A stretch of 64,000 nucleotides of DNA from Paenimyroides aestuarii. Lineage in GTDB: Bacteria > Bacteroidota > Bacteroidia > Flavobacteriales > Flavobacteriaceae. Made by a program: the position numbers and the translations under genes. Positions 1 to 64,000 of this stretch are shown piece by piece; position 1 is the stretch's first letter; each line of letters opens with the position of its first letter. Location of the stretch: NCBI RefSeq assembly GCF_024628805.1, contig NZ_CP102382.1, forward strand, positions 1,674,001 to 1,738,000, given 5' to 3'. Under the pieces are notes generated by a model, which made no database searches, was not told where the DNA came from, and was given only the letters and a program-made list of their open reading frames with translations.

Positions 1-941
1 TTTTCAAAACCATCGAGATGCGATTCCAAAGTCGTGGTATCCCCCGGTTTTTGATGGATGGAAACGTGGGTAATAAACTGATTTTCAGTTGAAATCTGCG
101 TATTATAAGCCGGTTTAAGCTGTCCGTTTTTCATGTGATCTTCCTTCATCCGCATAAAAGTAGCGTCGGGGTCGGTTTTGCTGTAAGAATTCCTATCGCC
201 TAAAGTTTCTAGGTCTTTTTCGTATTTTTCTAATTTTGGAAGATGCTCATCCTGAAGTTTTTGTAGCTCTTTTGCCTGTTTTTTGGTAGGTTCTTTTAGT
301 TTTTTGTTCAATTCAGATAACTTCTCTTTTAGTTCTTCGGAATTGATTTTTTTGGGCAGTTCTTCCTTGTTAAGTTCTTGATTATCTGATTGAATACTGT
401 TTTCAATATCTGAAAGAATCGTATTGATTTTAACTTCTAATTTTTCTTTGTACTTTTCCACAGAACCCCGCCAAACGAAGGTGTATTTATTGGATTTTGC
501 CTCTATTTTTGTGCCGTCAATATACTGAACATCAAGGCTGATGTAGCCCAATTCTACCAGCATTTTCACCACTTCGGCAAACAAATCTTTGATTTTCTCC
601 TTCAAAATTTTCCCTCTAAATTCGTTGATGGTTCTAAAATTTGGCGTAGAATTTCCCGAAATGTACATAAAATGGATGTTTTCGGTAAGGGCTTTGGCGA
701 TTTTTCTACACGAATAAACGTTGGACAAATAGCTGTAAAACAACACTTTAATCATCATTCTCGGATGATATGCAGAGCAACCTCCGCCTAAGTAAAGATT
801 TGTAATATCGCTGATATCCAATTGATTAACCACCGAATCCACCAACCGAACGGGGTGGTCTTCTGGAATCAAATCAAAAATATTGATAGGGAAAAGTTCT
901 GGAGAGTTGCCTGTTTGATTTTTAAATGTTACCTTAGCCAC
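1..941 (-). CDS. IS1182-family transposase, N-terminal 313 residues (partial)
   Basis: The frame is open from a GTG start at 941-939 to the window edge. It begins [19 protein letters not shown] and continues with the conserved [17 protein letters not shown] segment. It matches the broken transposase of the second copy residue for residue over most of its length. Where the second copy has AAA (32619-32621), this copy has AAAA (complement of 327-330). The frame therefore reads through [17 protein letters not shown] without interruption. This copy could encode a functional enzyme, although its start is GTG where the other copy has ATG. The C-terminal DDE portion is outside the window. Confidence 0.85.
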
Positions 942-1029
942 AGTTGGGTTTTTTGTTCAACTCTAAAATACGAATTTTTTAGAGAAAACACAACTAAAAA
1001 AGGGCTGCCCAAACTTTTTGGACAGCCTC
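1..1029 (-). mobile_element. IS1182-type insertion sequence, copy A, cut by window edge
   Basis: This is the 5' part of an insertion sequence read leftwards. Its outer end at 1029 begins GAGGCTGTCCAAAAAGTTTG on the minus strand, the same terminal inverted repeat as the second copy at 31920-33706. The first 850 or so bases of the two copies are almost identical. The element stops only 7 bases after the stop codon of the M3 peptidase gene, so insertion spared that gene. The outer end lies beyond base 1, so length and target duplication cannot be judged. Family assignment rests on the transposase, an InsH/DUF772-type N-terminus followed by a DDE domain. Confidence 0.9.
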
Positions 1030-1036
1030 TTTTTAA

Positions 1037-3055
1037 TTATATCAATCCAGCACGTTTAAGCAGTGCATTTGGCGATGGTTCTTGACCGCGGAATTTTTTA
1101 TATAGCGTCATTGGGTGGTCGGTTCCACCTTGCGATAAAATAAAATCTTTGAATTTGGTAGCAATTTCTTTGTTGAAGATGCCGTTTTGTTCAAAATAAT
1201 CAAAGGCATCGGCATCTAACACTTCTGCCCATTTGTAGGAGTAATATCCTGCGGCGTATCCACCAGCGAAAATATGCGAAAAAGCAGTACTCATTACATT
1301 TTCAGCCACATCGGGATACAATTTCGTGGCTTCGAATTCTTGGTTTTCAAACGCTTTTAAACTGTCAATGTATTCTGGGTTTTTGGAATGCCACGCCATA
1401 TCCAACAAGCCAAAACTCAGTTGTCGCAAGGTTGCCATTCCCTCTAAAAAGTTGGCACTTTCTTTAATTTTATCGATGAATTGTTGTGGAATGGTTTCGC
1501 CGGTTTCGTAATGCTTTGCAAACAATGCCAAAGTTTCAGGCTGATATACCCAGTTTTCCATAATCTGACTTGGAAGTTCAACAAAATCCCAATAAACCGA
1601 TGTGCCCGATAAGGAAGGATAAGTTGTGTTTGCTAACATTCCGTGCAATGCATGACCAAATTCGTGGAACAGCGTAGTAACCTCGTTAAAAGTTAGTAAG
1701 GAAGGTTTTGATGGAGTAGGAGGAGTGAAGTTGCATACAATAGAAATATGCGGCCGTTCATTAACACCGTTTTTAATCCATTGCGATTTAAACGATGTCA
1801 TCCATGCACCGTTCCGTTTACCTTTCCTTGGGAAAAAGTCGGTGTATAATAACGCGATTTTTTCTCCGCTTTCATTGGTTACATCAAAAGTTTGTACATC
1901 GGTGTGGTATTTATCAACCGTAAAAACTTCGGTAAAATGCAAACCAAACAATTTTTCGGCAACGGTAAAAGCGCCGTTTAAAACGTTTTCCAGTTTAAAA
2001 TAAGGCTTCAACGCTTCATCGTCTAAATTAAAACGTTCTTGTTTCAATTTTTCGCTGTAATAGCTTCCGTCCCATTTTTCTAATCGGTCAATACCATCTA
2101 ATTTTTTAGCATAAGCCGTTAATTCATCAAATTCTCTTTGAGCAGCGGGTTTAGCTTTTACCAATAAATCATTTAAAAAAGTCGATACTTTCTCCGGATT
2201 TTGTGCCATGCGTTCTTCCAAAACAAAGGTTGCATGGTTTTTATAACCTAATAAATGCGCACGTTTATTCCGCAATTTTACAATTTTAAGCACAATGTCT
2301 TCATTGTTGTATTCGTTTTTTTGGAAACCTTTTTTGCCATTTGCAATCGCAATTTCCTTGCGTAATTCACGGTTTTTAGCATAAGTTACAAATGGCAGAT
2401 AGCTTGGGAAATCTAAAGTAAAAATCCAGCCTTGTTTTTCTTGTTGTGTGGCACGATTTTTAGCAGCTTCGATTACACCATCGGGCAATCCGGCTAAATC
2501 GTCTTCGTTGGTAATGTGCAGTTCATAGGCATTGGTTTCTGCCAACACATTCTCGTTAAATTGCAATGAAAGTACCGATAGTTGGGCATCAATTTCACGC
2601 AATGCCGCTTTTTGTTCCTCGTTTAGCAAGGCACCGTTACGCACAAATCCTTTGTAGGTTTTTTCTAATAAAGTGGTTTGTTCAGTAGTTAAAGTAGATT
2701 TATCAACCGTGTCAAAAATTTGTTTTACGCGTTTGAACAACTCCGGATTTAGCGAAATATCGTTGCTAAAAGCCGATAGTTTCGGAGCAACAATTTGAGC
2801 AATTTTTTGCAATTCTTCGTTGGTTTCTGCCGAATTCAAGTTAAAAAAAATGTTCGAAATACGGTCTAATTGCATACCCGAAAAAGCCATTGCTTCTATT
2901 GTGTTTTCAAAAGTGGGTGCATTGGTATTGCTTATGATTTCTTGTATTTCTGCTTTTGCCTGCTTAATGGCTTCGTTAAAAGCTGGTTCGTAGTCGCTGT
3001 TTTTTATTTGTGAAAACGGAGCCGTGTCAAAAGCCGACAATAATATATTTTCCAT
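1037..3055 (-). CDS. M3 family zinc oligopeptidase (Dcp/OpdA-like)
   Basis: A 672-residue peptidase that would cleave short peptides in the cytoplasm or periplasm. The zinc-binding motif is visible as TTLFHEFGHALHGML, about two thirds along the protein. The downstream glutamate and the C-terminal substrate-binding region (GGYAAGYYSYKWAEVLDADAF, then FRGQEPSPNALLKRAG) are typical of the family. Length is close to Escherichia coli Dcp and OpdA. No signal peptide is evident at MENILLSAF, so a cytosolic location is likely. The C-terminal FRGxEP block favours the peptidyl-dipeptidase Dcp branch, but Dcp and oligopeptidase A cannot be separated confidently by eye. The gene is monocistronic, with an IS element directly behind it. 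Confidence 0.93.
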   Translation of the reverse strand: MENILLSAFDTAPFSQIKNSDYEPAFNEAIKQAKAEIQEIISNTNAPTFENTIEAMAFSGMQLDRISNIFFNLNSAETNEELQKIAQIVAPKLSAFSNDISLNPELFKRVKQIFDTVDKSTLTTEQTTLLEKTYKGFVRNGALLNEEQKAALREIDAQLSVLSLQFNENVLAETNAYELHITNEDDLAGLPDGVIEAAKNRATQQEKQGWIFTLDFPSYLPFVTYAKNRELRKEIAIANGKKGFQKNEYNNEDIVLKIVKLRNKRAHLLGYKNHATFVLEERMAQNPEKVSTFLNDLLVKAKPAAQREFDELTAYAKKLDGIDRLEKWDGSYYSEKLKQERFNLDDEALKPYFKLENVLNGAFTVAEKLFGLHFTEVFTVDKYHTDVQTFDVTNESGEKIALLYTDFFPRKGKRNGAWMTSFKSQWIKNGVNERPHISIVCNFTPPTPSKPSLLTFNEVTTLFHEFGHALHGMLANTTYPSLSGTSVYWDFVELPSQIMENWVYQPETLALFAKHYETGETIPQQFIDKIKESANFLEGMATLRQLSFGLLDMAWHSKNPEYIDSLKAFENQEFEATKLYPDVAENVMSTAFSHIFAGGYAAGYYSYKWAEVLDADAFDYFEQNGIFNKEIATKFKDFILSQGGTDHPMTLYKKFRGQEPSPNALLKRAGLI

Positions 3056-3155
3056 AATTTGCTTAAAAGTTAAAGCCTAAAATTAAGGATTATATCGTTA
3101 AAGAACTATTAAAGCTAACTGAAAATTTATTATATTGGTTTTCTAAATTTTACTT

Positions 3156-3926
3156 ATGAAAAACTTTTTAAAAATAGGGTTCTTTTCTTGTGTTTTATTG
3201 GTTAGTTGCGGTCAAAGCAAAATAGAAAACCCAGTAGCTAATCCATTCAATTCAGAAAAGTCAGAAGAGCAAGCGACTGATTCATTCAATCCAGAAAAAT
3301 ATTACACAACCAAAGAATCTGTTTTGCTTGCTTCGTTTGAAGGAGATACGGTAAATGTTTTAAAAGATGATTTTAATGACGTGGTGAGAAATCATCCAGA
3401 ATTTTTTGTAGAATTTCCAAATGATCCAGAGACAACTTATTCAAAAAATTCAGATGAACAATTTACAAGTGAAGCAGGGCAGGATAACTACTATATTTAT
3501 TATGCCTATTTTTTAAGACAATTATATAAAGATGAAAATTTTGAAGAGCAACGGAATAGATTAATGTATATATATTGTAGGTTGAATAAAATGTCAAGCT
3601 TGTTGGAAGGTGGAGGTACAGGATTTGCACATTTATATGCTCGCATCCATGGTTATACAGAATATTCAATCTATTTATATTATTTAACAAAGAATGATTT
3701 TTCGGTCAAATATGATATTACTAAACAGAAAGATTTATTTAAACAAACATTACAACAAGTTGTTATAGACAGATTGGATAATGAGTATTTTGATGATGAA
3801 AAGAGAAAGAGTGATTTAAAAGAAGAAATTTTTGAATTGATAGATAAAATATATAGTGACATTACTGATTCGTTTTACCTAGCTCAAGCACAACAATTCT
3901 ATTATAGTAATTGTGCAACTTGGTAA
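3156..3926 (+). CDS. Hypothetical lipoprotein
   Basis: A 256-residue protein with a lipoprotein signal: MKNFLKIGFFSCVLLVSCGQ, where LVSC is the lipobox and the cysteine would be acylated. The mature part is acidic, rich in Asn, Glu and Tyr, and mostly helical in appearance (YYIYYAYFLRQLYKDENFEEQRNRL). I recognise no domain. It is transcribed divergently from the M3 peptidase, with about 100 bases between them. Base composition is more AT-rich than the neighbours, which is common for fast-evolving lipoproteins. It is probably anchored to the periplasmic or outer membrane; its role is unknown. Confidence 0.75.
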   Translation: MKNFLKIGFFSCVLLVSCGQSKIENPVANPFNSEKSEEQATDSFNPEKYYTTKESVLLASFEGDTVNVLKDDFNDVVRNHPEFFVEFPNDPETTYSKNSDEQFTSEAGQDNYYIYYAYFLRQLYKDENFEEQRNRLMYIYCRLNKMSSLLEGGGTGFAHLYARIHGYTEYSIYLYYLTKNDFSVKYDITKQKDLFKQTLQQVVIDRLDNEYFDDEKRKSDLKEEIFELIDKIYSDITDSFYLAQAQQFYYSNCATW

Positions 3927-4215
3927 ATTCATAACTTAATTTAAGGCTACATAACTCCTGCGAGGTTTTTAAGACCTTGTAGGTGTATTTTGATTTGTTT
4001 TGCTAAACCAATCAACAATGAAGAAATTTCTAGAAGATATTTTTGACTTTGATTTGCTGTATTGTTGTTTTTTATTTGGAATTTTAATGGCGTGCCGAAT
4101 TTTGCACAAGGGATAGCAGCGGATAGCCCACAGCTGTTGCGGTGAAAGCCGCAACAGCGAGGACTTGTAGCGAATAGCCCGGTGCGAAGCATGTGCCCAA
4201 AAAGCGTTTTTGGGT
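3927..4215. repeat. Intergenic repeat-like stretch with strong hairpins
   Basis: No convincing gene lies in these 289 bases. The first part (3955-3985) has CGAGGTTTTTAAGACCTTGT, an imperfect inverted phrase. The second part (4110-4195) has the tandem-looking GGATAGCAGC/GGATAGCCCA, then a perfect 10-bp stem GCTGTTGCGG (4133-4142) with CCGCAACAGC (4149-4158) and a 6-base loop, then AGCGAATAGCCCGG. It is far more GC-rich than its surroundings. It resembles an interspersed intergenic repeat of flavobacterial chromosomes, but no second full copy is in this window to prove that. Confidence 0.5.
4196..4214 (-). terminator. Hairpin directly after the rhomboid gene
   Basis: CCCAAAAA (4196-4203), GCG loop, TTTTTGGG (4207-4214) form a perfect 8-bp stem one base beyond the rhomboid stop codon. 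There is no clear T-run after it on the minus strand, so it may act as an mRNA 3' end or be part of the adjacent repeat. Confidence 0.45.
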
Positions 4216-4986
4216 TTAAGAGCTTTTTATAATGATACGGTGGTTATGCGTGCCGTTTTTGCGGTGAAAGGTGTCGTTGTACACATATCCGTTTGGGTCT
4301 TTTCGTAATAAGGGCAGGGGATTGTAGTTGCCTTTTGCATCGAATTGTTTGATGAAATCGTCTTTGCTTTCATCGAAATTAGGGTGTTGCCAATCGTATT
4401 TGTACTGCGGTTCTAGTTGTGGTTTCTTTAAAAGATATGAAAGCAGCAGTCCGGAGATAAAGCCCGCAAGGTGACCTTGCCATGAAATGCCTTCTTCAAT
4501 ATCGGGCAGCATATACCAAACCGAACCTCCGTATAGAATAATCATTAGGAAAGAAATGGCCATTAAGCGGTATTGTTTGCTGCGGATTCCTGTGAAAAAC
4601 ATATAGGCGGTTAACACATAAATCAGACCGCTTGCACCGATGTGGGTTCCGCTGGTAGCGATGAGCCATGTGCCAAATCCGGACAATAAAATGCCTCCAA
4701 TAATTAATGTTTGCCAATTTTTGTAATAGTAGTAGCAAATGAGTGGAAGCAGCACTAAAAGTGCTAAGGTGTTGTTCCATAAATGTTGCAGAGAACCGTG
4801 TAAAAATGGTGAAAAAACAATTCCTCGCAAGCCTTTTACGGTGTGGGGTACAATGCCAAAATGATTCCATTCTAAAAAGTAACGCCAGTTTAAATAATAA
4901 ACCATCCACAGCGCGAGTATTGCTATAAAAGGCACCCAAAAAACGGCTGGGCGGTATTTTAATTGTTCTGTTTCCATAAAAGCCAT
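4216..4986 (-). CDS. Rhomboid family intramembrane serine protease
   Basis: An integral-membrane protease of about 256 residues, predicted to cut transmembrane substrates within the bilayer. The catalytic serine motif is GASGLIYVLTAY, the partner histidine lies in GHLAGFISGLLLS, and HGSLQHLWNN on an earlier helix is the conserved oxyanion and gating region. Six hydrophobic segments are visible. The C-terminal 70 residues (KKPQLEPQYKYDWQHPNF onwards) are soluble. ATG at 4986 is preferred over an in-frame TTG one codon upstream; ATG at 4977 is also possible. A terminator-like hairpin follows. It lies just downstream of rlmB in the same direction, separated from it by a good terminator. Confidence 0.9.
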   Translation of the reverse strand: MAFMETEQLKYRPAVFWVPFIAILALWMVYYLNWRYFLEWNHFGIVPHTVKGLRGIVFSPFLHGSLQHLWNNTLALLVLLPLICYYYYKNWQTLIIGGILLSGFGTWLIATSGTHIGASGLIYVLTAYMFFTGIRSKQYRLMAISFLMIILYGGSVWYMLPDIEEGISWQGHLAGFISGLLLSYLLKKPQLEPQYKYDWQHPNFDESKDDFIKQFDAKGNYNPLPLLRKDPNGYVYNDTFHRKNGTHNHRIIIKSS

Positions 4987-5061
4987 CAATCAAAAATATA
5001 CCCAAATAAAAAAGCCTGCCTTTTTGGCAGTTTTTGCGGTGATGGGTTTTTTGAAAGAATT

Positions 5062-5099
5062 TAAAAAAACAGCCTCTGTACAGAAGTAAAGAGGCTGTT
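5062..5099 (-). terminator. Intrinsic terminator of rlmB
   Basis: On the minus strand AACAGCCTCT pairs perfectly with AGAGGCTGTT (5090-5099 with 5068-5077) over a 12-base loop and is followed by a run of T. It lies about 23 bases past the rlmB stop. The arms share the word AGGCTGT with the IS1182 ends by chance; there is no further similarity. Confidence 0.85.
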
Positions 5100-5121
5100 G
5101 TATTTTGAAAAGGATAACGGA

Positions 5122-5859
5122 TTATAGACGTTGCCTCACTGCTTCGTATAAAAAAGCACCACAAGCCACCGAAACGTTTAAGGAAGAAATGGTTCCAAAC
5201 ATAGGGAGCTTTGCTTTGTGGTCAATGATTTTTAGAACCGATGGATTTACTCCTTTGTCTTCAGAACCCATGATGATGGCTATGCCTTGGTTAAAATCAA
5301 TATCGTAAATATTGTTTTCGGTTTTTTCGGTTGCAGCAACGGTTGCAATTCCCGAACCTTGCAAATAAAAGACAGCATCTTTAATGTGATCTACTTTGCA
5401 AATGGGAATATTAAAAACCGCTCCAGCCGATGTTTTCACCGTATCGCCATTTACGGGAGCCGAACCTTGTTTTTGAATAATGATTCCGTCCACACCGGTA
5501 CATTCTGCCGTACGAATAATTGCACCAAAATTGCGGGCATCGCTCAACTGGTCTAAAATTAAAAAAAGCGGTTTGTCTTTTTTCTCCAACACACCTTCAA
5601 TCAATTCTTCCATCGAAACAAATTTAATAGGTGCGATAGATGCAACGGCACCTTGATGGTTGTTGAATTTGCTTAATTTGTTCAGTTTTTCAACTGGAAC
5701 ATACGAAAAATTTACGTTGTTTTTCTTCAGCGTTTTCATAAGCTCTTGCATTAAATCGCCCTGAGCTTCTTTTTGTATAAATACTTTATCTATTTCTTTT
5801 CCTGCGTTGATCGCTTCGATAACCGCACGAATTCCAAATATTTGATGTTCATTTTGCAT
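5122..5859 (-). CDS. rlmB: 23S rRNA 2'-O-ribose methyltransferase, SpoU/TrmH family (RlmB)
   Basis: A 245-residue enzyme expected to methylate a guanosine ribose in the 23S rRNA peptidyl-transferase region using S-adenosylmethionine. The N-terminal RNA-binding lobe is MQNEHQIFGIRAVIEAINAGKEIDKVF. The trefoil-knot SPOUT domain carries motif 1 QLSDARNFGAIIRTAE, motif 2 IIMGSEDKGV and motif 3 LNVSVACGAFLYEAVRQR. Length fits RlmB rather than the shorter TrmL. A TAnnTTTG promoter element lies 5 bases upstream of the start, on the minus strand. Transcription is divergent from the small secreted protein at 5898. Confidence 0.9.
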   Translation of the reverse strand: MQNEHQIFGIRAVIEAINAGKEIDKVFIQKEAQGDLMQELMKTLKKNNVNFSYVPVEKLNKLSKFNNHQGAVASIAPIKFVSMEELIEGVLEKKDKPLFLILDQLSDARNFGAIIRTAECTGVDGIIIQKQGSAPVNGDTVKTSAGAVFNIPICKVDHIKDAVFYLQGSGIATVAATEKTENNIYDIDFNQGIAIIMGSEDKGVNPSVLKIIDHKAKLPMFGTISSLNVSVACGAFLYEAVRQRL

Positions 5860-5863
5860 GTTG

Positions 5864-5895
5864 CAAAGATATTACTATATTTAATTAAAAATCAA
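5864..5895 (-). promoter_or_regulatory. Promoter of rlmB (TTG-N21-TAnnTTTG)
   Basis: On the minus strand TTG (5895-5893), a 21-base spacer and TATCTTTG (5871-5864) fit the Bacteroidetes housekeeping promoter. The -7 element ends 5 bases before the rlmB ATG, giving a very short leader. TTTGCA and TGCAAA overlap the region as a small palindrome. Confidence 0.6.
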
Positions 5896-5897
5896 TA

Positions 5898-6335
5898 ATG
5901 AAAAAAATACTGTTGTTATTTGGGCTTTTTGTAGCAAACTTTTCTTTTGGGCAGGAAATTATTTTGCAAGAACTTTATGAAGGAACTGTTTCAAACGATT
6001 TAAAAGTATCTTTTTATTTGAAAATAGAAGAAGACGGTTGCCCCAGAACAGTGGTTTCGGCAATCTATAAATACCAAAAGAATACGCAAGACAATTGGAT
6101 TCTTTTAGAAACCACATTTTCTGAACAAAAACAGCAATATACATTTGTAGAGCATTACAATACTGGGCTGATGTTGCTGAAAAGAATTGACAATCAATTA
6201 AAAGGAATTTGGATTTCGCCCGATGGTAAAAAGCAACTTCCTGTGCATCTTAAAAAAGTAAAAACCACTGAAGCACAAATTGAAAAGTTAGAAGAAGCGT
6301 TAGAAAAAGAGTATTATAATGCGTATGATTGTTGA
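5898..6335 (+). CDS. Hypothetical secreted protein
   Basis: A 145-residue protein with a clear signal peptide, MKKILLLFGLFVANFSFGQE, cleaved probably after FG. The mature 125 residues are predicted mostly beta (IILQELYEGTVSNDLKVSFYL) with a charged helical tail (EAQIEKLEEALEKEYYNAYDC). Two cysteines are present, one in EDGCPRT and one at the very end. No family is recognised. The gene stands alone between divergent rlmB and a convergent thioredoxin-like gene. Confidence 0.75.
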   Translation: MKKILLLFGLFVANFSFGQEIILQELYEGTVSNDLKVSFYLKIEEDGCPRTVVSAIYKYQKNTQDNWILLETTFSEQKQQYTFVEHYNTGLMLLKRIDNQLKGIWISPDGKKQLPVHLKKVKTTEAQIEKLEEALEKEYYNAYDC

Positions 6336-6470
6336 GACTAAAATTTATTAAGTATGAAGCTCTTAAAATTATAGGGTTATTTATCTGTAATATTTACAAT
6401 TTTGTTTGTAATTTTTTTGATTAGAGATGATTCAATTCATAAGTGAAAATATAATAAAAGACATGAAAAT

Positions 6471-7652
6471 CTATCTGTGTTTTTTAATCAATTTTTTTAG
6501 TTCTTTTCTCAACTCATTATGTAACGTTTCAGAATAACCCATTGCAGAATATTTTATTTTACCATCAGTTCCAATAATGTAAACAGTAGGATAGACACGA
6601 ACGTTATAAGCTTTAGGGATTGTGCCGTTAACTAGTAAAATATCATAGTTTACAGGAGTCCTTTTTAAAAATTTCTCAATTCGCTGTTGATCTTTCAATT
6701 TAGTTTCCATAGGATTTATACCTATAACATCAACGTAATCTTTAAATTCCTTATGAATTTGATTTAAAGCAGGAATGGCTTGAATACATGGCATACATGA
6801 GGTATACCAAAAATCGATTACTTTTATTTTATTAAATTTTAAATCTGTTTCTTTTGTGTAATCAGGGTATAGAAAACCTTTTATTTCAGGAGCTTTACTT
6901 TTGTTAGACAATAATTTATAGTCTTCTTCTGTTAAAGGTTTGTAATCTTCCAATGTGTAAGTATCGAAATATTGTTGTAAACTTTCTTTTAAATCGTTGC
7001 TATTAAATGTGTTAAAAGTAATGTTACTTAAAAGCCATTGGTTTTTTTGAATTTGATCTTTATATTTTGCTGAATATGTGATTTTATCAATTACTTTTAA
7101 TTCTTTGTTGAAATACAATTGTTCTGTTTCGTCGTAATAATCATCCTTGTCAGGAAATTGAAGTTTAACGATAATATAATTGGCAGAATCGGTATATGTT
7201 TTAATGTTTTTTTGGTTATTAATAACGGCAGGGACATTAGCTATTTTAGAAAAATAAACGTCAATCACTCTGCCATCAATATTACCAGTTACAGGGAAAG
7301 TTTCTTTCTTTTTTGTGTTGTATTGGGTTATTTTTTTATTTTTATGCTCAATAACATATAAGTTTTTAGTATCGTAATATTTTATTAACTGAAACATAGA
7401 ATCGTTTCTTGTATATGCAAATTTGCTTCTAAAAACTTTATCACTTAGGTCTCTTTCTATTTTTACTGATGAATTTAAATAGATTGGTTGTTCCTCATCA
7501 AAAAATTTAATCATGTAATTAATGTCAAACATCATGCTGCTATGACTATTGTATTTTTGAATGATTTCGTTAATGAGTGCTTTATCTTCGGCTGTTTGCG
7601 CAACTAAAGAAGTACTAATACATAGAATAAAGGATAAAATTATGTTATTCAT
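6471..7652 (-). CDS. TlpA/ResA-like thioredoxin-domain protein
   Basis: A secreted or periplasmic thiol-disulfide protein of about 393 residues. Start chosen at ATG 7652 because MNNIILSFILCISTSLVAQ is a good signal peptide; an upstream in-frame start at 7685 would bury it. The first 240 residues are an unassigned lipoprotein-like domain, while the last 140 form a thioredoxin fold with the redox motif WYTSCMPCI and the cis-proline segment VRVYPTVYIIGTDGKI. This two-part plan is common in Bacteroidetes outer-envelope TlpA proteins. It lies 38 bases downstream of the Omp85-type gene and is likely co-transcribed. Confidence 0.85.
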   Translation of the reverse strand: MNNIILSFILCISTSLVAQTAEDKALINEIIQKYNSHSSMMFDINYMIKFFDEEQPIYLNSSVKIERDLSDKVFRSKFAYTRNDSMFQLIKYYDTKNLYVIEHKNKKITQYNTKKKETFPVTGNIDGRVIDVYFSKIANVPAVINNQKNIKTYTDSANYIIVKLQFPDKDDYYDETEQLYFNKELKVIDKITYSAKYKDQIQKNQWLLSNITFNTFNSNDLKESLQQYFDTYTLEDYKPLTEEDYKLLSNKSKAPEIKGFLYPDYTKETDLKFNKIKVIDFWYTSCMPCIQAIPALNQIHKEFKDYVDVIGINPMETKLKDQQRIEKFLKRTPVNYDILLVNGTIPKAYNVRVYPTVYIIGTDGKIKYSAMGYSETLHNELRKELKKLIKKHR

Positions 7653-7690
7653 ATCAGTTAAAATTTGGTTTTTTAAATATAACAATTTTT

Positions 7691-9373
7691 TTAAAACTGC
7701 GTTTTATAACTTAAATGAAAAATAGCATTCGATAGTTTAAAGTCGGTGTTGGGTTGCACGCCGTTTGCGTAAATAATGTTGAACAAGCCGCCGCCAGTTT
7801 GTATGCCAAATCCCAAACCAAACGAATATAAAAAATCGCTGGTGTTTTCGCCTTCGTAATAAGCGGCGTCGGTAATGCTGTGTAAATACATATTGGGTGC
7901 TAACAAATAGCGAATTTCATTATAAAGTCCTAACTGAGTTTTTGCAAGCAACGAATTTTCCTGAAAACCCCGGAGCGAGTTAATGCCTCCAAAACGATTA
8001 TATTCATTATATAATAAAGGAATGGCGCTTAAAAGTGCCGAACTTTCTAACTGTTGATGGATATACCACCTGTTGTTTAGTTGCCACAAATAATGGGCGT
8101 TAAAGTTTATAAATTGCTGCGAACCTTTGCGGTTATCTTTTTCTTCGGTTTTCGATCCAAAACCAGCCAACGCTGTCACCTGATACTTTTGTCGAAACAA
8201 CGGATGATCTTGGTAATTGTTCAATAAATAATTCAGTGTGATGAATTGATTATTGTAATCGGCTGCCTGATAAAAATTCTCTGTTCCCGCCACAGAAGCT
8301 GTGGACTGATAACCAACGCCAATACGGTGGTTAAAATTCAGATAATACAAAACCGCAGCATTGAACTTGGTATTGAGCATGGTGCTGTCTTGTTTGAACA
8401 ATTCCAACGAAGTTTTCAACCCAAATGGCGTGTTGAACAAATAAGGCACTTCGCCCGAGAGATTAAACTGCGTTTGCTGATTGCCATCGTTTTTCCAATA
8501 CAGTTTCAACTGCTCGCCTTTGTTCAAAATATTCATCAATTGCAAATCGGCATAACCGTTAAACTGCACCTTGCCGTTGTCGTCGTTCGTAAAACCAATC
8601 AACCCATCAAACTGACTGATGTTTTGTCGCTCCACATATAAATACAATGCAGTGTTGCTTTCTGTAAACAGCACTTCAGGTTGCTTCTTGGTTTTTATAA
8701 ACGGAAATTGGCGCATTTCTTTCTGCAACTCTTGCGTAACAGCATCGGTAAACGGTTTTTTTTCGTATTTTTTTATCAATCGCTGTCTAATTCCGGTAGG
8801 GAAGTTATTGTAAGGGGTAAAAACAATTTGATCAATTCTTCTTTGTTGATCCAATGTCAGGTCTAAATCGGCACTAATTATATTGTTTAGAAACTGATGA
8901 TTCGTTAGCCGTACCGTGCTAATAGCATATCCTTTTTTTGCTAATTGGTCAACGATGTTTTTTAAATAAGTTTCGGTGTTTTGTATGGCAATGGTTTTGC
9001 TTGATTCGTCAATATTTAAAATAGATTGCAGTTGCTCTTGGTGCTTGTTGAAATTAATTTTTAAACTATCCGTTTTTTTGCCCAAATCAAAACGCACCCA
9101 ATACAGGCTGTCCGTTTTTTCTGCCGATACAATTTGGTGGTATAAATAACCGTTAGTTTTTAAAAAACCTTGCAACGTTTGCAATTGATTTTCCACCTCT
9201 TGCCCGTTATTAAAAATGCTGTCTTTGATATTTTGTTTTAAAAAAGATGTTTCGTTAGCGTTTTTACCGTTTACTTTTAAATAAATTTGCTGCCCATAAA
9301 CTGCGTGATTATTTGCAAAACAAAAAATCAAAAAAAGGACTATATATAAAAGGTATGTTTTTTTAAAACGCAT
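7691..9373 (-). CDS. Omp85-superfamily outer-membrane protein (BamA/TamA-like)
   Basis: A 560-residue outer-membrane protein. The N-terminus has a signal peptide ending VYGQQ, followed by POTRA-like periplasmic repeats to about residue 230. The C-terminal half is a 16-strand-type barrel. The loop-6 motif characteristic of Omp85 proteins is visible as NSLRGFQENSLLAKTQLGL, and the protein ends in an aromatic residue (HLSYKTQF), as required for barrel insertion. It is shorter than the essential BamA at 42411 and is probably a TamA-like or accessory translocation pore. Its partner or substrate is not evident. It is the first gene of a two-gene minus-strand unit and is divergent from rpsL. Confidence 0.85.
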   Translation of the reverse strand: MRFKKTYLLYIVLFLIFCFANNHAVYGQQIYLKVNGKNANETSFLKQNIKDSIFNNGQEVENQLQTLQGFLKTNGYLYHQIVSAEKTDSLYWVRFDLGKKTDSLKINFNKHQEQLQSILNIDESSKTIAIQNTETYLKNIVDQLAKKGYAISTVRLTNHQFLNNIISADLDLTLDQQRRIDQIVFTPYNNFPTGIRQRLIKKYEKKPFTDAVTQELQKEMRQFPFIKTKKQPEVLFTESNTALYLYVERQNISQFDGLIGFTNDDNGKVQFNGYADLQLMNILNKGEQLKLYWKNDGNQQTQFNLSGEVPYLFNTPFGLKTSLELFKQDSTMLNTKFNAAVLYYLNFNHRIGVGYQSTASVAGTENFYQAADYNNQFITLNYLLNNYQDHPLFRQKYQVTALAGFGSKTEEKDNRKGSQQFINFNAHYLWQLNNRWYIHQQLESSALLSAIPLLYNEYNRFGGINSLRGFQENSLLAKTQLGLYNEIRYLLAPNMYLHSITDAAYYEGENTSDFLYSFGLGFGIQTGGGLFNIIYANGVQPNTDFKLSNAIFHLSYKTQF

Positions 9374-9433
9374 GAATAGGGAATGAGATTAAATGGTAAA
9401 AATAGAAATATTTTGAAAATAAACGAAATACGT

Positions 9434-9463
9434 TTGTTTTGAATATAATAATTTATATATTTG
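9434..9463 (+). promoter_or_regulatory. Promoter of the str (rpsL) operon
   Basis: TTG (9434-9436), 19-base spacer and TATATTTG (9456-9463) match the flavobacterial -33/-7 consensus. The predicted start site leaves an approximately 50-base leader before the rpsL ATG at 9521. Confidence 0.75.
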
Positions 9464-9520
9464 CATCCCCGAAAATACACGGGAAACAAAATTGAATGTA
9501 GAAAATTTTTAATAAACATT

Positions 9521-9904
9521 ATGCCAACAATTCAACAATTAGTAAGAAAAGGGAGAACCCAATTGACTAAGAAGAGTAAATCGGTTGCTTTGGATTCATG
9601 TCCTCAAAGACGTGGTGTGTGTACGCGTGTTTATACTACAACGCCTAAAAAGCCAAACTCTGCAATGCGTAAAGTAGCGCGTGTACGTTTGACAAACGGT
9701 AATGAAGTAAACGCTTACATCCCAGGAGAAGGACACAATTTACAAGAGCACTCGATAGTATTAGTTAGAGGTGGAAGGGTAAAAGATTTACCAGGAGTTA
9801 GATACCACATCGTTCGTGGTGCTTTAGATACAGCCGGTGTTAACGGTCGTACCCAAAGAAGATCTAAATATGGTGCTAAACGCCCTAAAGACGCAAAAAA
9901 GTAA
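9521..9904 (+). CDS. rpsL: 30S ribosomal protein S12
   Basis: Decoding-centre protein of the small subunit, 127 residues. Start chosen at ATG 9521 ([12 protein letters not shown]), the invariant S12 N-terminus; an upstream in-frame codon at 9461 falls within the promoter. The loop [18 protein letters not shown] keeps the lysine whose mutation gives streptomycin resistance, so a wild-type drug response is expected from this gene. [19 protein letters not shown] is the second conserved loop. It is the first gene of the str operon. Confidence 0.98.
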
Positions 9905-10024
9905 TTTAATTTAAGTAGAATAGTCAAAAGTTAAAAGTCGTAAAGATTTGTGCATTGCTTTTTGGGTGATGCAAAGCTTTAAACTTGAAACCTTAAACTA
10001 GAAACTTTTAAAAGTAACAAAGAA

Positions 10025-10501
10025 ATGAGAAAAAGACAGGCAAAGAAAAGACCTCTTTTACCAGATCCAAAATTCAACGATCAGTTAGTAACACGTTTCG
10101 TAAACAACTTAATGTGGGATGGTAAAAAATCTACTGCTTTCAAAGTATTCTACGATGCATTAGAAATCGTTGAAACGAAAAAGCAAGATGAAGAAAAAAC
10201 ATCTTTGGAAGTGTGGAAAGATGCATTAACAAACGTTATGCCTCACGTTGAAGTACGTTCTCGCCGTGTAGGTGGTGCTTCATTCCAAATTCCAATGCCC
10301 ATTCGTCCAGATAGAAAAATTTCTATGGCGATGAAATGGATGATTCTTTATGCAAGAAAAAGAAACGATAAATCTATGGCTTCTAAATTAGCTGCTGAAA
10401 TCTTAGCTGCGGCTAAAGAAGAAGGTGCAGCTGTTAAGAAAAGAATGGATGTTCACAAAATGGCTGATGCTAATAAAGCATTCTCTCACTTTAGATTTTA
10501 A
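10025..10501 (+). CDS. rpsG: 30S ribosomal protein S7
   Basis: Primary 16S rRNA-binding protein of the head domain, 158 residues, beginning [17 protein letters not shown]. The conserved beta-hairpin appears as [21 protein letters not shown], and [18 protein letters not shown] precedes the C-terminal tail. The 120-base gap after rpsL contains an imperfect hairpin around TTTGTGCAT and ATGCAAAGC (9950-9976) and a stretch of AAAC-rich near-repeats, but no promoter consensus. It is probably co-transcribed with rpsL and fusA. Confidence 0.97.
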
Positions 10502-10523
10502 TTTTTCATAAAGAACAACACAA

Positions 10524-12659
10524 ATGGCTAGAGATTTAAAATTTACTAGAAACATAGGAATCGCTGCTCACATTGATGCGGGTAAAACCACTACAACAGA
10601 GCGTATCCTTTTTTATACAGGAAAAAACCACAAGATTGGTGAAGTGCACGATGGTGCATCAACAATGGACTGGATGGAGCAAGAAGCAGAACGTGGTATC
10701 ACTATTACATCTGCTGCTACAACTTGTACGTGGTCTTTCCCAACCGATCAAGGTAAGAAAATTGCAGAATCGCAAGATTACCACTTCAATATTATCGATA
10801 CTCCAGGACACGTTGACTTTACCGTTGAGGTAAACCGTTCATTGCGTGTATTAGACGGATTAGTGTTTTTATTCTCTGCAGTTGACGGAGTTGAACCACA
10901 ATCTGAAACTAACTGGCGTTTAGCTGACAACTACAAAGTTCCACGTATGGGATTTGTTAACAAAATGGATCGTCAAGGATCTAACTTCTTAAAAGTTTGT
11001 CAGCAAGTTAAAGATATGTTGAAATCAAACGCAGTGCCGATTGTTTTACCAATTGGTGACGAAGCGGATTTTAAAGGAGTAGTAGATTTAGTGAAAAACC
11101 GTGCAATTGTATGGCACGATGAAACACAAGGAGCTACTTTCGATATCGTAGAAATTCCTGCAGAAATGGTTGATGAGGTAAAACAATACCGTGGTCAATT
11201 AATCGAGGAAATTGCTGCTTATGACGAAAACTTGTTAGAGAAATACATGGAAGATGAAAACTCTATCACTGAAGAAGAAGTACACAAAGCATTGCGTGCT
11301 GCAACTTTAGATATGAGTATCATTCCAATGACATGTGGTTCATCTTTCAAAAATAAAGGTGTTCAGTTTATGTTGGATGCTGTTTGTCGTTACTTACCAT
11401 CTCCAGTAGATAAAGAAGCGATCGAAGGTACTAATCCAAACACAGACGAGCCAATTACACGTAAACCATCTGTAAGCGATCCTTTTGCTGCATTAGCATT
11501 CAAAATTGCTACCGATCCATTCGTAGGTCGTTTAGCTTTCTTCCGTGCATATTCAGGAGGATTAGATGCAGGTTCTTATGTGTTGAATACACGTTCAGGA
11601 AACAAAGAGCGTATCTCTCGTATCTATCAAATGCACGCTAACAAGCAAAACCCAATCGAAAGAATTGAAGCTGGAGATATTGGTGCGGCTGTTGGTTTTA
11701 AAGATATTAAAACAGGAGATACTTTATGTGACGAAAAACACCCAATCGTGTTAGAGTCTATGGATTTCCCTGATCCAGTAATCGGTATCGCTATCGAACC
11801 TAAAACAAAAGCAGACGTAGATAAAATGGGTATGGCTTTAGCTAAATTAGCAGAAGAAGATCCAACATTTACCGTTCGTACAGACCAAGCTTCTGGGCAA
11901 ACAATCATCTCTGGTATGGGTGAGTTACACTTAGATATCATTGTGGATCGTATGCGTCGTGAGTTCAAAGTAGAGGTAAACCAAGGTGAGCCTCAGGTAG
12001 AGTACAAAGAAGCTTTTACACGTGTTGCAGATCACAGAGAAACCTACAAAAAACAGTCAGGTGGTCGTGGTAAATACGGTGATATCGTATTTAAAATCGG
12101 TCCGGCAGACGAAGTGGATGGAAAACCATTCGTAGGATTACAGTTTGTGAACGAAGTAAAAGGTGGTAACGTACCAAAAGAATATATTCCTGCTGTTGAA
12201 AAAGGTTTCCGTGAGTCTATGAAACAAGGTCCTTTAGCAGGATTCGAGATGGATTCATTAAAAGTTACTTTAGTTGATGGTTCATACCACGCGGTGGATT
12301 CAGATGCTTTATCATTTGAATTAGCAGCAAAAATGGGATATAAAGAGTCTGCAAAAGCTGCAGGTGCTATCATCCTTGAGCCAATCATGAAGTTAGAAGT
12401 GTTAACACCAGAAGAAAATATGGGTGATATTGTTGGTGACTTAAACCGTCGTCGTGGACAAATCAACTCAATGGACGATCGTAACGGAGCAAAAGTTGTG
12501 AAAGCATCTGTGCCGTTATCTGAAATGTTCGGATATGTAACCACATTGCGTACATTGTCTTCAGGTCGTGCAACTTCAACAATGGAGTTCTCTCACTATG
12601 AGCAAACACCTTCTAACATTCAAGAAGAAGTAATTAAAAAAGCAAAAGGTAACGCTTAA
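10524..12659 (+). CDS. fusA: Elongation factor G
   Basis: Translocation GTPase, 711 residues. G1 is [17 protein letters not shown] (residues about 14-30), G2 lies in [13 protein letters not shown]3 is DTPGHVDF, and G4 is [10 protein letters not shown]. Domain IV carries [14 protein letters not shown], and domain V ends with the [11 protein letters not shown] motif. Length is normal for bacterial EF-G, with no insertion or loss of key residues. It follows rpsG by 22 bases. No tuf gene follows; rpsJ comes next, the usual arrangement in Bacteroidetes. Confidence 0.98.
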
Positions 12660-12670
12660 TAATTAAGAAA

Positions 12671-12976
12671 ATGAGTCAAAAAATCAGAATAAAATTAAAA
12701 TCTTACGATCACGCTTTGGTTGACAAGTCAGCTGAAAAAATCGTAAAAACTGTAAAAAGTACAGGTGCAGTAGTAACCGGGCCAATTCCGTTACCAACAC
12801 ACAAAAAAATATTTACTGTTTTACGTTCTCCGCACGTTAACAAAAAATCAAGAGAACAATTCGAGTTAAGTTCGTACAAAAGATTATTAGATATCTATTC
12901 ATCATCTTCAAAAACGATCGACGCTTTAATGAAATTAGAGCTTCCTTCAGGAGTAGAAGTAGAGATAAAAGTGTGA
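12671..12976 (+). CDS. rpsJ: 30S ribosomal protein S10
   Basis: Small-subunit head protein of 101 residues that in other bacteria also takes part in Nus-type antitermination. It starts [20 protein letters not shown] and keeps [29 protein letters not shown], the rRNA-contacting long loop. It is only 11 bases behind fusA, so it belongs to the str transcript rather than heading the S10 operon as in E. coli. A promoter and inverted repeat separate it from rplC. Confidence 0.97.
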
Positions 12977-13000
12977 TAATAAACTTTTTTTAGAAAATAC

Positions 13001-13045
13001 TTGTATATTTCAAGCATTGGTATTACTTTTGCCGATGCTTGAAAT
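13001..13045 (+). promoter_or_regulatory. Promoter plus 11-bp inverted repeat before rplC
   Basis: TTG (13001-13003), 20-base spacer and TACTTTTG (13024-13031) form a good -33/-7 pair. The arms ATTTCAAGCAT (13007-13017) and ATGCTTGAAAT (13035-13045) are perfect complements flanking the -7 element. As RNA read from rpsJ, this would be an 11-bp hairpin followed by TTTTA, i.e. a terminator-like structure. As DNA it surrounds the promoter of the S10 block. Confidence 0.65.
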
Positions 13046-13076
13046 TTTTATATTTACTAATTATTAATTAAAATTT

Positions 13077-13694
13077 ATGTCTGGGTTAATTGGAAAAAAA
13101 ATCGGCATGACTTCAATCTTCGATGAAAAAGGGAAAAACATTCCTTGTACAGTAATCGAATTAGGTCCATGTGTCGTTACCCAAGTCAGAACCAAAGAGG
13201 TTGACGGGTATGAAGCTTATCAACTTGGTTTCGATGACGCTAGAGAAAAGAGTGCAACAAAAGCGGCTGCAGGTCACTTTAAAAAAGCAGGAACTTCTGT
13301 AAAGAAAAAAGTTGTTGAAATTCAAGATTTTGAAAGCACGTATAATTTAGGTGATGTAATCACTGTAGATTTATTTGCTGAAGGAGACTTTGTTGATGTA
13401 CAAGGTACTTCTAAAGGAAAAGGATTCCAAGGTGTTGTTAAACGTCATGGATTTGGTGGTGTTGGTCAGGCTACGCACGGTCAGCATAACCGTTTAAGAG
13501 CTCCAGGATCTGTGGGTGCATCATCGTACCCTTCACGCGTATTCAAAGGAATGCGTATGGCAGGAAGAACAGGAGGAGAAAAAGTAACAGTTCAAAACCT
13601 TAGAGTTTTAAAAGTGGTAACCGATAAAAACTTATTAGTTGTTAAAGGTGCAGTACCAGGTCATAATAACTCTTATGTAATCGTACAGAAGTAA
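13077..13694 (+). CDS. rplC: 50S ribosomal protein L3
   Basis: Early-assembly 23S rRNA-binding protein, 205 residues, starting [19 protein letters not shown]. The long extension reaching the peptidyl-transferase centre is [21 protein letters not shown]. Where E. coli L3 has the PrmB-methylated glutamine (MAGQMG), this protein reads MAGRTGG, so that modification is not expected. It heads the S10 block from its own promoter and shares one base (TAATG) with rplD, implying tight translational coupling. Confidence 0.97.
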
Positions 13695-14323
13695 TGGAAG
13701 TAAAAGTTTTAGATATCAACGGAAAAGAAACTGGTAGATCAGTACAATTGGCTGATTCAGTTTTCGCAATTGAGCCTAATAAACACGCTATCTATTTAGA
13801 TGTTAAACAGTATTTGGCAAACCAACGCCAAGGTACACATAAAGCAAAAGAAAGAGCAGAAGTAGCTGGTTCTACACGTAAAATTAAAAAACAAAAAGGT
13901 ACAGGTACTGCACGTGCAGGATCTGCTAAATCACCTGTTTTTAAAGGTGGTGGTACAATTTTTGGACCAAGACCTCGTAGCTATTCTTTCAAATTAAACA
14001 AGGCGTTAAAACGTTTAGCTCGTAAATCGGCTTTCACAATCAAAGCACAAGAGTCGAATTTATTTGTAATTGAAGATTTTACTTTCGAAGCACCAAATAC
14101 TAAAAATTTCATTAACGTATTGAAAGCTTTAGGTTTAGAAAATAAAAAATCATTATTTGTGTTGGGTGAATCAAATAAAAACGTATATTTGTCGTCACGC
14201 AATTTAAAAAGAGCTTCTGTTGTAACTTCTTCAGAGTTAAATACTTACGGTATTTTGAATTCAAATTCGTTAGTGTTAACTGAAGGTTCAGTAGAGGGAA
14301 TTGTAGAAAATTTAAGTAAATAA
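13694..14323 (+). CDS. rplD: 50S ribosomal protein L4
   Basis: Exit-tunnel protein of 209 residues. The tunnel loop is recognisable around [20 protein letters not shown] followed by [19 protein letters not shown]. In E. coli L4 autoregulates the S10 operon; whether that holds here is not shown by the sequence. The start overlaps the rplC stop (TAATG). Length and motifs are ordinary. Confidence 0.97.
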
Positions 14324-14331
14324 GTAGGGAA

Positions 14332-14622
14332 ATGAGTACAATTATTAAACCTATCATTACCGAAAAAATAACAAAAGACGGTGAATTATTTAACCGTTTT
14401 GGTTTTGTGGTAGCTAAGAAAGCGAATAAAGTAGAAATTAAAAAAGCAGTTGAAAAAGCTTATGGCGTTTCTGTTTTAGATGTAAACACAATGATTTACA
14501 GAGCAGATAGAACTACAAAATTCACAAAAAGCGGAATGATTACTGGTAAAACATCTGCTTACAAGAAAGCAATTGTTACATTGAAAGAAGGAGATTCAAT
14601 CGATTTTTATAATAATATCTAA
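14332..14622 (+). CDS. rplW: 50S ribosomal protein L23
   Basis: Protein of the tunnel exit, docking site for trigger factor and SRP, 96 residues. Begins [18 protein letters not shown], the usual IIKPIITEK entry, and retains [20 protein letters not shown]. The C-terminus is the compact form. It sits 8 bases after rplD in the S10 block. Confidence 0.96.
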
Positions 14623-14627
14623 TAACA

Positions 14628-15452
14628 ATGTCAGTTAGAAAATTAAAACCTATTACCCCGGGTCAGCGTTTTAGAGTTGTTAATAGTTTTGACGCTATTA
14701 CAACTGATAAGCCGGAGCGTTCATTATTAGCACCGAAAAAAAACTCTGGAGGTAGAAATAGTCAAGGAAAAATGACCATGCGTTATATCGGTGGTGGTCA
14801 TAAACAACAATATCGTATCATCGATTTTAAAAGAACTAAAGTTGGAGTTCCAGCAACAGTAAAAACAATCGAATACGATCCAAACCGTTCAGCTTTTATC
14901 TCATTATTAGCTTATGCAGATGGGGCAAAGACTTATATCATTGCTCCAGCAGGATTGCAAGTGGGTCAGAAAGTAGTTTCAGGTCCAGAAGCAGCTCCAG
15001 AAGTTGGTAATGCAATGCCTTTAGCAAATATTCCTCTTGGTACAATTATTTCTTGTATCGAGTTACGTCCAGGTCAAGGTGCTGTTATCGCACGTTCTGC
15101 AGGAACTTTTGCACAATTAGTTGCTCGTGATGGTAAATACGCAACCATAAAAATGCCTTCAGGTGAGATTCGTTTAATCTTATTAACATGTATGGCAACA
15201 ATTGGTGCAGTATCTAACTCAGATCACCAGTTAATCGTTTCAGGTAAAGCAGGTAGATCTCGTTGGTTAGGTAGAAGACCACGCACTAGACCAGTAGCAA
15301 TGAACCCAGTAGATCACCCAATGGGAGGTGGTGAAGGACGCTCTTCAGGAGGTCACCCACGCTCAAGAAAAGGTTTACCGGCAAAAGGTTACAGAACACG
15401 TTCTAGTGTTAAAGCAAGTAATAAATATATTGTAGAACGTAGAAAGAAATAA
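14628..15452 (+). CDS. rplB: 50S ribosomal protein L2
   Basis: Large-subunit protein next to the peptidyl-transferase centre and bridge B7b, 274 residues. N-terminus [19 protein letters not shown] is typical. The highly conserved C-terminal region is [19 protein letters not shown]; the residue after DHP is Met where E. coli has His, while the critical DHP histidine is kept. It lies 5 bases after rplW. Confidence 0.97.
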
Positions 15453-15462
15453 TTAAGTAAGT

Positions 15463-15741
15463 ATGGCACGTTCATTAAAAAAAGGACCTTATGTTCACTT
15501 TAAACTTGAGAAAAAAGTTGTAGAGAACGCAGAAAACGGTAACAAAGCAGTTGTTAAAACATGGTCAAGAGCATCAATGATTACTCCAGACTTTGTTGGA
15601 CAAACAATCGCAGTACACAACGGTCGTCAATTTGTACCTGTTTACGTAACAGAAAACATGGTAGGACATAAATTAGGAGAATTTTCACCAACACGTTCAT
15701 TCCGTGGACACGCTGGTGCGAAAAATAAAGGTAAAAAATAA
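15463..15741 (+). CDS. rpsS: 30S ribosomal protein S19
   Basis: Head protein of the small subunit, 92 residues, [19 protein letters not shown]. The conserved block [18 protein letters not shown] is intact. It lies between rplB and rplV with 10-base gaps, the canonical S10 order. Confidence 0.97.
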
Positions 15742-15750
15742 TAAGAAGCT

Positions 15751-16161
15751 ATGGGAGTTCGTAAAAGAGAAAGAGCCGAGCAAATAAAAGAAGCTAACAA
15801 ACAAATTGCTTTTGCTAAGCTAAACAATTGCCCAACTTCACCTCGCAAAATGCGCTTAGTTGCAGATTTAGTAAGAGGACAGAAAGTTGAGAATGCTCTT
15901 AACATATTAAAATTTAATACAAAAGAAGCTTCAGGCAGATTAGAAAAATTATTGTTATCAGCAATCGCTAACTGGCAGGCAAAAAACGCTGATGCAAATA
16001 TCGAAGAAGCAGAATTATTTGTACAGGAAATCCGTGTTGACGGTGGCGCAATGTTAAAAAGATTACGTCCTGCACCACAAGGTCGCGCACACAGAATTAG
16101 AAAACGTTCTAATCACGTTACAATCGTATTAGGATCAAACAATAACACACAAAGCAATTAA
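15751..16161 (+). CDS. rplV: 50S ribosomal protein L22
   Basis: Tunnel protein, 136 residues. The core starts at [20 protein letters not shown], and the beta-hairpin that lines the tunnel ends [20 protein letters not shown]. The N-terminus [20 protein letters not shown] is a slightly extended charged helix, common in Bacteroidetes. No macrolide-resistance-type loop change is evident. Confidence 0.96.
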
Positions 16162-16169
16162 TAAACAGT

Positions 16170-16901
16170 ATGGGACAAAAGACTAATCCAATCGGAAATC
16201 GCCTTGGGATCATCAGAGGATGGGACTCTAACTGGTACGGTGGAAATGACTATGGAGATAAACTTGCTGAAGATGCAAAAATCAGAAAGTACATCCATGC
16301 TCGTTTAGCAAAAGCTAGTGTATCTAAAATCATTATCGAGAGAACTTTAAAGCTTGTAACCGTTACTATTACTACTGCACGTCCGGGAATCATCATCGGA
16401 AAAGGCGGTCAGGAAGTAGACAAGTTGAAAGAAGAACTTAAGAAAATTACTAACAAAGAGATACAGATCAATATCTTTGAAATTAAAAGACCCGAGCTAG
16501 ATGCTTATTTGGCTGCAACAAGCATCGCACGTCAAATCGAAAGCCGTATTTCTTACCGTAGAGCTATTAAAATGGCAATCGCTGCGGCAATGAGAATGAA
16601 TGCTGAAGGTATGAAAGTGCAAATTTCAGGTCGTTTGAACGGAGCAGAGATGGCACGTTCAGAAAACTTTAAAGATGGTCGTATTCCTCTATCTACTTTC
16701 CGCGCTGATATTGACTATGCTTTGGCTGAAGCTCACACTACTTACGGTAGAATGGGAATCAAAGTATGGATCATGAAAGGTGAAGTTTATGGTAAAAGAG
16801 ATCTTTCTCCGTTAGCTGGTATGGACAAACAAAAATCGTCTAAACCATCAGGATCTGGAAAACCAAATGGAAGACCAAACCAACGCAACAAAAGAAAGTA
16901 A
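16170..16901 (+). CDS. rpsC: 30S ribosomal protein S3
   Basis: mRNA-entry protein of 243 residues. N-terminal [20 protein letters not shown], type II KH domain with [20 protein letters not shown], and the C-terminal S3 domain with [20 protein letters not shown]. The last 30 residues are a basic, Ser/Pro/Asn-rich tail ([20 protein letters not shown]), longer than in E. coli and probably disordered. Confidence 0.97.
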
Positions 16902-16918
16902 TTTTAAACTAAAGAAAA

Positions 16919-17338
16919 ATGTTACAGCCTAAAAGAACGAAGTATCGTAAGGTACAGAAAGGTAAAATGAAAGGGGTTTCTCAAAGAGGAAGCGAACTTT
17001 CTAACGGAATGTTCGGGATTAAATCTTTAGATTACTCATTCATTACTTCTCGTCAAATCGAAGCTGCACGTATCGCTGCAACTCGTTTTATGAAACGTGA
17101 AGGTCAATTATGGATTAAAATCTTCCCAGATAAACCTATCACTAAAAAGCCTCTAGAGGTACGTATGGGTAAAGGTAAAGGTGCAGTTGAATATTGGGCT
17201 GCAGTTGTTAAGCCAGGAAGAATTATGTTTGAAGTAGGTGGTGTGCCTTTAGCAGTTGCAAAAGAAGCATTACGATTAGCCGCTCAAAAACTTCCAGTAA
17301 AAACCAAGTTTATCATCGCTAGAGATTTCGAAGCTTAA
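16919..17338 (+). CDS. rplP: 50S ribosomal protein L16
   Basis: A-site tRNA-contacting large-subunit protein, 139 residues. [19 protein letters not shown] starts it. The segment [20 protein letters not shown] contains the arginine that is hydroxylated in some bacteria. [21 protein letters not shown] is the C-terminal helix. It lies 17 bases after rpsC. Confidence 0.97.
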
Positions 17339-17350
17339 TTTTAGATCATT

Positions 17351-17542
17351 ATGAAAAAACAAGAAATAAATAATCTATCTGTAGCTGAGTTACAAGCTAA
17401 ACTTGGTGAATTAACAAAACAATATGCTGAGTTGAAAAATGCTCACGCTATTTCGCCTATTGCTAACCCTTTGCAATTAAGAACAGTAAGAAGAGCTATC
17501 GCAAGAGTAAACACTGAGATTAGCAAAAAAGCCTTACAATAA
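17351..17542 (+). CDS. rpmC: 50S ribosomal protein L29
   Basis: Short two-helix protein at the tunnel exit, 63 residues: MKKQEINNLSVAELQAKLGE, then LKNAHAISPIANPLQLRTVR and the final RRAIARVNTEISKK. It has the usual length and the usual place between L16 and S17. Confidence 0.96.
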   Translation: MKKQEINNLSVAELQAKLGELTKQYAELKNAHAISPIANPLQLRTVRRAIARVNTEISKKALQ

Positions 17543-17559
17543 TTGTAATCTGCTGAAAG

Positions 17560-17817
17560 ATGGAAAAAAGAAATTTAAGAAAAGAAAGAATCGGTGTAGT
17601 TACTAGCAACAAAATGACTAAGTCTATCGTTGTGTCTGAAACAAGTAAAGTAAAACACCCATTATACGGAAAGTTCGTGTTAAAAACAAAGAAATATGTT
17701 GCACACGACGAATTAAACGACTGTAACATTGGTGACACAGTTAGAATAATGGAAACACGCCCATTATCTAAAAACAAATGTTGGAGATTAGTTGAAATCA
17801 TTGAAAGAGCGAAATAA
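17560..17817 (+). CDS. rpsQ: 30S ribosomal protein S17
   Basis: Small-subunit body protein, 85 residues, OB fold. [20 protein letters not shown] is the entry, followed by [20 protein letters not shown] and [20 protein letters not shown], both hallmark segments. The stop is two bases from the rplN start. Confidence 0.96.
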
Positions 17818-17819
17818 TT

Positions 17820-18188
17820 ATGGTACAACAGGAATCTAGATTAAAAGTAGCAGATAACACAGGAGCAAAAGAAGTTTTGACTATCCGTGTTTTAGGAGGA
17901 ACGAAACGTCGTTATGCCTCTGTTGGAGACAAAATTGTAGTAGCGATTAAAGATGCAACTCCAAACGGAAACGTTAAGAAAGGAGCAGTATCTACAGCTG
18001 TTGTGGTACGCACCAAAAAAGAAGTGAGAAGAGCTGATGGATCTTACATCCGTTTCGACGATAACGCTTGTGTATTGTTGAACGCTGCAGGTGAAATGAG
18101 AGGTACACGCGTTTTTGGTCCGGTAGCAAGAGAACTTCGTGAAAAACAATTCATGAAAATTGTATCATTGGCACCTGAAGTGCTTTAA
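17820..18188 (+). CDS. rplN: 50S ribosomal protein L14
   Basis: Inter-subunit bridge protein, 122 residues. [20 protein letters not shown] and [20 protein letters not shown] are signature segments. It is the binding site for silencing factor RsfS in other bacteria. It is spaced two bases after rpsQ, so coupling is likely. Confidence 0.97.
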
Positions 18189-18199
18189 TTCGTTAAAAG

Positions 18200-18514
18200 A
18201 TGACAAAGCTAAAAATAAAAACAGGAGATAACGTTCGCGTTATTGCTGGAGATCACAAAGGATCTGAAGGAAAAGTTTTACGCGTATTGCGCGAAAAAAA
18301 CAAAGCAATCGTTGAAGGAGTGAACATGGTTTCTAAACACGTGAAACCAAGTGCAACAAACCCTCAAGGTGGTATTGTAAAAAAAGAAGCAGCAATTCAT
18401 ATTTCAAACATCGCTTTGGTTGATCCAAAAACCAACGGAGTTACGAAAGTGGCATACAAAGTAGAAGGAGATAAGAAAGTGCGCGTTTCTAAAAAATCTA
18501 ATCAAGCATTATAG
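18200..18514 (+). CDS. rplX: 50S ribosomal protein L24
   Basis: Assembly-initiator protein of the large subunit, 104 residues. The KOW motif appears as [20 protein letters not shown], followed by [20 protein letters not shown]. It lies between rplN and rplE in the spc order. Confidence 0.97.
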
Positions 18515-18516
18515 TC

Positions 18517-19068
18517 ATGACTTATATACCAAGACTTAAACAAGAATATAAAGACAGAGTAATCTCTGCTTTAAAAGAAGAATTCGGTTACAAGAATGTA
18601 ATGCAAGTTCCTAAACTTGAAAAAATTGTTGTAAGCCGTGGAGTAGGTGCTGCTGTTTCCGATAAAAAATTAGTGGACCACGCTGTGGAAGAACTAACAA
18701 AAATTACCGGACAAAGAGCAATATCTACCATTTCTAAAAAAGACGTTGCTTCTTTTAAATTAAGAAAAGGAATGCCAATTGGTGCAAAAGTTACTTTACG
18801 TGGTGAAAGAATGTATGAATTCTTAGACCGTTTAGTAACATCTGCATTACCACGTGTTCGCGATTTCGCTGGTGTTAAATCAAACGGATTTGATGGTAGA
18901 GGAAATTACAACCTTGGAGTAGTTGAGCAAATCATTTTCCCAGAAATCGATATTGATAAAGTAAACAAAATCGCAGGTTTTGATATTACCTTTGTAACTT
19001 CTGCAAACACAGATGCCGAAGCAAAATCATTACTTGCAGAATTAGGAGTACCTTTTAAAAAGAACTAG
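18517..19068 (+). CDS. rplE: 50S ribosomal protein L5
   Basis: 5S rRNA-binding protein, 183 residues. [59 protein letters not shown] and [20 protein letters not shown] are all conserved. It starts 3 bases after rplX and ends 2 bases before rpsN. Confidence 0.97.
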
Positions 19069-19069
19069 T

Positions 19070-19339
19070 ATGGCTAAAGAATCAATGAAAGCCCGCGAGG
19101 CGAAAAGAGAAGCATTGGTAGCTAAGTATGCTGCAAAACGCAAAGCTTTAAAAGAAGCTGGAGATTATGAAGCATTACAAAAATTACCTGCAAACGCTTC
19201 TCCTGTACGTTTACACAATCGTTGTAAATTAACAGGACGCCCAAGAGGTTATATGCGCCAATTTGGTATTTCACGTGTAACATTCCGTGAAATGGCAAAT
19301 CAAGGTTTAATACCAGGCGTTAAAAAAGCAAGTTGGTAA
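19070..19339 (+). CDS. rpsN: 30S ribosomal protein S14 (zinc-independent form)
   Basis: An 89-residue S14 of the long, zinc-free class. It keeps [20 protein letters not shown] and [20 protein letters not shown], but has a single cysteine instead of the four-cysteine cluster of the short form. The N-terminal extension [20 protein letters not shown] is typical of this type. It is followed by a promoter and hairpin before rpsH. Confidence 0.96.
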
Positions 19340-19419
19340 TCTCGAAAAAAGGTAGTACTTTTGCCAACGTAAAAATAATTTTAATTGATTAAAGGTTCAG
19401 GAAACGAGTGTTTCCTGAA
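19333..19419 (+). promoter_or_regulatory. Internal promoter and leader hairpin of rpsH
   Basis: TTG (19333-19335), a 20-base spacer and TACTTTTG (19356-19363) give a second internal promoter with the same sequence and spacing as that of rplC. It is followed by a perfect hairpin TTCAGGAAAC (19396-19405), GAGT loop, GTTTCCTGAA (19410-19419) located 24 bases before the rpsH ATG. The hairpin lacks a T-run and is more likely a leader element, possibly a binding site for a ribosomal protein, than a terminator. Confidence 0.6.
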
Positions 19420-19443
19420 AACCATAATCGCAATTTTATACAT

Positions 19444-19842
19444 ATGTATACAGATCCTATCGCAGATTTTTTAACAAGAATTAGAAATGCATCTCGTGCA
19501 AACCACAAAGTGGTAGAGATTCCAGCATCTAACTTTAAAAAAGAAATCACAAAAATTTTATTCGACCAAGGATATATTTTAAGCTACAAATTCGATGATT
19601 CTTCTGTTCAAGGAACAATCAAGATTGCTTTAAAATATGATAAAGACACCAAAGAGTCTGTTATCAAAGATATCCAAAGAATTAGTAAACCAGGTTTACG
19701 TAAATATGCATCATCTGCAGATTTACCACGTATCTTAAACGGTTTAGGTATTGCTATTGTGTCAACATCTAAAGGTTTAATGACAGGTAAAAAGGCAAAA
19801 ACCTTAAACGTGGGTGGTGAAGTAGTTTGTTACGTATACTAA
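19444..19842 (+). CDS. rpsH: 30S ribosomal protein S8
   Basis: 16S rRNA central-domain binder, 132 residues. Start chosen at ATG 19444 because [20 protein letters not shown] is the conserved S8 N-terminus; the upstream in-frame extension covers the leader hairpin. The C-terminus [20 protein letters not shown] is canonical. In E. coli S8 represses the spc operon through an mRNA mimic of its rRNA site; the structured leader here makes autoregulation plausible but unproven. Confidence 0.97.
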
Positions 19843-19859
19843 TAAAATAGACGAGCGAA

Positions 19860-20402
19860 ATGTCAAGAATAGGTAAAAATCCAATCTCAATTCCTGCTGG
19901 CGTAACTGTTGAAGTTAAAGACGCAGTAGTTGTAGTAAAAGGAAAATTAGGAGAGCTTTCACAAACTTTTGAAAAAGTAGATGTGAAAGTAGAAGACGGA
20001 CAAGTAATCGTTGAGCGTTCATCAGATATTAAAGATGAAAGAGCAAAACACGGTTTATACAGAAGTTTAATCAACAATATGGTTGTTGGTGTATCTGAAG
20101 GTTTTACTAAAGAATTAGAATTAGTTGGTGTTGGTTACCGTGCATCTAATCAAGGACAAAAACTTGATTTAGCTTTAGGTTTCTCTCACAATATCGTTCT
20201 AGAAATTGTTCCTGAAGTAAAAGTGGAAACAGTTTCTGAAAAAGGTAAAAACCCGATCGTAAAATTAACATCTGCAGACAAACAACTTGTTGGTCAGGTA
20301 GCAGCAAAGATTCGTTCTTTCCGCAAGCCAGAACCATACAAAGGAAAAGGAATCAAGTTTGTTGGTGAAGAGTTAAGAAGAAAAGCAGGTAAATCAGCTT
20401 AA
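19860..20402 (+). CDS. rplF: 50S ribosomal protein L6
   Basis: Large-subunit stalk-base protein, 180 residues with two related folds. [20 protein letters not shown] is typical, and the C-terminal signature [23 protein letters not shown] is intact. It lies 17 bases after rpsH. Confidence 0.97.
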
Positions 20403-20413
20403 AAATTAAAGCC

Positions 20414-20764
20414 ATGTCATTAAACAAATCTGAAAGAAGACAAAGAATTCAATACAGAGTTAGAAAAACAGTTAGCGGTACAGCTGCTAGACCACGTTTG
20501 TCTGTATATAGAAGTAACAAAGAAATCTATGCACAAATCATAGATGATGTAAACGGTGTAACTTTAGCAGCGGCTTCTTCTCGTGAAGCAGGTGTTGCAA
20601 AAGGAACTAAAATCGAAACTGCTGCATCAGTTGGTAAACTAATTGCAGAGAAGGCTTTAAAAGCAGGTGTAGAAACAATCTCTTTTGATAGAGGTGGAAA
20701 TTTATACCACGGTCGTGTGAAATCATTAGCTGAAGGCGCAAGAGAAGCTGGATTAAAATTCTAA
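20414..20764 (+). CDS. rplR: 50S ribosomal protein L18
   Basis: 5S rRNA-binding partner of L5, 116 residues. [20 protein letters not shown] and [20 protein letters not shown] are conserved, and the C-terminal [20 protein letters not shown] matches the family. It has ordinary length and position. Confidence 0.97.
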
Positions 20765-20776
20765 TTGTAATTAGTT

Positions 20777-21301
20777 ATGTATCAAAATTATAAAAACGTA
20801 GAATATGTTAAACCAGCGGGTCTTGAATTAAAAGATCGTTTGGTTGCAGTTAATCGTGTTACCAAAGTAACTAAAGGAGGTAGAGCTTTCGGCTTTTCTG
20901 CTGTAGTTGTAGTTGGTGACGAAAATGGTGTAGTTGGTCATGGTTTAGGAAAATCGAAAGATGTATCTGAAGCTATTGCCAAAGCAGTTGAAGATGCTAA
21001 GAAAAACTTAGTTCGTATCCCATTATATGGAACAACTATTCCGCATGAACAAAAAGGTAAATTTGGCGGTGCTCGTGTATTCTTAATACCAGCATCGGTA
21101 GGTACCGGAGTTATTGCAGGAGGTAACGTACGTGCAGTATTAGAGTCTGTAGGTATTCACAATGTATTATCAAAATCTCAAGGTTCTTCTAACCCTCATA
21201 ACGTTGTTAAAGCAACATTCGATGCTTTATTAAACATGAGAAGTGCTGCTACAGTTGCAAAACAAAGAGGAATTTCTTTAGAGAAAGTATTTAAATCTTA
21301 A
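20777..21301 (+). CDS. rpsE: 30S ribosomal protein S5
   Basis: Decoding-fidelity protein, 174 residues. The double-stranded-RNA-binding N-domain has [20 protein letters not shown], including the loop in which spectinomycin-resistance changes map. The C-domain has [20 protein letters not shown]. No obvious ram or spectinomycin-resistance change can be called by eye. Confidence 0.97.
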
Positions 21302-21312
21302 TTTTGAGTAGT

Positions 21313-21495
21313 ATGTCAAAAATTAAAGTAAAACAAGTTAGAAGCAAAATCAATTGTCCAGAAAATCAAAAAAGAACGTTAGCAGCTTTAGGTCTTCGCA
21401 AATTAGGACAAGTTGTTGAGCATGATAATACACCAGCTATCGTAGGAATGGTAAAAAAAGTTCAACATTTAGTTTCTGTAGAAGAAATTAACTAA
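21313..21495 (+). CDS. rpmD: 50S ribosomal protein L30
   Basis: Small large-subunit protein of 60 residues. ATG at 21313 (MSKIKVKQVRSKINCPENQK) is preferred over an in-frame TTG 9 bases upstream, matching the family length. GLRKLGQVVEHDNTPAIVGM is the signature. Confidence 0.95.
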   Translation: MSKIKVKQVRSKINCPENQKRTLAALGLRKLGQVVEHDNTPAIVGMVKKVQHLVSVEEIN

Positions 21496-21509
21496 TTTAA
21501 AAGGGAGTT

Positions 21510-21962
21510 ATGAATTTAAGTAATTTACAACCGGCAAACGGTTCTGTACATAATCAAAACAAAAGAGTAGGTCGTGGAGAAGGTTCTGGAAAAGGCGGAA
21601 CAGCTGCACGTGGACACAAAGGGGCTAAATCTCGTTCAGGTTATTCTAAGAAAATTGGTTTTGAAGGTGGACAGATGCCTTTGCAGAGACGTGTTCCTAA
21701 ATTTGGTTTTAAAAATATCAATAGAGTAGAGTATGTAGGTATCAACTTAGACACCTTACAAACTTTAGTTGACAACGGAACAATTACTGATGCGATTGAT
21801 TTCAACGCATTAGTTGAAAATAGAATAGTTTCAAAAAATAGCTTAGTTAAGATTTTGGGTAGAGGAGAGCTTAAAGCAAAATTAAAAGTAACTGCTCACA
21901 AATTTACAGCAACAGCAAAAGCAGCTATCGAAGCAGCTGGCGGTGAAGCCGTATCTTTATAA
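21510..21962 (+). CDS. rplO: 50S ribosomal protein L15
   Basis: Late-assembly protein, 150 residues. The glycine-rich N-terminus KRVGRGEGSGKGGTAARGHK and KIGFEGGQMPLQRRVPKFGF are diagnostic. It lies just upstream of secY, the conserved spc arrangement. Confidence 0.97.
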   Translation: MNLSNLQPANGSVHNQNKRVGRGEGSGKGGTAARGHKGAKSRSGYSKKIGFEGGQMPLQRRVPKFGFKNINRVEYVGINLDTLQTLVDNGTITDAIDFNALVENRIVSKNSLVKILGRGELKAKLKVTAHKFTATAKAAIEAAGGEAVSL

Positions 21963-21978
21963 AAATCACTAACTAGTT

Positions 21979-23325
21979 ATGAAGAAGTTTTTTGAAACGT
22001 TAGCCAATATTTGGAATATTGAAGAACTTAAGAATAAAATCTTAATAACTTTAGGTATGTTGCTTGTGTATCGTTTTGGTGCACAAGTAACCTTACCAGG
22101 TATTGACGCTACAAAATTACATGCTTTATCAGATCAAACTGATCAAGGGATAGGGTGGCTAATAAATGTGTTTACAGGAGGTGCGTTTTCGCAGGCTTCT
22201 ATTTTTGCATTGGGTATCATGCCGTATATCTCTGCATCAATTGTAGTTCAGTTAATGGGTATAGCTGTACCTTATTTGCAGAAACTTCAAAACGATGGTG
22301 AAAGTGGTAGAAAGAAAATGAACCAAATTACAAGATGGTTAACCATTGGTATCACCTTAGTACAAGGACCAGGTTATATCTATAATTTGTACAAACAATT
22401 ACCGCCTGATGCATTTTTATTAGGCTTTGATTCTTTTTCTTTCTTGTTCTCTTCAGTATTAATCTTAACAACAGGAACAGTTTTCGCAATGTGGTTAGGA
22501 GAAAAGATTACTGATAAAGGAATTGGAAATGGTATTTCACTATTAATTATGGTTGGTATCATCGCAAAATTGCCAATGGCTTTCTTACAAGAAACACAAT
22601 CTCGTATGGTAGCAGGTAATGGAGGTGCTATGATGATCGTAATTGAAGTGATTATTTGGTTAGTCATTATCATTGCTTGTATTCTTTTAACAATGGCCGT
22701 TCGTAAAATACCAGTTCAATACGCTCGTAGAAGCGTAGCGGGTGAATACGACGCAGCATCTGTATCTGGAAACCGCCAATGGATTCCATTAAAGCTGAAT
22801 GCATCAGGTGTAATGCCCATTATCTTTGCACAAGCAATTATGTTTATACCACCAGTAATTGCTGGATTATCCTCTTCAGACGGTGCACAAACCGTAGCAA
22901 CAATGTTCAATAACATTTTTGGTTTAGAGTATAATTTAGTTTTTGCTTTGTTAATCATAATTTTTTCGTACTTTTACACCGCGATTACGGTACCTACCAA
23001 TAAAATGGCAGACGATTTAAAACGTAGTGGAGGTTTTATCCCTGGAATTAAACCCGGACAAGAAACCGCAAACTTCTTAGATCGTGTGATGTCATTAATC
23101 ACATTCCCAGGTTCGTTGTTCCTAGCAGTTATTGCAATTTTACCTGCAGTTGCTGTATCATTATTAGACGTGCAACAAGGTTGGGCAATGTTTTATGGTG
23201 GAACCTCTTTATTGATTTTAGTGAGTGTTGCAATTGACACAATACAGCAAATTAATGCGTATTTGTTAAACAAACAATACGACGGACTAATGAAGAGCGG
23301 AAAAAATAGAAAAGCAATCGCTTAA
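21979..23325 (+). CDS. secY: Protein translocase subunit SecY
   Basis: Channel subunit of the Sec translocon in the inner membrane, 448 residues with ten hydrophobic helices. The N-terminus MKKFFETLANIWNIEELKNK precedes TM1. Helix 2 and the plug lie near FTGGAFSQASIFALGIMPYI. The cytosolic loop used by SecA and ribosomes contains KRSGGFIPGIKPGQETANFL. The length is slightly above E. coli SecY, as is usual in Bacteroidetes. It lies 17 bases after rplO. Confidence 0.97.
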   Translation: MKKFFETLANIWNIEELKNKILITLGMLLVYRFGAQVTLPGIDATKLHALSDQTDQGIGWLINVFTGGAFSQASIFALGIMPYISASIVVQLMGIAVPYLQKLQNDGESGRKKMNQITRWLTIGITLVQGPGYIYNLYKQLPPDAFLLGFDSFSFLFSSVLILTTGTVFAMWLGEKITDKGIGNGISLLIMVGIIAKLPMAFLQETQSRMVAGNGGAMMIVIEVIIWLVIIIACILLTMAVRKIPVQYARRSVAGEYDAASVSGNRQWIPLKLNASGVMPIIFAQAIMFIPPVIAGLSSSDGAQTVATMFNNIFGLEYNLVFALLIIIFSYFYTAITVPTNKMADDLKRSGGFIPGIKPGQETANFLDRVMSLITFPGSLFLAVIAILPAVAVSLLDVQQGWAMFYGGTSLLILVSVAIDTIQQINAYLLNKQYDGLMKSGKNRKAIA

Positions 23326-23328
23326 TAT

Positions 23329-23544
23329 ATGGCAAAACAATCAGCAATAGAACAAGACGGATCTATCATTGAAGCATTATCAAATGCAATGTTCCGTGTA
23401 GAATTAGAGAACGGACACATTGTAATTGCTCATATTTCTGGAAAAATGCGTATGCATTACATCAAATTATTACCTGGTGATAAAGTGAAGTTAGAAATGA
23501 GCCCTTACGATTTGTCTAAAGCAAGAATTACTTATAGATATTAA
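23329..23544 (+). CDS. infA: Translation initiation factor IF-1
   Basis: A 71-residue OB-fold factor that binds the A site during initiation. [20 protein letters not shown] and [20 protein letters not shown] are conserved, and it ends [12 protein letters not shown] as in most bacteria. It starts 4 bases after the secY stop. Confidence 0.97.
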
Positions 23545-23555
23545 AGGCTGTTAAA

Positions 23556-23672
23556 ATGAAAGTAAGAGCATCAGTAAAGAAAAGAAGTGCAGAATGCATT
23601 ATTGTACGTAGAAAAGGAAGATTATACGTTATTAATAAAAAGAATCCTAGATTTAAACAAAGACAAGGATAA
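23556..23672 (+). CDS. rpmJ: 50S ribosomal protein L36 (zinc-free form)
   Basis: A 38-codon gene read directly from the sequence: [20 protein letters not shown], then [18 protein letters not shown]. It occupies the expected place between infA and rpsM. The zinc-binding C/C/C/H pattern of the classical form is largely lost. Only one cysteine remains, and the positions normally Cys and His are Ser, Asn and Phe. It should therefore fold without zinc. Confidence 0.95.
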
Positions 23673-23674
23673 TT

Positions 23675-24049
23675 ATGGCAAGAATAGCAGGGGTAGATAT
23701 ACCTAAAAATAAAAGAGGAATTATTGCTTTAACTTACATATTTGGTGTAGGTTTAAGTAGAGCAAAAGAGGTGTTGGCAACAGCTAACGTAAACGAAGAC
23801 AAAAAAGTGTCTGAATGGAACGATGAAGAAATCGGTGCTATTCGTGAGGCAATGTCTTATTACAAAATTGAAGGTGAATTGCGTTCAGAAGTATCTTTAA
23901 ACATCAAACGTTTAATGGATATCGGATGTCAACGTGGAATCCGTCATAGAGCTGGTCTTCCATTAAGAGGACAAAGAACCAAAAACAACTCTAGAACAAG
24001 AAAAGGTAAAAGAAAAACTGTTGCTAACAAGAAAAAAGCAACTAAATAA
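23675..24049 (+). CDS. rpsM: 30S ribosomal protein S13
   Basis: Head protein contacting the P-site tRNA, 124 residues. [20 protein letters not shown] opens it; the C-terminal [21 protein letters not shown] region and its basic tail are conserved. It starts 2 bases after rpmJ. Confidence 0.97.
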
Positions 24050-24057
24050 TAAGTAGT

Positions 24058-24441
24058 ATGGCTAAAGCAAATACAAAAAAACGTAAAGTTATAGTTGAAT
24101 CTACTGGAGAGGCTCACATCAGCGCAACTTTTAATAACATCATCATTTCCTTAACAAACAAAAAAGGTGAAGTTATTTCTTGGTCGTCAGCTGGTAAAAT
24201 GGGATTCCGTGGTTCTAAAAAGAACACACCTTATGCAGCACAAATGGCAGCAGAAGATTGTGGAAAAGTAGCGTTAGAAGCTGGACTTAAAAAAGTGAAA
24301 GTTTACGTTAAAGGACCAGGAAATGGTAGAGAATCTGCAATTCGTTCTATCCACAACAGTGGAATTGAAGTGACAGAAATCATCGATATTACACCAATTC
24401 CTCACAACGGATGTCGTCCTCCAAAAAGAAGAAGAGTTTAA
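24058..24441 (+). CDS. rpsK: 30S ribosomal protein S11
   Basis: Platform protein, 127 residues. [40 protein letters not shown] and the invariant ending [16 protein letters not shown] are visible. It is followed by an 89-base structured gap before rpsD. Confidence 0.97.
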
Positions 24442-24462
24442 TTTATAGTAATAGTATAACCT

Positions 24463-24527
24463 AAGGTAGGAGACGATTATCGGAGGATGAGACCTGAATT
24501 CATAATCCCTACCTTTTTTATTTTTTT
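24463..24527 (+). promoter_or_regulatory. Structured leader with terminator-like end before rpsD
   Basis: AAGGTAGG (24463-24470) pairs with CCTACCTT (24508-24515). After a 4-base AGAC bulge, GATTAT (24475-24480) pairs with ATAATC (24502-24507), giving a 14-bp stem. The apical loop holds CGGAGGATGAGACC. The stem is followed by a 12-base T-rich tract ending 3 bases before the rpsD ATG at 24531. The shape is that of an attenuator or autoregulatory leader. Leader RNAs ahead of the S4 gene are known from several bacterial groups; S4 binding here is inference. Confidence 0.65.
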
Positions 24528-24530
24528 AAA

Positions 24531-25136
24531 ATGGCAAGATATACTGGTCCACAAACAAAAATCGCTCGTAAATTCGGAGAAGCAATCTTCGGAGATGACA
24601 GAGCATTCGAAAAAAGAAATTACCCTCCAGGGCAACATGGTTTAGCAAAGAAAAGAGGTAAAAAATCTGAGTATGCAATCCAATTAATGGAGAAACAAAA
24701 AGCTAAATACATCTATGGTGTTTTAGAAAAACAATTCCGTAACATGTTTAAAAAAGCTTCTGCATCAAAAGGTGTAACAGGTGAAGTTTTAATACAGTTA
24801 TGTGAATCTCGTTTAGACAATGTGGTGTACAGAATGGGTATTGCCCCTTCACGTCGTGCAGCTCGTCAAATTGTTTCTCACAGACACGTTACCGTTAACG
24901 GAGAATTGGTAAACATTCCTTCATATCAATTAAAAGCTGGTGATAAAGTAGCCGTTCGTGAAAAGTCAAAATCTTTAGATGCAATCGAACGTTCATTATC
25001 TAATTCTAGCGCTGTTTACGAATGGATTACTTGGAACAATGATACAAAAGAAGGTACATTCGTTAGTGTTCCTGCTAGACTTCAAGTTCCAGAAAACATC
25101 AAAGAACAGTTAATCGTAGAGTTGTACAACAAATAA
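24531..25136 (+). CDS. rpsD: 30S ribosomal protein S4
   Basis: Primary 16S rRNA 5'-domain binder, 201 residues, zinc-free class. [20 protein letters not shown] starts it. The S4 RNA-binding domain is [20 protein letters not shown] followed by [20 protein letters not shown]. The gene is preceded by the stem-loop and T-tract at 24463-24527, so its expression relative to rpsK may be separately controlled. Confidence 0.97.
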
Positions 25137-25161
25137 TAATTGACATTCAGTCGAAATACAC

Positions 25162-26154
25162 ATGGCAATATTTAATTTTCAAAAGCCCGACAAAGTTATC
25201 ATGATTGATTCCACCGATTTTAAAGGGAAATTCGAGTTTCGCCCTTTAGAACCAGGTTACGGATTAACCATTGGTAATGCACTAAGAAGAGTACTTCTGT
25301 CATCATTAGAAGGATACGCAATTACTTCGGTACGTATTGAAGGTGTTGAGCATGAGTTTTCTACTATTTCTGGTGTTGTTGAGGATGTAACAGAAATTAT
25401 CTTAAATCTTAAACAAGTGCGTTTTAAACGTCAAATTGAAGATGTGGATAATGAATCTGTTAGCATATCATTCACAGGAAAAGATCAATTAACAGCAGGT
25501 GATTTCCAAAAATTCATTTCAGGTTTTCAAGTTTTAAACCCTGATTTGGTAATTTGCAACCTTGATAGCAAAGTAACCATAAACATGGAGCTTTCTATTG
25601 AAAAAGGTAGAGGTTATGTACCCGCAGAAGAAAATAGAAAGCCCAACGCACCTTTCGGTACCATTTATACAGATTCTATTTATACACCTGTAAAAAATGT
25701 GAAGTATGCCATAGAAAACTATCGTGTGGAGCAAAAAACCGATTACGAAAAATTGGTTTTTGATATCGTTACAGATGGTTCTATCCACCCTAAGGATGCT
25801 TTAACAGAAGCTGCTAAAACGTTGATTCACCATTTCATGTTATTCTCTGATGAAAGAATCACTTTAGAGGCCGATGAAATTGCTCAAACTGAATCTTATG
25901 ATGAGGAATCATTACACATGAGACAGCTTCTAAAAACAAAATTGGTAGATTTAGACCTTTCAGTAAGAGCATTAAATTGTTTAAAAGCGGCTGAAGTAGA
26001 TACATTAGGCGATTTGGTTTCTTATAACAAAAACGATTTAATGAAATTTAGAAACTTCGGAAAAAAATCTTTAACAGAACTAGAAGAATTAGTACAAGTA
26101 AAAGGTTTAACTTTCGGAATGGATCTATCAAAATACAAATTAGATAAAGAATAA
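25162..26154 (+). CDS. rpoA: RNA polymerase alpha subunit
   Basis: A 330-residue subunit. The N-terminal dimerisation domain includes [20 protein letters not shown]. The C-terminal domain, after an acidic linker ([11 protein letters not shown]), is [20 protein letters not shown] then [18 protein letters not shown], with the two helix-hairpin-helix signatures used for DNA contact. Length is typical. It is co-transcribed with rpsD and followed by rplQ after a 65-base structured gap. Confidence 0.97.
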
Positions 26155-26158
26155 ATTA

Positions 26159-26203
26159 CTTCATATTTTGCGCTCCGAATAGACGGATTGAAGCAAGATG
26201 AAG
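26159..26203 (+). promoter_or_regulatory. Multi-helix leader hairpin before rplQ
   Basis: Three stacked complementary pairs are visible: CTTCAT (26159-26164) with ATGAAG (26198-26203), TTGC (26168-26171) with GCAA (26193-26196), and TCCG (26174-26177) with CGGA (26184-26187), closing a 6-base loop. The structure begins 4 bases after the rpoA stop and ends 16 bases before the rplQ ATG. No T-run follows, so it is not a simple terminator. Confidence 0.45.
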
Positions 26204-26219
26204 CTAAAAAGACAACGTC

Positions 26220-26708
26220 ATGAGACACGGAAAAAAAGTAAATCACTTAGGAAGACAAGCAGGTCACAGAAAAGCAATGTTGGCTAATATGGCTTGTTCT
26301 TTAATTGAACACAAACGTATTAATACTACAGTTGCTAAAGCAAAAGCATTAAAACAATTTGTGGAACCTTTAGTAACTAAATCTAAAACAGACGATACAC
26401 ACAACCGTCGTGTTGTTTTTTCTTACTTAAGAAATAAATACGCTGTTACTGAATTATTCAGAGAAGTAGCACCTAAAGTAGGAGACCGTCCGGGAGGATA
26501 CACCCGTATTATTAAATTAGGAAATCGTTTAGGAGATAACGCTGAAATGGCAATGATCGAATTAGTAGATTTCAATGAAATTTATAATGCTGGTAAAAAT
26601 GAAGTTAAAAAAGCATCAACTAGAAGAGGTAGAAAAAAAGCTGAACCAAAAGCGGAAGCTACCCCTGCAACAGAAACTTCTACTGAAGCTAATGAAACAA
26701 ATGAATAG
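26220..26708 (+). CDS. rplQ: 50S ribosomal protein L17
   Basis: Tunnel-exit protein, 162 residues. The core [20 protein letters not shown] and [20 protein letters not shown] is followed by [20 protein letters not shown]. About 40 extra residues at the C-terminus ([20 protein letters not shown]) are Ala/Thr/Glu-rich and probably disordered, a usual Bacteroidetes extension. It is the last gene of the ribosomal block. Confidence 0.96.
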
Positions 26709-26738
26709 TTTATTAAACATACATTATTCTAATATATT

Positions 26739-26775
26739 AAAAGGACAAACTTTTAAAGTTTGTCCTTTTTTTTAT
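26739..26775 (+). terminator. Intrinsic terminator of the ribosomal block
   Basis: AAAAGGACAAAC (26739-26750) pairs with GTTTGTCCTTTT (26758-26769) over a 7-base loop and is followed by a T-run. It marks the 3' end of the long str-S10-spc-alpha transcript. Confidence 0.9.
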
Positions 26776-26796
26776 ACTTTTTTTTAAACTTTATAT

Positions 26797-26804
26797 TAAT
26801 TTTG
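26797..26804 (+). promoter_or_regulatory. Probable -7 element of carA
   Basis: TAATTTTG matches TAnnTTTG and lies 22 bases before the carA ATG. No clear TTG is present at the expected upstream distance, so confidence is moderate. Confidence 0.45.
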
Positions 26805-26826
26805 TACACCGAAATATCAACAAACA

Positions 26827-27942
26827 ATGAAATATACTTCTAAAGATAAAGCAATCGTACTTTTAAGCGACGGCACTATTTTTTATGGAAAATCTGTAGG
26901 GATTAAAGGAACAACTACTGGCGAAATTTGTTTTAATACAGGGGTAACCGGTTATCAAGAAATTTTTACTGACCCTTCCTACTTTGGTCAAATCATGCTT
27001 TCAACAGTAGCACATATCGGTAATTACGGTGTGCATGAAGACGAAGTTGATTCAGACGGAATTAAAATTTCGGGATTGGTTTGTAAAAATTTTAGCACCA
27101 ACTATTCGCGTCCTGCTGCAAGTGGTTCGCTGTATGATTATTTTGAAAAGAAAAATCTGGTAGCCATTTCGGATGTTGATACACGCGCATTGGTCAGTTA
27201 CATTCGCGACAACGGAGCTATGAACGCCGTTATATCAACAGACGGCAAATCAATCGATGAGTTAAAGGAAATTTTGGCTGCCGTACCCAATATGAATGGT
27301 TTAGAATTGGCTTCAAAAGTTTCTACAAAAGAGCCTTATTTCTATGGCGATGAAAATGCAACATACAAAGTAGCAGCTTTAGATTTTGGTATCAAAACAA
27401 ATATCTTGCGTTGCTTGGCAGCGCGCGACTGCTATGTGAAAGTGTATCCTTACAACGCAACCCTTCAAGATTTGAACGCTTTTAACCCTGATGGATACTT
27501 CTTATCAAACGGGCCTGGGGATCCGCAACCGTTAACCGAAGTGATCCAAACGGCTAAAGACATTATTGCGACCAACAAACCGGTTTTCGGAATTTGTTTA
27601 GGGCATCAAATCATTGCTTTGTCGCAAGGGATAAATACCTATAAAATGTTTAACGGGCACCGTGGAATCAATCACCCAATTATGAATACGCTTTCTGGAA
27701 AAGGCGAAATTACTTCTCAAAACCATGGTTTTGCAGTAGATCGTGAAGAAGTAGAACAGCATCCAAATGTAGAAATGACGCATTATCATTTAAACGACAA
27801 TACCGTTGCAGGTATCCGCTTAAAAGATAAGCAAGTGTTTTCTGTGCAATACCACCCGGAATCATCACCAGGACCAAACGATTCAAAATATTTGTTTGAC
27901 GAGTTTGTATCTTATATGAAAGAACAAAAAGAAGCTGTATAA
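26827..27942 (+). CDS. carA: Carbamoyl-phosphate synthase small (glutaminase) subunit
   Basis: Releases ammonia from glutamine for carbamoyl phosphate synthesis, feeding pyrimidine and arginine pathways; 371 residues. The N-terminal domain has TTGEICFNTGVTGYQEIFTD. The class I amidotransferase domain has FLSNGPGDPQ, the nucleophile elbow GICLGHQIIALSQG, and the catalytic His and Glu in SVQYHPESSPGP. carB is not adjacent. The last codons (KEAV, stop) lie inside the transcription terminator, and that same 3' end is repeated after the next gene. Confidence 0.97.
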   Translation: MKYTSKDKAIVLLSDGTIFYGKSVGIKGTTTGEICFNTGVTGYQEIFTDPSYFGQIMLSTVAHIGNYGVHEDEVDSDGIKISGLVCKNFSTNYSRPAASGSLYDYFEKKNLVAISDVDTRALVSYIRDNGAMNAVISTDGKSIDELKEILAAVPNMNGLELASKVSTKEPYFYGDENATYKVAALDFGIKTNILRCLAARDCYVKVYPYNATLQDLNAFNPDGYFLSNGPGDPQPLTEVIQTAKDIIATNKPVFGICLGHQIIALSQGINTYKMFNGHRGINHPIMNTLSGKGEITSQNHGFAVDREEVEQHPNVEMTHYHLNDNTVAGIRLKDKQVFSVQYHPESSPGPNDSKYLFDEFVSYMKEQKEAV

Positions 27943-27952
27943 GCTTCTTTTT
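27926..27952 (+). terminator. Terminator overlapping the carA stop codon
   Basis: AAAAAGAAGCT (27926-27936), loop GTATA, AGCTTCTTTTT (27942-27952) plus further T. The carA stop TAA (27940-27942) is in the hairpin. The same hairpin recurs at 28682-28708, identical over about 29 bases. Confidence 0.85.
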
Positions 27953-27986
27953 TTTGTATATTTATGAAACTTAAAACTTAAGCACT

Positions 27987-28697
27987 ATGGTTGTAAATGT
28001 AAAAGTGTCTTTTGCATATAATTGGTCTTCTTTACGTACTATCAATGTCTATACAGATAATAATTTTTGTACGAGTATCAATGCAAATGGTAACCACAGT
28101 ATCGAAATACCAAATAATGTAAAAGAAATCAGCTTTCAGCTAGGTAGTATTTATCCGTATAAGACTGTTGTTTCAGTAACACCTACTGATACTAAAGAAG
28201 GTGAAATTTTTGTTGGTTTATATCTTAATTACAGAGGCTTGTTGCTTTCTTTATACGACAGTTTAAAAAATGATTTTTTAAAAGGTAGAAAATTAACAAT
28301 TGTAGAATACAACACATTTGGTAACTCGGATATAAATACAGAATTAATAGTACTTAAAAATTCAAGGACATCACTATTAATGTTGCTTATTTCATTAATA
28401 ATTTTAGTTTTTTCTGTTGTTCAACAAAATAATACCTTGGCGCCCTTCGCTTTTTTAATTGGTATTTCTTCCTTAATAACATCCCTGGTTTATTATAAGG
28501 AACAAAAAGTTGAACGAAATACTTACAAGGTGAGGATAATTTCAAGTGTGATGCTTTTTGTTTTATCAGTTTATTTTCTTGACAATAGTTACATGTTTTT
28601 ACACTGGGTTATTTTAATATTCACTGTTTTGTTAGTTTTTTTCTTTATTGAAAATTTAAGGAACAGTGAAAACAAAAATTTAAAAGAAGCTGTATAA
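27987..28697 (+). CDS. Unknown protein with four C-terminal membrane helices
   Basis: A 236-residue protein not assigned to a family. Residues 1-80 look like a small soluble beta domain (VNVKVSFAYNWSSLRTINVY). Four hydrophobic segments follow from about residue 130 (LLMLLISLIILVFSVV, APFAFLIGISSLITSLVYY, VRIISSVMLFVLSVYFL, FLHWVILIFTVLLVFFFI). It ends NLKEAV, and those last four residues and the terminator behind them match the end of carA. It is more AT-rich than carA and eno, which suggests acquisition. It sits between direct repeats and is probably an inner-membrane protein of unknown role. Confidence 0.6.
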   Translation: MVVNVKVSFAYNWSSLRTINVYTDNNFCTSINANGNHSIEIPNNVKEISFQLGSIYPYKTVVSVTPTDTKEGEIFVGLYLNYRGLLLSLYDSLKNDFLKGRKLTIVEYNTFGNSDINTELIVLKNSRTSLLMLLISLIILVFSVVQQNNTLAPFAFLIGISSLITSLVYYKEQKVERNTYKVRIISSVMLFVLSVYFLDNSYMFLHWVILIFTVLLVFFFIENLRNSENKNLKEAV

Positions 28698-28710
28698 GCT
28701 TCTTTTTTTT
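28682..28710 (+). terminator. Second copy of the carA-type terminator
   Basis: AAAAGAAGCT (28682-28691), loop GTATA, AGCTTCTTTT (28697-28706), then T. The stop codon of the upstream gene lies in the hairpin exactly as in carA. The sequence is identical to 27927-27952, extended by flanking T. Confidence 0.85.
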
Positions 28711-28767
28711 TATCAATCAAATAAGTACATTTGCAACAACAAATTAAACAAATCAATTAAAGATATG
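28698..28767 (+). repeat. 70-bp direct repeat R1 (terminator tail plus promoter)
   Basis: Runs from the terminator right arm through the ATG of the small membrane gene. It differs from R2 (28971-29040) at only two adjacent positions (AATCAATT against ACACAATT). It contains TACATTTG (28726-28733), a -7 promoter element. R1 precedes the 63-residue gene exactly as R2 precedes eno. Confidence 0.95.
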
Positions 28768-28955
28768 GGTTTTGAAGAACTGCTTTACAAAATACTTATT
28801 CCAATAAATACCATTCTAATTATTATAGTTTGGGCTTATATTGTAAGGTTGAATAAAAGAACTATAAAACCAAATATTTATACAAAAGTGGCAGGAATAT
28901 CTTTGTTAATAATCTGGATCGTTTTATTCTATCTATTAAGTCAGTACGTATTATG

Positions 28956-28956
<1 letters not shown>
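28765..28956 (+). CDS. Small membrane protein of unknown function
   Basis: A 63-residue protein, MGFEELLYKILIPINTILII, with one hydrophobic span at about 8-27 (ILIPINTILIIIVWAYIV) and a second at about 44-62 (VAGISLLIIWIVLFYLLSQ), joined by a basic loop (RLNKRTIKPN). It has no recognisable domain. It is framed by the direct repeats R1 and R2 and so has its own promoter and terminator copied from the carA-eno junction. The frame could be fortuitous, but the promoter and start context are good. Confidence 0.55.
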
Positions 28957-30333
<1,377 letters not shown>

Positions 30334-30351
30334 TATTTTTAAATATTTTGT

Positions 30352-30377
30352 AAAAAAGACGCTTATGCGTCTTTTTT
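30352..30377 (+). terminator. Intrinsic terminator of eno
   Basis: AAAAAAGACGC (30352-30362), TTAT loop, GCGTCTTTTTT (30367-30377): a perfect 11-bp stem ending in a T-run, 18 bases after the eno stop. Confidence 0.92.
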
Positions 30378-30610
30378 GCTTTTTTAGCTATTTTATCTCA
30401 AAAAAACACAAAGCATTCCTTAAAAATTAGGAATATTAAAATTTAATCTTAAATTGGTGTGAATAAAACGGCTTATAGCGATGTGGCTGTTGTGTTTATT
30501 ATAAATAATTTATATAATTCATAGGAATTATTTATATATTTATACTTTATTAAGTGAAACATTTTTATTAAATTCGCTTCAAACAAAATAAAAAATAAAC
30601 TAAAAAATAT
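30378..30610 (+). promoter_or_regulatory. Long AT-rich upstream region of gltA
   Basis: No gene. It contains ATTCCT/AGGAAT (30415-30434), a 6-bp hairpin, and a 10-bp inverted repeat ATAAATAATT (30501-30510) with AATTATTTAT (30526-30535). I found no clear TAnnTTTG. The inverted repeat could be an operator for gltA control, but nothing in the sequence names the regulator. Confidence 0.4.
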
Positions 30611-31894
30611 ATGTCAAAAACTGCAACTATATCTATAGATGACAAAACGTTAGAATTACCTATAATTGTTGGTACAGAAAACGAGGTGGCTATTGATATT
30701 GAAAAGTTAAGAGCTTTAACCGGTGCAATTACATTAGATCCGGGTTATAAAAACTCTGGTTCTTGTAAAAGTGCCATTACTTTTTTAGATGGGGAAGAAG
30801 GAATTTTAAGATACCGAGGATATTCAATTGAAGATTTAGCTGAAAAATCAAACTTTTTAGAAGTAGCTTATTTAGTTATTTTTGGCGAGTTGCCAACTGC
30901 GCAACAAATCGAAAAATTTGAAAACGATATCCGTAAATATACGTTGGTAAACGAGGAAATGAAAGGCATCATCGATGGTTTTCCAAAACACGCACATCCA
31001 ATGGGTATCTTGGCATCTTTAACATGCGCTTTAACTGCTTTTAATCCAAAAGTAGTAAATGTGGAAGACGATCAGCAAATGTATGATGCTGTTTGCAAAA
31101 TAATGGGTAAATTCTTAGTAGTTGCAACATGGACATACAGAAAAATAAATGGTTATCCATTAAATTATTACGATAACACATTGCCGTATGTAGATAACTT
31201 TTTACAATTGATGTTTAAATTACCAACAGGTCCTTACAAAGTAAACCCGGTAGTTTTAAACGCAATTGATAAATTATTCATTTTACACGCAGACCACGAG
31301 CAAAACTGTTCTACATCAACTGTGCGTATGGTAGGTTCTTCGCATGCAGGTTTGTTTGCATCTATTTCTGCTGGTGTGTCGGCGCTTTGGGGACCACTTC
31401 ACGGCGGTGCTAATCAGGCTGTTCTAGAAATGCTAGAAGAAATCCAGAAAGATGGTGGCGATGCAGATAAATATCTTGCAAAGGCAAAAGACAAAAACGA
31501 TCCATTCCGTTTAATGGGCTTTGGACACCGTGTGTATAAAAATTTCGATCCTCGTGCACGTATCATCAAAAAAGCAGCAGACGAAGTTTTGGCAGAATTA
31601 GGCGTGAACGATCCAATCTTAAAAATCGCTAAAGATTTAGAAGAAATGGCGTTAAAAGACGAATATTTCGTGTCTCGTAATTTATATCCAAACGTAGATT
31701 TCTATTCAGGTATTATTTACCGTGCATTAGGAATACCAACCGAAATGTTCACCGTAATGTTTGCAATTGGACGTTTACCGGGATGGGTGGCTCAATGGAA
31801 AGAAATGCGTGAAAACAAAGAACCAATTGGTCGTCCACGTCAAGTATATGTAGGAGAGCAATTACGTGCGTTCAAAGAAATAGCAAACAGATAA
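30611..31894 (+). CDS. gltA: Citrate synthase (type II)
   Basis: Condenses acetyl-CoA and oxaloacetate at the entry of the TCA cycle; 427 residues, the length of the hexameric E. coli type. Substrate-binding and catalytic histidines are in ILHADHEQNCSTSTVRMVGS and MGFGHRVYKNFDPRARIIKK, with the catalytic aspartate in YPNVDFYSG. ALWGPLHGGANQAVLEMLEE is also diagnostic. The second IS element begins 25 bases after its stop. Confidence 0.97.
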   Translation: MSKTATISIDDKTLELPIIVGTENEVAIDIEKLRALTGAITLDPGYKNSGSCKSAITFLDGEEGILRYRGYSIEDLAEKSNFLEVAYLVIFGELPTAQQIEKFENDIRKYTLVNEEMKGIIDGFPKHAHPMGILASLTCALTAFNPKVVNVEDDQQMYDAVCKIMGKFLVVATWTYRKINGYPLNYYDNTLPYVDNFLQLMFKLPTGPYKVNPVVLNAIDKLFILHADHEQNCSTSTVRMVGSSHAGLFASISAGVSALWGPLHGGANQAVLEMLEEIQKDGGDADKYLAKAKDKNDPFRLMGFGHRVYKNFDPRARIIKKAADEVLAELGVNDPILKIAKDLEEMALKDEYFVSRNLYPNVDFYSGIIYRALGIPTEMFTVMFAIGRLPGWVAQWKEMRENKEPIGRPRQVYVGEQLRAFKEIANR

Positions 31895-31919
31895 TAAAAA
31901 TCTGTTTTCATCATAAAAA

Positions 31920-33706
31920 GAGGCTGTCCAAAAAGTTTGGGCAGCCCTTTTTTTGTTGTGTTTTCTCTAAAAAATTCGTATTTTAGAGTTGAACAAAAAA
32001 CCCAACTATGGCTAAGGTAACATTTAAAAATCAAACAGGCAACTCTCCAGAACTTTTCCCTATCAATATTTTTGATTTGATTCCAGAAGACCACCCCGTT
32101 CGGTTGGTGGATTCGGTGGTTAATCAATTGGATATCAGCGATATTACAAATCTTTACTTAGGCGGAGGTTGCTCTGCATATCATCCGAGAATGATGATTA
32201 AAGTGTTGTTTTACAGCTATTTGTCCAACATTTATTCGTGTAGAAAAATCGCCAAAGCCCTTACCGAAAACATTCATTTTATGTACATTTCGGGAAATTC
32301 TACGCCAAATTTTAGAACCATCAACGAATTTAGAGGGAAAATTTTGAAGGAGAAAATCAAAGATTTGTTTGCCGAAGTGGTGAAAATGCTGGTAGAATTG
32401 GGCTACATCAGCCTTGATATTCAGTATATTGACGGCACAAAAATAGAGGCAAAATCCAATAAATACACCTTCGTTTGGCGGGGTTCTGTGGAAAAGTACA
32501 AAGAAAAATTAGAAGTTAAAATCAATACGATTCTTTCAGATATTGAAAACAGTATTCAATCAGATAATCAAGAACTTAACAAGGAAGAACTGCCCAAAAA
32601 AATCAATTCCGAAGAACTAAAGAGAAGTTATCTGAATTGAACAAAAAACTAAAAGAACCTACCAAAAAACAGGCAAAAGAGCTACAAAAACTTCAGGATG
32701 AGCATCTTCCAAAATTAGAAAAATACGAAAAAGACCTAGAAACTTTAGGCGATAGGAATTCTTACAGCAAAACCGACCCCGACGCTACTTTTATGCGGAT
32801 GAAGGAAGATCACATGAAAAACGGACAGCTTAAACCGGCTTATAATACGCAGATTTCAACTGAAAACCAGTTTATTACACACATCTCTATCCATCAAAAA
32901 CCTGGTGACACCACCACTTTAGAATCTCATTTGGAAGGTTTTGAAAATGCTTACAAAAAACAAAGCAAAGAAGTGGTTGCCGATGCAGGATACGGAAGTG
33001 AGGAGAATTACGAAATGCTTGAAAATAAGAGCGTTACAGCGTATGTGAAGTATAATTATTTTCATGCAGAACAGAAAAAGAAGATGGAAAACAATCCGTT
33101 TTTGGTTCAGAATTTATTCTATAACCAAGAACAAGATTTTTACGTTTGTCCGATGGGTCAACGAATGGAAAATATAGGCAAAGGCAAACGAATTTCGAGC
33201 AACGGATACGAATCGCAAGTGTCTTATTATCAAGCTAAAAACTGCAACAATTGTCCGCTTCGAGGGGAATGTTTCAATGCAAAAGGCAACCGAAAAATAG
33301 AAGTCAACCACCGATTAAATGAATTAAAACACAAGGCTAAAACATTATTAACTAGCGAAGAAGGTTTAAAACACCGAAGCAAACGCCCGATAGAAGTAGA
33401 AGCTGTCTTTGGTCAACTCAAAAGCAATAATAAATTTAACAGATTTACATTCAAAGGATTAGAAAAAGTAGAATTAGAATTTCTACTGATGGCTCTTGGA
33501 CATAATTTTAGAAAAATGGTGGCTAAAGGAGCGACTTCTAAGAAAATTGTTGTAAAAACCGCAAAACGAGGTTCAAAAATGATTTTTGAAATTGAAATTT
33601 TCATTTTTAAGCATCAAGAATTTTCTTCAACTAAAAATAATCATCAAAATTTTCACTATCAAAAATTAGCCGCATAAAAAAAAGACTGCCCTTTTTGGAC
33701 AGCCTC
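31920..33706 (+). mobile_element. IS1182-type insertion sequence, copy B, complete
   Basis: A 1787-bp element with imperfect terminal inverted repeats. The left end GAGGCTGTCCAAAAAGTTTG starts at 31920; the right end reads GAGGCTGTCCAAAAAGGGCA on the minus strand from 33706. It encodes one transposase, broken by a frameshift. It lies 25 bases after gltA and has cut into the 3' end of the YtxH-like gene on the other strand. I see no obvious target-site duplication. It is oriented opposite to copy A (1-1029), with the 5' ends facing each other across about 31 kb. Confidence 0.92.
32008..33677 (+). pseudogene. IS1182-family transposase, frameshifted
   Basis: Two overlapping frames (32008-32640 and 32637-33677) together encode about 556 residues, the length of a full transposase. 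Copy A reads GAACTAAAAGAG where this copy has GAACTAAAGAG at 32615-32625. One A has been lost in a short A-run, making the first frame end in KRSYLN. The N-terminal part carries the DUF772-type segment ([20 protein letters not shown]). The second part carries the DDE-like DAGYGSEENYEMLEN and a C-terminal NCPLRGECFNAKG cysteine motif. Programmed slippage is possible, but the intact copy argues for mutation. Confidence 0.88.
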
Positions 33707-34089
33707 TTGTTTTCGTGTTCAGTAGCGTTTCCGGTTAAATCATCAAATTTTTCTTCCGCTTTGTCAGCTAAATCACTTGCTGCTTCTTTTGCTTGTGTAG
33801 TTTTTTCTTCTACCCAATCTTGCGCTTCTTCAAACTTTTCACTAGCAGTAGCTTTTACCTCTTCAAATTTTTCGGCAGCTGTAGCTTTCGCTTCTTCAAG
33901 TTTCTCAGAAATGTTCATTTCCTCTACTTTTTTTGAAACGGTTTCCGAAAATTCAGTCGCTTTTTCTTTTACATCATCAACCAGTTCTTCGGCTTTGTCC
34001 ATTGCTTTGTCTGCAAACTCGCTAATTTCAGCCGATGCTTCATTGGTAGCTTCTTTAGCTTTACCAAATAATTTACTAAAAAATCCCAT
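33707..34089 (-). pseudogene. YtxH/LEA-like helical protein with IS-disrupted C-terminus
   Basis: Codons 1 to about 127 are host DNA: MGFFSKLFGKAKEATNEASA, then repeated amphipathic stretches such as EKLEEAKATAAEKFEEVKAT and SEKFEEAQDWVEEKTTQAKE. The composition is Ala/Glu/Lys-rich, typical of YtxH or LEA-type stress proteins. From the IS boundary the frame runs on inside the element to 33631, adding about 25 foreign residues (RLSKKGSLFFMRLIF). Probably only the last residues of the original protein were lost, so a hybrid product may still be made. A TAnnTTTG promoter lies upstream. Confidence 0.7.
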
Positions 34090-34106
34090 AGATATTAATT
34101 TTTTCT

Positions 34107-34139
34107 CAAATGTAGTTTTTTTAATAATATAGTGAACAA
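34107..34139 (-). promoter_or_regulatory. Promoter of the YtxH-like gene
   Basis: On the minus strand TTG (34139-34137), a 22-base spacer and TACATTTG (34114-34107) precede the ATG at 34089. Confidence 0.55.
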
Positions 34140-34155
34140 ATCTTTATAGGTTTTT

Positions 34156-34163
34156 TATCTTTG
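34156..34163 (+). promoter_or_regulatory. Probable -7 element for the arginine-hydrolase operon
   Basis: TATCTTTG matches TAnnTTTG, 15 bases before the ATG at 34179. No TTG was seen at the usual -33 distance. Confidence 0.45.
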
Positions 34164-34178
34164 TGAAAATCAATTTTT

Positions 34179-35093
34179 ATGTTACAATTACATGTAAAAA
34201 ACGAAACTTCAAGGCTTAAAGCAGTAATACTTGGAACAGCAGTAAGCAATGGGCCAACGCCCAGTATTGAAGAAGCTTACGATCCAAAATCACTAGAACA
34301 TATCAAGGCAGGTACATATCCTGTGGAAAAAGATATGATTGACGAAATGGAAGCATTTAACGAAGTTTTTAAAAAATATAACGTTACGGTTTACCGCCCG
34401 CAAACTATCGAAAATTACAACCAAATATTTAGTAGAGATATTGGTTTTGTGATTGATGATATTTTTATAAAAGCAAATATTTTGCCTGATCGAGAGCGCG
34501 AATTAGATGCCATTCAATATGTGATTGATCAAATAGATCCTGCAAAAGTAGTACGTCCGCCAGAAGAAGTTCATATCGAAGGGGGTGATGTAATGCTGCA
34601 CAACGATCATATTTTCATCGGAACATATAAGGGAAGTGATTATAAAGATTTCATAACAGCGCGTACCAATATGGCAGGTGTCAATTATATCAAAGAATTG
34701 TTTCCACACAAAATTGTAAAGGAATTTGATTTGGTAAAATCTAAAATTGAGCCACGCGATAACGCACTGCATTTAGACTGTTGTTTTCAGCCTGTAGGAG
34801 AAAATAAAGGAATTATCTACAAATCGGGTTTCCGTGAAGAAGCAGATTATATGTATTTGGTGAATCTTTTTGGCAGAGAAAATCTGTTTCATATTGAACG
34901 CGAAGAAATGTATCACATGAATTCTAATGTTTTTTCAATTGATAAAAATGTGGTAGTTTCCGAACGCAATTTCACCCGATTAAACAATTGGTTGCGCGAT
35001 AACGGATTCACCGTGGAAGAAATTCCATATGCAGAAATTTCCAAACAAGAAGGCCTTTTACGCTGTTCCACTTTACCATTAATAAGAGAATAA
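34179..35093 (+). CDS. Arginine deiminase/dimethylargininase-superfamily hydrolase
   Basis: A 304-residue amidinotransferase-fold enzyme (pentein superfamily) expected to act on the guanidino group of arginine, dimethylarginine or a related compound. Superfamily residues visible are VHIEGGDVMLHNDHIFIGT (Glu/Asp pair), the catalytic-histidine region DNALHLDCCFQPVG, and a C-terminal nucleophilic cysteine in EGLLRCSTLPLIRE. The N-terminus LKAVILGTAVSNGPTP is the usual first strand. It is separated from the CtlX-like gene only by a four-helix-bundle gene, so a shared arginine/citrulline role is likely. The exact substrate cannot be named. Confidence 0.82.
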   Translation: MLQLHVKNETSRLKAVILGTAVSNGPTPSIEEAYDPKSLEHIKAGTYPVEKDMIDEMEAFNEVFKKYNVTVYRPQTIENYNQIFSRDIGFVIDDIFIKANILPDRERELDAIQYVIDQIDPAKVVRPPEEVHIEGGDVMLHNDHIFIGTYKGSDYKDFITARTNMAGVNYIKELFPHKIVKEFDLVKSKIEPRDNALHLDCCFQPVGENKGIIYKSGFREEADYMYLVNLFGRENLFHIEREEMYHMNSNVFSIDKNVVVSERNFTRLNNWLRDNGFTVEEIPYAEISKQEGLLRCSTLPLIRE

Positions 35094-35100
35094 GTTTTAC

Positions 35101-35111
35101 GTTATATGTTT
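35101..35111. repeat. Left arm of an 11-bp inverted repeat around the four-helix-bundle gene
   Basis: GTTATATGTTT here is the exact complement of AAACATATAAC at 35484-35494, just past the stop codon of the enclosed gene. Similarity extends weakly (AAGTT outside both arms). Confidence 0.7.
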
Positions 35112-35123
35112 TAGGTTTTAATC

Positions 35124-35483
35124 ATGAGTAGTTATAGAGATTTAGACATTTACAAAATTAGTTTGTCTTTGTTTTACGAAGTGCACCCAATGTCTTTAAA
35201 ATTGCCTAAACACGAATTATACGAATTAGGAAGTCAATTAAGAAGATCGTCTGATAGCATTGTAACAAATATTGCAGAAGGCTACGGGCGAAGTGCTTAT
35301 AAAGCAGAGTTTGTGAGATTCCTAACCTTTTCATGGGCAAGTTGTTCAGAGACAATTAATCATCTTGAAAAGATTAAACATTTGTACGGTAACTTATTTA
35401 GAGATGACTTTATTCAGAATTATGAGATTTTAAGTGCTAAAATTTATACTTTTATTAAATACGTTGAAAATAATTGGAAATAG
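35124..35483 (+). CDS. Four-helix-bundle protein (S23/IVS family)
   Basis: A 119-residue protein of the family first seen in 23S rRNA intervening sequences and now known as stand-alone genes throughout Bacteroidetes. Diagnostic segments are YKISLSLFYEVHPMSLKLPK, the ELGSQLRRSSDSIVTNIAEG core with GYGRS, and the acidic/aromatic third helix FLTFSWASCSETINHLEKIK. The biological role is unknown. It interrupts two arginine-type hydrolase genes and is bracketed by 11-bp inverted repeats, as if inserted as a unit. Confidence 0.9.
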   Translation: MSSYRDLDIYKISLSLFYEVHPMSLKLPKHELYELGSQLRRSSDSIVTNIAEGYGRSAYKAEFVRFLTFSWASCSETINHLEKIKHLYGNLFRDDFIQNYEILSAKIYTFIKYVENNWK

Positions 35484-35494
35484 AAACATATAAC
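35484..35494. repeat. Right arm of the 11-bp inverted repeat
   Basis: AAACATATAAC, complement of 35101-35111; it begins immediately after the stop codon of the four-helix-bundle gene. Confidence 0.7.
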
Positions 35495-35540
35495 ATCACA
35501 AAACATACAACTTAATACATACAACATAGAACAAAAAAAT

Positions 35541-36479
35541 ATGAGTCAACAAGCAGCAAATACCGTATTAATGATTCGTCCAGTGCAATTCCGTATGAAC
35601 GAACAAACGGCAGTAAATAATTACTATCAAAAGAGGTTAGAAGGATTAACCCCAGCAAACGTAAACCAAAAAGCTCAAGAAGAATTTGATGGATTTGTAG
35701 AGCGTTTGCGTTCGGTTGGTGTAAACGTGGTGGTGGTAGATGATACCAAAGAAAGCGATACACCTGATAGCATCTTTCCAAACAACTGGATTTCTTTTCA
35801 CGACAATGCCGAAGTGGTTTTGTATCCCATGTTTGCAGAAAACCGCAGATTAGAACGCCGCGAAGATATTTTGGACATTTTGGAAGAGAAAGGTTTTAAG
35901 ATTAACGAAATAAACGATTACACATCGGCAGAAGAAGACAATATCTTTTTAGAAGGAACCGGAAGCATGATTATCGATCGGGAAAATGCTAAAGTGTATG
36001 CCGCATTATCGCCTCGTGCAGACGAAGAATTGATTATAGAGTTTTGCGAAGACAACGATATGCACCCGGTGATTTTTGAAGCATATCAAACAGTTGACGG
36101 CAAACGTTTACCCATTTACCATACCAATGTTATGATGAGTATTGCCGAAACTTTTGCAGTGATTTGTGGAGATAGTATCGATGATAAACAAGAACGCAAA
36201 TTGGTGGTGAACAGCCTGAAAGAAGACGGCAAAGAAATTATTTACATTACCGAAGACCAAGTAAACCACTTTGCAGGAAACATGTTGCAGGTTGAAGGAA
36301 AAGACGAGCAACTGTATATGGTAATGAGTACACAGGCTTATGAAAGTTTAACCGATGCTCAGATTAAAGCCATAGAAAAACACTGTGCCATTCTCCACGC
36401 ACCGCTTTATACTATCGAAGCTTGCGGCGGCGGAAGTGCTCGTTGTATGCTGGCAGAAGTGTTTTTACCTCAGGAATAA
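35541..36479 (+). CDS. ctlX: Citrulline utilisation hydrolase CtlX-like
   Basis: A 312-residue pentein-fold hydrolase of the CtlX group, which in characterised members hydrolyses citrulline. Visible landmarks are NTVLMIRPVQFRMNEQTAVN at the N-terminus, DSIFPNNWISFHDNAEVVLY, FLEGTGSMIIDRENAKVYAA, the histidine in PIYHTNVMMSIAETFAVI and the C-terminal nucleophile in ACGGGSARCMLAEVFLPQE. It is paired with the deiminase-like gene at 34179 and ends at a strong bidirectional terminator. Confidence 0.85.
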   Translation: MSQQAANTVLMIRPVQFRMNEQTAVNNYYQKRLEGLTPANVNQKAQEEFDGFVERLRSVGVNVVVVDDTKESDTPDSIFPNNWISFHDNAEVVLYPMFAENRRLERREDILDILEEKGFKINEINDYTSAEEDNIFLEGTGSMIIDRENAKVYAALSPRADEELIIEFCEDNDMHPVIFEAYQTVDGKRLPIYHTNVMMSIAETFAVICGDSIDDKQERKLVVNSLKEDGKEIIYITEDQVNHFAGNMLQVEGKDEQLYMVMSTQAYESLTDAQIKAIEKHCAILHAPLYTIEACGGGSARCMLAEVFLPQE

Positions 36480-36493
36480 AATAAAATTTATAC

Positions 36494-36527
36494 AAAAAAA
36501 CGCATTGAGCAATCAATGCGTTTTTTT
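36494..36527. terminator. Bidirectional terminator between ctlX and marC
   Basis: AAAAAAACGCATTGA (36494-36508), GCAA loop, TCAATGCGTTTTTTT (36513-36527). It is perfectly symmetric with A- and T-runs, serving both convergent genes. Confidence 0.93.
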
Positions 36528-36539
36528 GTATATACCTTC

Positions 36540-37160
36540 TTAAATTTTAAAGATAATAAGCAGCGAATTAATAATGTATTGAATACCAATTGCCAAAACC
36601 AAGAAACCAATAATTCTTGAAATAGCTACAATACCAGCTGCTCCCAAAAGTTTAGATATATAATTGGCGCTCCTTAAAATTAAGAATACAGTTATCGCAA
36701 CTGCAAAAATAGCAGCAACAATTAAAAGTTTGTTCATTAGTTCAGGGTTGTCTTGCTCCATCGCAATGAGCAACGACATAGAACCCGGACCTGCCATCAT
36801 AGGAATTGCCAATGGAGTCAATGCAATATCATTTCGTTGTTGGGCATCATCGGCCACTTTTTTATTTACACCTCTGCGTTTACTAAAACTGCCAGATAAA
36901 AGGCCAAAACCTGATGAACAAATCACCACACCACCGGCTATTCGTAGCACATCGATACTAATTCCGAAAAAATTTAAAATTATTTTGCCAATAAAAAACG
37001 ATATAACCAAAATAATGAATACATTCACCGACGCCCAAAAAGCGGTTTTGTTTTTAATTTCTTTAGAATCGTCTTGAGTCAATCCAAGAAAAATAGGAAC
37101 AGAACCCAATGGATTAATTACCGAAAATAAAGCTGCAAATGTTATTAAAAATAGATCCAT
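36540..37160 (-). CDS. MarC-family integral membrane protein
   Basis: About 206 residues with six hydrophobic helices. ATG at 37160 (MDLFLITFAALFSVINPLGS) is chosen because it starts directly at the first helix with the conserved NPLGSVPIF; a start at 37205 would add a non-conserved tail. A second family motif is PLAIPMMAGPGSMSLLI. Family members are multidrug-resistance-locus neighbours of unproven function. It lies convergent to ctlX. Confidence 0.88.
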   Translation of the reverse strand: MDLFLITFAALFSVINPLGSVPIFLGLTQDDSKEIKNKTAFWASVNVFIILVISFFIGKIILNFFGISIDVLRIAGGVVICSSGFGLLSGSFSKRRGVNKKVADDAQQRNDIALTPLAIPMMAGPGSMSLLIAMEQDNPELMNKLLIVAAIFAVAITVFLILRSANYISKLLGAAGIVAISRIIGFLVLAIGIQYIINSLLIIFKI

Positions 37161-37245
37161 ACAATGAAGGTAGAAAGATTTTTTAAAGCTAAAAAATAAA
37201 ATCAAATTACAGTTTAAATAAAATGAGTATTTTTATAAAAAAAAT

Positions 37246-38232
37246 ATGAACTATTCTTTTCTTGATTTAGTTTACGTTAAAGAAAATCAAACGGTTCAGC
37301 AGGCATTCAACGAGCTCAAAACCACTTCGCAAAAGGCAGATGCGTTGGGGTTTACACGTTATTGGCTTGCCGAACATCACAATATGGAAGGTGTGGCTAG
37401 TAATGCTACATCGGTTTTGATGGGGTATGTTGCCGCAAACACGCAGAAAATTCGAGTGGGATCAGGTGGTGTTATGTTGCCCAATCACTCGCCCTTAGCA
37501 ATTTCGGAACAGTTTGGTACCTTGGCTCAGATTTATCCCAACAGAATTGATCTAGGCTTGGGAAGAGCACCAGGAACCGACGGACTAACTGCGCAACACA
37601 TGAATGAAAGCTTTATGAAAAATGTACACGAGTTTCCAAAAAATGTGTCCGCAATCCAGCAATATATTTCTGCAGAAAACACCGAAGCTAAAGTACGTGC
37701 GTATGTTGCAGAAGGAACCAATATTCCTATTTATATATTGGGTTCCAGTACCGATAGTGCCGTTTTGGCTGCTGCCTATGGCTTGCCCTACGCTTTTGCA
37801 TCACACTTTGCACCACAACAATTGGGAGCGGCATTTAAGTTTTACACCGATGAATTTCAACCAAACAGCGGAATAGCATCACCTTATAAAATAGCTTGTG
37901 TAAATGTAATTATTGGTGAAACAAACGAAGAAGCGAAATTGCAAGCTTCCACCTTTTATAAAATGTTTTTAGGATTGATTCGCAACCAGCGCTCTAAAAT
38001 GAAACAGCCCGATCTAAATTTTTATAATGATTGGTCAGTGGTTGAAGAAGCGCAGTTAAGCCAAATGACCGCAGGAAGTTTTATTGGTGACAAAGAAACT
38101 GTGGCTCGAAATTTGCAACAATTCATCGACCGTTATAAAATAGATGAAATCATGATGTCGTGCCCAATATATTCGGTAGAAAAACGTTTGTATTCAATGG
38201 AGCAATTTGCTTCAATTATTTCTAAAATTTAA
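37246..38232 (+). CDS. LLM-class flavin-dependent oxidoreductase
   Basis: A luciferase-like TIM-barrel monooxygenase of 328 residues. Typical segments are FTRYWLAEHHNMEGVASNAT, IRVGSGGVMLPNHSPLAISE, QFGTLAQIYPNRIDLGLGRA and GTIxG-type IPIYILGSSTDSAVLAA. The C-terminal FIGDKETVARNLQQFIDRYK contains the cofactor-side motif of the YhbW/bacterial luciferase-like group. FMN is the probable cofactor; the substrate is unknown. It is followed after 1 base by the charged-repeat gene. Confidence 0.9.
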   Translation: MNYSFLDLVYVKENQTVQQAFNELKTTSQKADALGFTRYWLAEHHNMEGVASNATSVLMGYVAANTQKIRVGSGGVMLPNHSPLAISEQFGTLAQIYPNRIDLGLGRAPGTDGLTAQHMNESFMKNVHEFPKNVSAIQQYISAENTEAKVRAYVAEGTNIPIYILGSSTDSAVLAAAYGLPYAFASHFAPQQLGAAFKFYTDEFQPNSGIASPYKIACVNVIIGETNEEAKLQASTFYKMFLGLIRNQRSKMKQPDLNFYNDWSVVEEAQLSQMTAGSFIGDKETVARNLQQFIDRYKIDEIMMSCPIYSVEKRLYSMEQFASIISKI

Positions 38233-38233
38233 A

Positions 38234-39844
38234 ATGAAAAAAATATTTATATCTATTAGTTGTGCTTTTACCATGGTAGCCATACAGGCAAAACCAACGT
38301 TGTCTTATGTCAATGAAATCAATTACAACAATCCTTTGGTTATTGTGAATGGTTACAAAATTCGTTATGTGGATTATGCCAAGATAAAAGTCGAGTACAT
38401 TGAAAGTATTGTAGAATTAGAACCAAAAGATGCGGTGGAAGTGTTTGGCGAAATCGGAAGTAACGGAGCCATTATCATCAAGTTGGTTGATAGTTTTAAA
38501 TCGTTTTCTGTTGAAGGAGCAAAAATTGATGACCGCCTTATTGAAAAAGTAGCTTTTTATGCAGAGCAAGCCAAATTACAAGAGCAAGCGCGATTAGAAG
38601 CAGAAGCAAAAGCTCAGAAAGAAGCCGAAGAAAAAGCCCGTTTAGCTGCAGAAGCAAAAGCAAAAAGAGAAGCCGAGGAACAAGCCCGATTAGAAGCAGA
38701 AGCAAAAGCTCAGAAAGAAGCCGAAGAAAAAGCCCGTTTAGCTGCAGAAGCAAAAGCAAAAAGAGAAGCCGATGAACAAGCACGATTAGAGGCAGAAGCC
38801 AAAGCAAAGAAAGAAGCTGAGGTAAAAGCGCAATTGCAAGCGGAAGCAGATGCCAAAAGAGCAAGCGAAGAACAAGCCCGATTAGAAGCAGCTAACAAAG
38901 CTAAAAAAGAAGCAGAAGAAAAAGCCCGATTAGAGGCCGAAGCCAAAGCAAAACGAGAAGCCGATGAACAAGCCCGATTAGAGGCAGCTCTTGCAGCAAA
39001 GAAAGAGGCTGAAGAAAGAAAACGTTTAGAAGCCGAAGCTAAAAAAGAAGCCGATGAGCAAGCACGATTAGAAGCGGAAGCCAAAGCCAAACGAGAAGCA
39101 GAGGAAAAAGCCCGACTAGAAGCGGAAGCTAAAGCCAAACGAGAAGCAGAAGAAAAGGCCCGATTAGAAGCAGAAGCTAAAGCAAAACGAGAAGCAGAGG
39201 AAAAAGCACGATTAGAAGCGGAAGCCAAAGCCAAACGAGAAGCAGAGGAAAAGGCCCGATTAGAAGCGGAAGCCAAAGCCAAACGAGAAGCAGAGGAAAA
39301 AGCACGATTAGAAGCGGAAGCCAAAGCCAAACGAGAAGCGGAAGAAAAAGCACGTCTAGAAGCGGAAGCCAAAGCTAAAAAAGAAGCAGAAGAAAAGGCT
39401 CGATTAGAAGCGAAAGCCAAAGCCAAACGAGAAGCAGAGGAAAAGGCTCGATTAGAAGCGGAAGCTAAGGCCAAACGAGAAGCAGAGGAAAAAGCGCGAT
39501 TAGAAGCGGAAGCTAAAGCCAAACGTGAAGCAGAGGAAAAAGCGCGTTTAGAAGCAGAAGCTAAAGCCAAACGAGAAGCCGATGAAAAACGAAATCAGGC
39601 TTTGAAAGAGGTGGAAGATATGAAAAATAAAGAAGCTTTAAATGCAGATTTTATTAATAAACTGGAACAAGATTTCAAAAAAAGTATTAATAATCCACGT
39701 ATTAAAAAAGTTTTGATCGAAGGGAAAGAGGTGACAAAAGCGGAAGCACTTAAATTGAGTGTTTTTGATGTTGAAACATCTATTATTACTTTTGATAAAA
39801 TAAATGGAGATGGAATTCTAGAGATTAAATTAACTAAGAAATAA
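38234..39844 (+). CDS. Long charged-helix repeat protein with plug-like end domains
   Basis: A 536-residue secreted protein. ATG at 38234 gives the signal peptide MKKIFISISCAFTMVAIQAK. Residues about 33-85 resemble the short TonB-receptor-plug/BlaR1-tail motif (NPLVIVNGYKIR, then EVFGEIGSNGAIIIKL). Residues 119-452 consist of 21 tandem units, twenty of 16 residues and one of 14, with consensus ARLEAEAKAKREAEEK. These form a single long charged alpha helix or coiled coil. The C-terminal 80 residues return to a plug-like ending (VLIEGKEVTKAEA, then GDGILEIKLTKK). Function is unknown; a periplasm-spanning rod is an inference. It converges on murI. Confidence 0.75.
   Translation: MKKIFISISCAFTMVAIQAKPTLSYVNEINYNNPLVIVNGYKIRYVDYAKIKVEYIESIVELEPKDAVEVFGEIGSNGAIIIKLVDSFKSFSVEGAKIDDRLIEKVAFYAEQAKLQEQARLEAEAKAQKEAEEKARLAAEAKAKREAEEQARLEAEAKAQKEAEEKARLAAEAKAKREADEQARLEAEAKAKKEAEVKAQLQAEADAKRASEEQARLEAANKAKKEAEEKARLEAEAKAKREADEQARLEAALAAKKEAEERKRLEAEAKKEADEQARLEAEAKAKREAEEKARLEAEAKAKREAEEKARLEAEAKAKREAEEKARLEAEAKAKREAEEKARLEAEAKAKREAEEKARLEAEAKAKREAEEKARLEAEAKAKKEAEEKARLEAKAKAKREAEEKARLEAEAKAKREAEEKARLEAEAKAKREAEEKARLEAEAKAKREADEKRNQALKEVEDMKNKEALNADFINKLEQDFKKSINNPRIKKVLIEGKEVTKAEALKLSVFDVETSIITFDKINGDGILEIKLTKK
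38588..39589 (+). repeat. Tandem 48-bp coding repeat, 21 units
   Basis: Units begin GCN-CGN-TTA about every 48 bases from 38588; unit 10 (39020-39061) is 42 bases. Units 11-21 are the most alike, suggesting recent expansion at that end. Codon choice varies between units (GCA/GCC/GCG, CGA/CGT), so older units have drifted synonymously. Open frames on the opposite strand here are by-products of the repeat. Confidence 0.95.
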
Positions 39845-39845
39845 A

Positions 39846-40625
39846 TCAGAATTCCAGCAATTCAGCGGTACCAAATGGGTGAATAAAACTTTGCATAACA
39901 GCCACATTTTTTGTTGTGTAAAATTTTGTTTCGCCCATTTTTTTATCGGTTTTAAGTAAGTTGTTTGCTTCTAATATGCGGTGGGTATGTTTTGCAACTG
40001 CCTCTCCAGAATCAATAATTTTTATGTTGGAAGGAAGCAACTTGTTCAAAATGGGTTTCAGGTAAGGGTAGTGGGTACAGCCCAAAACCAAATGATCTAT
40101 TTTAGCTTCAATCATTGGTTGCATATATTCTTTTAAAAGTAGCTCTAGTTCGGTTGAGTACAAACCTCCTTCTTCAATAATCTGAACAATTTTATATCCT
40201 ATTTGATTAATAAAAGTAACGTTTGGGTATAAAAGTTGAGCTTCACTGTATTTTTTACTTAACAGCGTTCCTTGTGTTGCCAACACACCCACTTTGCCAG
40301 TTTTTGTGAGCATTGCTGCTGGTTTTATTGCTGGTTCTATGCCAATGATTGGTACTTCAAAAGTGTTTCGCAATTCGGCAATTGCATTTGTTGTGGCAGT
40401 GTTGCACGCTACAATAATTATTTTTGCACCTTGTTCTATAAGCCAAGCCGTATTTCTTTTAGAAAGTGCTATTATTTCTTGTTTTGTTTTTTGACCATAG
40501 GGTGCATTCATGCTATCGCCTAAAAACAATGTGTTTTCATGGGGTAGTAGATAGTGTAGGGCTTGCCAAACAGTGGTGCCGCCAATTCCCGAATCGAATA
40601 AGCCAATAGGTCGCGTATCATTCAT
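39846..40625 (-). CDS. murI: Glutamate racemase
   Basis: Supplies D-glutamate for peptidoglycan; 259 residues. The N-terminal GLFDSGIGGTTVWQAL, the first catalytic cysteine in IIVACNTATTNAIAEL and the second in HLVLGCTHYPYLKP are all intact. The promoter -7 element is only 5 bases from the start codon, so the mRNA may have almost no leader. The stop is one base from the convergent repeat gene. Confidence 0.96.
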   Translation of the reverse strand: MNDTRPIGLFDSGIGGTTVWQALHYLLPHENTLFLGDSMNAPYGQKTKQEIIALSKRNTAWLIEQGAKIIIVACNTATTNAIAELRNTFEVPIIGIEPAIKPAAMLTKTGKVGVLATQGTLLSKKYSEAQLLYPNVTFINQIGYKIVQIIEEGGLYSTELELLLKEYMQPMIEAKIDHLVLGCTHYPYLKPILNKLLPSNIKIIDSGEAVAKHTHRILEANNLLKTDKKMGETKFYTTKNVAVMQSFIHPFGTAELLEF

Positions 40626-40630
40626 ATAAA

Positions 40631-40638
40631 CAAAAGTA
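40631..40638 (-). promoter_or_regulatory. -7 element of murI, nearly leaderless
   Basis: TACTTTTG on the minus strand (40638-40631) lies 5 bases before the murI ATG (40625). The T-run of the upstream terminator lies against it. Confidence 0.6.
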
Positions 40639-40642
40639 AAAA

Positions 40643-40671
40643 AAAACTACCTAAAAAAATTAGGTAGTTTT
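40643..40671 (-). terminator. Terminator after the short OmpH/Skp gene
   Basis: AAAACTACCTAA pairs with TTAGGTAGTTTT over a 5-base loop, followed by T on the minus strand. It abuts the murI promoter, so termination and re-initiation share about 40 bases. Confidence 0.88.
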
Positions 40672-40693
40672 CATGTTATTTCTAAAAAAGGGA

Positions 40694-41203
40694 TTAATTT
40701 ATTTTTAATTCTTTTTTAACTTCTGCCATTAAATTTGGACCATCTGCTAAGATTACTCCCGAACCAATAGTAGAATCTAAAACATATTTGTAACCTTTTG
40801 CACGAGCTACTTTGTGGATCGCTTGTTGTGCTTTTGTTAAAATTGGTTCAGATAAAGCCAATTCTTTTTTACCCATTTCTTGTTGTGCATTTTGTGCAAA
40901 TAAACTCATACGTTCTTCCATTTCCTGCATTTCTTTCATACGGGTTTGGTTCAATGCGTCACCTGCTGTTGCTGCCTCTGCCTGGTATTTTTGACCTTTG
41001 GTTTGGTAGTCTTTTTGCATGGTTTCCAATTCTTTTTTGTATTTTTCTTGCAACTTTGTTAATTCGTCTTTTGCTGCTTTAGATTCAGGCATTAACGGAA
41101 TTAACTCTGATACATTAATGTGGGCAACTTCTTGTGCTTGTGTAGCTACATTAAAACCTACAACCATTATTGCTGCCAAAAACAATTTTCTTAATTTTCT
41201 CAT
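40694..41203 (-). CDS. OmpH/Skp-family periplasmic chaperone (short)
   Basis: A 169-residue Skp-like chaperone for unfolded outer-membrane proteins. The signal peptide MRKLRKLFLAAIMVVGFNVATQAQ precedes the core entry HINVSELIPLMPESKAAKDE. The long coiled-coil arm (LQEKYKKELETMQKDYQTKG) and the return strand KGYKYVLDSTIGSGVILAD follow. It sits downstream of a longer OmpH paralogue and bamA, the usual Bacteroidetes arrangement. Confidence 0.92.
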   Translation of the reverse strand: MRKLRKLFLAAIMVVGFNVATQAQEVAHINVSELIPLMPESKAAKDELTKLQEKYKKELETMQKDYQTKGQKYQAEAATAGDALNQTRMKEMQEMEERMSLFAQNAQQEMGKKELALSEPILTKAQQAIHKVARAKGYKYVLDSTIGSGVILADGPNLMAEVKKELKIN

Positions 41204-41266
41204 TTTTGATTTTTAATTTAATTGAACTTATAAAACCTTTGCGAAGGTACTTATTTTTTTTAATTT

Positions 41267-42382
41267 TTATTTATTTTTCTTACGCTCTTCTATTTCTTTT
41301 AAACGCTTTTGCCTTTCTTCTTCTGCTTTTTTCTTGCGATCTTCAATAAGTTTTTTACGCGCCTCTATAGCTTTTGCTTTTTTCTCAGCCGCTTCTTTTC
41401 TGCGTTGTTCTTGCTGCGCTTTTATTTGTTGTACGCGCTCTGATACAGGTTTTGAAGTCGTAGAAGTGCTTTGTTGTGTTTTGTTGAGTGCTTGCTCTCT
41501 ACGTTTCAATGCTTCTTCGCGCGCTTTTTCTTTTGCCAAACGTGCTTCTTCTTGTTTTTTAAGAATTTCCGCTTTGCGTTTTTCTATTTCTTTAATTTTT
41601 TCTTCTCTGATACGTTCGCGTTCTGCTTTAGCTTTTTCTATTCTTTCTTGAATTTCGCGGCGTTTTTTCTCTTCAGGTGTTTCCGTTGGAACTGGTTCTG
41701 CTGATTGTGCATTTTGCTGCGAAAGTTGTTCCTTTTCTTCTTCTAGCAAACGTTGACGTTCTTCCAATTCATCGCGTTTGGAGCGCTGACGTTCTTTAAT
41801 TTCGTTTTGGCGTTCGGCCAATTCTAACTGTTCAATTTCTTTTTTGGAAAGTTTGCTTTTGTTTCGTGTTATTTCTAATTTTCGAATCACCTGATCGGAT
41901 ATTTCATCAGCAGAATTCACATATAACAAAGCAGCTTCACTACTTGCCGATTTATCAATCACTGAAGAATATCTTTTTCGTTTTGCTATTTCTTCAACAA
42001 TTGTTGAAATTTGATCTTGAAGCGGCTTTGCTAAATTCAATTTTTGTTTGAAATAATCGCCGTCTTTACCAAATTTTTCATGCTGAAAGTCTAAAAGCTC
42101 TTTTTCGATAATTTGGATGTCTTCTTCTTTTTCATCAATCAACTGCTGGGTGAGCAAAGGGCGTTCCACGTTTAATTGATCTTTTAAATCTTTTATTTCC
42201 TTTTTTTTACGTTCAATAACTGCTTCCCATTCGGCAGTACGTTTCTTTAATTCTTTATTTGCTTCCTCGTATTCGGGCATTTTACTCATAATAAAGTCTG
42301 AATCGATATAAGCAATTCGACCTTTTTGAGCATATCCAAAACTGCACAAGCAAACAAGTAAAATAGAAACTAATTTTTTCAT
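41267..42382 (-). CDS. OmpH/Skp-family protein with long charged extension
   Basis: A 371-residue OmpH relative. The signal peptide MKKLVSILLVCLCSFGYAQK, Skp core (GRIAYIDSDFIMSKMPEYEE) and return segment (RKRYSSVIDKSASSEAALLY) fill the first 170 residues. The remaining 200 are an Arg/Glu/Lys-rich helix (RQNEIKERQRSKRDELEERQ and similar) with a QQNAQSAEPVPTETPE break. This extension roughly doubles a normal Skp and may reach across the periplasm. It is 28 bases downstream of bamA in the same transcript. Confidence 0.9.
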   Translation of the reverse strand: MKKLVSILLVCLCSFGYAQKGRIAYIDSDFIMSKMPEYEEANKELKKRTAEWEAVIERKKKEIKDLKDQLNVERPLLTQQLIDEKEEDIQIIEKELLDFQHEKFGKDGDYFKQKLNLAKPLQDQISTIVEEIAKRKRYSSVIDKSASSEAALLYVNSADEISDQVIRKLEITRNKSKLSKKEIEQLELAERQNEIKERQRSKRDELEERQRLLEEEKEQLSQQNAQSAEPVPTETPEEKKRREIQERIEKAKAERERIREEKIKEIEKRKAEILKKQEEARLAKEKAREEALKRREQALNKTQQSTSTTSKPVSERVQQIKAQQEQRRKEAAEKKAKAIEARKKLIEDRKKKAEEERQKRLKEIEERKKNK

Positions 42383-42410
42383 ATAATATATTTATTCAAA
42401 ATGTGTGCCA

Positions 42411-45197
42411 TTAAAATTGCTGGCCCAATATAAAGTGCGTTTGCCAGCCACCTTTTTCGTTACGACCCGGAATTTTATCGAATCCATAACCAAAGTCAAT
42501 ACCTAACAAACCAAACATTGGCATGTGTACACGAACACCAGCACCTGCTGAGCGTTGCAATTTGAATGGATTGTAGTTTGCAAAACCTTCATAAGCTGCT
42601 CCTGCATCAAAGAAAGTTAAAACATACGCACTCATTTGTCCTTTTAATGATATAGGATAACGTAATTCTAAGGAGAATTTATTGTACACGGTACCACCAA
42701 CTTCTCTTTCATACCCCAATTCATCGTCGTATCTGCTTGGACTCAGTGAGTTATCGGTGTATCCACGAAGGGCCACATTTTCTCTTCCGTCCATTGCATT
42801 CATCATCATTCCGCTTCCTCCTAGATAAAAACGTTCAAACGGGATAATGCCGCGGTCGTTGTTATATGCACCTAAGAAACCAAATTGTCCTTGCGAACGC
42901 AACACCAATTTATCAAACAATGTGGTGTACCAATCGGCTTTAAAGTTGATTTTATAGTATTCTAACCAATTAAATTTCTTTTGGTTTATTTTATCTTGAT
43001 CCACACGGGCATCGCGATAATCTGTTACAGGCATTCCGTTTTTATCTAGATAAGTACCCACTGGAATATCTGCTCCTGTTACAGGATTTGTTTGCACGCT
43101 TGTGGTTTTGTATTTATATTCTTCCATATTTTCTAAATTCTTGTAATCTACATTGTTGAATAAAGAATATGGAGCGGTAAATTTACCCGAAACACTTAAG
43201 AAAGCACCCGATTGTGGATAAATTGCTGGCATGATACCTCCACGGTTGTCACGTGAAAGTTCAATGGTGTAGGCTAAATTGCGTGATGAACCATTTTTAA
43301 AAGCAAAAAAGTTTGAAAAATAGTTGTTCAACTCATAGTACTGAAAACTTAATGAGTGAGACAACGTAAAGGCATCATCTGGTACCAATAAACGTTTTGC
43401 CATACCCAAAGTAGCAGTTGTAATGTTCAAACCTTGGCTTCTGTCTATATCTCGTGTTCTAAAGTTAAAAGACTTTTGGCTGGTATAAGAGATCGATCCA
43501 AACAATGAAATAGGACGGCGACCACCAAACCACGGCTCAGAAAAACTTAAACTGTAGGTTTGAAAATAGGTGGCTGCTTGCAAACGCAACGACATTTTTT
43601 GTGCATCACCCATTGGGAATGGTTTATAGGCTTCTTTATTGAAAAGATTTCGAACAGAAAAGTTATTGAATGATAAAGCCAATGTACCAATAAAGGTTCC
43701 ACCACCGTAACCACCTTGAACTTCTACTTGCGATTGACCGTTTTCCACTACAGGATAATCCACATCTACGGTTGCGGTTTCAGGATCGGCATTTTTTATA
43801 TCGGGGTTTAGTGCCGATGCATCAAAAATACCCATACTACCTAAGCGGCGTATTGTTTCGATTAAATCGGCTTTAGACCATTTTTGTCCGGGTAACGTAC
43901 GCAATTCACGAAGAATAATGTAATCGTGGGTTTTGTCGTTGCCCGAAACGGTAACGTTGTTAAAATGTGCCACCGGACCTTCAAAAATACGCACATCAAA
44001 ATCAATGGTATCGTTGTTAGTAGCAGTTTCGATTAAGTTTACTTGCGACCATAAATATCCTGCGTTTTGATACACGTTTTCTATATTCATCGCATCAGGG
44101 TTTGTAGGATCTTTTACGCGTTTTTCCAACAAAACACCGTTGTAAACTTCTCCTTTTTGCATACCTAATATTGTACGCAAACCTTGACTTGTATATTCAC
44201 TGTTCCCAATAAAACGAATGTCGCCAATGTAATATTTTTTTCCTTCTTCTAAATCAATATCGATAGCAACTGTGTTTTTCTTTGCATCATACGTTGCTTT
44301 TTCAGAAATAATTCTCGCATCTCGGTAGCCTTTTTCTTTGTAAGCATTGATAATGTTTGCTAAATCGTTTTTATATTCGTTTTCAATAAACTTAGAAGGT
44401 TTAAAGATTCGCAACGGGTTTAACGGACTTCTTTGCTTGGTTTTTTTCATTGCTTTGCGCAATTTTGCATCACTAAGCTGGTTGTTTCCATTAAAATCGA
44501 TGTCTGAAATACGCACTTTGCTGCCTTTGTTGATATCAATCAATAAGTCTGCCGTTTTTTTATCGCTATGTAATTGTCTGCTAACGGTGACTTTTGTGTT
44601 GTAAAAACCATCTTTGCGGTATTTATTGGTAAGATAGTTTTTTGTGGTCGATATAAGGTTGTCGTTGATGATTTTTCCTTCAACGATTTTTATTTTTTTG
44701 TCTTCTTTTCCTGCAGTGGTTGATGTTGCAGGTATCGCTAATTGTAAATCTTTTAAAATTTCTTCTTTTTTAGATTTTTTGATACCTGTTATTTGAACAT
44801 CTTTTAAACGAGGCAATTCGTTTAAGTAAATTTCTAAATTCAACACATCGCCCTCAATCGATGATTCATACACATTGATGTCACTAAAATAACCGGTTTT
44901 CCATAATTTTTTAATGGCATTCGAAATTTCTTCACCAGGAAGGGTGATTACCTGACCTTTTTCTAAACCAGCATAGGTAAAAATGGTAAGCTCGTTAAAA
45001 TGATAGTTACCAGTAACCTTAATGGCTCCTAGACGATATCTTTTAGGGGCGTCTGGGTTTGTTTCAGAGTTGGGGTTTACTGTTTCTTTTGCAGCATCAT
45101 TGGTGTTTGTGGTATTGTTTACTGTTTGCTCTTGTGCATTTGCAACAGCAAAACTTACTAATAATGGAAAAAGGTATTTTAATTTTTTGCGATGCAT
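42411..45197 (-). CDS. bamA: Outer-membrane protein assembly factor BamA
   Basis: Central insertase of the BAM complex, 928 residues. A signal peptide (MHRKKLKYLFPLLVSFAVANAQ) is followed by an Asn/Thr-rich linker. Five POTRA-type domains run from about residue 53 to 480, for example KYYIGDIRFIGNSEYTSQGL and VAHFNNVTVSGNDKTHDYII. The C-terminal barrel has the loop-6 motif VALRGYTDNSLSPSRYDDEL and ends HFILGQQF. It is longer than E. coli BamA, as in other Bacteroidetes. It is followed by two OmpH genes and preceded by uppS. Confidence 0.95.
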   Translation of the reverse strand: MHRKKLKYLFPLLVSFAVANAQEQTVNNTTNTNDAAKETVNPNSETNPDAPKRYRLGAIKVTGNYHFNELTIFTYAGLEKGQVITLPGEEISNAIKKLWKTGYFSDINVYESSIEGDVLNLEIYLNELPRLKDVQITGIKKSKKEEILKDLQLAIPATSTTAGKEDKKIKIVEGKIINDNLISTTKNYLTNKYRKDGFYNTKVTVSRQLHSDKKTADLLIDINKGSKVRISDIDFNGNNQLSDAKLRKAMKKTKQRSPLNPLRIFKPSKFIENEYKNDLANIINAYKEKGYRDARIISEKATYDAKKNTVAIDIDLEEGKKYYIGDIRFIGNSEYTSQGLRTILGMQKGEVYNGVLLEKRVKDPTNPDAMNIENVYQNAGYLWSQVNLIETATNNDTIDFDVRIFEGPVAHFNNVTVSGNDKTHDYIILRELRTLPGQKWSKADLIETIRRLGSMGIFDASALNPDIKNADPETATVDVDYPVVENGQSQVEVQGGYGGGTFIGTLALSFNNFSVRNLFNKEAYKPFPMGDAQKMSLRLQAATYFQTYSLSFSEPWFGGRRPISLFGSISYTSQKSFNFRTRDIDRSQGLNITTATLGMAKRLLVPDDAFTLSHSLSFQYYELNNYFSNFFAFKNGSSRNLAYTIELSRDNRGGIMPAIYPQSGAFLSVSGKFTAPYSLFNNVDYKNLENMEEYKYKTTSVQTNPVTGADIPVGTYLDKNGMPVTDYRDARVDQDKINQKKFNWLEYYKINFKADWYTTLFDKLVLRSQGQFGFLGAYNNDRGIIPFERFYLGGSGMMMNAMDGRENVALRGYTDNSLSPSRYDDELGYEREVGGTVYNKFSLELRYPISLKGQMSAYVLTFFDAGAAYEGFANYNPFKLQRSAGAGVRVHMPMFGLLGIDFGYGFDKIPGRNEKGGWQTHFILGQQF

Positions 45198-45209
45198 TAT
45201 CTTTAAAAA

Positions 45210-45950
45210 TTATTTATTGATTTGTTCACTTGTTTTACCGTATCGGCGTTCGCGGTTTTGGTAAACCTCTAGTGCCTGAAAAAGATGCTCATTAGAAAAA
45301 TCGGGCCAAAGCACATTGCAAAAGTACAGCTCTGCATAGGCAATTTGCCACAGAAGAAAGTTACTTATGCGTTGTTCGCCACTTGTTCTAATCAGCAAAT
45401 CAACATCGGGTAAATTATGGGTGTAAAGATGCTCATTAATAATAGATTCATCAATAGCATCAATCGAAATTATATTATTTTTAACTTTGTTACAGATTTC
45501 TTTTGTGGCTTCAATAAGCTCATTTCTAGAGCCATAGCTTAAAGCTAAGGAAAGTGTAAGGCGGTTGTTGTTTTTGGTTTTTTCTAAAACTTCTGTTAAT
45601 TCTTTACGAACATTGGTAGGTAAAAGATTTAAATTGCCAATTGCATTTAGTTTTATGTTGTTTTTTTGTAAAGTTTTCACTTCTTTTTTTAAAGCCTTTA
45701 CTAATAATTTCATAAGCATATCTACTTCAAACTGTGGCCTGTTCCAGTTTTCTGTAGAAAAAGCGTATAATGTTAAAAAAGGAATTCCCAAACGGGTGCA
45801 TTGCTCCACCACACGCTTCACGGCTGTTGCACCATTTTCATGGCCAATTGTTCTTAAAAAGCCTTTTTGTTTTGCCCACCTGCCATTTCCATCCATTATA
45901 ATAGCCAGATGTTGAGGTAATTTTTCGGGAATTATCGTGTGTTCTTTCAT
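45210..45950 (-). CDS. uppS: Isoprenyl transferase (undecaprenyl diphosphate synthase)
   Basis: Makes the C55 lipid carrier precursor for cell-wall synthesis; about 246 residues. ATG at 45950 (MKEHTIIPEKLPQHLAIIMD) is preferred because the longer frame would overlap the upstream gene. The substrate-binding LAIIMDGNGRWAKQKGFLRT, FLTLYAFSTENWNRP and RTSGEQRISNFLLWQIAYAE are hallmark regions. It lies 12 bases upstream of bamA, linking lipid-carrier and outer-membrane biogenesis in one transcript. Confidence 0.95.
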   Translation of the reverse strand: MKEHTIIPEKLPQHLAIIMDGNGRWAKQKGFLRTIGHENGATAVKRVVEQCTRLGIPFLTLYAFSTENWNRPQFEVDMLMKLLVKALKKEVKTLQKNNIKLNAIGNLNLLPTNVRKELTEVLEKTKNNNRLTLSLALSYGSRNELIEATKEICNKVKNNIISIDAIDESIINEHLYTHNLPDVDLLIRTSGEQRISNFLLWQIAYAELYFCNVLWPDFSNEHLFQALEVYQNRERRYGKTSEQINK

Positions 45951-45951
45951 T

Positions 45952-46641
45952 TTATCTTGGGGCACAATAGCAAGGGTTTTTACCAAACGTATAGGAAAGG
46001 CTTATACCTGAAAAAACATACCAATCGTTGCTGTTTGTGTTTCCAAACGCAGCGATAGTGGTGGACGGGTTTGCAGGATTGCTTCCATCTAAATTATCAG
46101 TAAACGCATAACGGGCACCTACTTCGGCACTAATTACAAAACGTTTGTTTAGTAAGGCTTTCACACCTAAAGTTACGGGCAGTGCCAACGCATATTCGGT
46201 GTCTTTTTCAATTTGTCGGTTAAAGTTGTTAAAATAGGTTTCTTTATACGAAATACCCGCAATACCAGTGTGTACATAAGGCGTAAAAGCAAACCAATCA
46301 TTGTGCAAATCAAACTCAAAAAAATTGAATTCTAACCCGAGCATTAATTCGTTTAGGTTGTTTTTAGTAGTTAAATTTCGCGCTTGTCGCAAAGGCATAT
46401 CCGAATCGGCATCTTTGCCCGAAATGGGCATATAGGTGTAGTTGATTCTCCAAGAATGCCTTGGACTGCGGTTCCATCTGTATTGAAAACCATACGCCAT
46501 ATCGGTTGGGTTAATGTATGTTGTTGATCCAATATCGCCAATATAATTGGTTGCACCAACAGTTGGCCCAAGTTCGTGAATTTGACTTTGAGCGGTACAA
46601 GCACCTAAAATAGTTAATATGGTAAAAAGTTTTCTTTTCAT
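45952..46641 (-). CDS. DUF6089-type outer-membrane beta-barrel protein
   Basis: About 229 residues. ATG at 46641 (MKRKLFTILTILGACTAQSQ) gives a proper signal peptide; the longer frame from 46701 would hide it. The mature protein is an alternating beta pattern (IHELGPTVGATNYIGDIGST, HSWRINYTYMPISGKDADSD, WYVFSGISLSYTFGKNPCYC). The conserved place between uppS and nadK is characteristic of Flavobacteriia. No function has been established for the family, as far as I know. Confidence 0.82.
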   Translation of the reverse strand: MKRKLFTILTILGACTAQSQIHELGPTVGATNYIGDIGSTTYINPTDMAYGFQYRWNRSPRHSWRINYTYMPISGKDADSDMPLRQARNLTTKNNLNELMLGLEFNFFEFDLHNDWFAFTPYVHTGIAGISYKETYFNNFNRQIEKDTEYALALPVTLGVKALLNKRFVISAEVGARYAFTDNLDGSNPANPSTTIAAFGNTNSNDWYVFSGISLSYTFGKNPCYCAPR

Positions 46642-46716
46642 TGTATGGATAATTTGCAAATATACTAATGTAAACGAATATATTTTAAATTTATGGTGCA
46701 TTTTACAAAATTGTGG

Positions 46717-47601
46717 CTAATTTCTTTTGTCTTCACCCCACAATAATTTGCTCCTTAAGGTTCTTAAAAAAGTTACCGAAGGAAATTCTACCATGTTTAC
46801 GGTATGGTTTGCCAATGCAATTTCAATTTCAGAATCGTTGCTTATTGCAGCCATTTCAGAATCTAACGATAATAAAAATTGCGTTTCTCTACTACCAATT
46901 TTCATTTTAATTTTACTGCGGTCGTTGATGATTAACGGACGGGTTGTTAAATTATGCGGGGCAATAGGTGTGATTACTAAACAATTACTGTCGGGTGTTA
47001 TGATGGGTCCACCACAACTAAGGTTGTAACCGGTGCTTCCTGTGGGGGTTGATATAATGATACCGTCTGCCCAATAAGTGGCTAAAAATTCATTGTTGAT
47101 ATAGGTTTCCACCGTGATCATTGAGGTAGAGTTTTTTCTGGTCACTGTGATTTCGTTCAATGCAAAATTCACGTTGAATTTAGAAGTCGCTTCATTCGGT
47201 CCATTTAGCTGCAACAATGTTCTTCGTGACAAGGTATATTGATTGGAAAATAAAAGCGGAATTAAAAAATCAATCGCTTCTTGCTGCACATTGGCTAAAA
47301 AACCTAATCTACCTGCGTTTACACCCACTATAGGTATGTTTTTACTTTTTACAAAGTTTGCAGCTCGCAACAACGTTCCATCGCCACCAATACTCACAAA
47401 GAAATTGGTGTCGTCATCAATATCGGTATGCGATGAAAAGGTTTCGTAAGAAAAGTTTAAAACATTGTTTTCTTTTAAAAGTTGATAAAAATCTTTTTCA
47501 AAAATAACAGTGGCGTTGTGGGCTTTCACCGCACGAACAATTTTTTCTACAATTTCTTTATAATTGGGTTTGAAATTTTGTGCGTAAATGGCAAATTTCA
47601 T
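46717..47601 (-). CDS. nadK: NAD kinase
   Basis: Phosphorylates NAD to NADP in the cytosol; about 294 residues. The GGDGTLLRA motif lies in FFVSIGGDGTLLRAANFVKS, and the NAD-binding loop is in TPTGSTGYNLSCGGPIITPD. ATG at 47601 (MKFAIYAQNFKPNYKEIVEK) is preferred, with an in-frame ATG at 47607 as an alternative. It overlaps or abuts the CBS-domain gene. Confidence 0.95.
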   Translation of the reverse strand: MKFAIYAQNFKPNYKEIVEKIVRAVKAHNATVIFEKDFYQLLKENNVLNFSYETFSSHTDIDDDTNFFVSIGGDGTLLRAANFVKSKNIPIVGVNAGRLGFLANVQQEAIDFLIPLLFSNQYTLSRRTLLQLNGPNEATSKFNVNFALNEITVTRKNSTSMITVETYINNEFLATYWADGIIISTPTGSTGYNLSCGGPIITPDSNCLVITPIAPHNLTTRPLIINDRSKIKMKIGSRETQFLLSLDSEMAAISNDSEIEIALANHTVNMVEFPSVTFLRTLRSKLLWGEDKRN

Positions 47602-47608
47602 ATACATT

Positions 47609-48280
47609 TTAAATGTTTAAAAATTTATCTAAATAAGCCGAACGGTCTTTTAGTTCGTTCAAATAAGAATCTTGGTTGTGTTCCGAAACAATTTCATAGC
47701 CAAACCGGCGAAATGTTTGAATGATTTCGTTGATATTTCCTGCAGACGCTTTTATGGTGATTTGCGCGTTATTGTTTTTCATTTCCGATACAAAAACACC
47801 CAACAGTTTGCAATTGTTGGTTTCTACAATCTGTGCAATTTCGCTAATGCTGTAATCCAAATAATGTTTTTCTACCACAATTGCCAATCCGGCATCTTTC
47901 ATAAAAGGCGTTTCGTTGAAAAACGGCAGCACATCTTCATACAACACATATCCTATATATTGGTTGTTTTCGTTTAAAACAGTGAGTAAATTGCAATCGA
48001 ATTGTGCAAATTTTTCAAGTGTTTCAAACCAACCTGCGTCTTCTCTCACAAAATAAGGCAAAAGAGAATAGCGGTAATCGCCCACGGCTTTTGTTTTAGA
48101 CGGGATGATATCTACTGTGGCAATAGATCCCATATAAACGCCGTTTTCAACCACTGGAAAATGGCTGTATTGATTTTCTTCCGAAAATTCGAAAACATCT
48201 TCAAATTTTGTTTGGAACGAAAAAGGTTTCGGTTTTTGCTTTATAAGATTTTCTATCGATTTCATATCAAAAAAATTCAT
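47609..48280 (-). CDS. CBS-domain protein
   Basis: A 223-residue protein with a CBS pair near the N-terminus (EENQYSHFPVVENGVYMGSI and NCDLLTVLNENNQYIGYVLYED, the latter read as FDCNLLTVLNENN) and a C-terminal ACT-like stretch (IVETNNCKLLGVFVSEMKNN, NIIQTFRRFGYEIVSEH-type). CBS pairs usually sense adenine nucleotides, so coupling to nadK downstream (one base apart) is attractive but unproven. Confidence 0.82.
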   Translation of the reverse strand: MNFFDMKSIENLIKQKPKPFSFQTKFEDVFEFSEENQYSHFPVVENGVYMGSIATVDIIPSKTKAVGDYRYSLLPYFVREDAGWFETLEKFAQFDCNLLTVLNENNQYIGYVLYEDVLPFFNETPFMKDAGLAIVVEKHYLDYSISEIAQIVETNNCKLLGVFVSEMKNNNAQITIKASAGNINEIIQTFRRFGYEIVSEHNQDSYLNELKDRSAYLDKFLNI

Positions 48281-48324
48281 TGCAAAATAATTAAAATAAT
48301 CGGTTTTACACCCAATTTACTTTG

Positions 48325-48332
48325 TATTTTTG
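48325..48332 (+). promoter_or_regulatory. Probable -7 element of pdxJ
   Basis: TATTTTTG lies 19 bases before the pdxJ ATG at 48352. No TTG partner is obvious. Confidence 0.45.
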
Positions 48333-48351
48333 TTGATAAATTACTTTTTAA

Positions 48352-49065
48352 ATGACAAAATTATCTGTAAATATCAATAAAATAGCCACCTTGCGGAATG
48401 CACGCGGTGGTAATGTTCCCGATTTATTAAAAGTAGCTGCCGATGTGCAAAGGTTTGGAGCGCAAGGCGTAACCATTCATCCAAGACCCGATGAGCGCCA
48501 TATTCGCTATCAAGACGCACGTGATTTGGTGCATGTGGTGCATACAGAATATAATATAGAAGGAAATCCTATGGACAATTTTGTGGATTTAGTATTAGAA
48601 TGCAAACCCACGCAAGTTACTTTAGTGCCCGATGCTGTTGATGCCATTACATCTAATGCTGGTTGGGATACTGTAAAACATCAAGCGTATTTAAAAGAGG
48701 TGATTGCCGAATTTAAACGAAACGGTATTAGAACTTCGATTTTTGTGGATCCGGTTTTGGAAATGGTAGCAGGTGCTAAAGAAACAGGAACCGACCGTAT
48801 TGAATTATATACCGAAGCTTTTGCACACCAATATGGCTTGGGAAATTTTAAAGCAATTGAGCCCTACACCAAAGCTGCCGAACTGGCAAACGAATTAGGA
48901 ATGGGAATCAATGCCGGACACGACTTAAGTTTGGATAATATTGCATTTTTCAAACAACATATTCCCGGTTTGTTAGAAGTTTCTATAGGGCATGCATTAA
49001 TTTCTGAATCGATTTATTTGGGATTAGAAAATGTGGTGTGTTTATACAATCAAAAATTACGATAA
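48352..49065 (+). CDS. pdxJ: Pyridoxine 5'-phosphate synthase
   Basis: Final ring-closing enzyme of de novo vitamin B6 synthesis; 237 residues, TIM barrel. LSVNINKIATLRNARGGNVP, GVTIHPRPDERHIRYQDARD and the C-terminal LLEVSIGHALISESIYLGLE are conserved. It overlaps the next gene by one base (TAATG). Confidence 0.96.
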   Translation: MTKLSVNINKIATLRNARGGNVPDLLKVAADVQRFGAQGVTIHPRPDERHIRYQDARDLVHVVHTEYNIEGNPMDNFVDLVLECKPTQVTLVPDAVDAITSNAGWDTVKHQAYLKEVIAEFKRNGIRTSIFVDPVLEMVAGAKETGTDRIELYTEAFAHQYGLGNFKAIEPYTKAAELANELGMGINAGHDLSLDNIAFFKQHIPGLLEVSIGHALISESIYLGLENVVCLYNQKLR

Positions 49066-49835
49066 TGAACGATATTTTATATACAAAAGTAGAAGGCACG
49101 GGAACACCATTGTTAATTTTACATGGTTTTTTGGGAATGAGCGACAATTGGAAAACTTTAGGAAGCAGATATGCCGAGAACGGTTTTGAAGCACATTTGC
49201 TAGATTTGCGCAATCACGGGCGCAGTTTTCATTCCGATTTATTCAATTATCAAGCAATGGCTGCAGATGTGGTTGCTTATTGCAAAGCCCATGATTTAAA
49301 AAAAATAGCTGTTATTGGTCATTCTATGGGCGGAAAGGTTGCTATGTATTTGGCTGTTAAGCATCCTGAATTGGTTGATAAATTGTTGGTTGCCGATATT
49401 GCTCCTAAGTATTATGCACCACACCATCAAGATGTGATGGCTGCTTTAAACGCGGTAGATTTTTCGAACAATCCTTCGAGAAACCAAGTGCAAGAAACTA
49501 TCGAAAAGCATGTAAACGAACCTGGAGTGGTGCAATTTTTAATGAAAAATGTGTATCGGGTAACTCCTCAACAATTAGGTTTTCGTTTTAATTTAGAAGT
49601 CTTTAATAAGGAGGAAGATGCAATAGGAGAGGCGTTGCCAGCCGGAACTGTTTTTGATAAACCTACTCTTTTTTTGAAAGGAAGTGCATCTACCTATATA
49701 ACAGAAAACGATGAAGTTTTAATAAAAAAACACTTTCCACAGGCAAATATCCAGACTGTTTCTAATGCAGGGCATTGGTTGCACGCCGATAATCCGGACG
49801 AATTCTTTGATAAATCAATGGTTTTTTTAAAATAA
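49065..49835 (+). CDS. Alpha/beta-hydrolase (YbfF-like esterase)
   Basis: A 256-residue hydrolase starting MNDILYTKVEGTGTPLLILH. The oxyanion HGFLGMSDNWK, the nucleophile elbow VIGHSMGGKVAMYLAV, and the late histidine in VSNAGHWLHADNPDEF form the expected Ser-Asp-His triad. It is translationally coupled to pdxJ through TAATG. The substrate is not predictable; YbfF-type acyl-CoA or short-ester hydrolysis is typical. Confidence 0.9.
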   Translation: MNDILYTKVEGTGTPLLILHGFLGMSDNWKTLGSRYAENGFEAHLLDLRNHGRSFHSDLFNYQAMAADVVAYCKAHDLKKIAVIGHSMGGKVAMYLAVKHPELVDKLLVADIAPKYYAPHHQDVMAALNAVDFSNNPSRNQVQETIEKHVNEPGVVQFLMKNVYRVTPQQLGFRFNLEVFNKEEDAIGEALPAGTVFDKPTLFLKGSASTYITENDEVLIKKHFPQANIQTVSNAGHWLHADNPDEFFDKSMVFLK

Positions 49836-49930
49836 TATGCGTGCATAGTATTAAAATGTGTATTTAATTAACAAAAAATTAAGAATGTGATAATTTTCTG
49901 AACAAGTTTTTATGCTTTTGTAAAATGTTT

Positions 49931-49938
49931 TATATTTG
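49931..49938 (+). promoter_or_regulatory. -7 element of the FadL-type gene
   Basis: TATATTTG, 28 bases before the ATG at 49967. A TTG occurs 10 bases upstream, too close, so the -33 box is uncertain. Confidence 0.5.
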
Positions 49939-49966
49939 GAATACTAACATTAATAAAAGTTTAGTT

Positions 49967-51217
49967 ATGAAGAAAATTTTATCTATTTCTTTATTGTCAT
50001 TAATAGCAGCAAATTCGTTTGCTGGTGGCTACCGCATTAGTATGCAAGGTCAGCGCCAATTAGCAATGGGGCACACCGGAGTTGCTGTCATTGGTCAAAA
50101 TGCCGAAAGTTTGTTTTTTAACCCTGCCAGTGGTACGTTCTTAAAAAGCAAATGGAGCTTTTCTGCAGGAGCCACTGCGTTGTTTTCAAACGTAAAGTTT
50201 CAGAACTCTTTATACAATTGGTCTAACTCCTCAGATAATATGGGAACTCCCTTTTATTTATACGGAAATTATCAGGTTTCTGATCGATTTTCTGTGGGAT
50301 TAGCTGTATATACACCTTACGGAAGTTCTGTGGAATGGAAACAAGATTGGCCAGGGTCGCATTTAGTGAACAATATCGATTTACAAGCTATTTTTGTACA
50401 ACCAACTGTATCCTACAAAATTACAGATAATATTAGCCTTGGTGCTGGTTTAATCTATGTAAATGGTGCAGTAACCTTTAATAGAAACCTATCGCGCAGT
50501 TTGGTTGACGAAAACGGAAACCGCTCTGATGTTACCATCGATGCACAAGGTGTTAGCGCTTGGGGATACAATGTGGGACTTACTGCTCGCTTAGACGATT
50601 ATGTTACCTTTGGAGCAAATTACCGCTCACAAATTGACATGAAAGTGGAAGGTGGCGCTGCTAATTTTAATGATTTACCAAGTTTCTTAAGCAGCACCTA
50701 TCCTAACGGAAAATTCGATGCAACCATGCCTTTACCAGCAGAGTTAACGATTGGTTTTTCATACCAAATCAACAATAAATGGTTGGCAGCAGTTGATTAT
50801 AACTACACCTTTTGGAAAGCCTATGACAATTTAGTGATTGAATTTGATAATCCGCAAATAGGCACTTCTGTTAACCCAAGAAATTATAAAAGTTCAGGAA
50901 CAATCCGCGGGGGAATGCAATTTGCACCATCTGAAAAATTTTCGGCACGTGTAGGTGGATACTACGATATATCGCCTGTTCAAGACGGATATTTTGCACC
51001 TGAAACACCAAGAAATGATGCAATTGCCGGAACATTAGGTTTTACTTACCAAGTGTCGCCTAAATTTGGAATTGACTTTGCAGCAAGTGCTTTACACTTT
51101 AAAGAAACTAAAAATTCATACGACCACTACATAGAAGATGGTACGCATGTTTCATTTGGTGGAGACTATCGTTCTGCAGCTTATTCTTTAGGTTTAGGTT
51201 TATCGTATAACTTTTAA
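49967..51217 (+). CDS. OmpP1/FadL-family outer-membrane transporter
   Basis: A 416-residue barrel for hydrophobic compounds. ATG at 49967 yields the signal peptide MKKILSISLLSLIAANSFAG; the longer frame from 49925 covers the promoter. The mature start GGYRISMQGQRQLAMGHTGV, with NAESLFFNPAS, is the family hatch signature. It ends in an aromatic strand (AAYSLGLGLSYNF). It is followed 9 bases later by an SGNH-like lipoprotein, a pairing repeated in many Bacteroidetes and suggestive of lipid uptake or processing. Confidence 0.92.
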   Translation: MKKILSISLLSLIAANSFAGGYRISMQGQRQLAMGHTGVAVIGQNAESLFFNPASGTFLKSKWSFSAGATALFSNVKFQNSLYNWSNSSDNMGTPFYLYGNYQVSDRFSVGLAVYTPYGSSVEWKQDWPGSHLVNNIDLQAIFVQPTVSYKITDNISLGAGLIYVNGAVTFNRNLSRSLVDENGNRSDVTIDAQGVSAWGYNVGLTARLDDYVTFGANYRSQIDMKVEGGAANFNDLPSFLSSTYPNGKFDATMPLPAELTIGFSYQINNKWLAAVDYNYTFWKAYDNLVIEFDNPQIGTSVNPRNYKSSGTIRGGMQFAPSEKFSARVGGYYDISPVQDGYFAPETPRNDAIAGTLGFTYQVSPKFGIDFAASALHFKETKNSYDHYIEDGTHVSFGGDYRSAAYSLGLGLSYNF

Positions 51218-51226
51218 TTGAACATC

Positions 51227-52780
51227 ATGAAAAAATATCAATCAATATTATTAGCAGCTTGCGCTGTGGGGCTTGTTGCCTGTGAACCAGAATTCGACAA
51301 CGAAGTTTCAAATACAAGCTATTCAAAAGGCGAGGCCGATTTTTCAAGTTATGTGGCTCTAGGAAACTCGCTCACAGCAGGTTTTATGGATGGAACCATG
51401 TATCGTTCTGGTCAGCAGTATTCTTTCCCTAATTTGTTGGCAAAGCAGTTTGCTGTTGTAGGCGGTGGTGCTTTTACCCAACCATCTTTTGGTGATGATA
51501 CCAACGATTTAGGTGGATTGTTGTTTATGGGGCAAAAAATTGCAAATACCCGATTAATTCTAAACATGTCGGCTGGTGGCCCTGAAAGCTTAACAGGAAC
51601 TCCAACAATCGAAGTAAGCGAGCTGCAAGCAAAAGCTTACAACAACATGGGCGTTCCATTAGCAAAATCATTTCACCTATTGGCACCTGGCTATGGAAAT
51701 TTGGCAAATATGGCATCAGGAACTGCAAATCCTTATTTTGTGCGTCATGCAACCAGTCCAAATACTACCATTTTGAGTGATGCAATGAGTTTAAATCCTA
51801 CATTTTTTACCAATTGGATTGGGTCAAACGATGTATTGTCATACGCAACCTCTGGTGGTGTAGGCGTAAATCAAGAAGGAAACTTAAATCCGGCTACCTA
51901 TGGCAGTAACGATATCACTGATCCGCAAGTGTTTGCATCGGCTTACAGCACCATCATCAATACCTTAACAAGTAATGGTGCAAAAGGTGTGGTTGCAACC
52001 ATTCCTTATGTAACTTCTATTCCGCATTTTACAACCGTTCCATACAATCCTTTAACGGCTGAAGCTTTGGGCGGACAAACAGTGGTGAATCAATTAAACA
52101 CCCAATTGTTTGGTCCTGTGAAGCAAATTTTAACAGCAGCAGGCCAAGGAGATCGTATTCAGTTGTATTCATCTACGGGGCAAAACCCGCTATTAATTGC
52201 AGATGAAACTTTAACCGACATGTCAGCAATAATTACGGGCGCTTTAATTGCAAACAATGTTCCGGCACAACAAGCAACGGTAATTGGTCAGGTTTTTGGA
52301 AAAGCACGCCATGCAACACGAAATGATTTATTTGTATTAGGAACAAGCGGTGTAATTGGTGAGGCAAGTGCATTACCGGCTCCGTTTGATAAATTAGGAG
52401 TAACATTTCCTTTAGAAGATAAGTATGTATTAATTCCTTCTGAACAAGAAAATATTAAAGAAGCAACCGATAAGTTCAACGATATTATTTGGTCAACCGC
52501 GCGTTCAAAAAAATTAGCTGTTGCCGATATGAATGCCATTATGCGTTATTTAACAACCGGTATTCGTTTAGGTGATGGACAATTTTATACAGCAAACTAT
52601 TTCAACGGGCAAAATGTGAATAAAGTATTGTTTTCTTTAGATGGAATTCATCCAAATCCTCGTGGATACGCTTTTGTCGCAAATGAAATTGTGAAAGTTA
52701 TCAACGAACATTACAAAGCACAATTGCCTTTAATTGTTCCTGGAAATTATCCTGGGGTGACTATTAAAGCATCCAACTAA
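51227..52780 (+). CDS. SGNH/GDSL-like hydrolase lipoprotein
   Basis: A 517-residue lipoprotein. ATG 51227 gives MKKYQSILLAACAVGLVACE with lipobox LVAC. The block I nucleophile region reads YVALGNSLTAGFMDG, where GNSLT replaces the classical GDSL. The asparagine block appears as NWIGSNDVL, and the His/Asp region as LDGIHPNPRGYAFVANEIV. Together these support an SGNH hydrolase fold. It is coupled to the FadL-type porin upstream; a joint role in lipid import is inference. Confidence 0.85.
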   Translation: MKKYQSILLAACAVGLVACEPEFDNEVSNTSYSKGEADFSSYVALGNSLTAGFMDGTMYRSGQQYSFPNLLAKQFAVVGGGAFTQPSFGDDTNDLGGLLFMGQKIANTRLILNMSAGGPESLTGTPTIEVSELQAKAYNNMGVPLAKSFHLLAPGYGNLANMASGTANPYFVRHATSPNTTILSDAMSLNPTFFTNWIGSNDVLSYATSGGVGVNQEGNLNPATYGSNDITDPQVFASAYSTIINTLTSNGAKGVVATIPYVTSIPHFTTVPYNPLTAEALGGQTVVNQLNTQLFGPVKQILTAAGQGDRIQLYSSTGQNPLLIADETLTDMSAIITGALIANNVPAQQATVIGQVFGKARHATRNDLFVLGTSGVIGEASALPAPFDKLGVTFPLEDKYVLIPSEQENIKEATDKFNDIIWSTARSKKLAVADMNAIMRYLTTGIRLGDGQFYTANYFNGQNVNKVLFSLDGIHPNPRGYAFVANEIVKVINEHYKAQLPLIVPGNYPGVTIKASN

Positions 52781-52794
52781 AAAATAAATAAGCT

Positions 52795-53136
52795 ATGAAA
52801 ATGATAATCAATTTAATCGTAACAGCAGTAATCGTTTACCTGCTTGCAAACTTTCTGCCGGGCGTTCATGTAGATGGTTTTGGTTCATCAATAATAGTGG
52901 TTATTGTATTGGCGTTGCTCAATTTTTTAGTAAAACCCCTTTTACAATTAATAGCTATTCCTATTACTATTTTAACCTTGGGGCTGTTCTTATTTGTGAT
53001 TAACGCATTAATCATTATGCTGTGCAGCTATATCGTAGGAGGTTTTCAAGTAAATGGCTTTTTTCCCGCGCTATTATTCAGTTTGGTTTTGTCTATTGTG
53101 CAATCAATTGTAGGCGGATTAATGAATAACGATTAA
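52795..53136 (+). CDS. Phage-holin-4-superfamily (YvlD-like) membrane protein
   Basis: A 113-residue protein with four hydrophobic helices, MKMIINLIVTAVIVYLLANF then LPGVHVDGF, LNFLVKPLLQLIAIPITILT and GGFQVNGFFPALLFSLVLSI. Despite the family name this type is chromosomally encoded and not phage-linked; no phage genes are nearby. It stands between the lipoprotein gene and tig, 14 bases after the former. Confidence 0.85.
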   Translation: MKMIINLIVTAVIVYLLANFLPGVHVDGFGSSIIVVIVLALLNFLVKPLLQLIAIPITILTLGLFLFVINALIIMLCSYIVGGFQVNGFFPALLFSLVLSIVQSIVGGLMNND

Positions 53137-53172
53137 TTTTTACTAATAATTAATATTCAATTATTTAAAAAT

Positions 53173-53211
53173 TTGATTGGCTTGTAAAAATAATGTATTT
53201 TTGCAAGCCAA
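53173..53211 (+). promoter_or_regulatory. tig promoter inside a near-perfect palindrome
   Basis: TTG (53173-53175), 20-base spacer, TATTTTTG (53196-53203). The -7 element lies in the right arm of an inverted repeat: TTGGCTTG (53177-53184) with CAAGCCAA (53204-53211), then a T/G pair, then AAAAATA with TATTTTT around a 3-base loop. Read as RNA, the hairpin is followed by UUUUAG. Confidence 0.7.
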
Positions 53212-53236
53212 TTTTAGTTAGAAAATAAAATTTATA

Positions 53237-54559
53237 ATGAATATCACAAGAAATAATGTAGATGCTTTAAACGCAGTTATTACAATTGATGTAGCAAAAG
53301 AAGATTATGCAGCAAAGGTGGAAAACGTTCTAAAAGATTATAGAAAGAACGCAAATATACCAGGATTCAGAAAAGGACAAGTGCCAGCTGCATTGGTAAA
53401 AAAACAATACGGACAAGCAATAATGTTTGACGAAGTAAACAAATTGTTGCAAGAAAGTTTAAGCAATTATTTGAATGACGAAAAAATTGATATTTTAGGA
53501 AATCCACTTCCTGTGGCTAAAGATATCAATTGGGATGCAGATACATTAAGCTTTGATTTTGAATTAGGCTTAGCACCAGAATTTACCGTTGATTTAGCTG
53601 CTGCTAAAAACGCAACAAAATACCAAATCGTAGCCGATGAAGAAATGGTAAACGAGCAGGTTGAATATATTCAAAAGCAATATGGAAAGTTGGTTTCTAA
53701 AGATAAAGTTGAAGAAGGTGATGATATTCGTGTGAAAGTTGCTAATACAGCAGAAGGAATCGAAAATGAAACAACCTTCAATGTTTCCAACATTAGAACC
53801 AAAACCAATCAAAAGAAATTTATCGGTAAAAAAGTAGGCGATGAGGTAACCGTTTCTACAAAAGGTTTATTTGAAGACGAACATAAATTAATGGATGTTT
53901 TAAAAGTAGATCACGATAAAGTACATGGTTTAGATGTGGAAGTGGCATTCACCATTGAAGAAATTTCAACACAAGAAAAAGCAGCATTGAACCAAGAATT
54001 TTTCGATAAATTGTTTGGCGAAGGAAAAGTAACTTCTGAAGACGAATTAAAAACACGTATCAAAGAAGATGCAGAAAAACAATTTGCTCAGCAAGCCGAT
54101 CAAAAATTCATGAACGATGCAGTTGAGGCATTGGTTGAAAACACCAAATTCGATCTGCCGAAAGAATTTTTAATTAAATGGTTACAAACAGCAGGTGAAA
54201 CTACTTTAACAGAAGAGCAAGCGCAAGAAGAATATGCAAAATCTGAAAAAGGATTGCGTTACCAGTTAATCGAAGGTAAAATCATTACCGATAATAACTT
54301 GCAAATCACATTCGATGAAATTAAAGATTACACTTCAGATTTAATCAAAGATCAAATGGCACAATTTGGTCAGTTAGAACCATCAGAAGACGATGTAACC
54401 AATATTGTATCACGCGTTTTATCGAACCAAGAAGAAGTAAAACGTATTTCAGAGCAATTGATGAACGAAAAAATGATGAAATTGTTTGCTGAAAAGGTGA
54501 ATGCTAAAACAAAAGAAGTAACTTACAAAGATTTTGTTAAAGAGGTTTACGGAGAATAA
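53237..54559 (+). CDS. tig: Trigger factor
   Basis: Ribosome-associated chaperone, 440 residues. The ribosome-binding N-domain contains ANIPGFRKGQVPAALVKKQY (GFRxGxxP signature). The middle region is a diverged peptidyl-prolyl isomerase domain (KVEEGDDIRVKVANTAEGIE), and the C-terminal arms are helical. It is followed by clpP and clpX, as in many bacteria, with separate promoters. Confidence 0.95.
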   Translation: MNITRNNVDALNAVITIDVAKEDYAAKVENVLKDYRKNANIPGFRKGQVPAALVKKQYGQAIMFDEVNKLLQESLSNYLNDEKIDILGNPLPVAKDINWDADTLSFDFELGLAPEFTVDLAAAKNATKYQIVADEEMVNEQVEYIQKQYGKLVSKDKVEEGDDIRVKVANTAEGIENETTFNVSNIRTKTNQKKFIGKKVGDEVTVSTKGLFEDEHKLMDVLKVDHDKVHGLDVEVAFTIEEISTQEKAALNQEFFDKLFGEGKVTSEDELKTRIKEDAEKQFAQQADQKFMNDAVEALVENTKFDLPKEFLIKWLQTAGETTLTEEQAQEEYAKSEKGLRYQLIEGKIITDNNLQITFDEIKDYTSDLIKDQMAQFGQLEPSEDDVTNIVSRVLSNQEEVKRISEQLMNEKMMKLFAEKVNAKTKEVTYKDFVKEVYGE

Positions 54560-54578
54560 TTTTTAGCAAAAAAACAAG

Positions 54579-54618
54579 TATATTTGAGCGTCGAACAAAA
54601 AGTTTCGACGCTTATTTT
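54579..54618 (+). promoter_or_regulatory. clpP promoter with adjoining hairpin
   Basis: TATATTTG (54579-54586) is a -7 element. It is followed directly by AGCGTCGAA (54587-54595) pairing with TTCGACGCT (54604-54612) and then TATTTTTT. For transcripts from tig this is a terminator; for clpP it would lie at or near the start site. The clpP ATG is at 54647. Confidence 0.6.
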
Positions 54619-54646
54619 TTATAACAATTTTTTAGAAAGAAATAAT

Positions 54647-55354
54647 ATGAAATACGGTAAAGACCCGAAAGCTACGCACGAATTTGCGCAGCAATTTAGA
54701 CAATATGCTACCAAACACCACAAAGTAAACAATTTGTATTACGACAAAATGATTACTGCCATGACACCCGCAGCAAGCATGACGCCATATATTATCGAAG
54801 AACGCCCAATGAACATTGCATCAATGGACGTGTTTTCGCGTTTAATGATGGATCGTATCATTTTCTTAGGCTCAGGTGTGGATGATTATGTAGCAAACAT
54901 CATTCAAGCACAATTGCTGTTTTTAGAAAGCGTTGACGCATCAAAAGATATTTCCATCTACATCAATTCACCAGGCGGAAGTGTTTATGCAGGTTTGGGA
55001 ATTTACGATACCATGCAGTTCGTGAAACCAGATGTAGCAACAATTTGTACCGGAATGGCAGCATCAATGGGAGCAGTATTGCTATGTGCCGGTGCAGAAG
55101 GCAAGCGTTCGGCATTGCCCCACTCGCGAGTAATGATTCACCAGCCATCAGGTGGCGCTCAAGGTGTTGCAACCGATATGGAAATCAACTTAAAAGAAAT
55201 GTTGAAATTAAAAGAAGAACTGTATCAAATCATTGCAAAACATTCCAATCAACCGTATGACAAAGTATATAAAGACTCAGAACGCGATTATTGGATGCGT
55301 GCAGACGAGGCAAAAGAATACGGAATGATTGATGAAGTTTTAATAAGAGAATAA
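54647..55354 (+). CDS. clpP: ATP-dependent Clp protease proteolytic subunit
   Basis: A 235-residue serine protease subunit. ATG at 54647 ([20 protein letters not shown]) is chosen because an upstream in-frame TTG at 54584 falls inside the promoter. The catalytic serine is in [13 protein letters not shown], the histidine in [14 protein letters not shown], and the aspartate near [20 protein letters not shown]. The N-terminus is longer than in E. coli ClpP. It is adjacent to clpX, its unfoldase. Confidence 0.95.
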
Positions 55355-55359
55355 GTAGA

Positions 55360-56592
55360 ATGAAAGAAGGATATAGCTGTTCTTTTTGCGGAAGACCAAA
55401 AGCCGAGACCACTATTTTAATTGCAGGTATAGATGCACATATATGCGAAAACTGCGTGGAACAGGCTCACGGAATTGTTCTTGAAGAATTAAAAGCGCAA
55501 AACGGATCAGGACTGTCTGATGAGGTTTTATTGAGAAAACCACAGGAAATCAGAGCATTTTTAGATCAATATGTAATAGGTCAGGAACAAACCAAGAAAG
55601 TATTGGCCGTAGCCGTTTATAACCACTACAAGCGTTTGTTGCAACAAGATTCCAAAAACGATGTTGAAATTGAAAAAAGTAACATCATCGTGGTGGGGCA
55701 AACCGGAACAGGAAAAACTTTGGTTGCCAAAACCATTGCCCGCATGTTAAACGTGCCTTTGGCTATTGTTGATGCAACCGTTTTAACAGAAGCAGGTTAT
55801 GTGGGCGAAGATGTGGAAGGAATTCTCACAAAATTATTACAAGCAGCCGATTATGATGTGGAGAAAGCTCAAAGAGGCATCATTTTTATCGATGAAATTG
55901 ATAAAATTGCCCGCAAAAGCGACAATCCATCAATTACCCGCGATGTGAGTGGAGAAGGAGTGCAGCAAGCGTTGTTAAAACTTTTAGAAGGTTCTGTGGT
56001 GAATGTTCCACCAAAAGGCGGAAGAAAACACCCCGACCAGAAGTTTATCGAAGTAAACACCCAAAATATTTTATTCATTGCAGGTGGTGCTTTTGACGGT
56101 ATTGAACGAATCATCACCAAACGCTTGAACTTTCATGCCGTAGGTTTTGGTTCATCAAAGGATAACGAAAAAGCCGATAAAAACAATTTATTGCAATACA
56201 TTATTCCAAAAGATTTAAAAGATTTTGGATTAATCCCTGAAATTATAGGTCGTTTACCCGTTTTAACACACATGGATCCGCTGGATCGCGACACGTTGCG
56301 TTCTATTTTAACAGAACCTAAAAATGCTTTGGTAAAACAATACCAAAAACTTTTTGAAATGGACGGCGTATCGCTGACATTTACCGAAGATGCTCTTTGG
56401 TACATTGTGGACAAAGCATTGGAATACAAATTAGGAGCACGTGGATTGCGATCGCTATGCGAAGCCGTTTTAACCGACCCTATGTATGATTTACCAGGCT
56501 CTGACCAAACAAGTTTTGAGATTGACCAAGACTTTGTTAAGCATGCTTTAGACAAAAACTTAATGAAGCGATTGGCTTTAACAGTTTCATAA
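55360..56592 (+). CDS. clpX: ATP-dependent Clp protease ATP-binding subunit ClpX
   Basis: AAA+ unfoldase, 410 residues. The N-terminal zinc finger has [20 protein letters not shown] then HICENCVEQ. Walker A is [15 protein letters not shown], the pore loop [11 protein letters not shown], Walker [16 protein letters not shown], and sensor 2 [13 protein letters not shown]. It starts 6 bases after the clpP stop, so the two are co-transcribed. It is the last gene of the core-type region. Confidence 0.97.
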
Positions 56593-56597
56593 AAAAC

Positions 56598-56630
56598 AAA
56601 CCCTTTCAGTTTTTTGAAAGGGTTTTGCTT
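56598..56630 (+). terminator. Intrinsic terminator of clpPX
   Basis: AAACCCTTTCA (56598-56608) pairs with TGAAAGGGTTT (56615-56625) over a 6-base loop, then TTGCTTTT. Confidence 0.88.
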
Positions 56631-56718
56631 TTGAGTATAAGGAGTTTTTTTATTGGTTTTGTTGAAGATCAGAAATTGGGCGTTGTGCAGTGGTTGCCTG
56701 TGTTGGTGGCTGTGCTTT

Positions 56719-57201
56719 TTATATGCAGTCCATTTTGAATATTCGTGAATAGTCGCCAAATTCTGTGTCTTTTAGTTTTTCTTCAATAACTTTTTTGGCG
56801 ATATCAAAATCAACTACAACACAACCAACTTCCATTGTTCCACTACCAATACAACCACCGTTTGTGTGTCCAAGTCCTGTCCAACCTAAAACCTCGTCCA
56901 TTTTTTCTTCAAGGCGGTGTCGTTTGTCTAAGTCTTGGTCTGTTCCAAATCCGTTAATTTCATATTCAATTTCTAAAAATGAAACTTCGTCTTCGCTAAA
57001 CTCTGTAAATCCCTCATTTATTTTCTCGAGGATTTCCTTTTGTACTTTCTTGCGAAAATTTGAAAATAATCCGCTTTTAACTTCCTTGTCTTGTCCACGT
57101 TGCCCGACAATTCCCCAATGAACTATTGCCGTTTTTTCGTCTTTGTCCCAAGTCTCCCAATAATGAAGTTCGTTGTCAATTTGTTTATAGAGTTTTAGCA
57201 T
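56719..57201 (-). CDS. WGR-like domain protein
   Basis: A 160-residue protein. Residues 1-50 (MLKLYKQIDNELHYWETWDK, then AIVHWGIVGQRGQ) look like a WGR domain, where HWGIVGQRG corresponds to the WGRxG motif. The rest (VLGWTGLGHTNGGCIGSGTM, then VVVDFDIAKKVIEEKL) is an unassigned alpha/beta domain with glycine-rich segments. No enzyme motif is evident. It is the first unit of the minus-strand accessory region, flanked on its 5' side by an imperfect-palindrome element at 57317-57405. Confidence 0.6.
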   Translation of the reverse strand: MLKLYKQIDNELHYWETWDKDEKTAIVHWGIVGQRGQDKEVKSGLFSNFRKKVQKEILEKINEGFTEFSEDEVSFLEIEYEINGFGTDQDLDKRHRLEEKMDEVLGWTGLGHTNGGCIGSGTMEVGCVVVDFDIAKKVIEEKLKDTEFGDYSRIFKMDCI

Positions 57202-57667
57202 ACCATTAGATGTTTCTGTAGTCGTTTTTTTGCCTGTCGAACAAACGAAAAAAAGTCAAGATTATAATTGTCAATATGTAAATTCTCAATTACACGCATG
57301 TTGTCTTTAAGCTACCGTATAACGGAGCAGCGACTTTGCGAAGTTCTTTTTCCGAGCTTGCGTAGTGATAAGGATTTTACAAAACCCTTATACTTGTTGC
57401 TATACTCAAAAATAGAAAAAAAATAGTATCTTGCTGTACGCAAGGGCGAAAAAAAATTCAAACAGTAACTTTTTAGGAACTAACTCTATATGGATTTGCT
57501 CCATCTAAGACCGGATCTCTCAGCACAAATCCACAGACCCGTTTTAATGTATAATTTATCATAAAACTTGGAGAAATATTTACGCTTGATATTCAAAAAC
57601 CATTGTTTTAGTCAAAGTTTTATCTTGAATTAGGGCTATATTTTTACAAAATCTTTTGGTTATAAAC
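57202..57667. other. 466-bp intergenic region without a gene
   Basis: 57202-57316 is AT-rich with no visible signal. 57317-57405 is a palindromic element, listed separately. 57406-57667 contains no convincing reading frame, terminator or promoter consensus that I can see. CGGATCTCTCAGCACAAATC and similar moderately GC-rich words may be remnants of a former cassette. Confidence 0.5.
57317..57405. repeat. attC-like imperfect palindrome, element C
   Basis: About 89 bases from GTATAAC (57317-57323) to GTTGCTATAC (57396-57405), whose ends are imperfect complements. Inside are GGAGCAGCGACTTTGCGAAG and AAGGATTTTACAAAACCCTT (a hairpin). The left end AACGGAGCAGCGACTT closely matches AACGGGGCGGCGGCTT at the window end (63985-64000). 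The end boxes recall the RYYYAAC/GTTRRRY boxes of integron attC sites but are not canonical. Confidence 0.5.
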
Positions 57668-58912
57668 TTAAAATATCTGTTTTAAGCCAATTGTTTGTTC
57701 TATTTCGTCAATCGTTTTTTCAAGTCCGTTTTCGTTTTTAATTAATGTTTGTATCTGTTTTGCATTGTCATAAAGTTGTTTGTTTGTCAAAAGTTCGTTT
57801 ATGCTTTGCAAAAAAATTTTTTCAGTCATTTTACTAATAGGTGTAGGTTTAACTGCAAGTCCTTTTTTGTAAGCGTGATTTCCCCAAAACTTTTGGTCGC
57901 CAATAGGGTAAAGTATTGGGCAAATTAGGAATGGTTTTCCTGCTCTCAAACATTCTGCTGTTGTTCCTATGCCACCGTGATGAATAATTGCTTTTGTCAA
58001 TGGGAATAGTTTTTCGTAAGGTGCTGACGAAATAACTTTAATGCTTGGATTGTTTTCAAGTCTTTCAGTTTGGTCAAGCCCCCAGCCTTTTACCACAATT
58101 ATTCTTGTGTCAAATTGTTTTGTTAGCTTAACAATGGCTGTCTGTATGTCAAATTTGCACTTAAACGGCATACTCCCAAATGTCAATACCAATGGTGGTT
58201 CTCCTGCATTGATAAAGTCTGTCAGGTCTGTTGTAAGTTCGGTTGATGATGTTCCAAACCAAAATCCTGTGAATTTTGAACGAGGTGGAAAGTCTTGCGG
58301 AACTGATAAAAAATGAGAGCTTATTCCGTAAATATTCTTCACTGTCGGAACTGAAAACTTTTTAGGTAAATCAAACTTTGCTCTAAATTGTCCGATGGGC
58401 TTTGATAAAAGTTTAATACTCAGGTTGGAAAATTTATATGTCAGTTTGTTCAGAAAATTTGGTATTGGCAAGCCACTAAATGCAGGATTTGCAAATGCGC
58501 TTGTCGGCTCAACGATAGGTAAAACGTTCGCTTTAATCATTTTGTGCGGAAATTGGTCAGCAAAACTTTCTGCCAATGTCTTTACGTGATAAAGAATGAT
58601 ATCGCTTTCTTTTGCCAATTTGTAAAACTCTGTCAACGATTTTATAATTAAAGGGTAAACCCAAGTGTTTAGATTTCTCTTAACTGCAAAGGGGTTTCCT
58701 TTCATCATCTTTTTCCCTTCGTCCGAATTCAAGAGTTCTTGAAAGTCTGCTTCTACTGGTGCAAAGTCAATGCCTTATGATTTTACAAGTTGCTCAAAGT
58801 TTTTGGCAGTAGATAAAGTTACTTGGTGTCCACGTTGTTTGAGTGCTTGTCCCAAGACCGCATAAGGTTGAACGTCTCCACGAGTTCCAAGTGTCAATAT
58901 TGCTATCTTCAT
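57668..58912 (-). pseudogene. UGT/MGT-type glycosyltransferase with one nonsense codon
   Basis: Read from ATG 58912 the gene begins MKIAILTLGTRGDVQPYAVL, the canonical GT1 N-terminus, and continues to an in-frame TAA at 58777-58775 (codon 46). It then continues in the same frame (GIDFAPVEADFQELLNSDEG) to the normal stop at 57668, for about 414 codons in all. The donor-binding signature is intact: IHHGGIGTTAECLRAGKPFL. Family members glycosylate sterols, macrolides or other small molecules. A truncated product from MNSDEGKKMMKG (58732) would lack the N-terminal fold. A single substitution or sequencing error would explain the break. Confidence 0.85.
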
Positions 58913-58940
58913 TCTGTTACGGTCGTCTTTTTAAAATCAC

Positions 58941-58993
58941 AGCTAACGGGAAAAGTATTTGCGACTAAATGCTTGGTTTTTTTTATTAGCGAA
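58941..58993. repeat. attC-like element D, left part
   Basis: AGCTAACGGGAAAAGTATTT (58941 onward), then GCGACTAAATGCTT and ATTAGCGAA (58985-58993). The start AACGGG resembles elements C and E. ATTAGCGAA has an exact complement TTCGCTAAT at 59663-59671, beyond the IS110-type relic. This suggests that the element was split by that insertion. Confidence 0.4.
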
Positions 58994-59148
58994 TCAACCT
59001 CGCCTGACGCAAAGCATCTATGTAAAAGCAGTAGCTTTGAGTATCCTTAAAATTATAGTCCTTTTATTAAGCCTGTAGTACAGAAACTGCTCTACCGAAA
59101 TTTTATTTACTATGAATACTTAAATTACTGCTACATCAAAGATATTCA

Positions 59149-59634
59149 TTGGATTATACATTCACAAAAAAAGTTGAATTGTTTCCATTCAAACCGATTT
59201 ATTTTTTCACAAAACGTATTCGATGCCTTCTGAATCTGGAGGTTTGTATCAATACGTTGAGCGAACCTTTTCCAATCATGGTGCATTTGGCTTATGAAAC
59301 AGGTTGTAGTGGATTTTCCGTGGCGAGTTATTTTTTAAATTTAGGCTGGCTTGTTTTGGTTGTTAATCCAGCGGATGTGAAGAAAGGCGATAAAGAACGT
59401 TATCAAAAGACAGATGTCTTAGATTCTAAAAATCTATCGAACGAACTGAAACAAGGATTACTCAAAGGAATTTACATGCCTTCTGAAGAGCAGGAACAGT
59501 TTACTACTTTGGCACGTAAACATCGAAAATGTTATTGTTGCAAAGTTGGTAATTTGGTTACGTTACACTTTTTTGTGCAAAGAGGTCCGCCAAAAGTCTA
59601 TCTTATCGAAAACACACTTGCACCTGTGAATTAG
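59149..59634 (+). pseudogene. IS110-family transposase fragment
   Basis: Residues about 40-125 of this frame match the N-terminal DEDD-domain region of IS110-type transposases: VHLAYETGCSGFSVASYFLN, WLVLVVNPADVKKGDKERYQ, KTDVLDSKNLSNELKQGLLK, GIYMPSEEQEQFTTLARKH. The remaining 35 residues do not continue the family, and the C-terminal half of a transposase is missing. The start is not a typical N-terminus either. It is a deletion relic. Confidence 0.75.
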
Positions 59635-59914
59635 GTTTACGGGTAAGGGAACTTGTGGCTAGTTCGCTAATAAAGCATGCAAAATAAGCTAAAACGTACA
59701 GGTTTCATCACAAAAAAAGCAGTAATCCTAAAATTACTGCTGGTATATCTTAAAACCACCCTTCGAAAACTCCATAATACGTATTAAGCTACTCCGGTTC
59801 CGTTCAACGGGCTTTACTTCACTTATTTATTAATTGTTTTGGTGTTCTGTGATTTTCAATTCATCTTGTGTCCCTCTGGGCAAGACGAAAGTTTAGTTAT
59901 TAAGCGTTCGTTTT
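59635..59914. other. 280-bp gene-free stretch with a hairpin
   Basis: Contains TTCGCTAAT (59663-59671), possible right half of element D, and a perfect hairpin AGCAGTAAT (59718-59726), CCTAAA, ATTACTGCT (59733-59741). The remainder (TACTCCGGTTCCGTTCAACG and beyond) shows no feature I can name. It is probably residue of the IS110-type element and its surroundings. Confidence 0.45.
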
Positions 59915-60238
59915 TTATTCAGGTTTATCAGTTTTTAACCATTCATTATCATTTGCTTTCGTGGTATAATTCCATAAAAGTGTCCAATCTTTATTCAATT
60001 CTTTAGTTATCAAAATCACATTCCCATTTTTTGTTTTGTACTCATTTCTATAAAATTCAAGTACTTGAATTGTATTTTTAAATTCGACAGAGTCTAATTC
60101 AGATTCTCCAAAATATTTGCGCTCGTTATTTCCACTTAAATAATGAGGTCTATATTCCACAAATTTGTCTTCAGTACAAGAGTTTAATCCAACGACGATT
60201 AAGAATAAAACGCTTAATTTTTTTATTGTTTTGTACAT
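59915..60238 (-). CDS. Small hypothetical lipoprotein
   Basis: A 107-residue lipoprotein: MYKTIKKLSVLFLIVVGLNS with Cys next (lipobox LNSC). The mature part is about 85 residues with alternating charge (FKNTIQVLEFYRNEYKTKNG, then NVILITKELNKDWTLLWNYT). It matches no family I recognise. It stands alone, with element A (60341-60478) upstream. Confidence 0.65.
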   Translation of the reverse strand: MYKTIKKLSVLFLIVVGLNSCTEDKFVEYRPHYLSGNNERKYFGESELDSVEFKNTIQVLEFYRNEYKTKNGNVILITKELNKDWTLLWNYTTKANDNEWLKTDKPE

Positions 60239-60340
60239 TTATGCTTTCGTTTTTAGTTTTTTTTTCAGTTTGATCAAATTGCCATCTCCTGCTAATATTT
60301 CTATTTGGGTTTGTCTATTCTCCAAAGTTTTTCTTAAATG

Positions 60341-60478
60341 ACACACAATGTTCCGGGTATTGCCGAAGTTGGAGATTTTTAGCACAAAAGTCCAATAGAA
60401 TTACTGCCGTTGAACCTTGCACAAATGTTTCATAGAAGCACTTCATCCGCCATATTGCCAAACCGATGTTAGTGGCAG
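60341..60478. repeat. attC-like imperfect palindrome, element A
   Basis: Ends ACACACAATGTTCCGG (from 60341) and CCGATGTTAGTGGCAG (to 60478) are imperfect complements. It shares CAATAGAA (60393-60400) and AAGCACTTCA (60436-60445) with element B, 43 bases apart here and 44 bases apart in B, plus looser similarity throughout. Length is about 138 bases. It lies between the lipoprotein gene and the ParD/ParE pair. Confidence 0.6.
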
Positions 60479-60483
60479 TTTTT

Positions 60484-60783
60484 TTATTCGTCAAGTCTGT
60501 TTTTCAAGTCCATTCTTTCGTGTAAAATTCTTACAACTTCAATTCTATCTTCTGAAATTGACTTGTAGAAAATGACATGCTTTTCAGCTTTTAGTCCGAG
60601 TAAGTCTTTGCTTATTCCGTCATATTCTTTTCCTGCTTCAGGATTTTCGCCAATTCCGTTGCAAATTAACTTTATTGTTGCATAATATTTATCCGCTTGC
60701 TTTTCAGACCATTTTTCAAAAGTATAGTCCCAAATGTCATTCAAGTCATTAATGGCTTTTTGTCTCAATATAACTTTAGCCAT
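60484..60783 (-). CDS. parE: ParE/RelE-superfamily toxin
   Basis: A 99-residue toxin of a type II system. MAKVILRQKAINDLNDIWDY, TFEKWSEKQADKYYATIKLI and GLKAEKHVIFYKSISEDRIE then VVRILHERMDLKNRL are the expected ParE segments. It overlaps the antitoxin gene by 8 bases. ParE proteins usually target DNA gyrase. Confidence 0.88.
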   Translation of the reverse strand: MAKVILRQKAINDLNDIWDYTFEKWSEKQADKYYATIKLICNGIGENPEAGKEYDGISKDLLGLKAEKHVIFYKSISEDRIEVVRILHERMDLKNRLDE

Positions 60784-61024
60784 TCTTTTTCTTTTCAGCT
60801 TTTAGTTTTCTAAGATTTTCATCAAAGTCAAAGTCTTCTACCAGCGGACTATTTAATCCTTCTTGAATTGCATTTCGTAACGCAATTACTTTACTCTCTT
60901 CGTTTTCTAAAAGTCGAAGTCCTGCACGTATTACCTCGCTCACATTTTTGTATCGTCCTGCAGAAACTTGATTCTGAACGAATTGGTCAAAGTAATTTCC
61001 TAATGATATTGATGTGTTTTTCAT
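60776..61024 (-). CDS. parD: ParD-family antitoxin
   Basis: An 82-residue ribbon-helix-helix antitoxin. MKNTSISLGNYFDQFVQNQV (DNA-binding strand and helix), AGRYKNVSEVIRAGLRLLEN, and a C-terminal toxin-wrapping tail (DFDFDENLRKLKAEKKKNG). It is expected to repress its own promoter; the short 5' region contains an AT-rich inverted AATATACCAAATTTTGGTAAATATT (61034-61060 area) that could be the operator. Confidence 0.88.
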   Translation of the reverse strand: MKNTSISLGNYFDQFVQNQVSAGRYKNVSEVIRAGLRLLENEESKVIALRNAIQEGLNSPLVEDFDFDENLRKLKAEKKKNG

Positions 61025-61033
61025 ATCGTAATA

Positions 61034-61062
61034 AATTTATTCAAATATACCAAATTTTGGTA
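61034..61062. promoter_or_regulatory. Palindromic candidate operator before parD
   Basis: The stretch ATATACCAAA TTTTGGTAAATAT upstream of parD contains ACCAAA and TTTGGT as complementary halves about 10-24 bases from the ATG. Ribbon-helix-helix antitoxins bind such palindromes; binding here is inferred. Confidence 0.5.
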
Positions 61063-61097
61063 AATATTCAAATTTTTCAGATTTGACTCGGAAATTA

Positions 61098-61231
61098 CGC
61101 ACAAAGGTTCTGGCTATGACAAGTGCTGGATTTTTTGCAACCAAGCTCAATAGAAATACCTTAAGCCAAATATATGCAAAAATTTCTAAATAAGCACTTC
61201 AGCCCCGCTTTTGCAAAACCCTTGTTGTGCG
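61098..61231. repeat. attC-like imperfect palindrome, element B
   Basis: Begins CGCACAAAGGTTCTGG (61098) and ends CCCTTGTTGTGCG (to 61231); the termini are complementary except for one base. It shares CAATAGAA (61148-61155) and AAGCACTTCA (61192-61201) with element A at nearly the same spacing. It lies between the parD start and the stop codon of the LytTR regulator gene. Confidence 0.6.
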
Positions 61232-61238
61232 ATCGCTC

Positions 61239-62006
61239 TTATTTTTCCATCCATTCCCTAAATAATGCCGTTTGGCTTTGGCTTGTTTTTACATAATTGT
61301 TATATCCTTTTAGTTTTATTGAAAGAGAATTTTTATTGTATCGTTCTATTTTTTCAATATATTTTTTTTGGATAAGTTCACCACGATTTATTCTAAAAAA
61401 ATCGGCTGGATTGAGCTGTTTTTCTATTGCTGTCAAAATCGTTTCGGAAAGTAAATGCTTATTACCCTTTTCATCATATGCAAAAATCACCCCTTCATTC
61501 GCTTCAAAGAGAAGAACATCTTTTGTTTCTAAGAAATAAATACTTTTATTTTTGTGAATGGTAAAGCGCTCTTTATATTCATTTTTCTGAAAATTTTGTG
61601 TGATAAGTTTTGTAAGTGCCTGAATTTGATGATTTGCATCTGAAGACGTGTTTTTGTACCACAGAAATTTATTCCAAGCTTTTTGAAAACGTTCTTTAGA
61701 AAAGGGCTTTAGCAGATAATCAATGCCGTTTTCTTCAAAAGCATCCATCCAGTATTGGTCATAAGCCGTCGTAAAAATAATAGGACAGTTAACGGAAATC
61801 TGACTATAAACTTCAAAAGCATTACCGTCCAGCAATTCAATGTCTGAAAAAATAAGGTCGGGTTGATGCTGTTTCAAAAATTCAACAGCGGATTGTACCG
61901 TGTCTAATTTCGCTATGATTTCAGTTTGTGAATCCAATTCTTCAATAAAACGTTTCAGTTTTTTCCTTGCCGGGATTTCGTCTTCTATGATAAGTATTTT
62001 TGTCAT
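61239..62006 (-). CDS. LytTR-type response regulator
   Basis: A 255-residue regulator. The receiver domain (MTKILIIEDEIPARKKLKRF) has the phospho-acceptor aspartate in PDLIFSDIELLDGNAFEVY and the lysine in YLLKPFSKERFQKAW. The C-terminal LytTR DNA-binding domain starts near ERFTIHKNKSIYFLETKDVL and contains FFRINRGELIQKKYIEKIER. It overlaps the kinase gene by 4 bases, so the pair is translationally coupled. Confidence 0.93.
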   Translation of the reverse strand: MTKILIIEDEIPARKKLKRFIEELDSQTEIIAKLDTVQSAVEFLKQHQPDLIFSDIELLDGNAFEVYSQISVNCPIIFTTAYDQYWMDAFEENGIDYLLKPFSKERFQKAWNKFLWYKNTSSDANHQIQALTKLITQNFQKNEYKERFTIHKNKSIYFLETKDVLLFEANEGVIFAYDEKGNKHLLSETILTAIEKQLNPADFFRINRGELIQKKYIEKIERYNKNSLSIKLKGYNNYVKTSQSQTALFREWMEK

Positions 62007-63034
62007 ACGTTTTGATTATGGATGATGGGAACTTCAACCGAAAAATAATTTTCCATTTGATGAATTTGTATTGGTTTTTCAGAAAGTAAACTGTACTGTT
62101 CTTTCAGGTTCTTTAATGCTCTTCCTGATACAGTTTTACTGTTTCGCTTCAGATTTGCATTGTTAGAAACAGCGATGTTTTCATCAATTTTTATTTGGAT
62201 ACAAACCGGATTTTCTTCTGTTCCCAGATTATGTTTTACGGCATTCTCAACGAGCAATTGTAAGGTCATCGGTATGATAAAACCTTTTATGCTTTTGTAC
62301 TCGATTTGCAGTCGATAAGCATTATTGTATTTATGCTGAATGAGCTTAAAATATTGCTGGGCAAAATCAATTTCGTCTTCAATGCGGACTAATTCTTTAT
62401 CTGTTGACTGCAAAACATAACGATAAATTTCAGCAAATTCATTGAGGAAATCAGATGCTTTTTCTTTATCTTCTTCGATCAGCTGATCCAATACATTCAG
62501 GTTGTTGAACAGAAAATGCGGATTGAGTTGTGTTTTCAATTGATTGATTTTACTTTCTGTCATCGCCTTGTTGTACATTGCTATTTTTTTTTGCTGTTTT
62601 TTATTGATTAGAAAGTAATAATAAGCAAGAAAAAAACCGCCATAAATCAGACCATCCAAAAAATTTGAAAATAGCGATAGGATAAATGTTTGTTGATTAA
62701 AATTTCGCTCTATATTATCAAAAAGAACAGCAATTAACAGTCCCAAAGTGTTTGTGGCGAGTAGGTAAACAAAAAGTGAAGCTCCAAATATTTTGAGTAG
62801 CACTTGGAAGCTGAACGTTTCAGATTTGTTCCATTTTTTGATAAAAAAAAGTAGAATTAAAAACAAAACTCCAGAACCTATTAATGAAGCTAAGGCCGCA
62901 TCGGGTGTAAATGCATACGCATTGATTTGTTTCCTTACAATGACGCGTATGTAGATGGACTGTACATAGGCAAATAGCAAAATGAACAGTAGAAAAAAAC
63001 GGTTTTGATATATTTTTTGAGTGAAATTTTTCAT
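62003..63034 (-). CDS. LytS-like membrane histidine kinase
   Basis: A 343-residue sensor kinase with about four N-terminal membrane helices (FFLLFILLFAYVQSIYIRVI, LASLIGSGVLFLILLFFI and others). The His_kinase domain has the phospho-accepting histidine in LKTQLNPHFLFNNLNVLDQL, and a short ATPase domain (QLLVENAVKHNLGTEENPVC). No periplasmic sensor domain is evident, so the membrane part itself may sense. It is the partner of the overlapping LytTR regulator. Confidence 0.92.
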   Translation of the reverse strand: MKNFTQKIYQNRFFLLFILLFAYVQSIYIRVIVRKQINAYAFTPDAALASLIGSGVLFLILLFFIKKWNKSETFSFQVLLKIFGASLFVYLLATNTLGLLIAVLFDNIERNFNQQTFILSLFSNFLDGLIYGGFFLAYYYFLINKKQQKKIAMYNKAMTESKINQLKTQLNPHFLFNNLNVLDQLIEEDKEKASDFLNEFAEIYRYVLQSTDKELVRIEDEIDFAQQYFKLIQHKYNNAYRLQIEYKSIKGFIIPMTLQLLVENAVKHNLGTEENPVCIQIKIDENIAVSNNANLKRNSKTVSGRALKNLKEQYSLLSEKPIQIHQMENYFSVEVPIIHNQNV

Positions 63035-63102
63035 CTAATTTTGATGTTGCAATTTACAAAAAAATAGCCCTATAGTATGATAGAGCTATTTTAGTCTTAA
63101 TT

Positions 63103-63849
63103 TTAATTTGCCTTTTCAGGGAAAGAAGCAATTGTGTCTCCTTTATCATCAAAGAAATCGAGCTTTGCATTGTTTTCTTTGTCCACATAAAACATTGCTC
63201 TTGGCATTCCTTTATCATCAAAGAGAAACAGACCGTTGTTTTGGCTTCTTGATTTTCCGAGCATCACACGTGGTACTCCACCTATCAAACCCTGTTGCTC
63301 ATATTGTTTGTATTTTTCCTGCATTGCTTTAGGATCCTTTTTACCAAGTTCCTCCAGTTCTTTCATAATTTCTGCAGTTTTTAATTGCGATTCTTTACTT
63401 GGTCGGTCGTTAAAAGCTAACGTACTGCTCACAAATCTATTATCGCCTTGCCCTGCATCCTGTGTAAGTAGTTGCATCACTTGGTCTCCATCATATTGGT
63501 CGTATGTTAATGAAAGTCCAGAAGAATGTCCATTTTCAGTTTTCTGCCCATCATAGATAAATCCACCACATTCAATACCATCTTCATTAAAAAATAACAT
63601 TCCTGAACGTTTTTTTCTTCCCTCATTGGTCGGTCTGTCATTTATTATGTCAGTTCCGTTAGGGAAGCGTTCTACATTTGTAATGATCATTTTTACCGTT
63701 CCGTCTTTTTCTACGATGTTGATTCTCTCGACATCTATTTCACTAAATTTTTGGTTGCCTGTTTTTTTAAATGCAGTCGATGTAATAAATGTAATTCCTA
63801 CAACAGTAGCAATTGCAAAAGTTCTTAAAAACACTAGTTCTTTGTTCAT
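63103..63849 (-). CDS. Hypothetical secreted or membrane-anchored protein
   Basis: About 248 residues. ATG at 63849 gives MNKELVFLRTFAIATVVGIT then FITSTAFKK, a signal anchor. The mature region contains repeated beta-type phrases each pairing RPxxE and a glycine: NDRPTNEGRKKRSGMLFFNE, AFNDRPSKESQLKTAEIMKE, SQNNGLFLFDDKGMPRAMFY and KLDFFDDKGDTIASFPEKAN. No enzyme motif is seen. It is transcribed in the same direction as the LytTR pair, 68 bases upstream of the kinase, so it could be sensed by or controlled with it. Confidence 0.65.
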   Translation of the reverse strand: MNKELVFLRTFAIATVVGITFITSTAFKKTGNQKFSEIDVERINIVEKDGTVKMIITNVERFPNGTDIINDRPTNEGRKKRSGMLFFNEDGIECGGFIYDGQKTENGHSSGLSLTYDQYDGDQVMQLLTQDAGQGDNRFVSSTLAFNDRPSKESQLKTAEIMKELEELGKKDPKAMQEKYKQYEQQGLIGGVPRVMLGKSRSQNNGLFLFDDKGMPRAMFYVDKENNAKLDFFDDKGDTIASFPEKAN

Positions 63850-63977
63850 CTTTTTAAATTTTAAAGTTTGATGAAGCAAAAGTATTTTGTAGTTATTTCT
63901 TTCTCAAGAACAAAACAATGAATACAGGAAAAAATCGGTTGAGATAAGGAAGATTAAACGTGAGTCAGTTTTAGAGT

Positions 63978-64000
63978 GTCGCACAACGGGGCGGCGGCTT
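63978..64000. repeat. attC-like element E, start only
   Basis: GTCGCACAACGGGGCGGCGG at the window end closely matches the start of element C (AACGGAGCAGCGACTT) and the end box of element B (GCACAA). It continues beyond base 64000. Confidence 0.4.

What the first reader, a model, noticed from the sequence alone, without database searches (positions are those of the whole stretch)
56593..64000. Integron-like array of minus-strand units separated by homologous imperfect palindromes
Seen: elements A (60341-60478) and B (61098-61231) share CAATAGAA and AAGCACTTCA at 43 and 44 bases spacing and have complementary ends. Elements C (57317-57405), D (58941 onward) and E (63978 onward) share AACGGG/AACGGAGC-type left ends. 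Each complete unit on the minus strand (WGR protein, glycosyltransferase, lipoprotein, ParDE, LytTR group) has such an element on its 5' side. Known: gene cassettes of integrons have attC sites with complementary end boxes, and toxin-antitoxin pairs are common cassette cargo. Inference: this is a cassette array or a related flavobacterial cassette-like system. The boxes are not canonical, and no integrase is in the window.
Basis: partly seen in the sequence, partly recalled or inferred. Interest (0 to 1): 0.8.

Follow-up and report, generated by a model that had tools for sequence, protein, structure and literature searches.

The report
Integron-like gene-cassette system in flavobacteria
The window carries part of a gene-cassette array belonging to an integron-like system that is very common in flavobacteria but uses an integrase and folded recombination sites unlike those that define known integrons, which may explain why surveys have largely missed it.

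Summary
Elements A and B belong to one imperfect-palindrome family (E 2e-15 and 2e-12 with a covariance model built elsewhere in the genome). Genome-wide, 47 of 48 hits lie in five arrays. The largest (about 25 kb, 21 sites) starts beside a 355-aa tyrosine recombinase whose best fold match is integron integrase IntI4, but which lacks the IntI-specific insert (patch III). The two ends of a unit are complementary over seven unit-specific bases, across the gene, so units recombine as cassettes at CGTT. A conserved attI-like site joins the first unit. A 1,589-bp cassette is 97.2% identical in two genera whose flanks are 63% and 46% identical. Sites occur in 270 of 299 family genomes sampled and at 0 of 20 canonical-IntI loci tested. 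They carry fixed A·C mismatches and mostly ignore GTTRRRY (5 of 102). The window array has no integrase nearby, is partly decayed, and is absent here from the one sister species compared. I read it as an integron variant: cassette capture by a patch-less integrase acting on folded sites. Catalysis was not tested.

The parts
56633..64000 (.). Window part of the array island (about 11.7 kb in all, running on about 4.3 kb beyond the window): absent after clpX in a sister species
   Evidence: L030 positions 2634-14290 have no counterpart in G700, where the aligned flanks lie about 235 bp apart
56719..57201 (-). Unit gene of 160 aa ('WGR' in the finding; family not confirmed)
   Evidence: ORF; no Pfam or NCBIfam hit
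57317..57405 (-). Element C: short, decayed or variant site with AAC and CGTT ends
   Evidence: by eye; z -1.8 and -2.3; not found by model R1
57668..58912 (-). Glycosyltransferase unit gene with an in-frame stop near its start
   Evidence: UDPGT PF00201, 27.9 bits for the ORF 57668-58732; translation shows the stop
58935..58980 (-). Element D: half-site with R' box CGTT-AGCTGTG-ATT
   Evidence: sequence; fits the GTT-N7-ATT rule; no complete palindrome
59149..59634 (+). IS110-family transposase remnant near D
   Evidence: PF01548, 29.6 bits, cut-off 29
59915..60238 (-). Short lipoprotein-like unit gene, 107 aa
   Evidence: ORF; no family hit; label from its sequence
60337..60480 (-). Element A: attC-like site
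   Evidence: R1 80.2 bits, E 2.3e-15; its 5' part closely resembles element e22 of the main array
60484..60783 (-). ParE toxin gene of a toxin-antitoxin pair
   Evidence: PF05016, 63.1 bits
60776..61024 (-). ParD antitoxin gene
   Evidence: PF03693, 93.9 bits; homologous parDE is flanked by such sites in other genomes
61093..61236 (-). Element B: attC-like site
   Evidence: R1 66.9 bits, E 2e-12; near copies elsewhere in the genome at 85-88% identity
61239..62006 (-). LytTR response regulator, one of three genes in one large unit
   Evidence: PF04397, PF00072
62003..63034 (-). Histidine kinase of the same unit
   Evidence: PF06580
63103..63879 (-). Third gene of the same unit, about 250 aa, family unknown
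   Evidence: ORF; no hit
63975..64000 (-). 3' end of element E with R' box GTT-GTGCGAC, which matches B's R'' in 6 of 7 bases: the LytTR unit looks like one cassette of about 2.75 kb
   Evidence: sequences, compared by eye

Best explanation
The window array is a partly decayed cassette array, without its own integrase, of an integron-like system. In this system a dedicated tyrosine recombinase, related to IntI and Xer proteins but without the IntI-specific insert, captures and releases circular, mostly single-gene cassettes. Each cassette ends in a roughly 140-base attC-like site that folds as a hairpin. Exchange takes place at a conserved CGTT: between two such sites to release a cassette, or between a cassette site and an attI-like site next to the integrase gene to capture one. 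Shown by comparative sequence: unit boundaries at CGTT, paired ends within a unit, selection for the fold, the attI-like site, the integrase next to arrays, and exchange of whole units between genera. Inferred: that this integrase is the catalyst, that one folded strand is the substrate (probably the strand opposite the cassette genes), and that the fixed A·C mismatches (G·T on the other strand) mark the strand or the register.
For: (1) Paired ends: the R'' of a unit is complementary to the R' at the start of the same unit: main array 124 of 152 positions in 19 units, own-site pairing 2.65 of 8, 0 of 100,000 permutations. Repeated in 10 units of other own arrays, 64 beside close integrase relatives and 74 beside distant ones; 0 of 5,000 shuffles each. 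(2) Covariation: 115 sites not used for the model have 90.3% of cells paired and 401 two-sided changes against 110 +/- 11 shuffled. (3) attI-like core beside the integrase start in 16 loci; its R' matches the first unit's R'' at 6-7 of 7 bases in 11 of 13 loci, cross mean 2.07 (two of the 11 share one cassette). (4) Integrase beside arrays: 12 of 16 close relatives; 14 of 16 loci of distant relatives taken in order of integrase score (selection told in the full report); 0 of 20 canonical IntI loci. (5) Precise exchange: a 1,589-bp unit of equal length, 97.2% identical, with flanks 62.8% and 46.3% identical; two more shared units begin at CCGTT and end at or just after the R'' box. (6) A group II intron lies in a site of each of two arrays, on the strand opposite the cassettes, at TTGT/T, as reported for group IIC-attC introns (PMC7923331, passages); the intron's own class was not tested.
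Against: No recombination was observed. RNAalifold found no consensus structure on the 13-sequence alignment; the structure was drawn by hand and then tested. On two measures it does not beat shuffles clearly: further pair types (94 of 500, 345 of 500) and, on the 13 sites, pairs with two-sided change (43 of 500). Several sites folded in place are no better than shuffles (e23 z +0.1, e08 -0.9, window A -0.5). attI failed in 2 of 13 loci (L077, L079), and the GTT reads GAT in L077 and L091. No sites were found beside 4 of 16 close relatives: three of these contigs end within about 2 kb upstream (one of the three, L087, also has a stop), and the fourth (L086) has two stops. Some family genomes with sites gave no integrase match at 1e-30. 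In the window A's R'' does not match B's R', so the ParDE unit is not an intact cassette there. The tree does not show that the two integrase groups form one clade.
Confidence: 0.88

Rival explanations
1. An ordinary chromosomal integron or CALIN whose IntI and attC are merely divergent.
For: Same layout (integrase divergent from the array, attI-like site, co-oriented cassettes); top fold match is IntI4 2a3v; the C-terminus SPLD-L resembles that of IntI. Smyshlyaev et al. note that the IntI insertion is not fully conserved in their integron-like subgroup (PMC8138268, passages).
Against: About 43 residues of the IntI insert are missing; both integron-integrase models are below cut-off; no insert of that size appears in the 16 close and 20 distant relatives aligned (some of the close ones partial). 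GTTRRRY holds in 5 of 102 sites. Canonical IntI exists in the phylum but no R1 site at E up to 0.1 lies in the stretches (up to about 10 kb each side) around 20 such genes.
Confidence: 0.15
2. Xer-dif style modules: host XerC/XerD move units flanked by short dif-like sites.
For: Best NCBIfam score of the integrase is archaeal XerA (211.5 bits); toxin-antitoxin pairs are common module cargo (recalled).
Against: One long hairpin site per unit with a unit-specific N7 arm rather than short conserved sites; a dedicated integrase and attI-like site at the arrays; the genome's two other tyrosine recombinases found by Pfam score only 98 and 81 bits against it.
Confidence: 0.04
3. The repeats are a dispersed structured-RNA, terminator or REP/MITE family that happens to lie between genes.
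For: Imperfect palindromes between genes; some contain an extra nested hairpin.
Against: 47 of 48 hits lie in five same-strand arrays; complementarity of the outer arms is between the two ends of a unit, across the gene, and not within one repeat; no Rfam family matches the sites at gathering score in the stretches searched.
Confidence: 0.02
4. The window part is an inert relic: this array no longer moves, whatever the system does elsewhere.
For: Integrase is about 460 kb away; A's R' begins CATT and B's CTTT instead of CGTT; C, D and E are atypical; an IS remnant and, beyond the window, a group II intron interrupt it; the glycosyltransferase has a stop.
Against: An integrase elsewhere in the same genome could act in trans on A and B; the E-B unit keeps 6 of 7 paired bases.
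Confidence: 0.55

Closest known systems
Chromosomal (sedentary) integrons and CALINs
   Same: Dedicated tyrosine recombinase, adjacent attI-like site, co-oriented mostly single-gene cassettes each ending in an imperfect palindrome with AAC/GTT boxes, precise exchange at GTT, arrays without integrase, group II introns inserted on the opposite strand at TTGT/T
   Different: No IntI-specific insert (patch III); R boxes are GTT-N7-ATT / AAC-N7-AAC, paired over 7 unit-specific bases plus a fixed mismatch, mostly not GTTRRRY; two further fixed A-C mismatches in the inner helix
IntI integrases (V. cholerae IntI4, PDB 2a3v)
   Same: Best Foldseek match (E 3e-16), same core and a similar SPLD-L ending
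   Different: About 43 residues missing between catalytic boxes; extra 75-residue N-terminal domain with no clear solved-structure match (best E 0.3)
XerA/XerC/XerD recombinases
   Same: Similar catalytic core; best NCBIfam score is recomb_XerA_Arch (211.5 bits, below the 220 cut-off), whose product name already reads 'site-specific tyrosine recombinase/integron integrase'
   Different: Array-associated rather than a lone dif-site enzyme; own N-terminal domain
Acinetobacter pdif modules (listing of PMC7399989, otherwise recalled)
   Same: Small mobile units, some with toxin-antitoxin genes, moved by Y-recombinases
   Different: Short conserved Xer sites on both sides of a module rather than one folded site per unit

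Membership tests
Integron | Integrase is IntI with the IntI-specific domain around patch III | tested here: not met
   Query 263-282 spans 18 residues where IntI4 has 61; TIGR02249 200.4 bits against cut-off 265; no such insert in 16 close and 20 distant relatives. Definition taken from PMC9668308 (passages)
Integron | Array of co-oriented cassettes, each with one recombination site at its 3' end | tested here: met
   21 sites on one strand over about 25 kb beside the integrase; some stretches between sites hold two genes
Integron | attI site beside the integrase gene, joined to the first cassette | tested here: met
   Conserved core in 16 loci; R' matches first R'' in 11 of 13
Integron | attC boxes RYYYAAC and GTTRRRY | tested here: not met
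   AAC and GTT met; GTTRRRY in 5 of 102 sites
Integron | attC is an imperfect palindrome under selection for its fold | tested here: met
   Covariation score 0.442 against 0.096 +/- 0.007 shuffled in 115 sites not used for the model; recognition by the enzyme itself not tested
Integron | Bottom-strand recombination, excision as circles, attC x attI insertion | not testable with these tools
   Needs an assay; introns on the opposite strand are only indirect support
Integron | Precise gain or loss of cassettes between genomes | tested here: met
CALIN (array without integrase) | At least two attC close together and no integrase nearby | tested here: inconclusive
   The window array has A and B plus three model hits beyond the window and no tyrosine recombinase near, but the sites are not canonical attC
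Xer-dif module | Units bounded by dif-like XerC/XerD sites | tested here: inconclusive
   Sites found are long palindromes with variable arms; no explicit dif search was run

The most novel reading that the evidence does not exclude
A separate class of integron, near-universal in this family of Bacteroidota and spread through the phylum. A patch-less integrase reads hairpin sites marked by fixed A·C / G·T positions instead of extrahelical bases; two integrase groups with opposite gene layouts (array upstream and divergent, or downstream and co-directional) exchange cassettes; and standard integron finders miss the system because they require the IntI insert and model other attC sites.
Probability: 0.72. 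Interest if true: 0.92.

Novelty: new variant of a known kind. Interest (0 to 1): 0.88.

Why it matters
Integrons are seen mainly in Gammaproteobacteria. [quoted passage not shown] Here an integron-like system appears in most sampled genomes of a large family, with arrays of tens of cassettes and exchange across genera. It would add a large, little-noticed pool of mobile genes. It also makes a mechanistic question testable: the patch III region is described as necessary for integron recombination (PMC9668308, passages), yet here cassettes move beside an enzyme without it.

Tried and rejected
RNAalifold on the first alignment gave no structure, so the structure was drawn from single folds and tested afterwards. 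A hand-made pattern for canonical attC found sites at only 2 of 20 canonical IntI loci, so it is too insensitive to say anything. The N-terminal domain was suspected to be HARP-like from its sequence; Foldseek gave no match better than E 0.3, so that idea is dropped. The one scan of genome contigs with a single protein found only two distant loci. A control of the site model outside the phylum was not obtained; the controls are 145 of 296 phylum genomes without a hit, 0 hits at E up to 0.1 in 358 kb around 20 canonical IntI genes and one hit of E 0.09 in 54 kb around 15 of them. Whether R1 sites in families that also have canonical IntI (f17, f18, f24) belong to patch-less integrases there was not resolved. 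Paper searches for an earlier description listed none; bioRxiv and most subscription journals are not held.
Full report
What was checked. CAATAGAA and AAGCACTTCA recur at 43 and 44 bases spacing. The minus-strand B sequence has relatives elsewhere in the genome, nine of them in a run on one strand between 2.17 and 2.20 Mb of the single 2.96-Mb contig (E from 6e-5 to 0.4). C, D and E are weaker: C and E look like short variants of the same layout, D is a half-site near an IS110-family remnant, and the site model finds none of the three in the window.

The main array. Just beyond that run lies a 355-aa tyrosine recombinase (2,199,491-2,200,558, plus strand), and on its 5' side, on the opposite strand, about 25 kb of mostly single-gene units separated by palindromes. 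I read 21 sites by eye (e01-e24 with gaps); the model also places 21 there. Two copies of an IS110-like element (label recalled; same start of a 351-aa ORF) sit at the same place in e06 and e16, and a group II intron sits in e15.

The decisive sequence test. If units are cassettes exchanged at GTT, the 5' box of a site (R'', ending AAC) must pair with the GTT box that begins the same unit, which lies a gene away at the end of the previous site, and not with the GTT box of its own site. In 19 testable units (one of 20 neighbours dropped because no R' had been read) the first eight positions match in 124 of 152; own-site pairing averages 2.65 of 8 (n = 20), all other pairings 2.81 (n = 381); none of 100,000 permutations reaches the observed value. 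I repeated the test on sites found by the model: all 23 non-main sites of this genome with E up to 0.01, 78 of 83 beside close integrase relatives, and 84 of 124 beside distant ones. Units tested were 10, 64 and 74 (neighbours dropped for a missing box or a gap over 4 kb: 9, 5 and 1); means 6.40, 6.11 and 6.42 of 8, own-site 2.08, 2.56 and 2.89, no shuffle of 5,000 reaching them. The eighth position matches in 0 of those 148; in the main array, by eye, it matches once in 19, in a pair that does not fit at all (e22-e23).

Site anatomy. On the cassette strand the boxes are AAC-N7-AAC on the left and GTT-N7-ATT on the right. I gave 105 of the 207 relatives' sites (the shorter, better-scoring ones); the right box was located in 102. 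The base after N7 on the right is A in 102 of 102 and its partner is C in about nine of ten; GTTRRRY, the canonical rule (PMC7923331, passages), holds in 5 of 102. Next comes a short unpaired stretch and an inner helix with two more fixed A·C mismatches (101 and 114 of 115 sites). On the complementary strand these are G·T pairs, and in the circular-cassette form that strand folds more stably in 12 of 17 sites (counted). A model built from 13 sites was tested on 115 sites beside distant integrases, none used in building: 90.3% of cells paired, 401 two-sided changes against 110 +/- 11 after shuffling, covariation 0.442 against 0.096. That alignment was fitted to the model, which favours pairing; sliding the partner by one to three columns drops pairing to 26-41%; the number of further pair types shows no excess (345 of 500 shuffles as high). 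On the 13 building sites the same hand-drawn structure gave 74.1% against 62.2%, with weak excess in two measures, and RNAalifold alone found nothing.

Genome-wide. The model gives 48 hits at E up to 1 (150 of 2,592 first-look candidates scored); 47 lie in five arrays at about 0.68-0.70, 1.23-1.24, 1.73-1.74 (the window), 2.07-2.08 and 2.17-2.20 Mb, and one lies alone at 1.56 Mb. The window array begins after clpX and runs on for about 11.7 kb. In a sister species (ClpX 95% identical) the aligned flanks are about 235 bp apart, so the whole array is extra here; this is the only relative compared. A group II intron interrupts the array beyond the window. Within the window only the LytTR unit keeps matching ends (6 of 7 bases, E to B); the ParDE unit does not (A's R'' against B's R').

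Integrase. NCBIfam places it nearest archaeal XerA (211.5 bits, cut-off 220) and then integron integrase (200.4, cut-off 265). Against IntI4 the alignment leaves 18 residues where IntI4 has 61. An AlphaFold2 model (mean pLDDT 83.6, pTM 0.49) matches IntI4 best in the PDB. A 75-residue N-terminal domain is conserved in the close group; two distant-group proteins align with it at 18 and 25% identity; it has no clear fold match. In a family sample, 17 of 299 genomes including this one hold a close relative (at least 460 bits; the next best is 254), and 225 of 299 have some match at 1e-30. Sites lie beside 12 of 16 close relatives, upstream and divergent. For the distant group (mostly about 375-390 aa) I took 16 loci in order of integrase score, skipping three at contig ends; the site list had been seen by then and showed a hit near one of them (G050). 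Of the 16, 14 have sites, downstream and co-directional; the 16 loci come from 14 genomes, and one genome gives two identical integrases. Four more loci were taken knowing of hits. In the tree the close group and the canonical IntI group are each one clade (100/100), while the distant group is not resolved as one; six proteins were left out, and 11 of the 12 IntI rows come from one family. Over-cut-off canonical IntI occurs in 105 of 395 phylum genomes; in the own family two matches are listed, both below cut-off. No site at E up to 0.1 lies in the stretches around 20 canonical genes, seven of them shortened (contig ends or the stretch asked for).

attI. Next to the start of the close-group integrase lies a conserved core, roughly CACATATTTATGT followed by GTT (GAT in two), in the 16 loci aligned (one of 17 left out), and in most of them a second inverted repeat nearer the gene (some start codons were set by hand). 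The bases after its GTT match the R'' of the first site at 6 or 7 of 7 in 11 of 13 loci, cross mean 2.07, often across a whole gene (cores typed; L083 and L084 share one cassette).

Movement. Two genomes of different genera have integrases 62.5% identical but the same first cassette: 1,589 bp in both, 97.2% identical, with 62.8% identity on the integrase side and 46.3% over 54 columns beyond the far CGTT. The eighth unit of this genome's main array recurs in a close-group and in a distant-group array at about 92%, with similarity beginning at CCGTT and fading just after the R'' box; another unit is shared between the two groups at 86%. These are all the cases a blastn comparison of the array loci gave at 82% and 350 bp or more. 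The window's parDE pair has relatives in 74 of 397 family genomes; of the 30 best loci including the window's own, 13 have a site directly 3', 13 close 5', 17 at least one and 9 both.

Spread. At E up to 1e-4, sites occur in 270 of 299 family genomes (187 of 203 genera) and 151 of 296 phylum genomes, with stricter filters and ten candidates scored per genome. The family is taken to be Flavobacteriaceae from names of the closest proteins and a Flavobacteria ribosomal leader in the window; the genome itself is unnamed.

Introns. In both insertions whose ends I read, joining the flanks by eye gives TTGT followed by T with the intron on the strand opposite the cassettes (sequences), the target described for group IIC-attC introns. 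This is indirect but independent support that the sites act as attC-like hairpins and that the strand opposite the genes is the folded one.

Judgement. It works like an integron in every way that sequence comparison could show here. It fails two features by which integrons are defined, the IntI insert and the canonical boxes, so I file it as a variant and not as a member. The insertion is said to be not fully conserved in one published integron-like subgroup (PMC8138268), and a relative of this integrase already bears the name 'site-specific tyrosine recombinase/integron integrase' in NCBI, so parts of it have been touched on before. Papers seen only in passages: PMC9668308, PMC8618304, PMC8138268, PMC10013915 (IntegronFinder found no integron in a Tenacibaculum), PMC2426708, PMC9024848, PMC7370490, PMC7923331. 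Others were seen as search listings only.

Noticed in passing
L029 2891-10764 (C1 2,066,890-2,074,763): Four group II introns with equal scores within about 8 kb beside a 23S/5S rRNA locus and another cassette array.
   Followed up: no
L026 13396-13601 and 1169-1372; L030 12344-12548: Some sites carry a nested second hairpin in their central part (inverted repeats such as AAACCATTTTTTATTT or AGCTTTTTAT), lengthening the site to about 205 bases. Origin unexplained.
   Followed up: no
L026 8094-9149 and L025 17737-18792: Two copies of an IS110-like transposase ORF at the same position of two different sites (e06, e16), suggesting an insertion sequence that targets these hairpins.
   Followed up: partly
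window 58775-58777: In-frame stop at codon 46 of the glycosyltransferase gene.
   Followed up: partly
L083 1669-3257 and the same unit in L084: The shared first cassette encodes what look like an ArsR-type regulator and a mercury-transport-like membrane protein (labels recalled from sequence, not searched).
   Followed up: no
G219 C1 2,065,934-2,134,985; G097 C1 189,828-239,567: Among the ten best sites per genome, same-strand hits spread over about 69 and 50 kb: possibly very large arrays; the stretches between were not read.
   Followed up: no
window 24475-24507: S4-Flavobacteria ribosomal protein leader (Rfam RF03141, 46.2 bits).
   Followed up: no
L026 5893-6035 against L076 and L116: In the shared eighth cassette the gene and R'' are conserved at about 92% while the interior of the recombination site has diverged, as if site interiors are replaced or evolve fast.
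   Followed up: no
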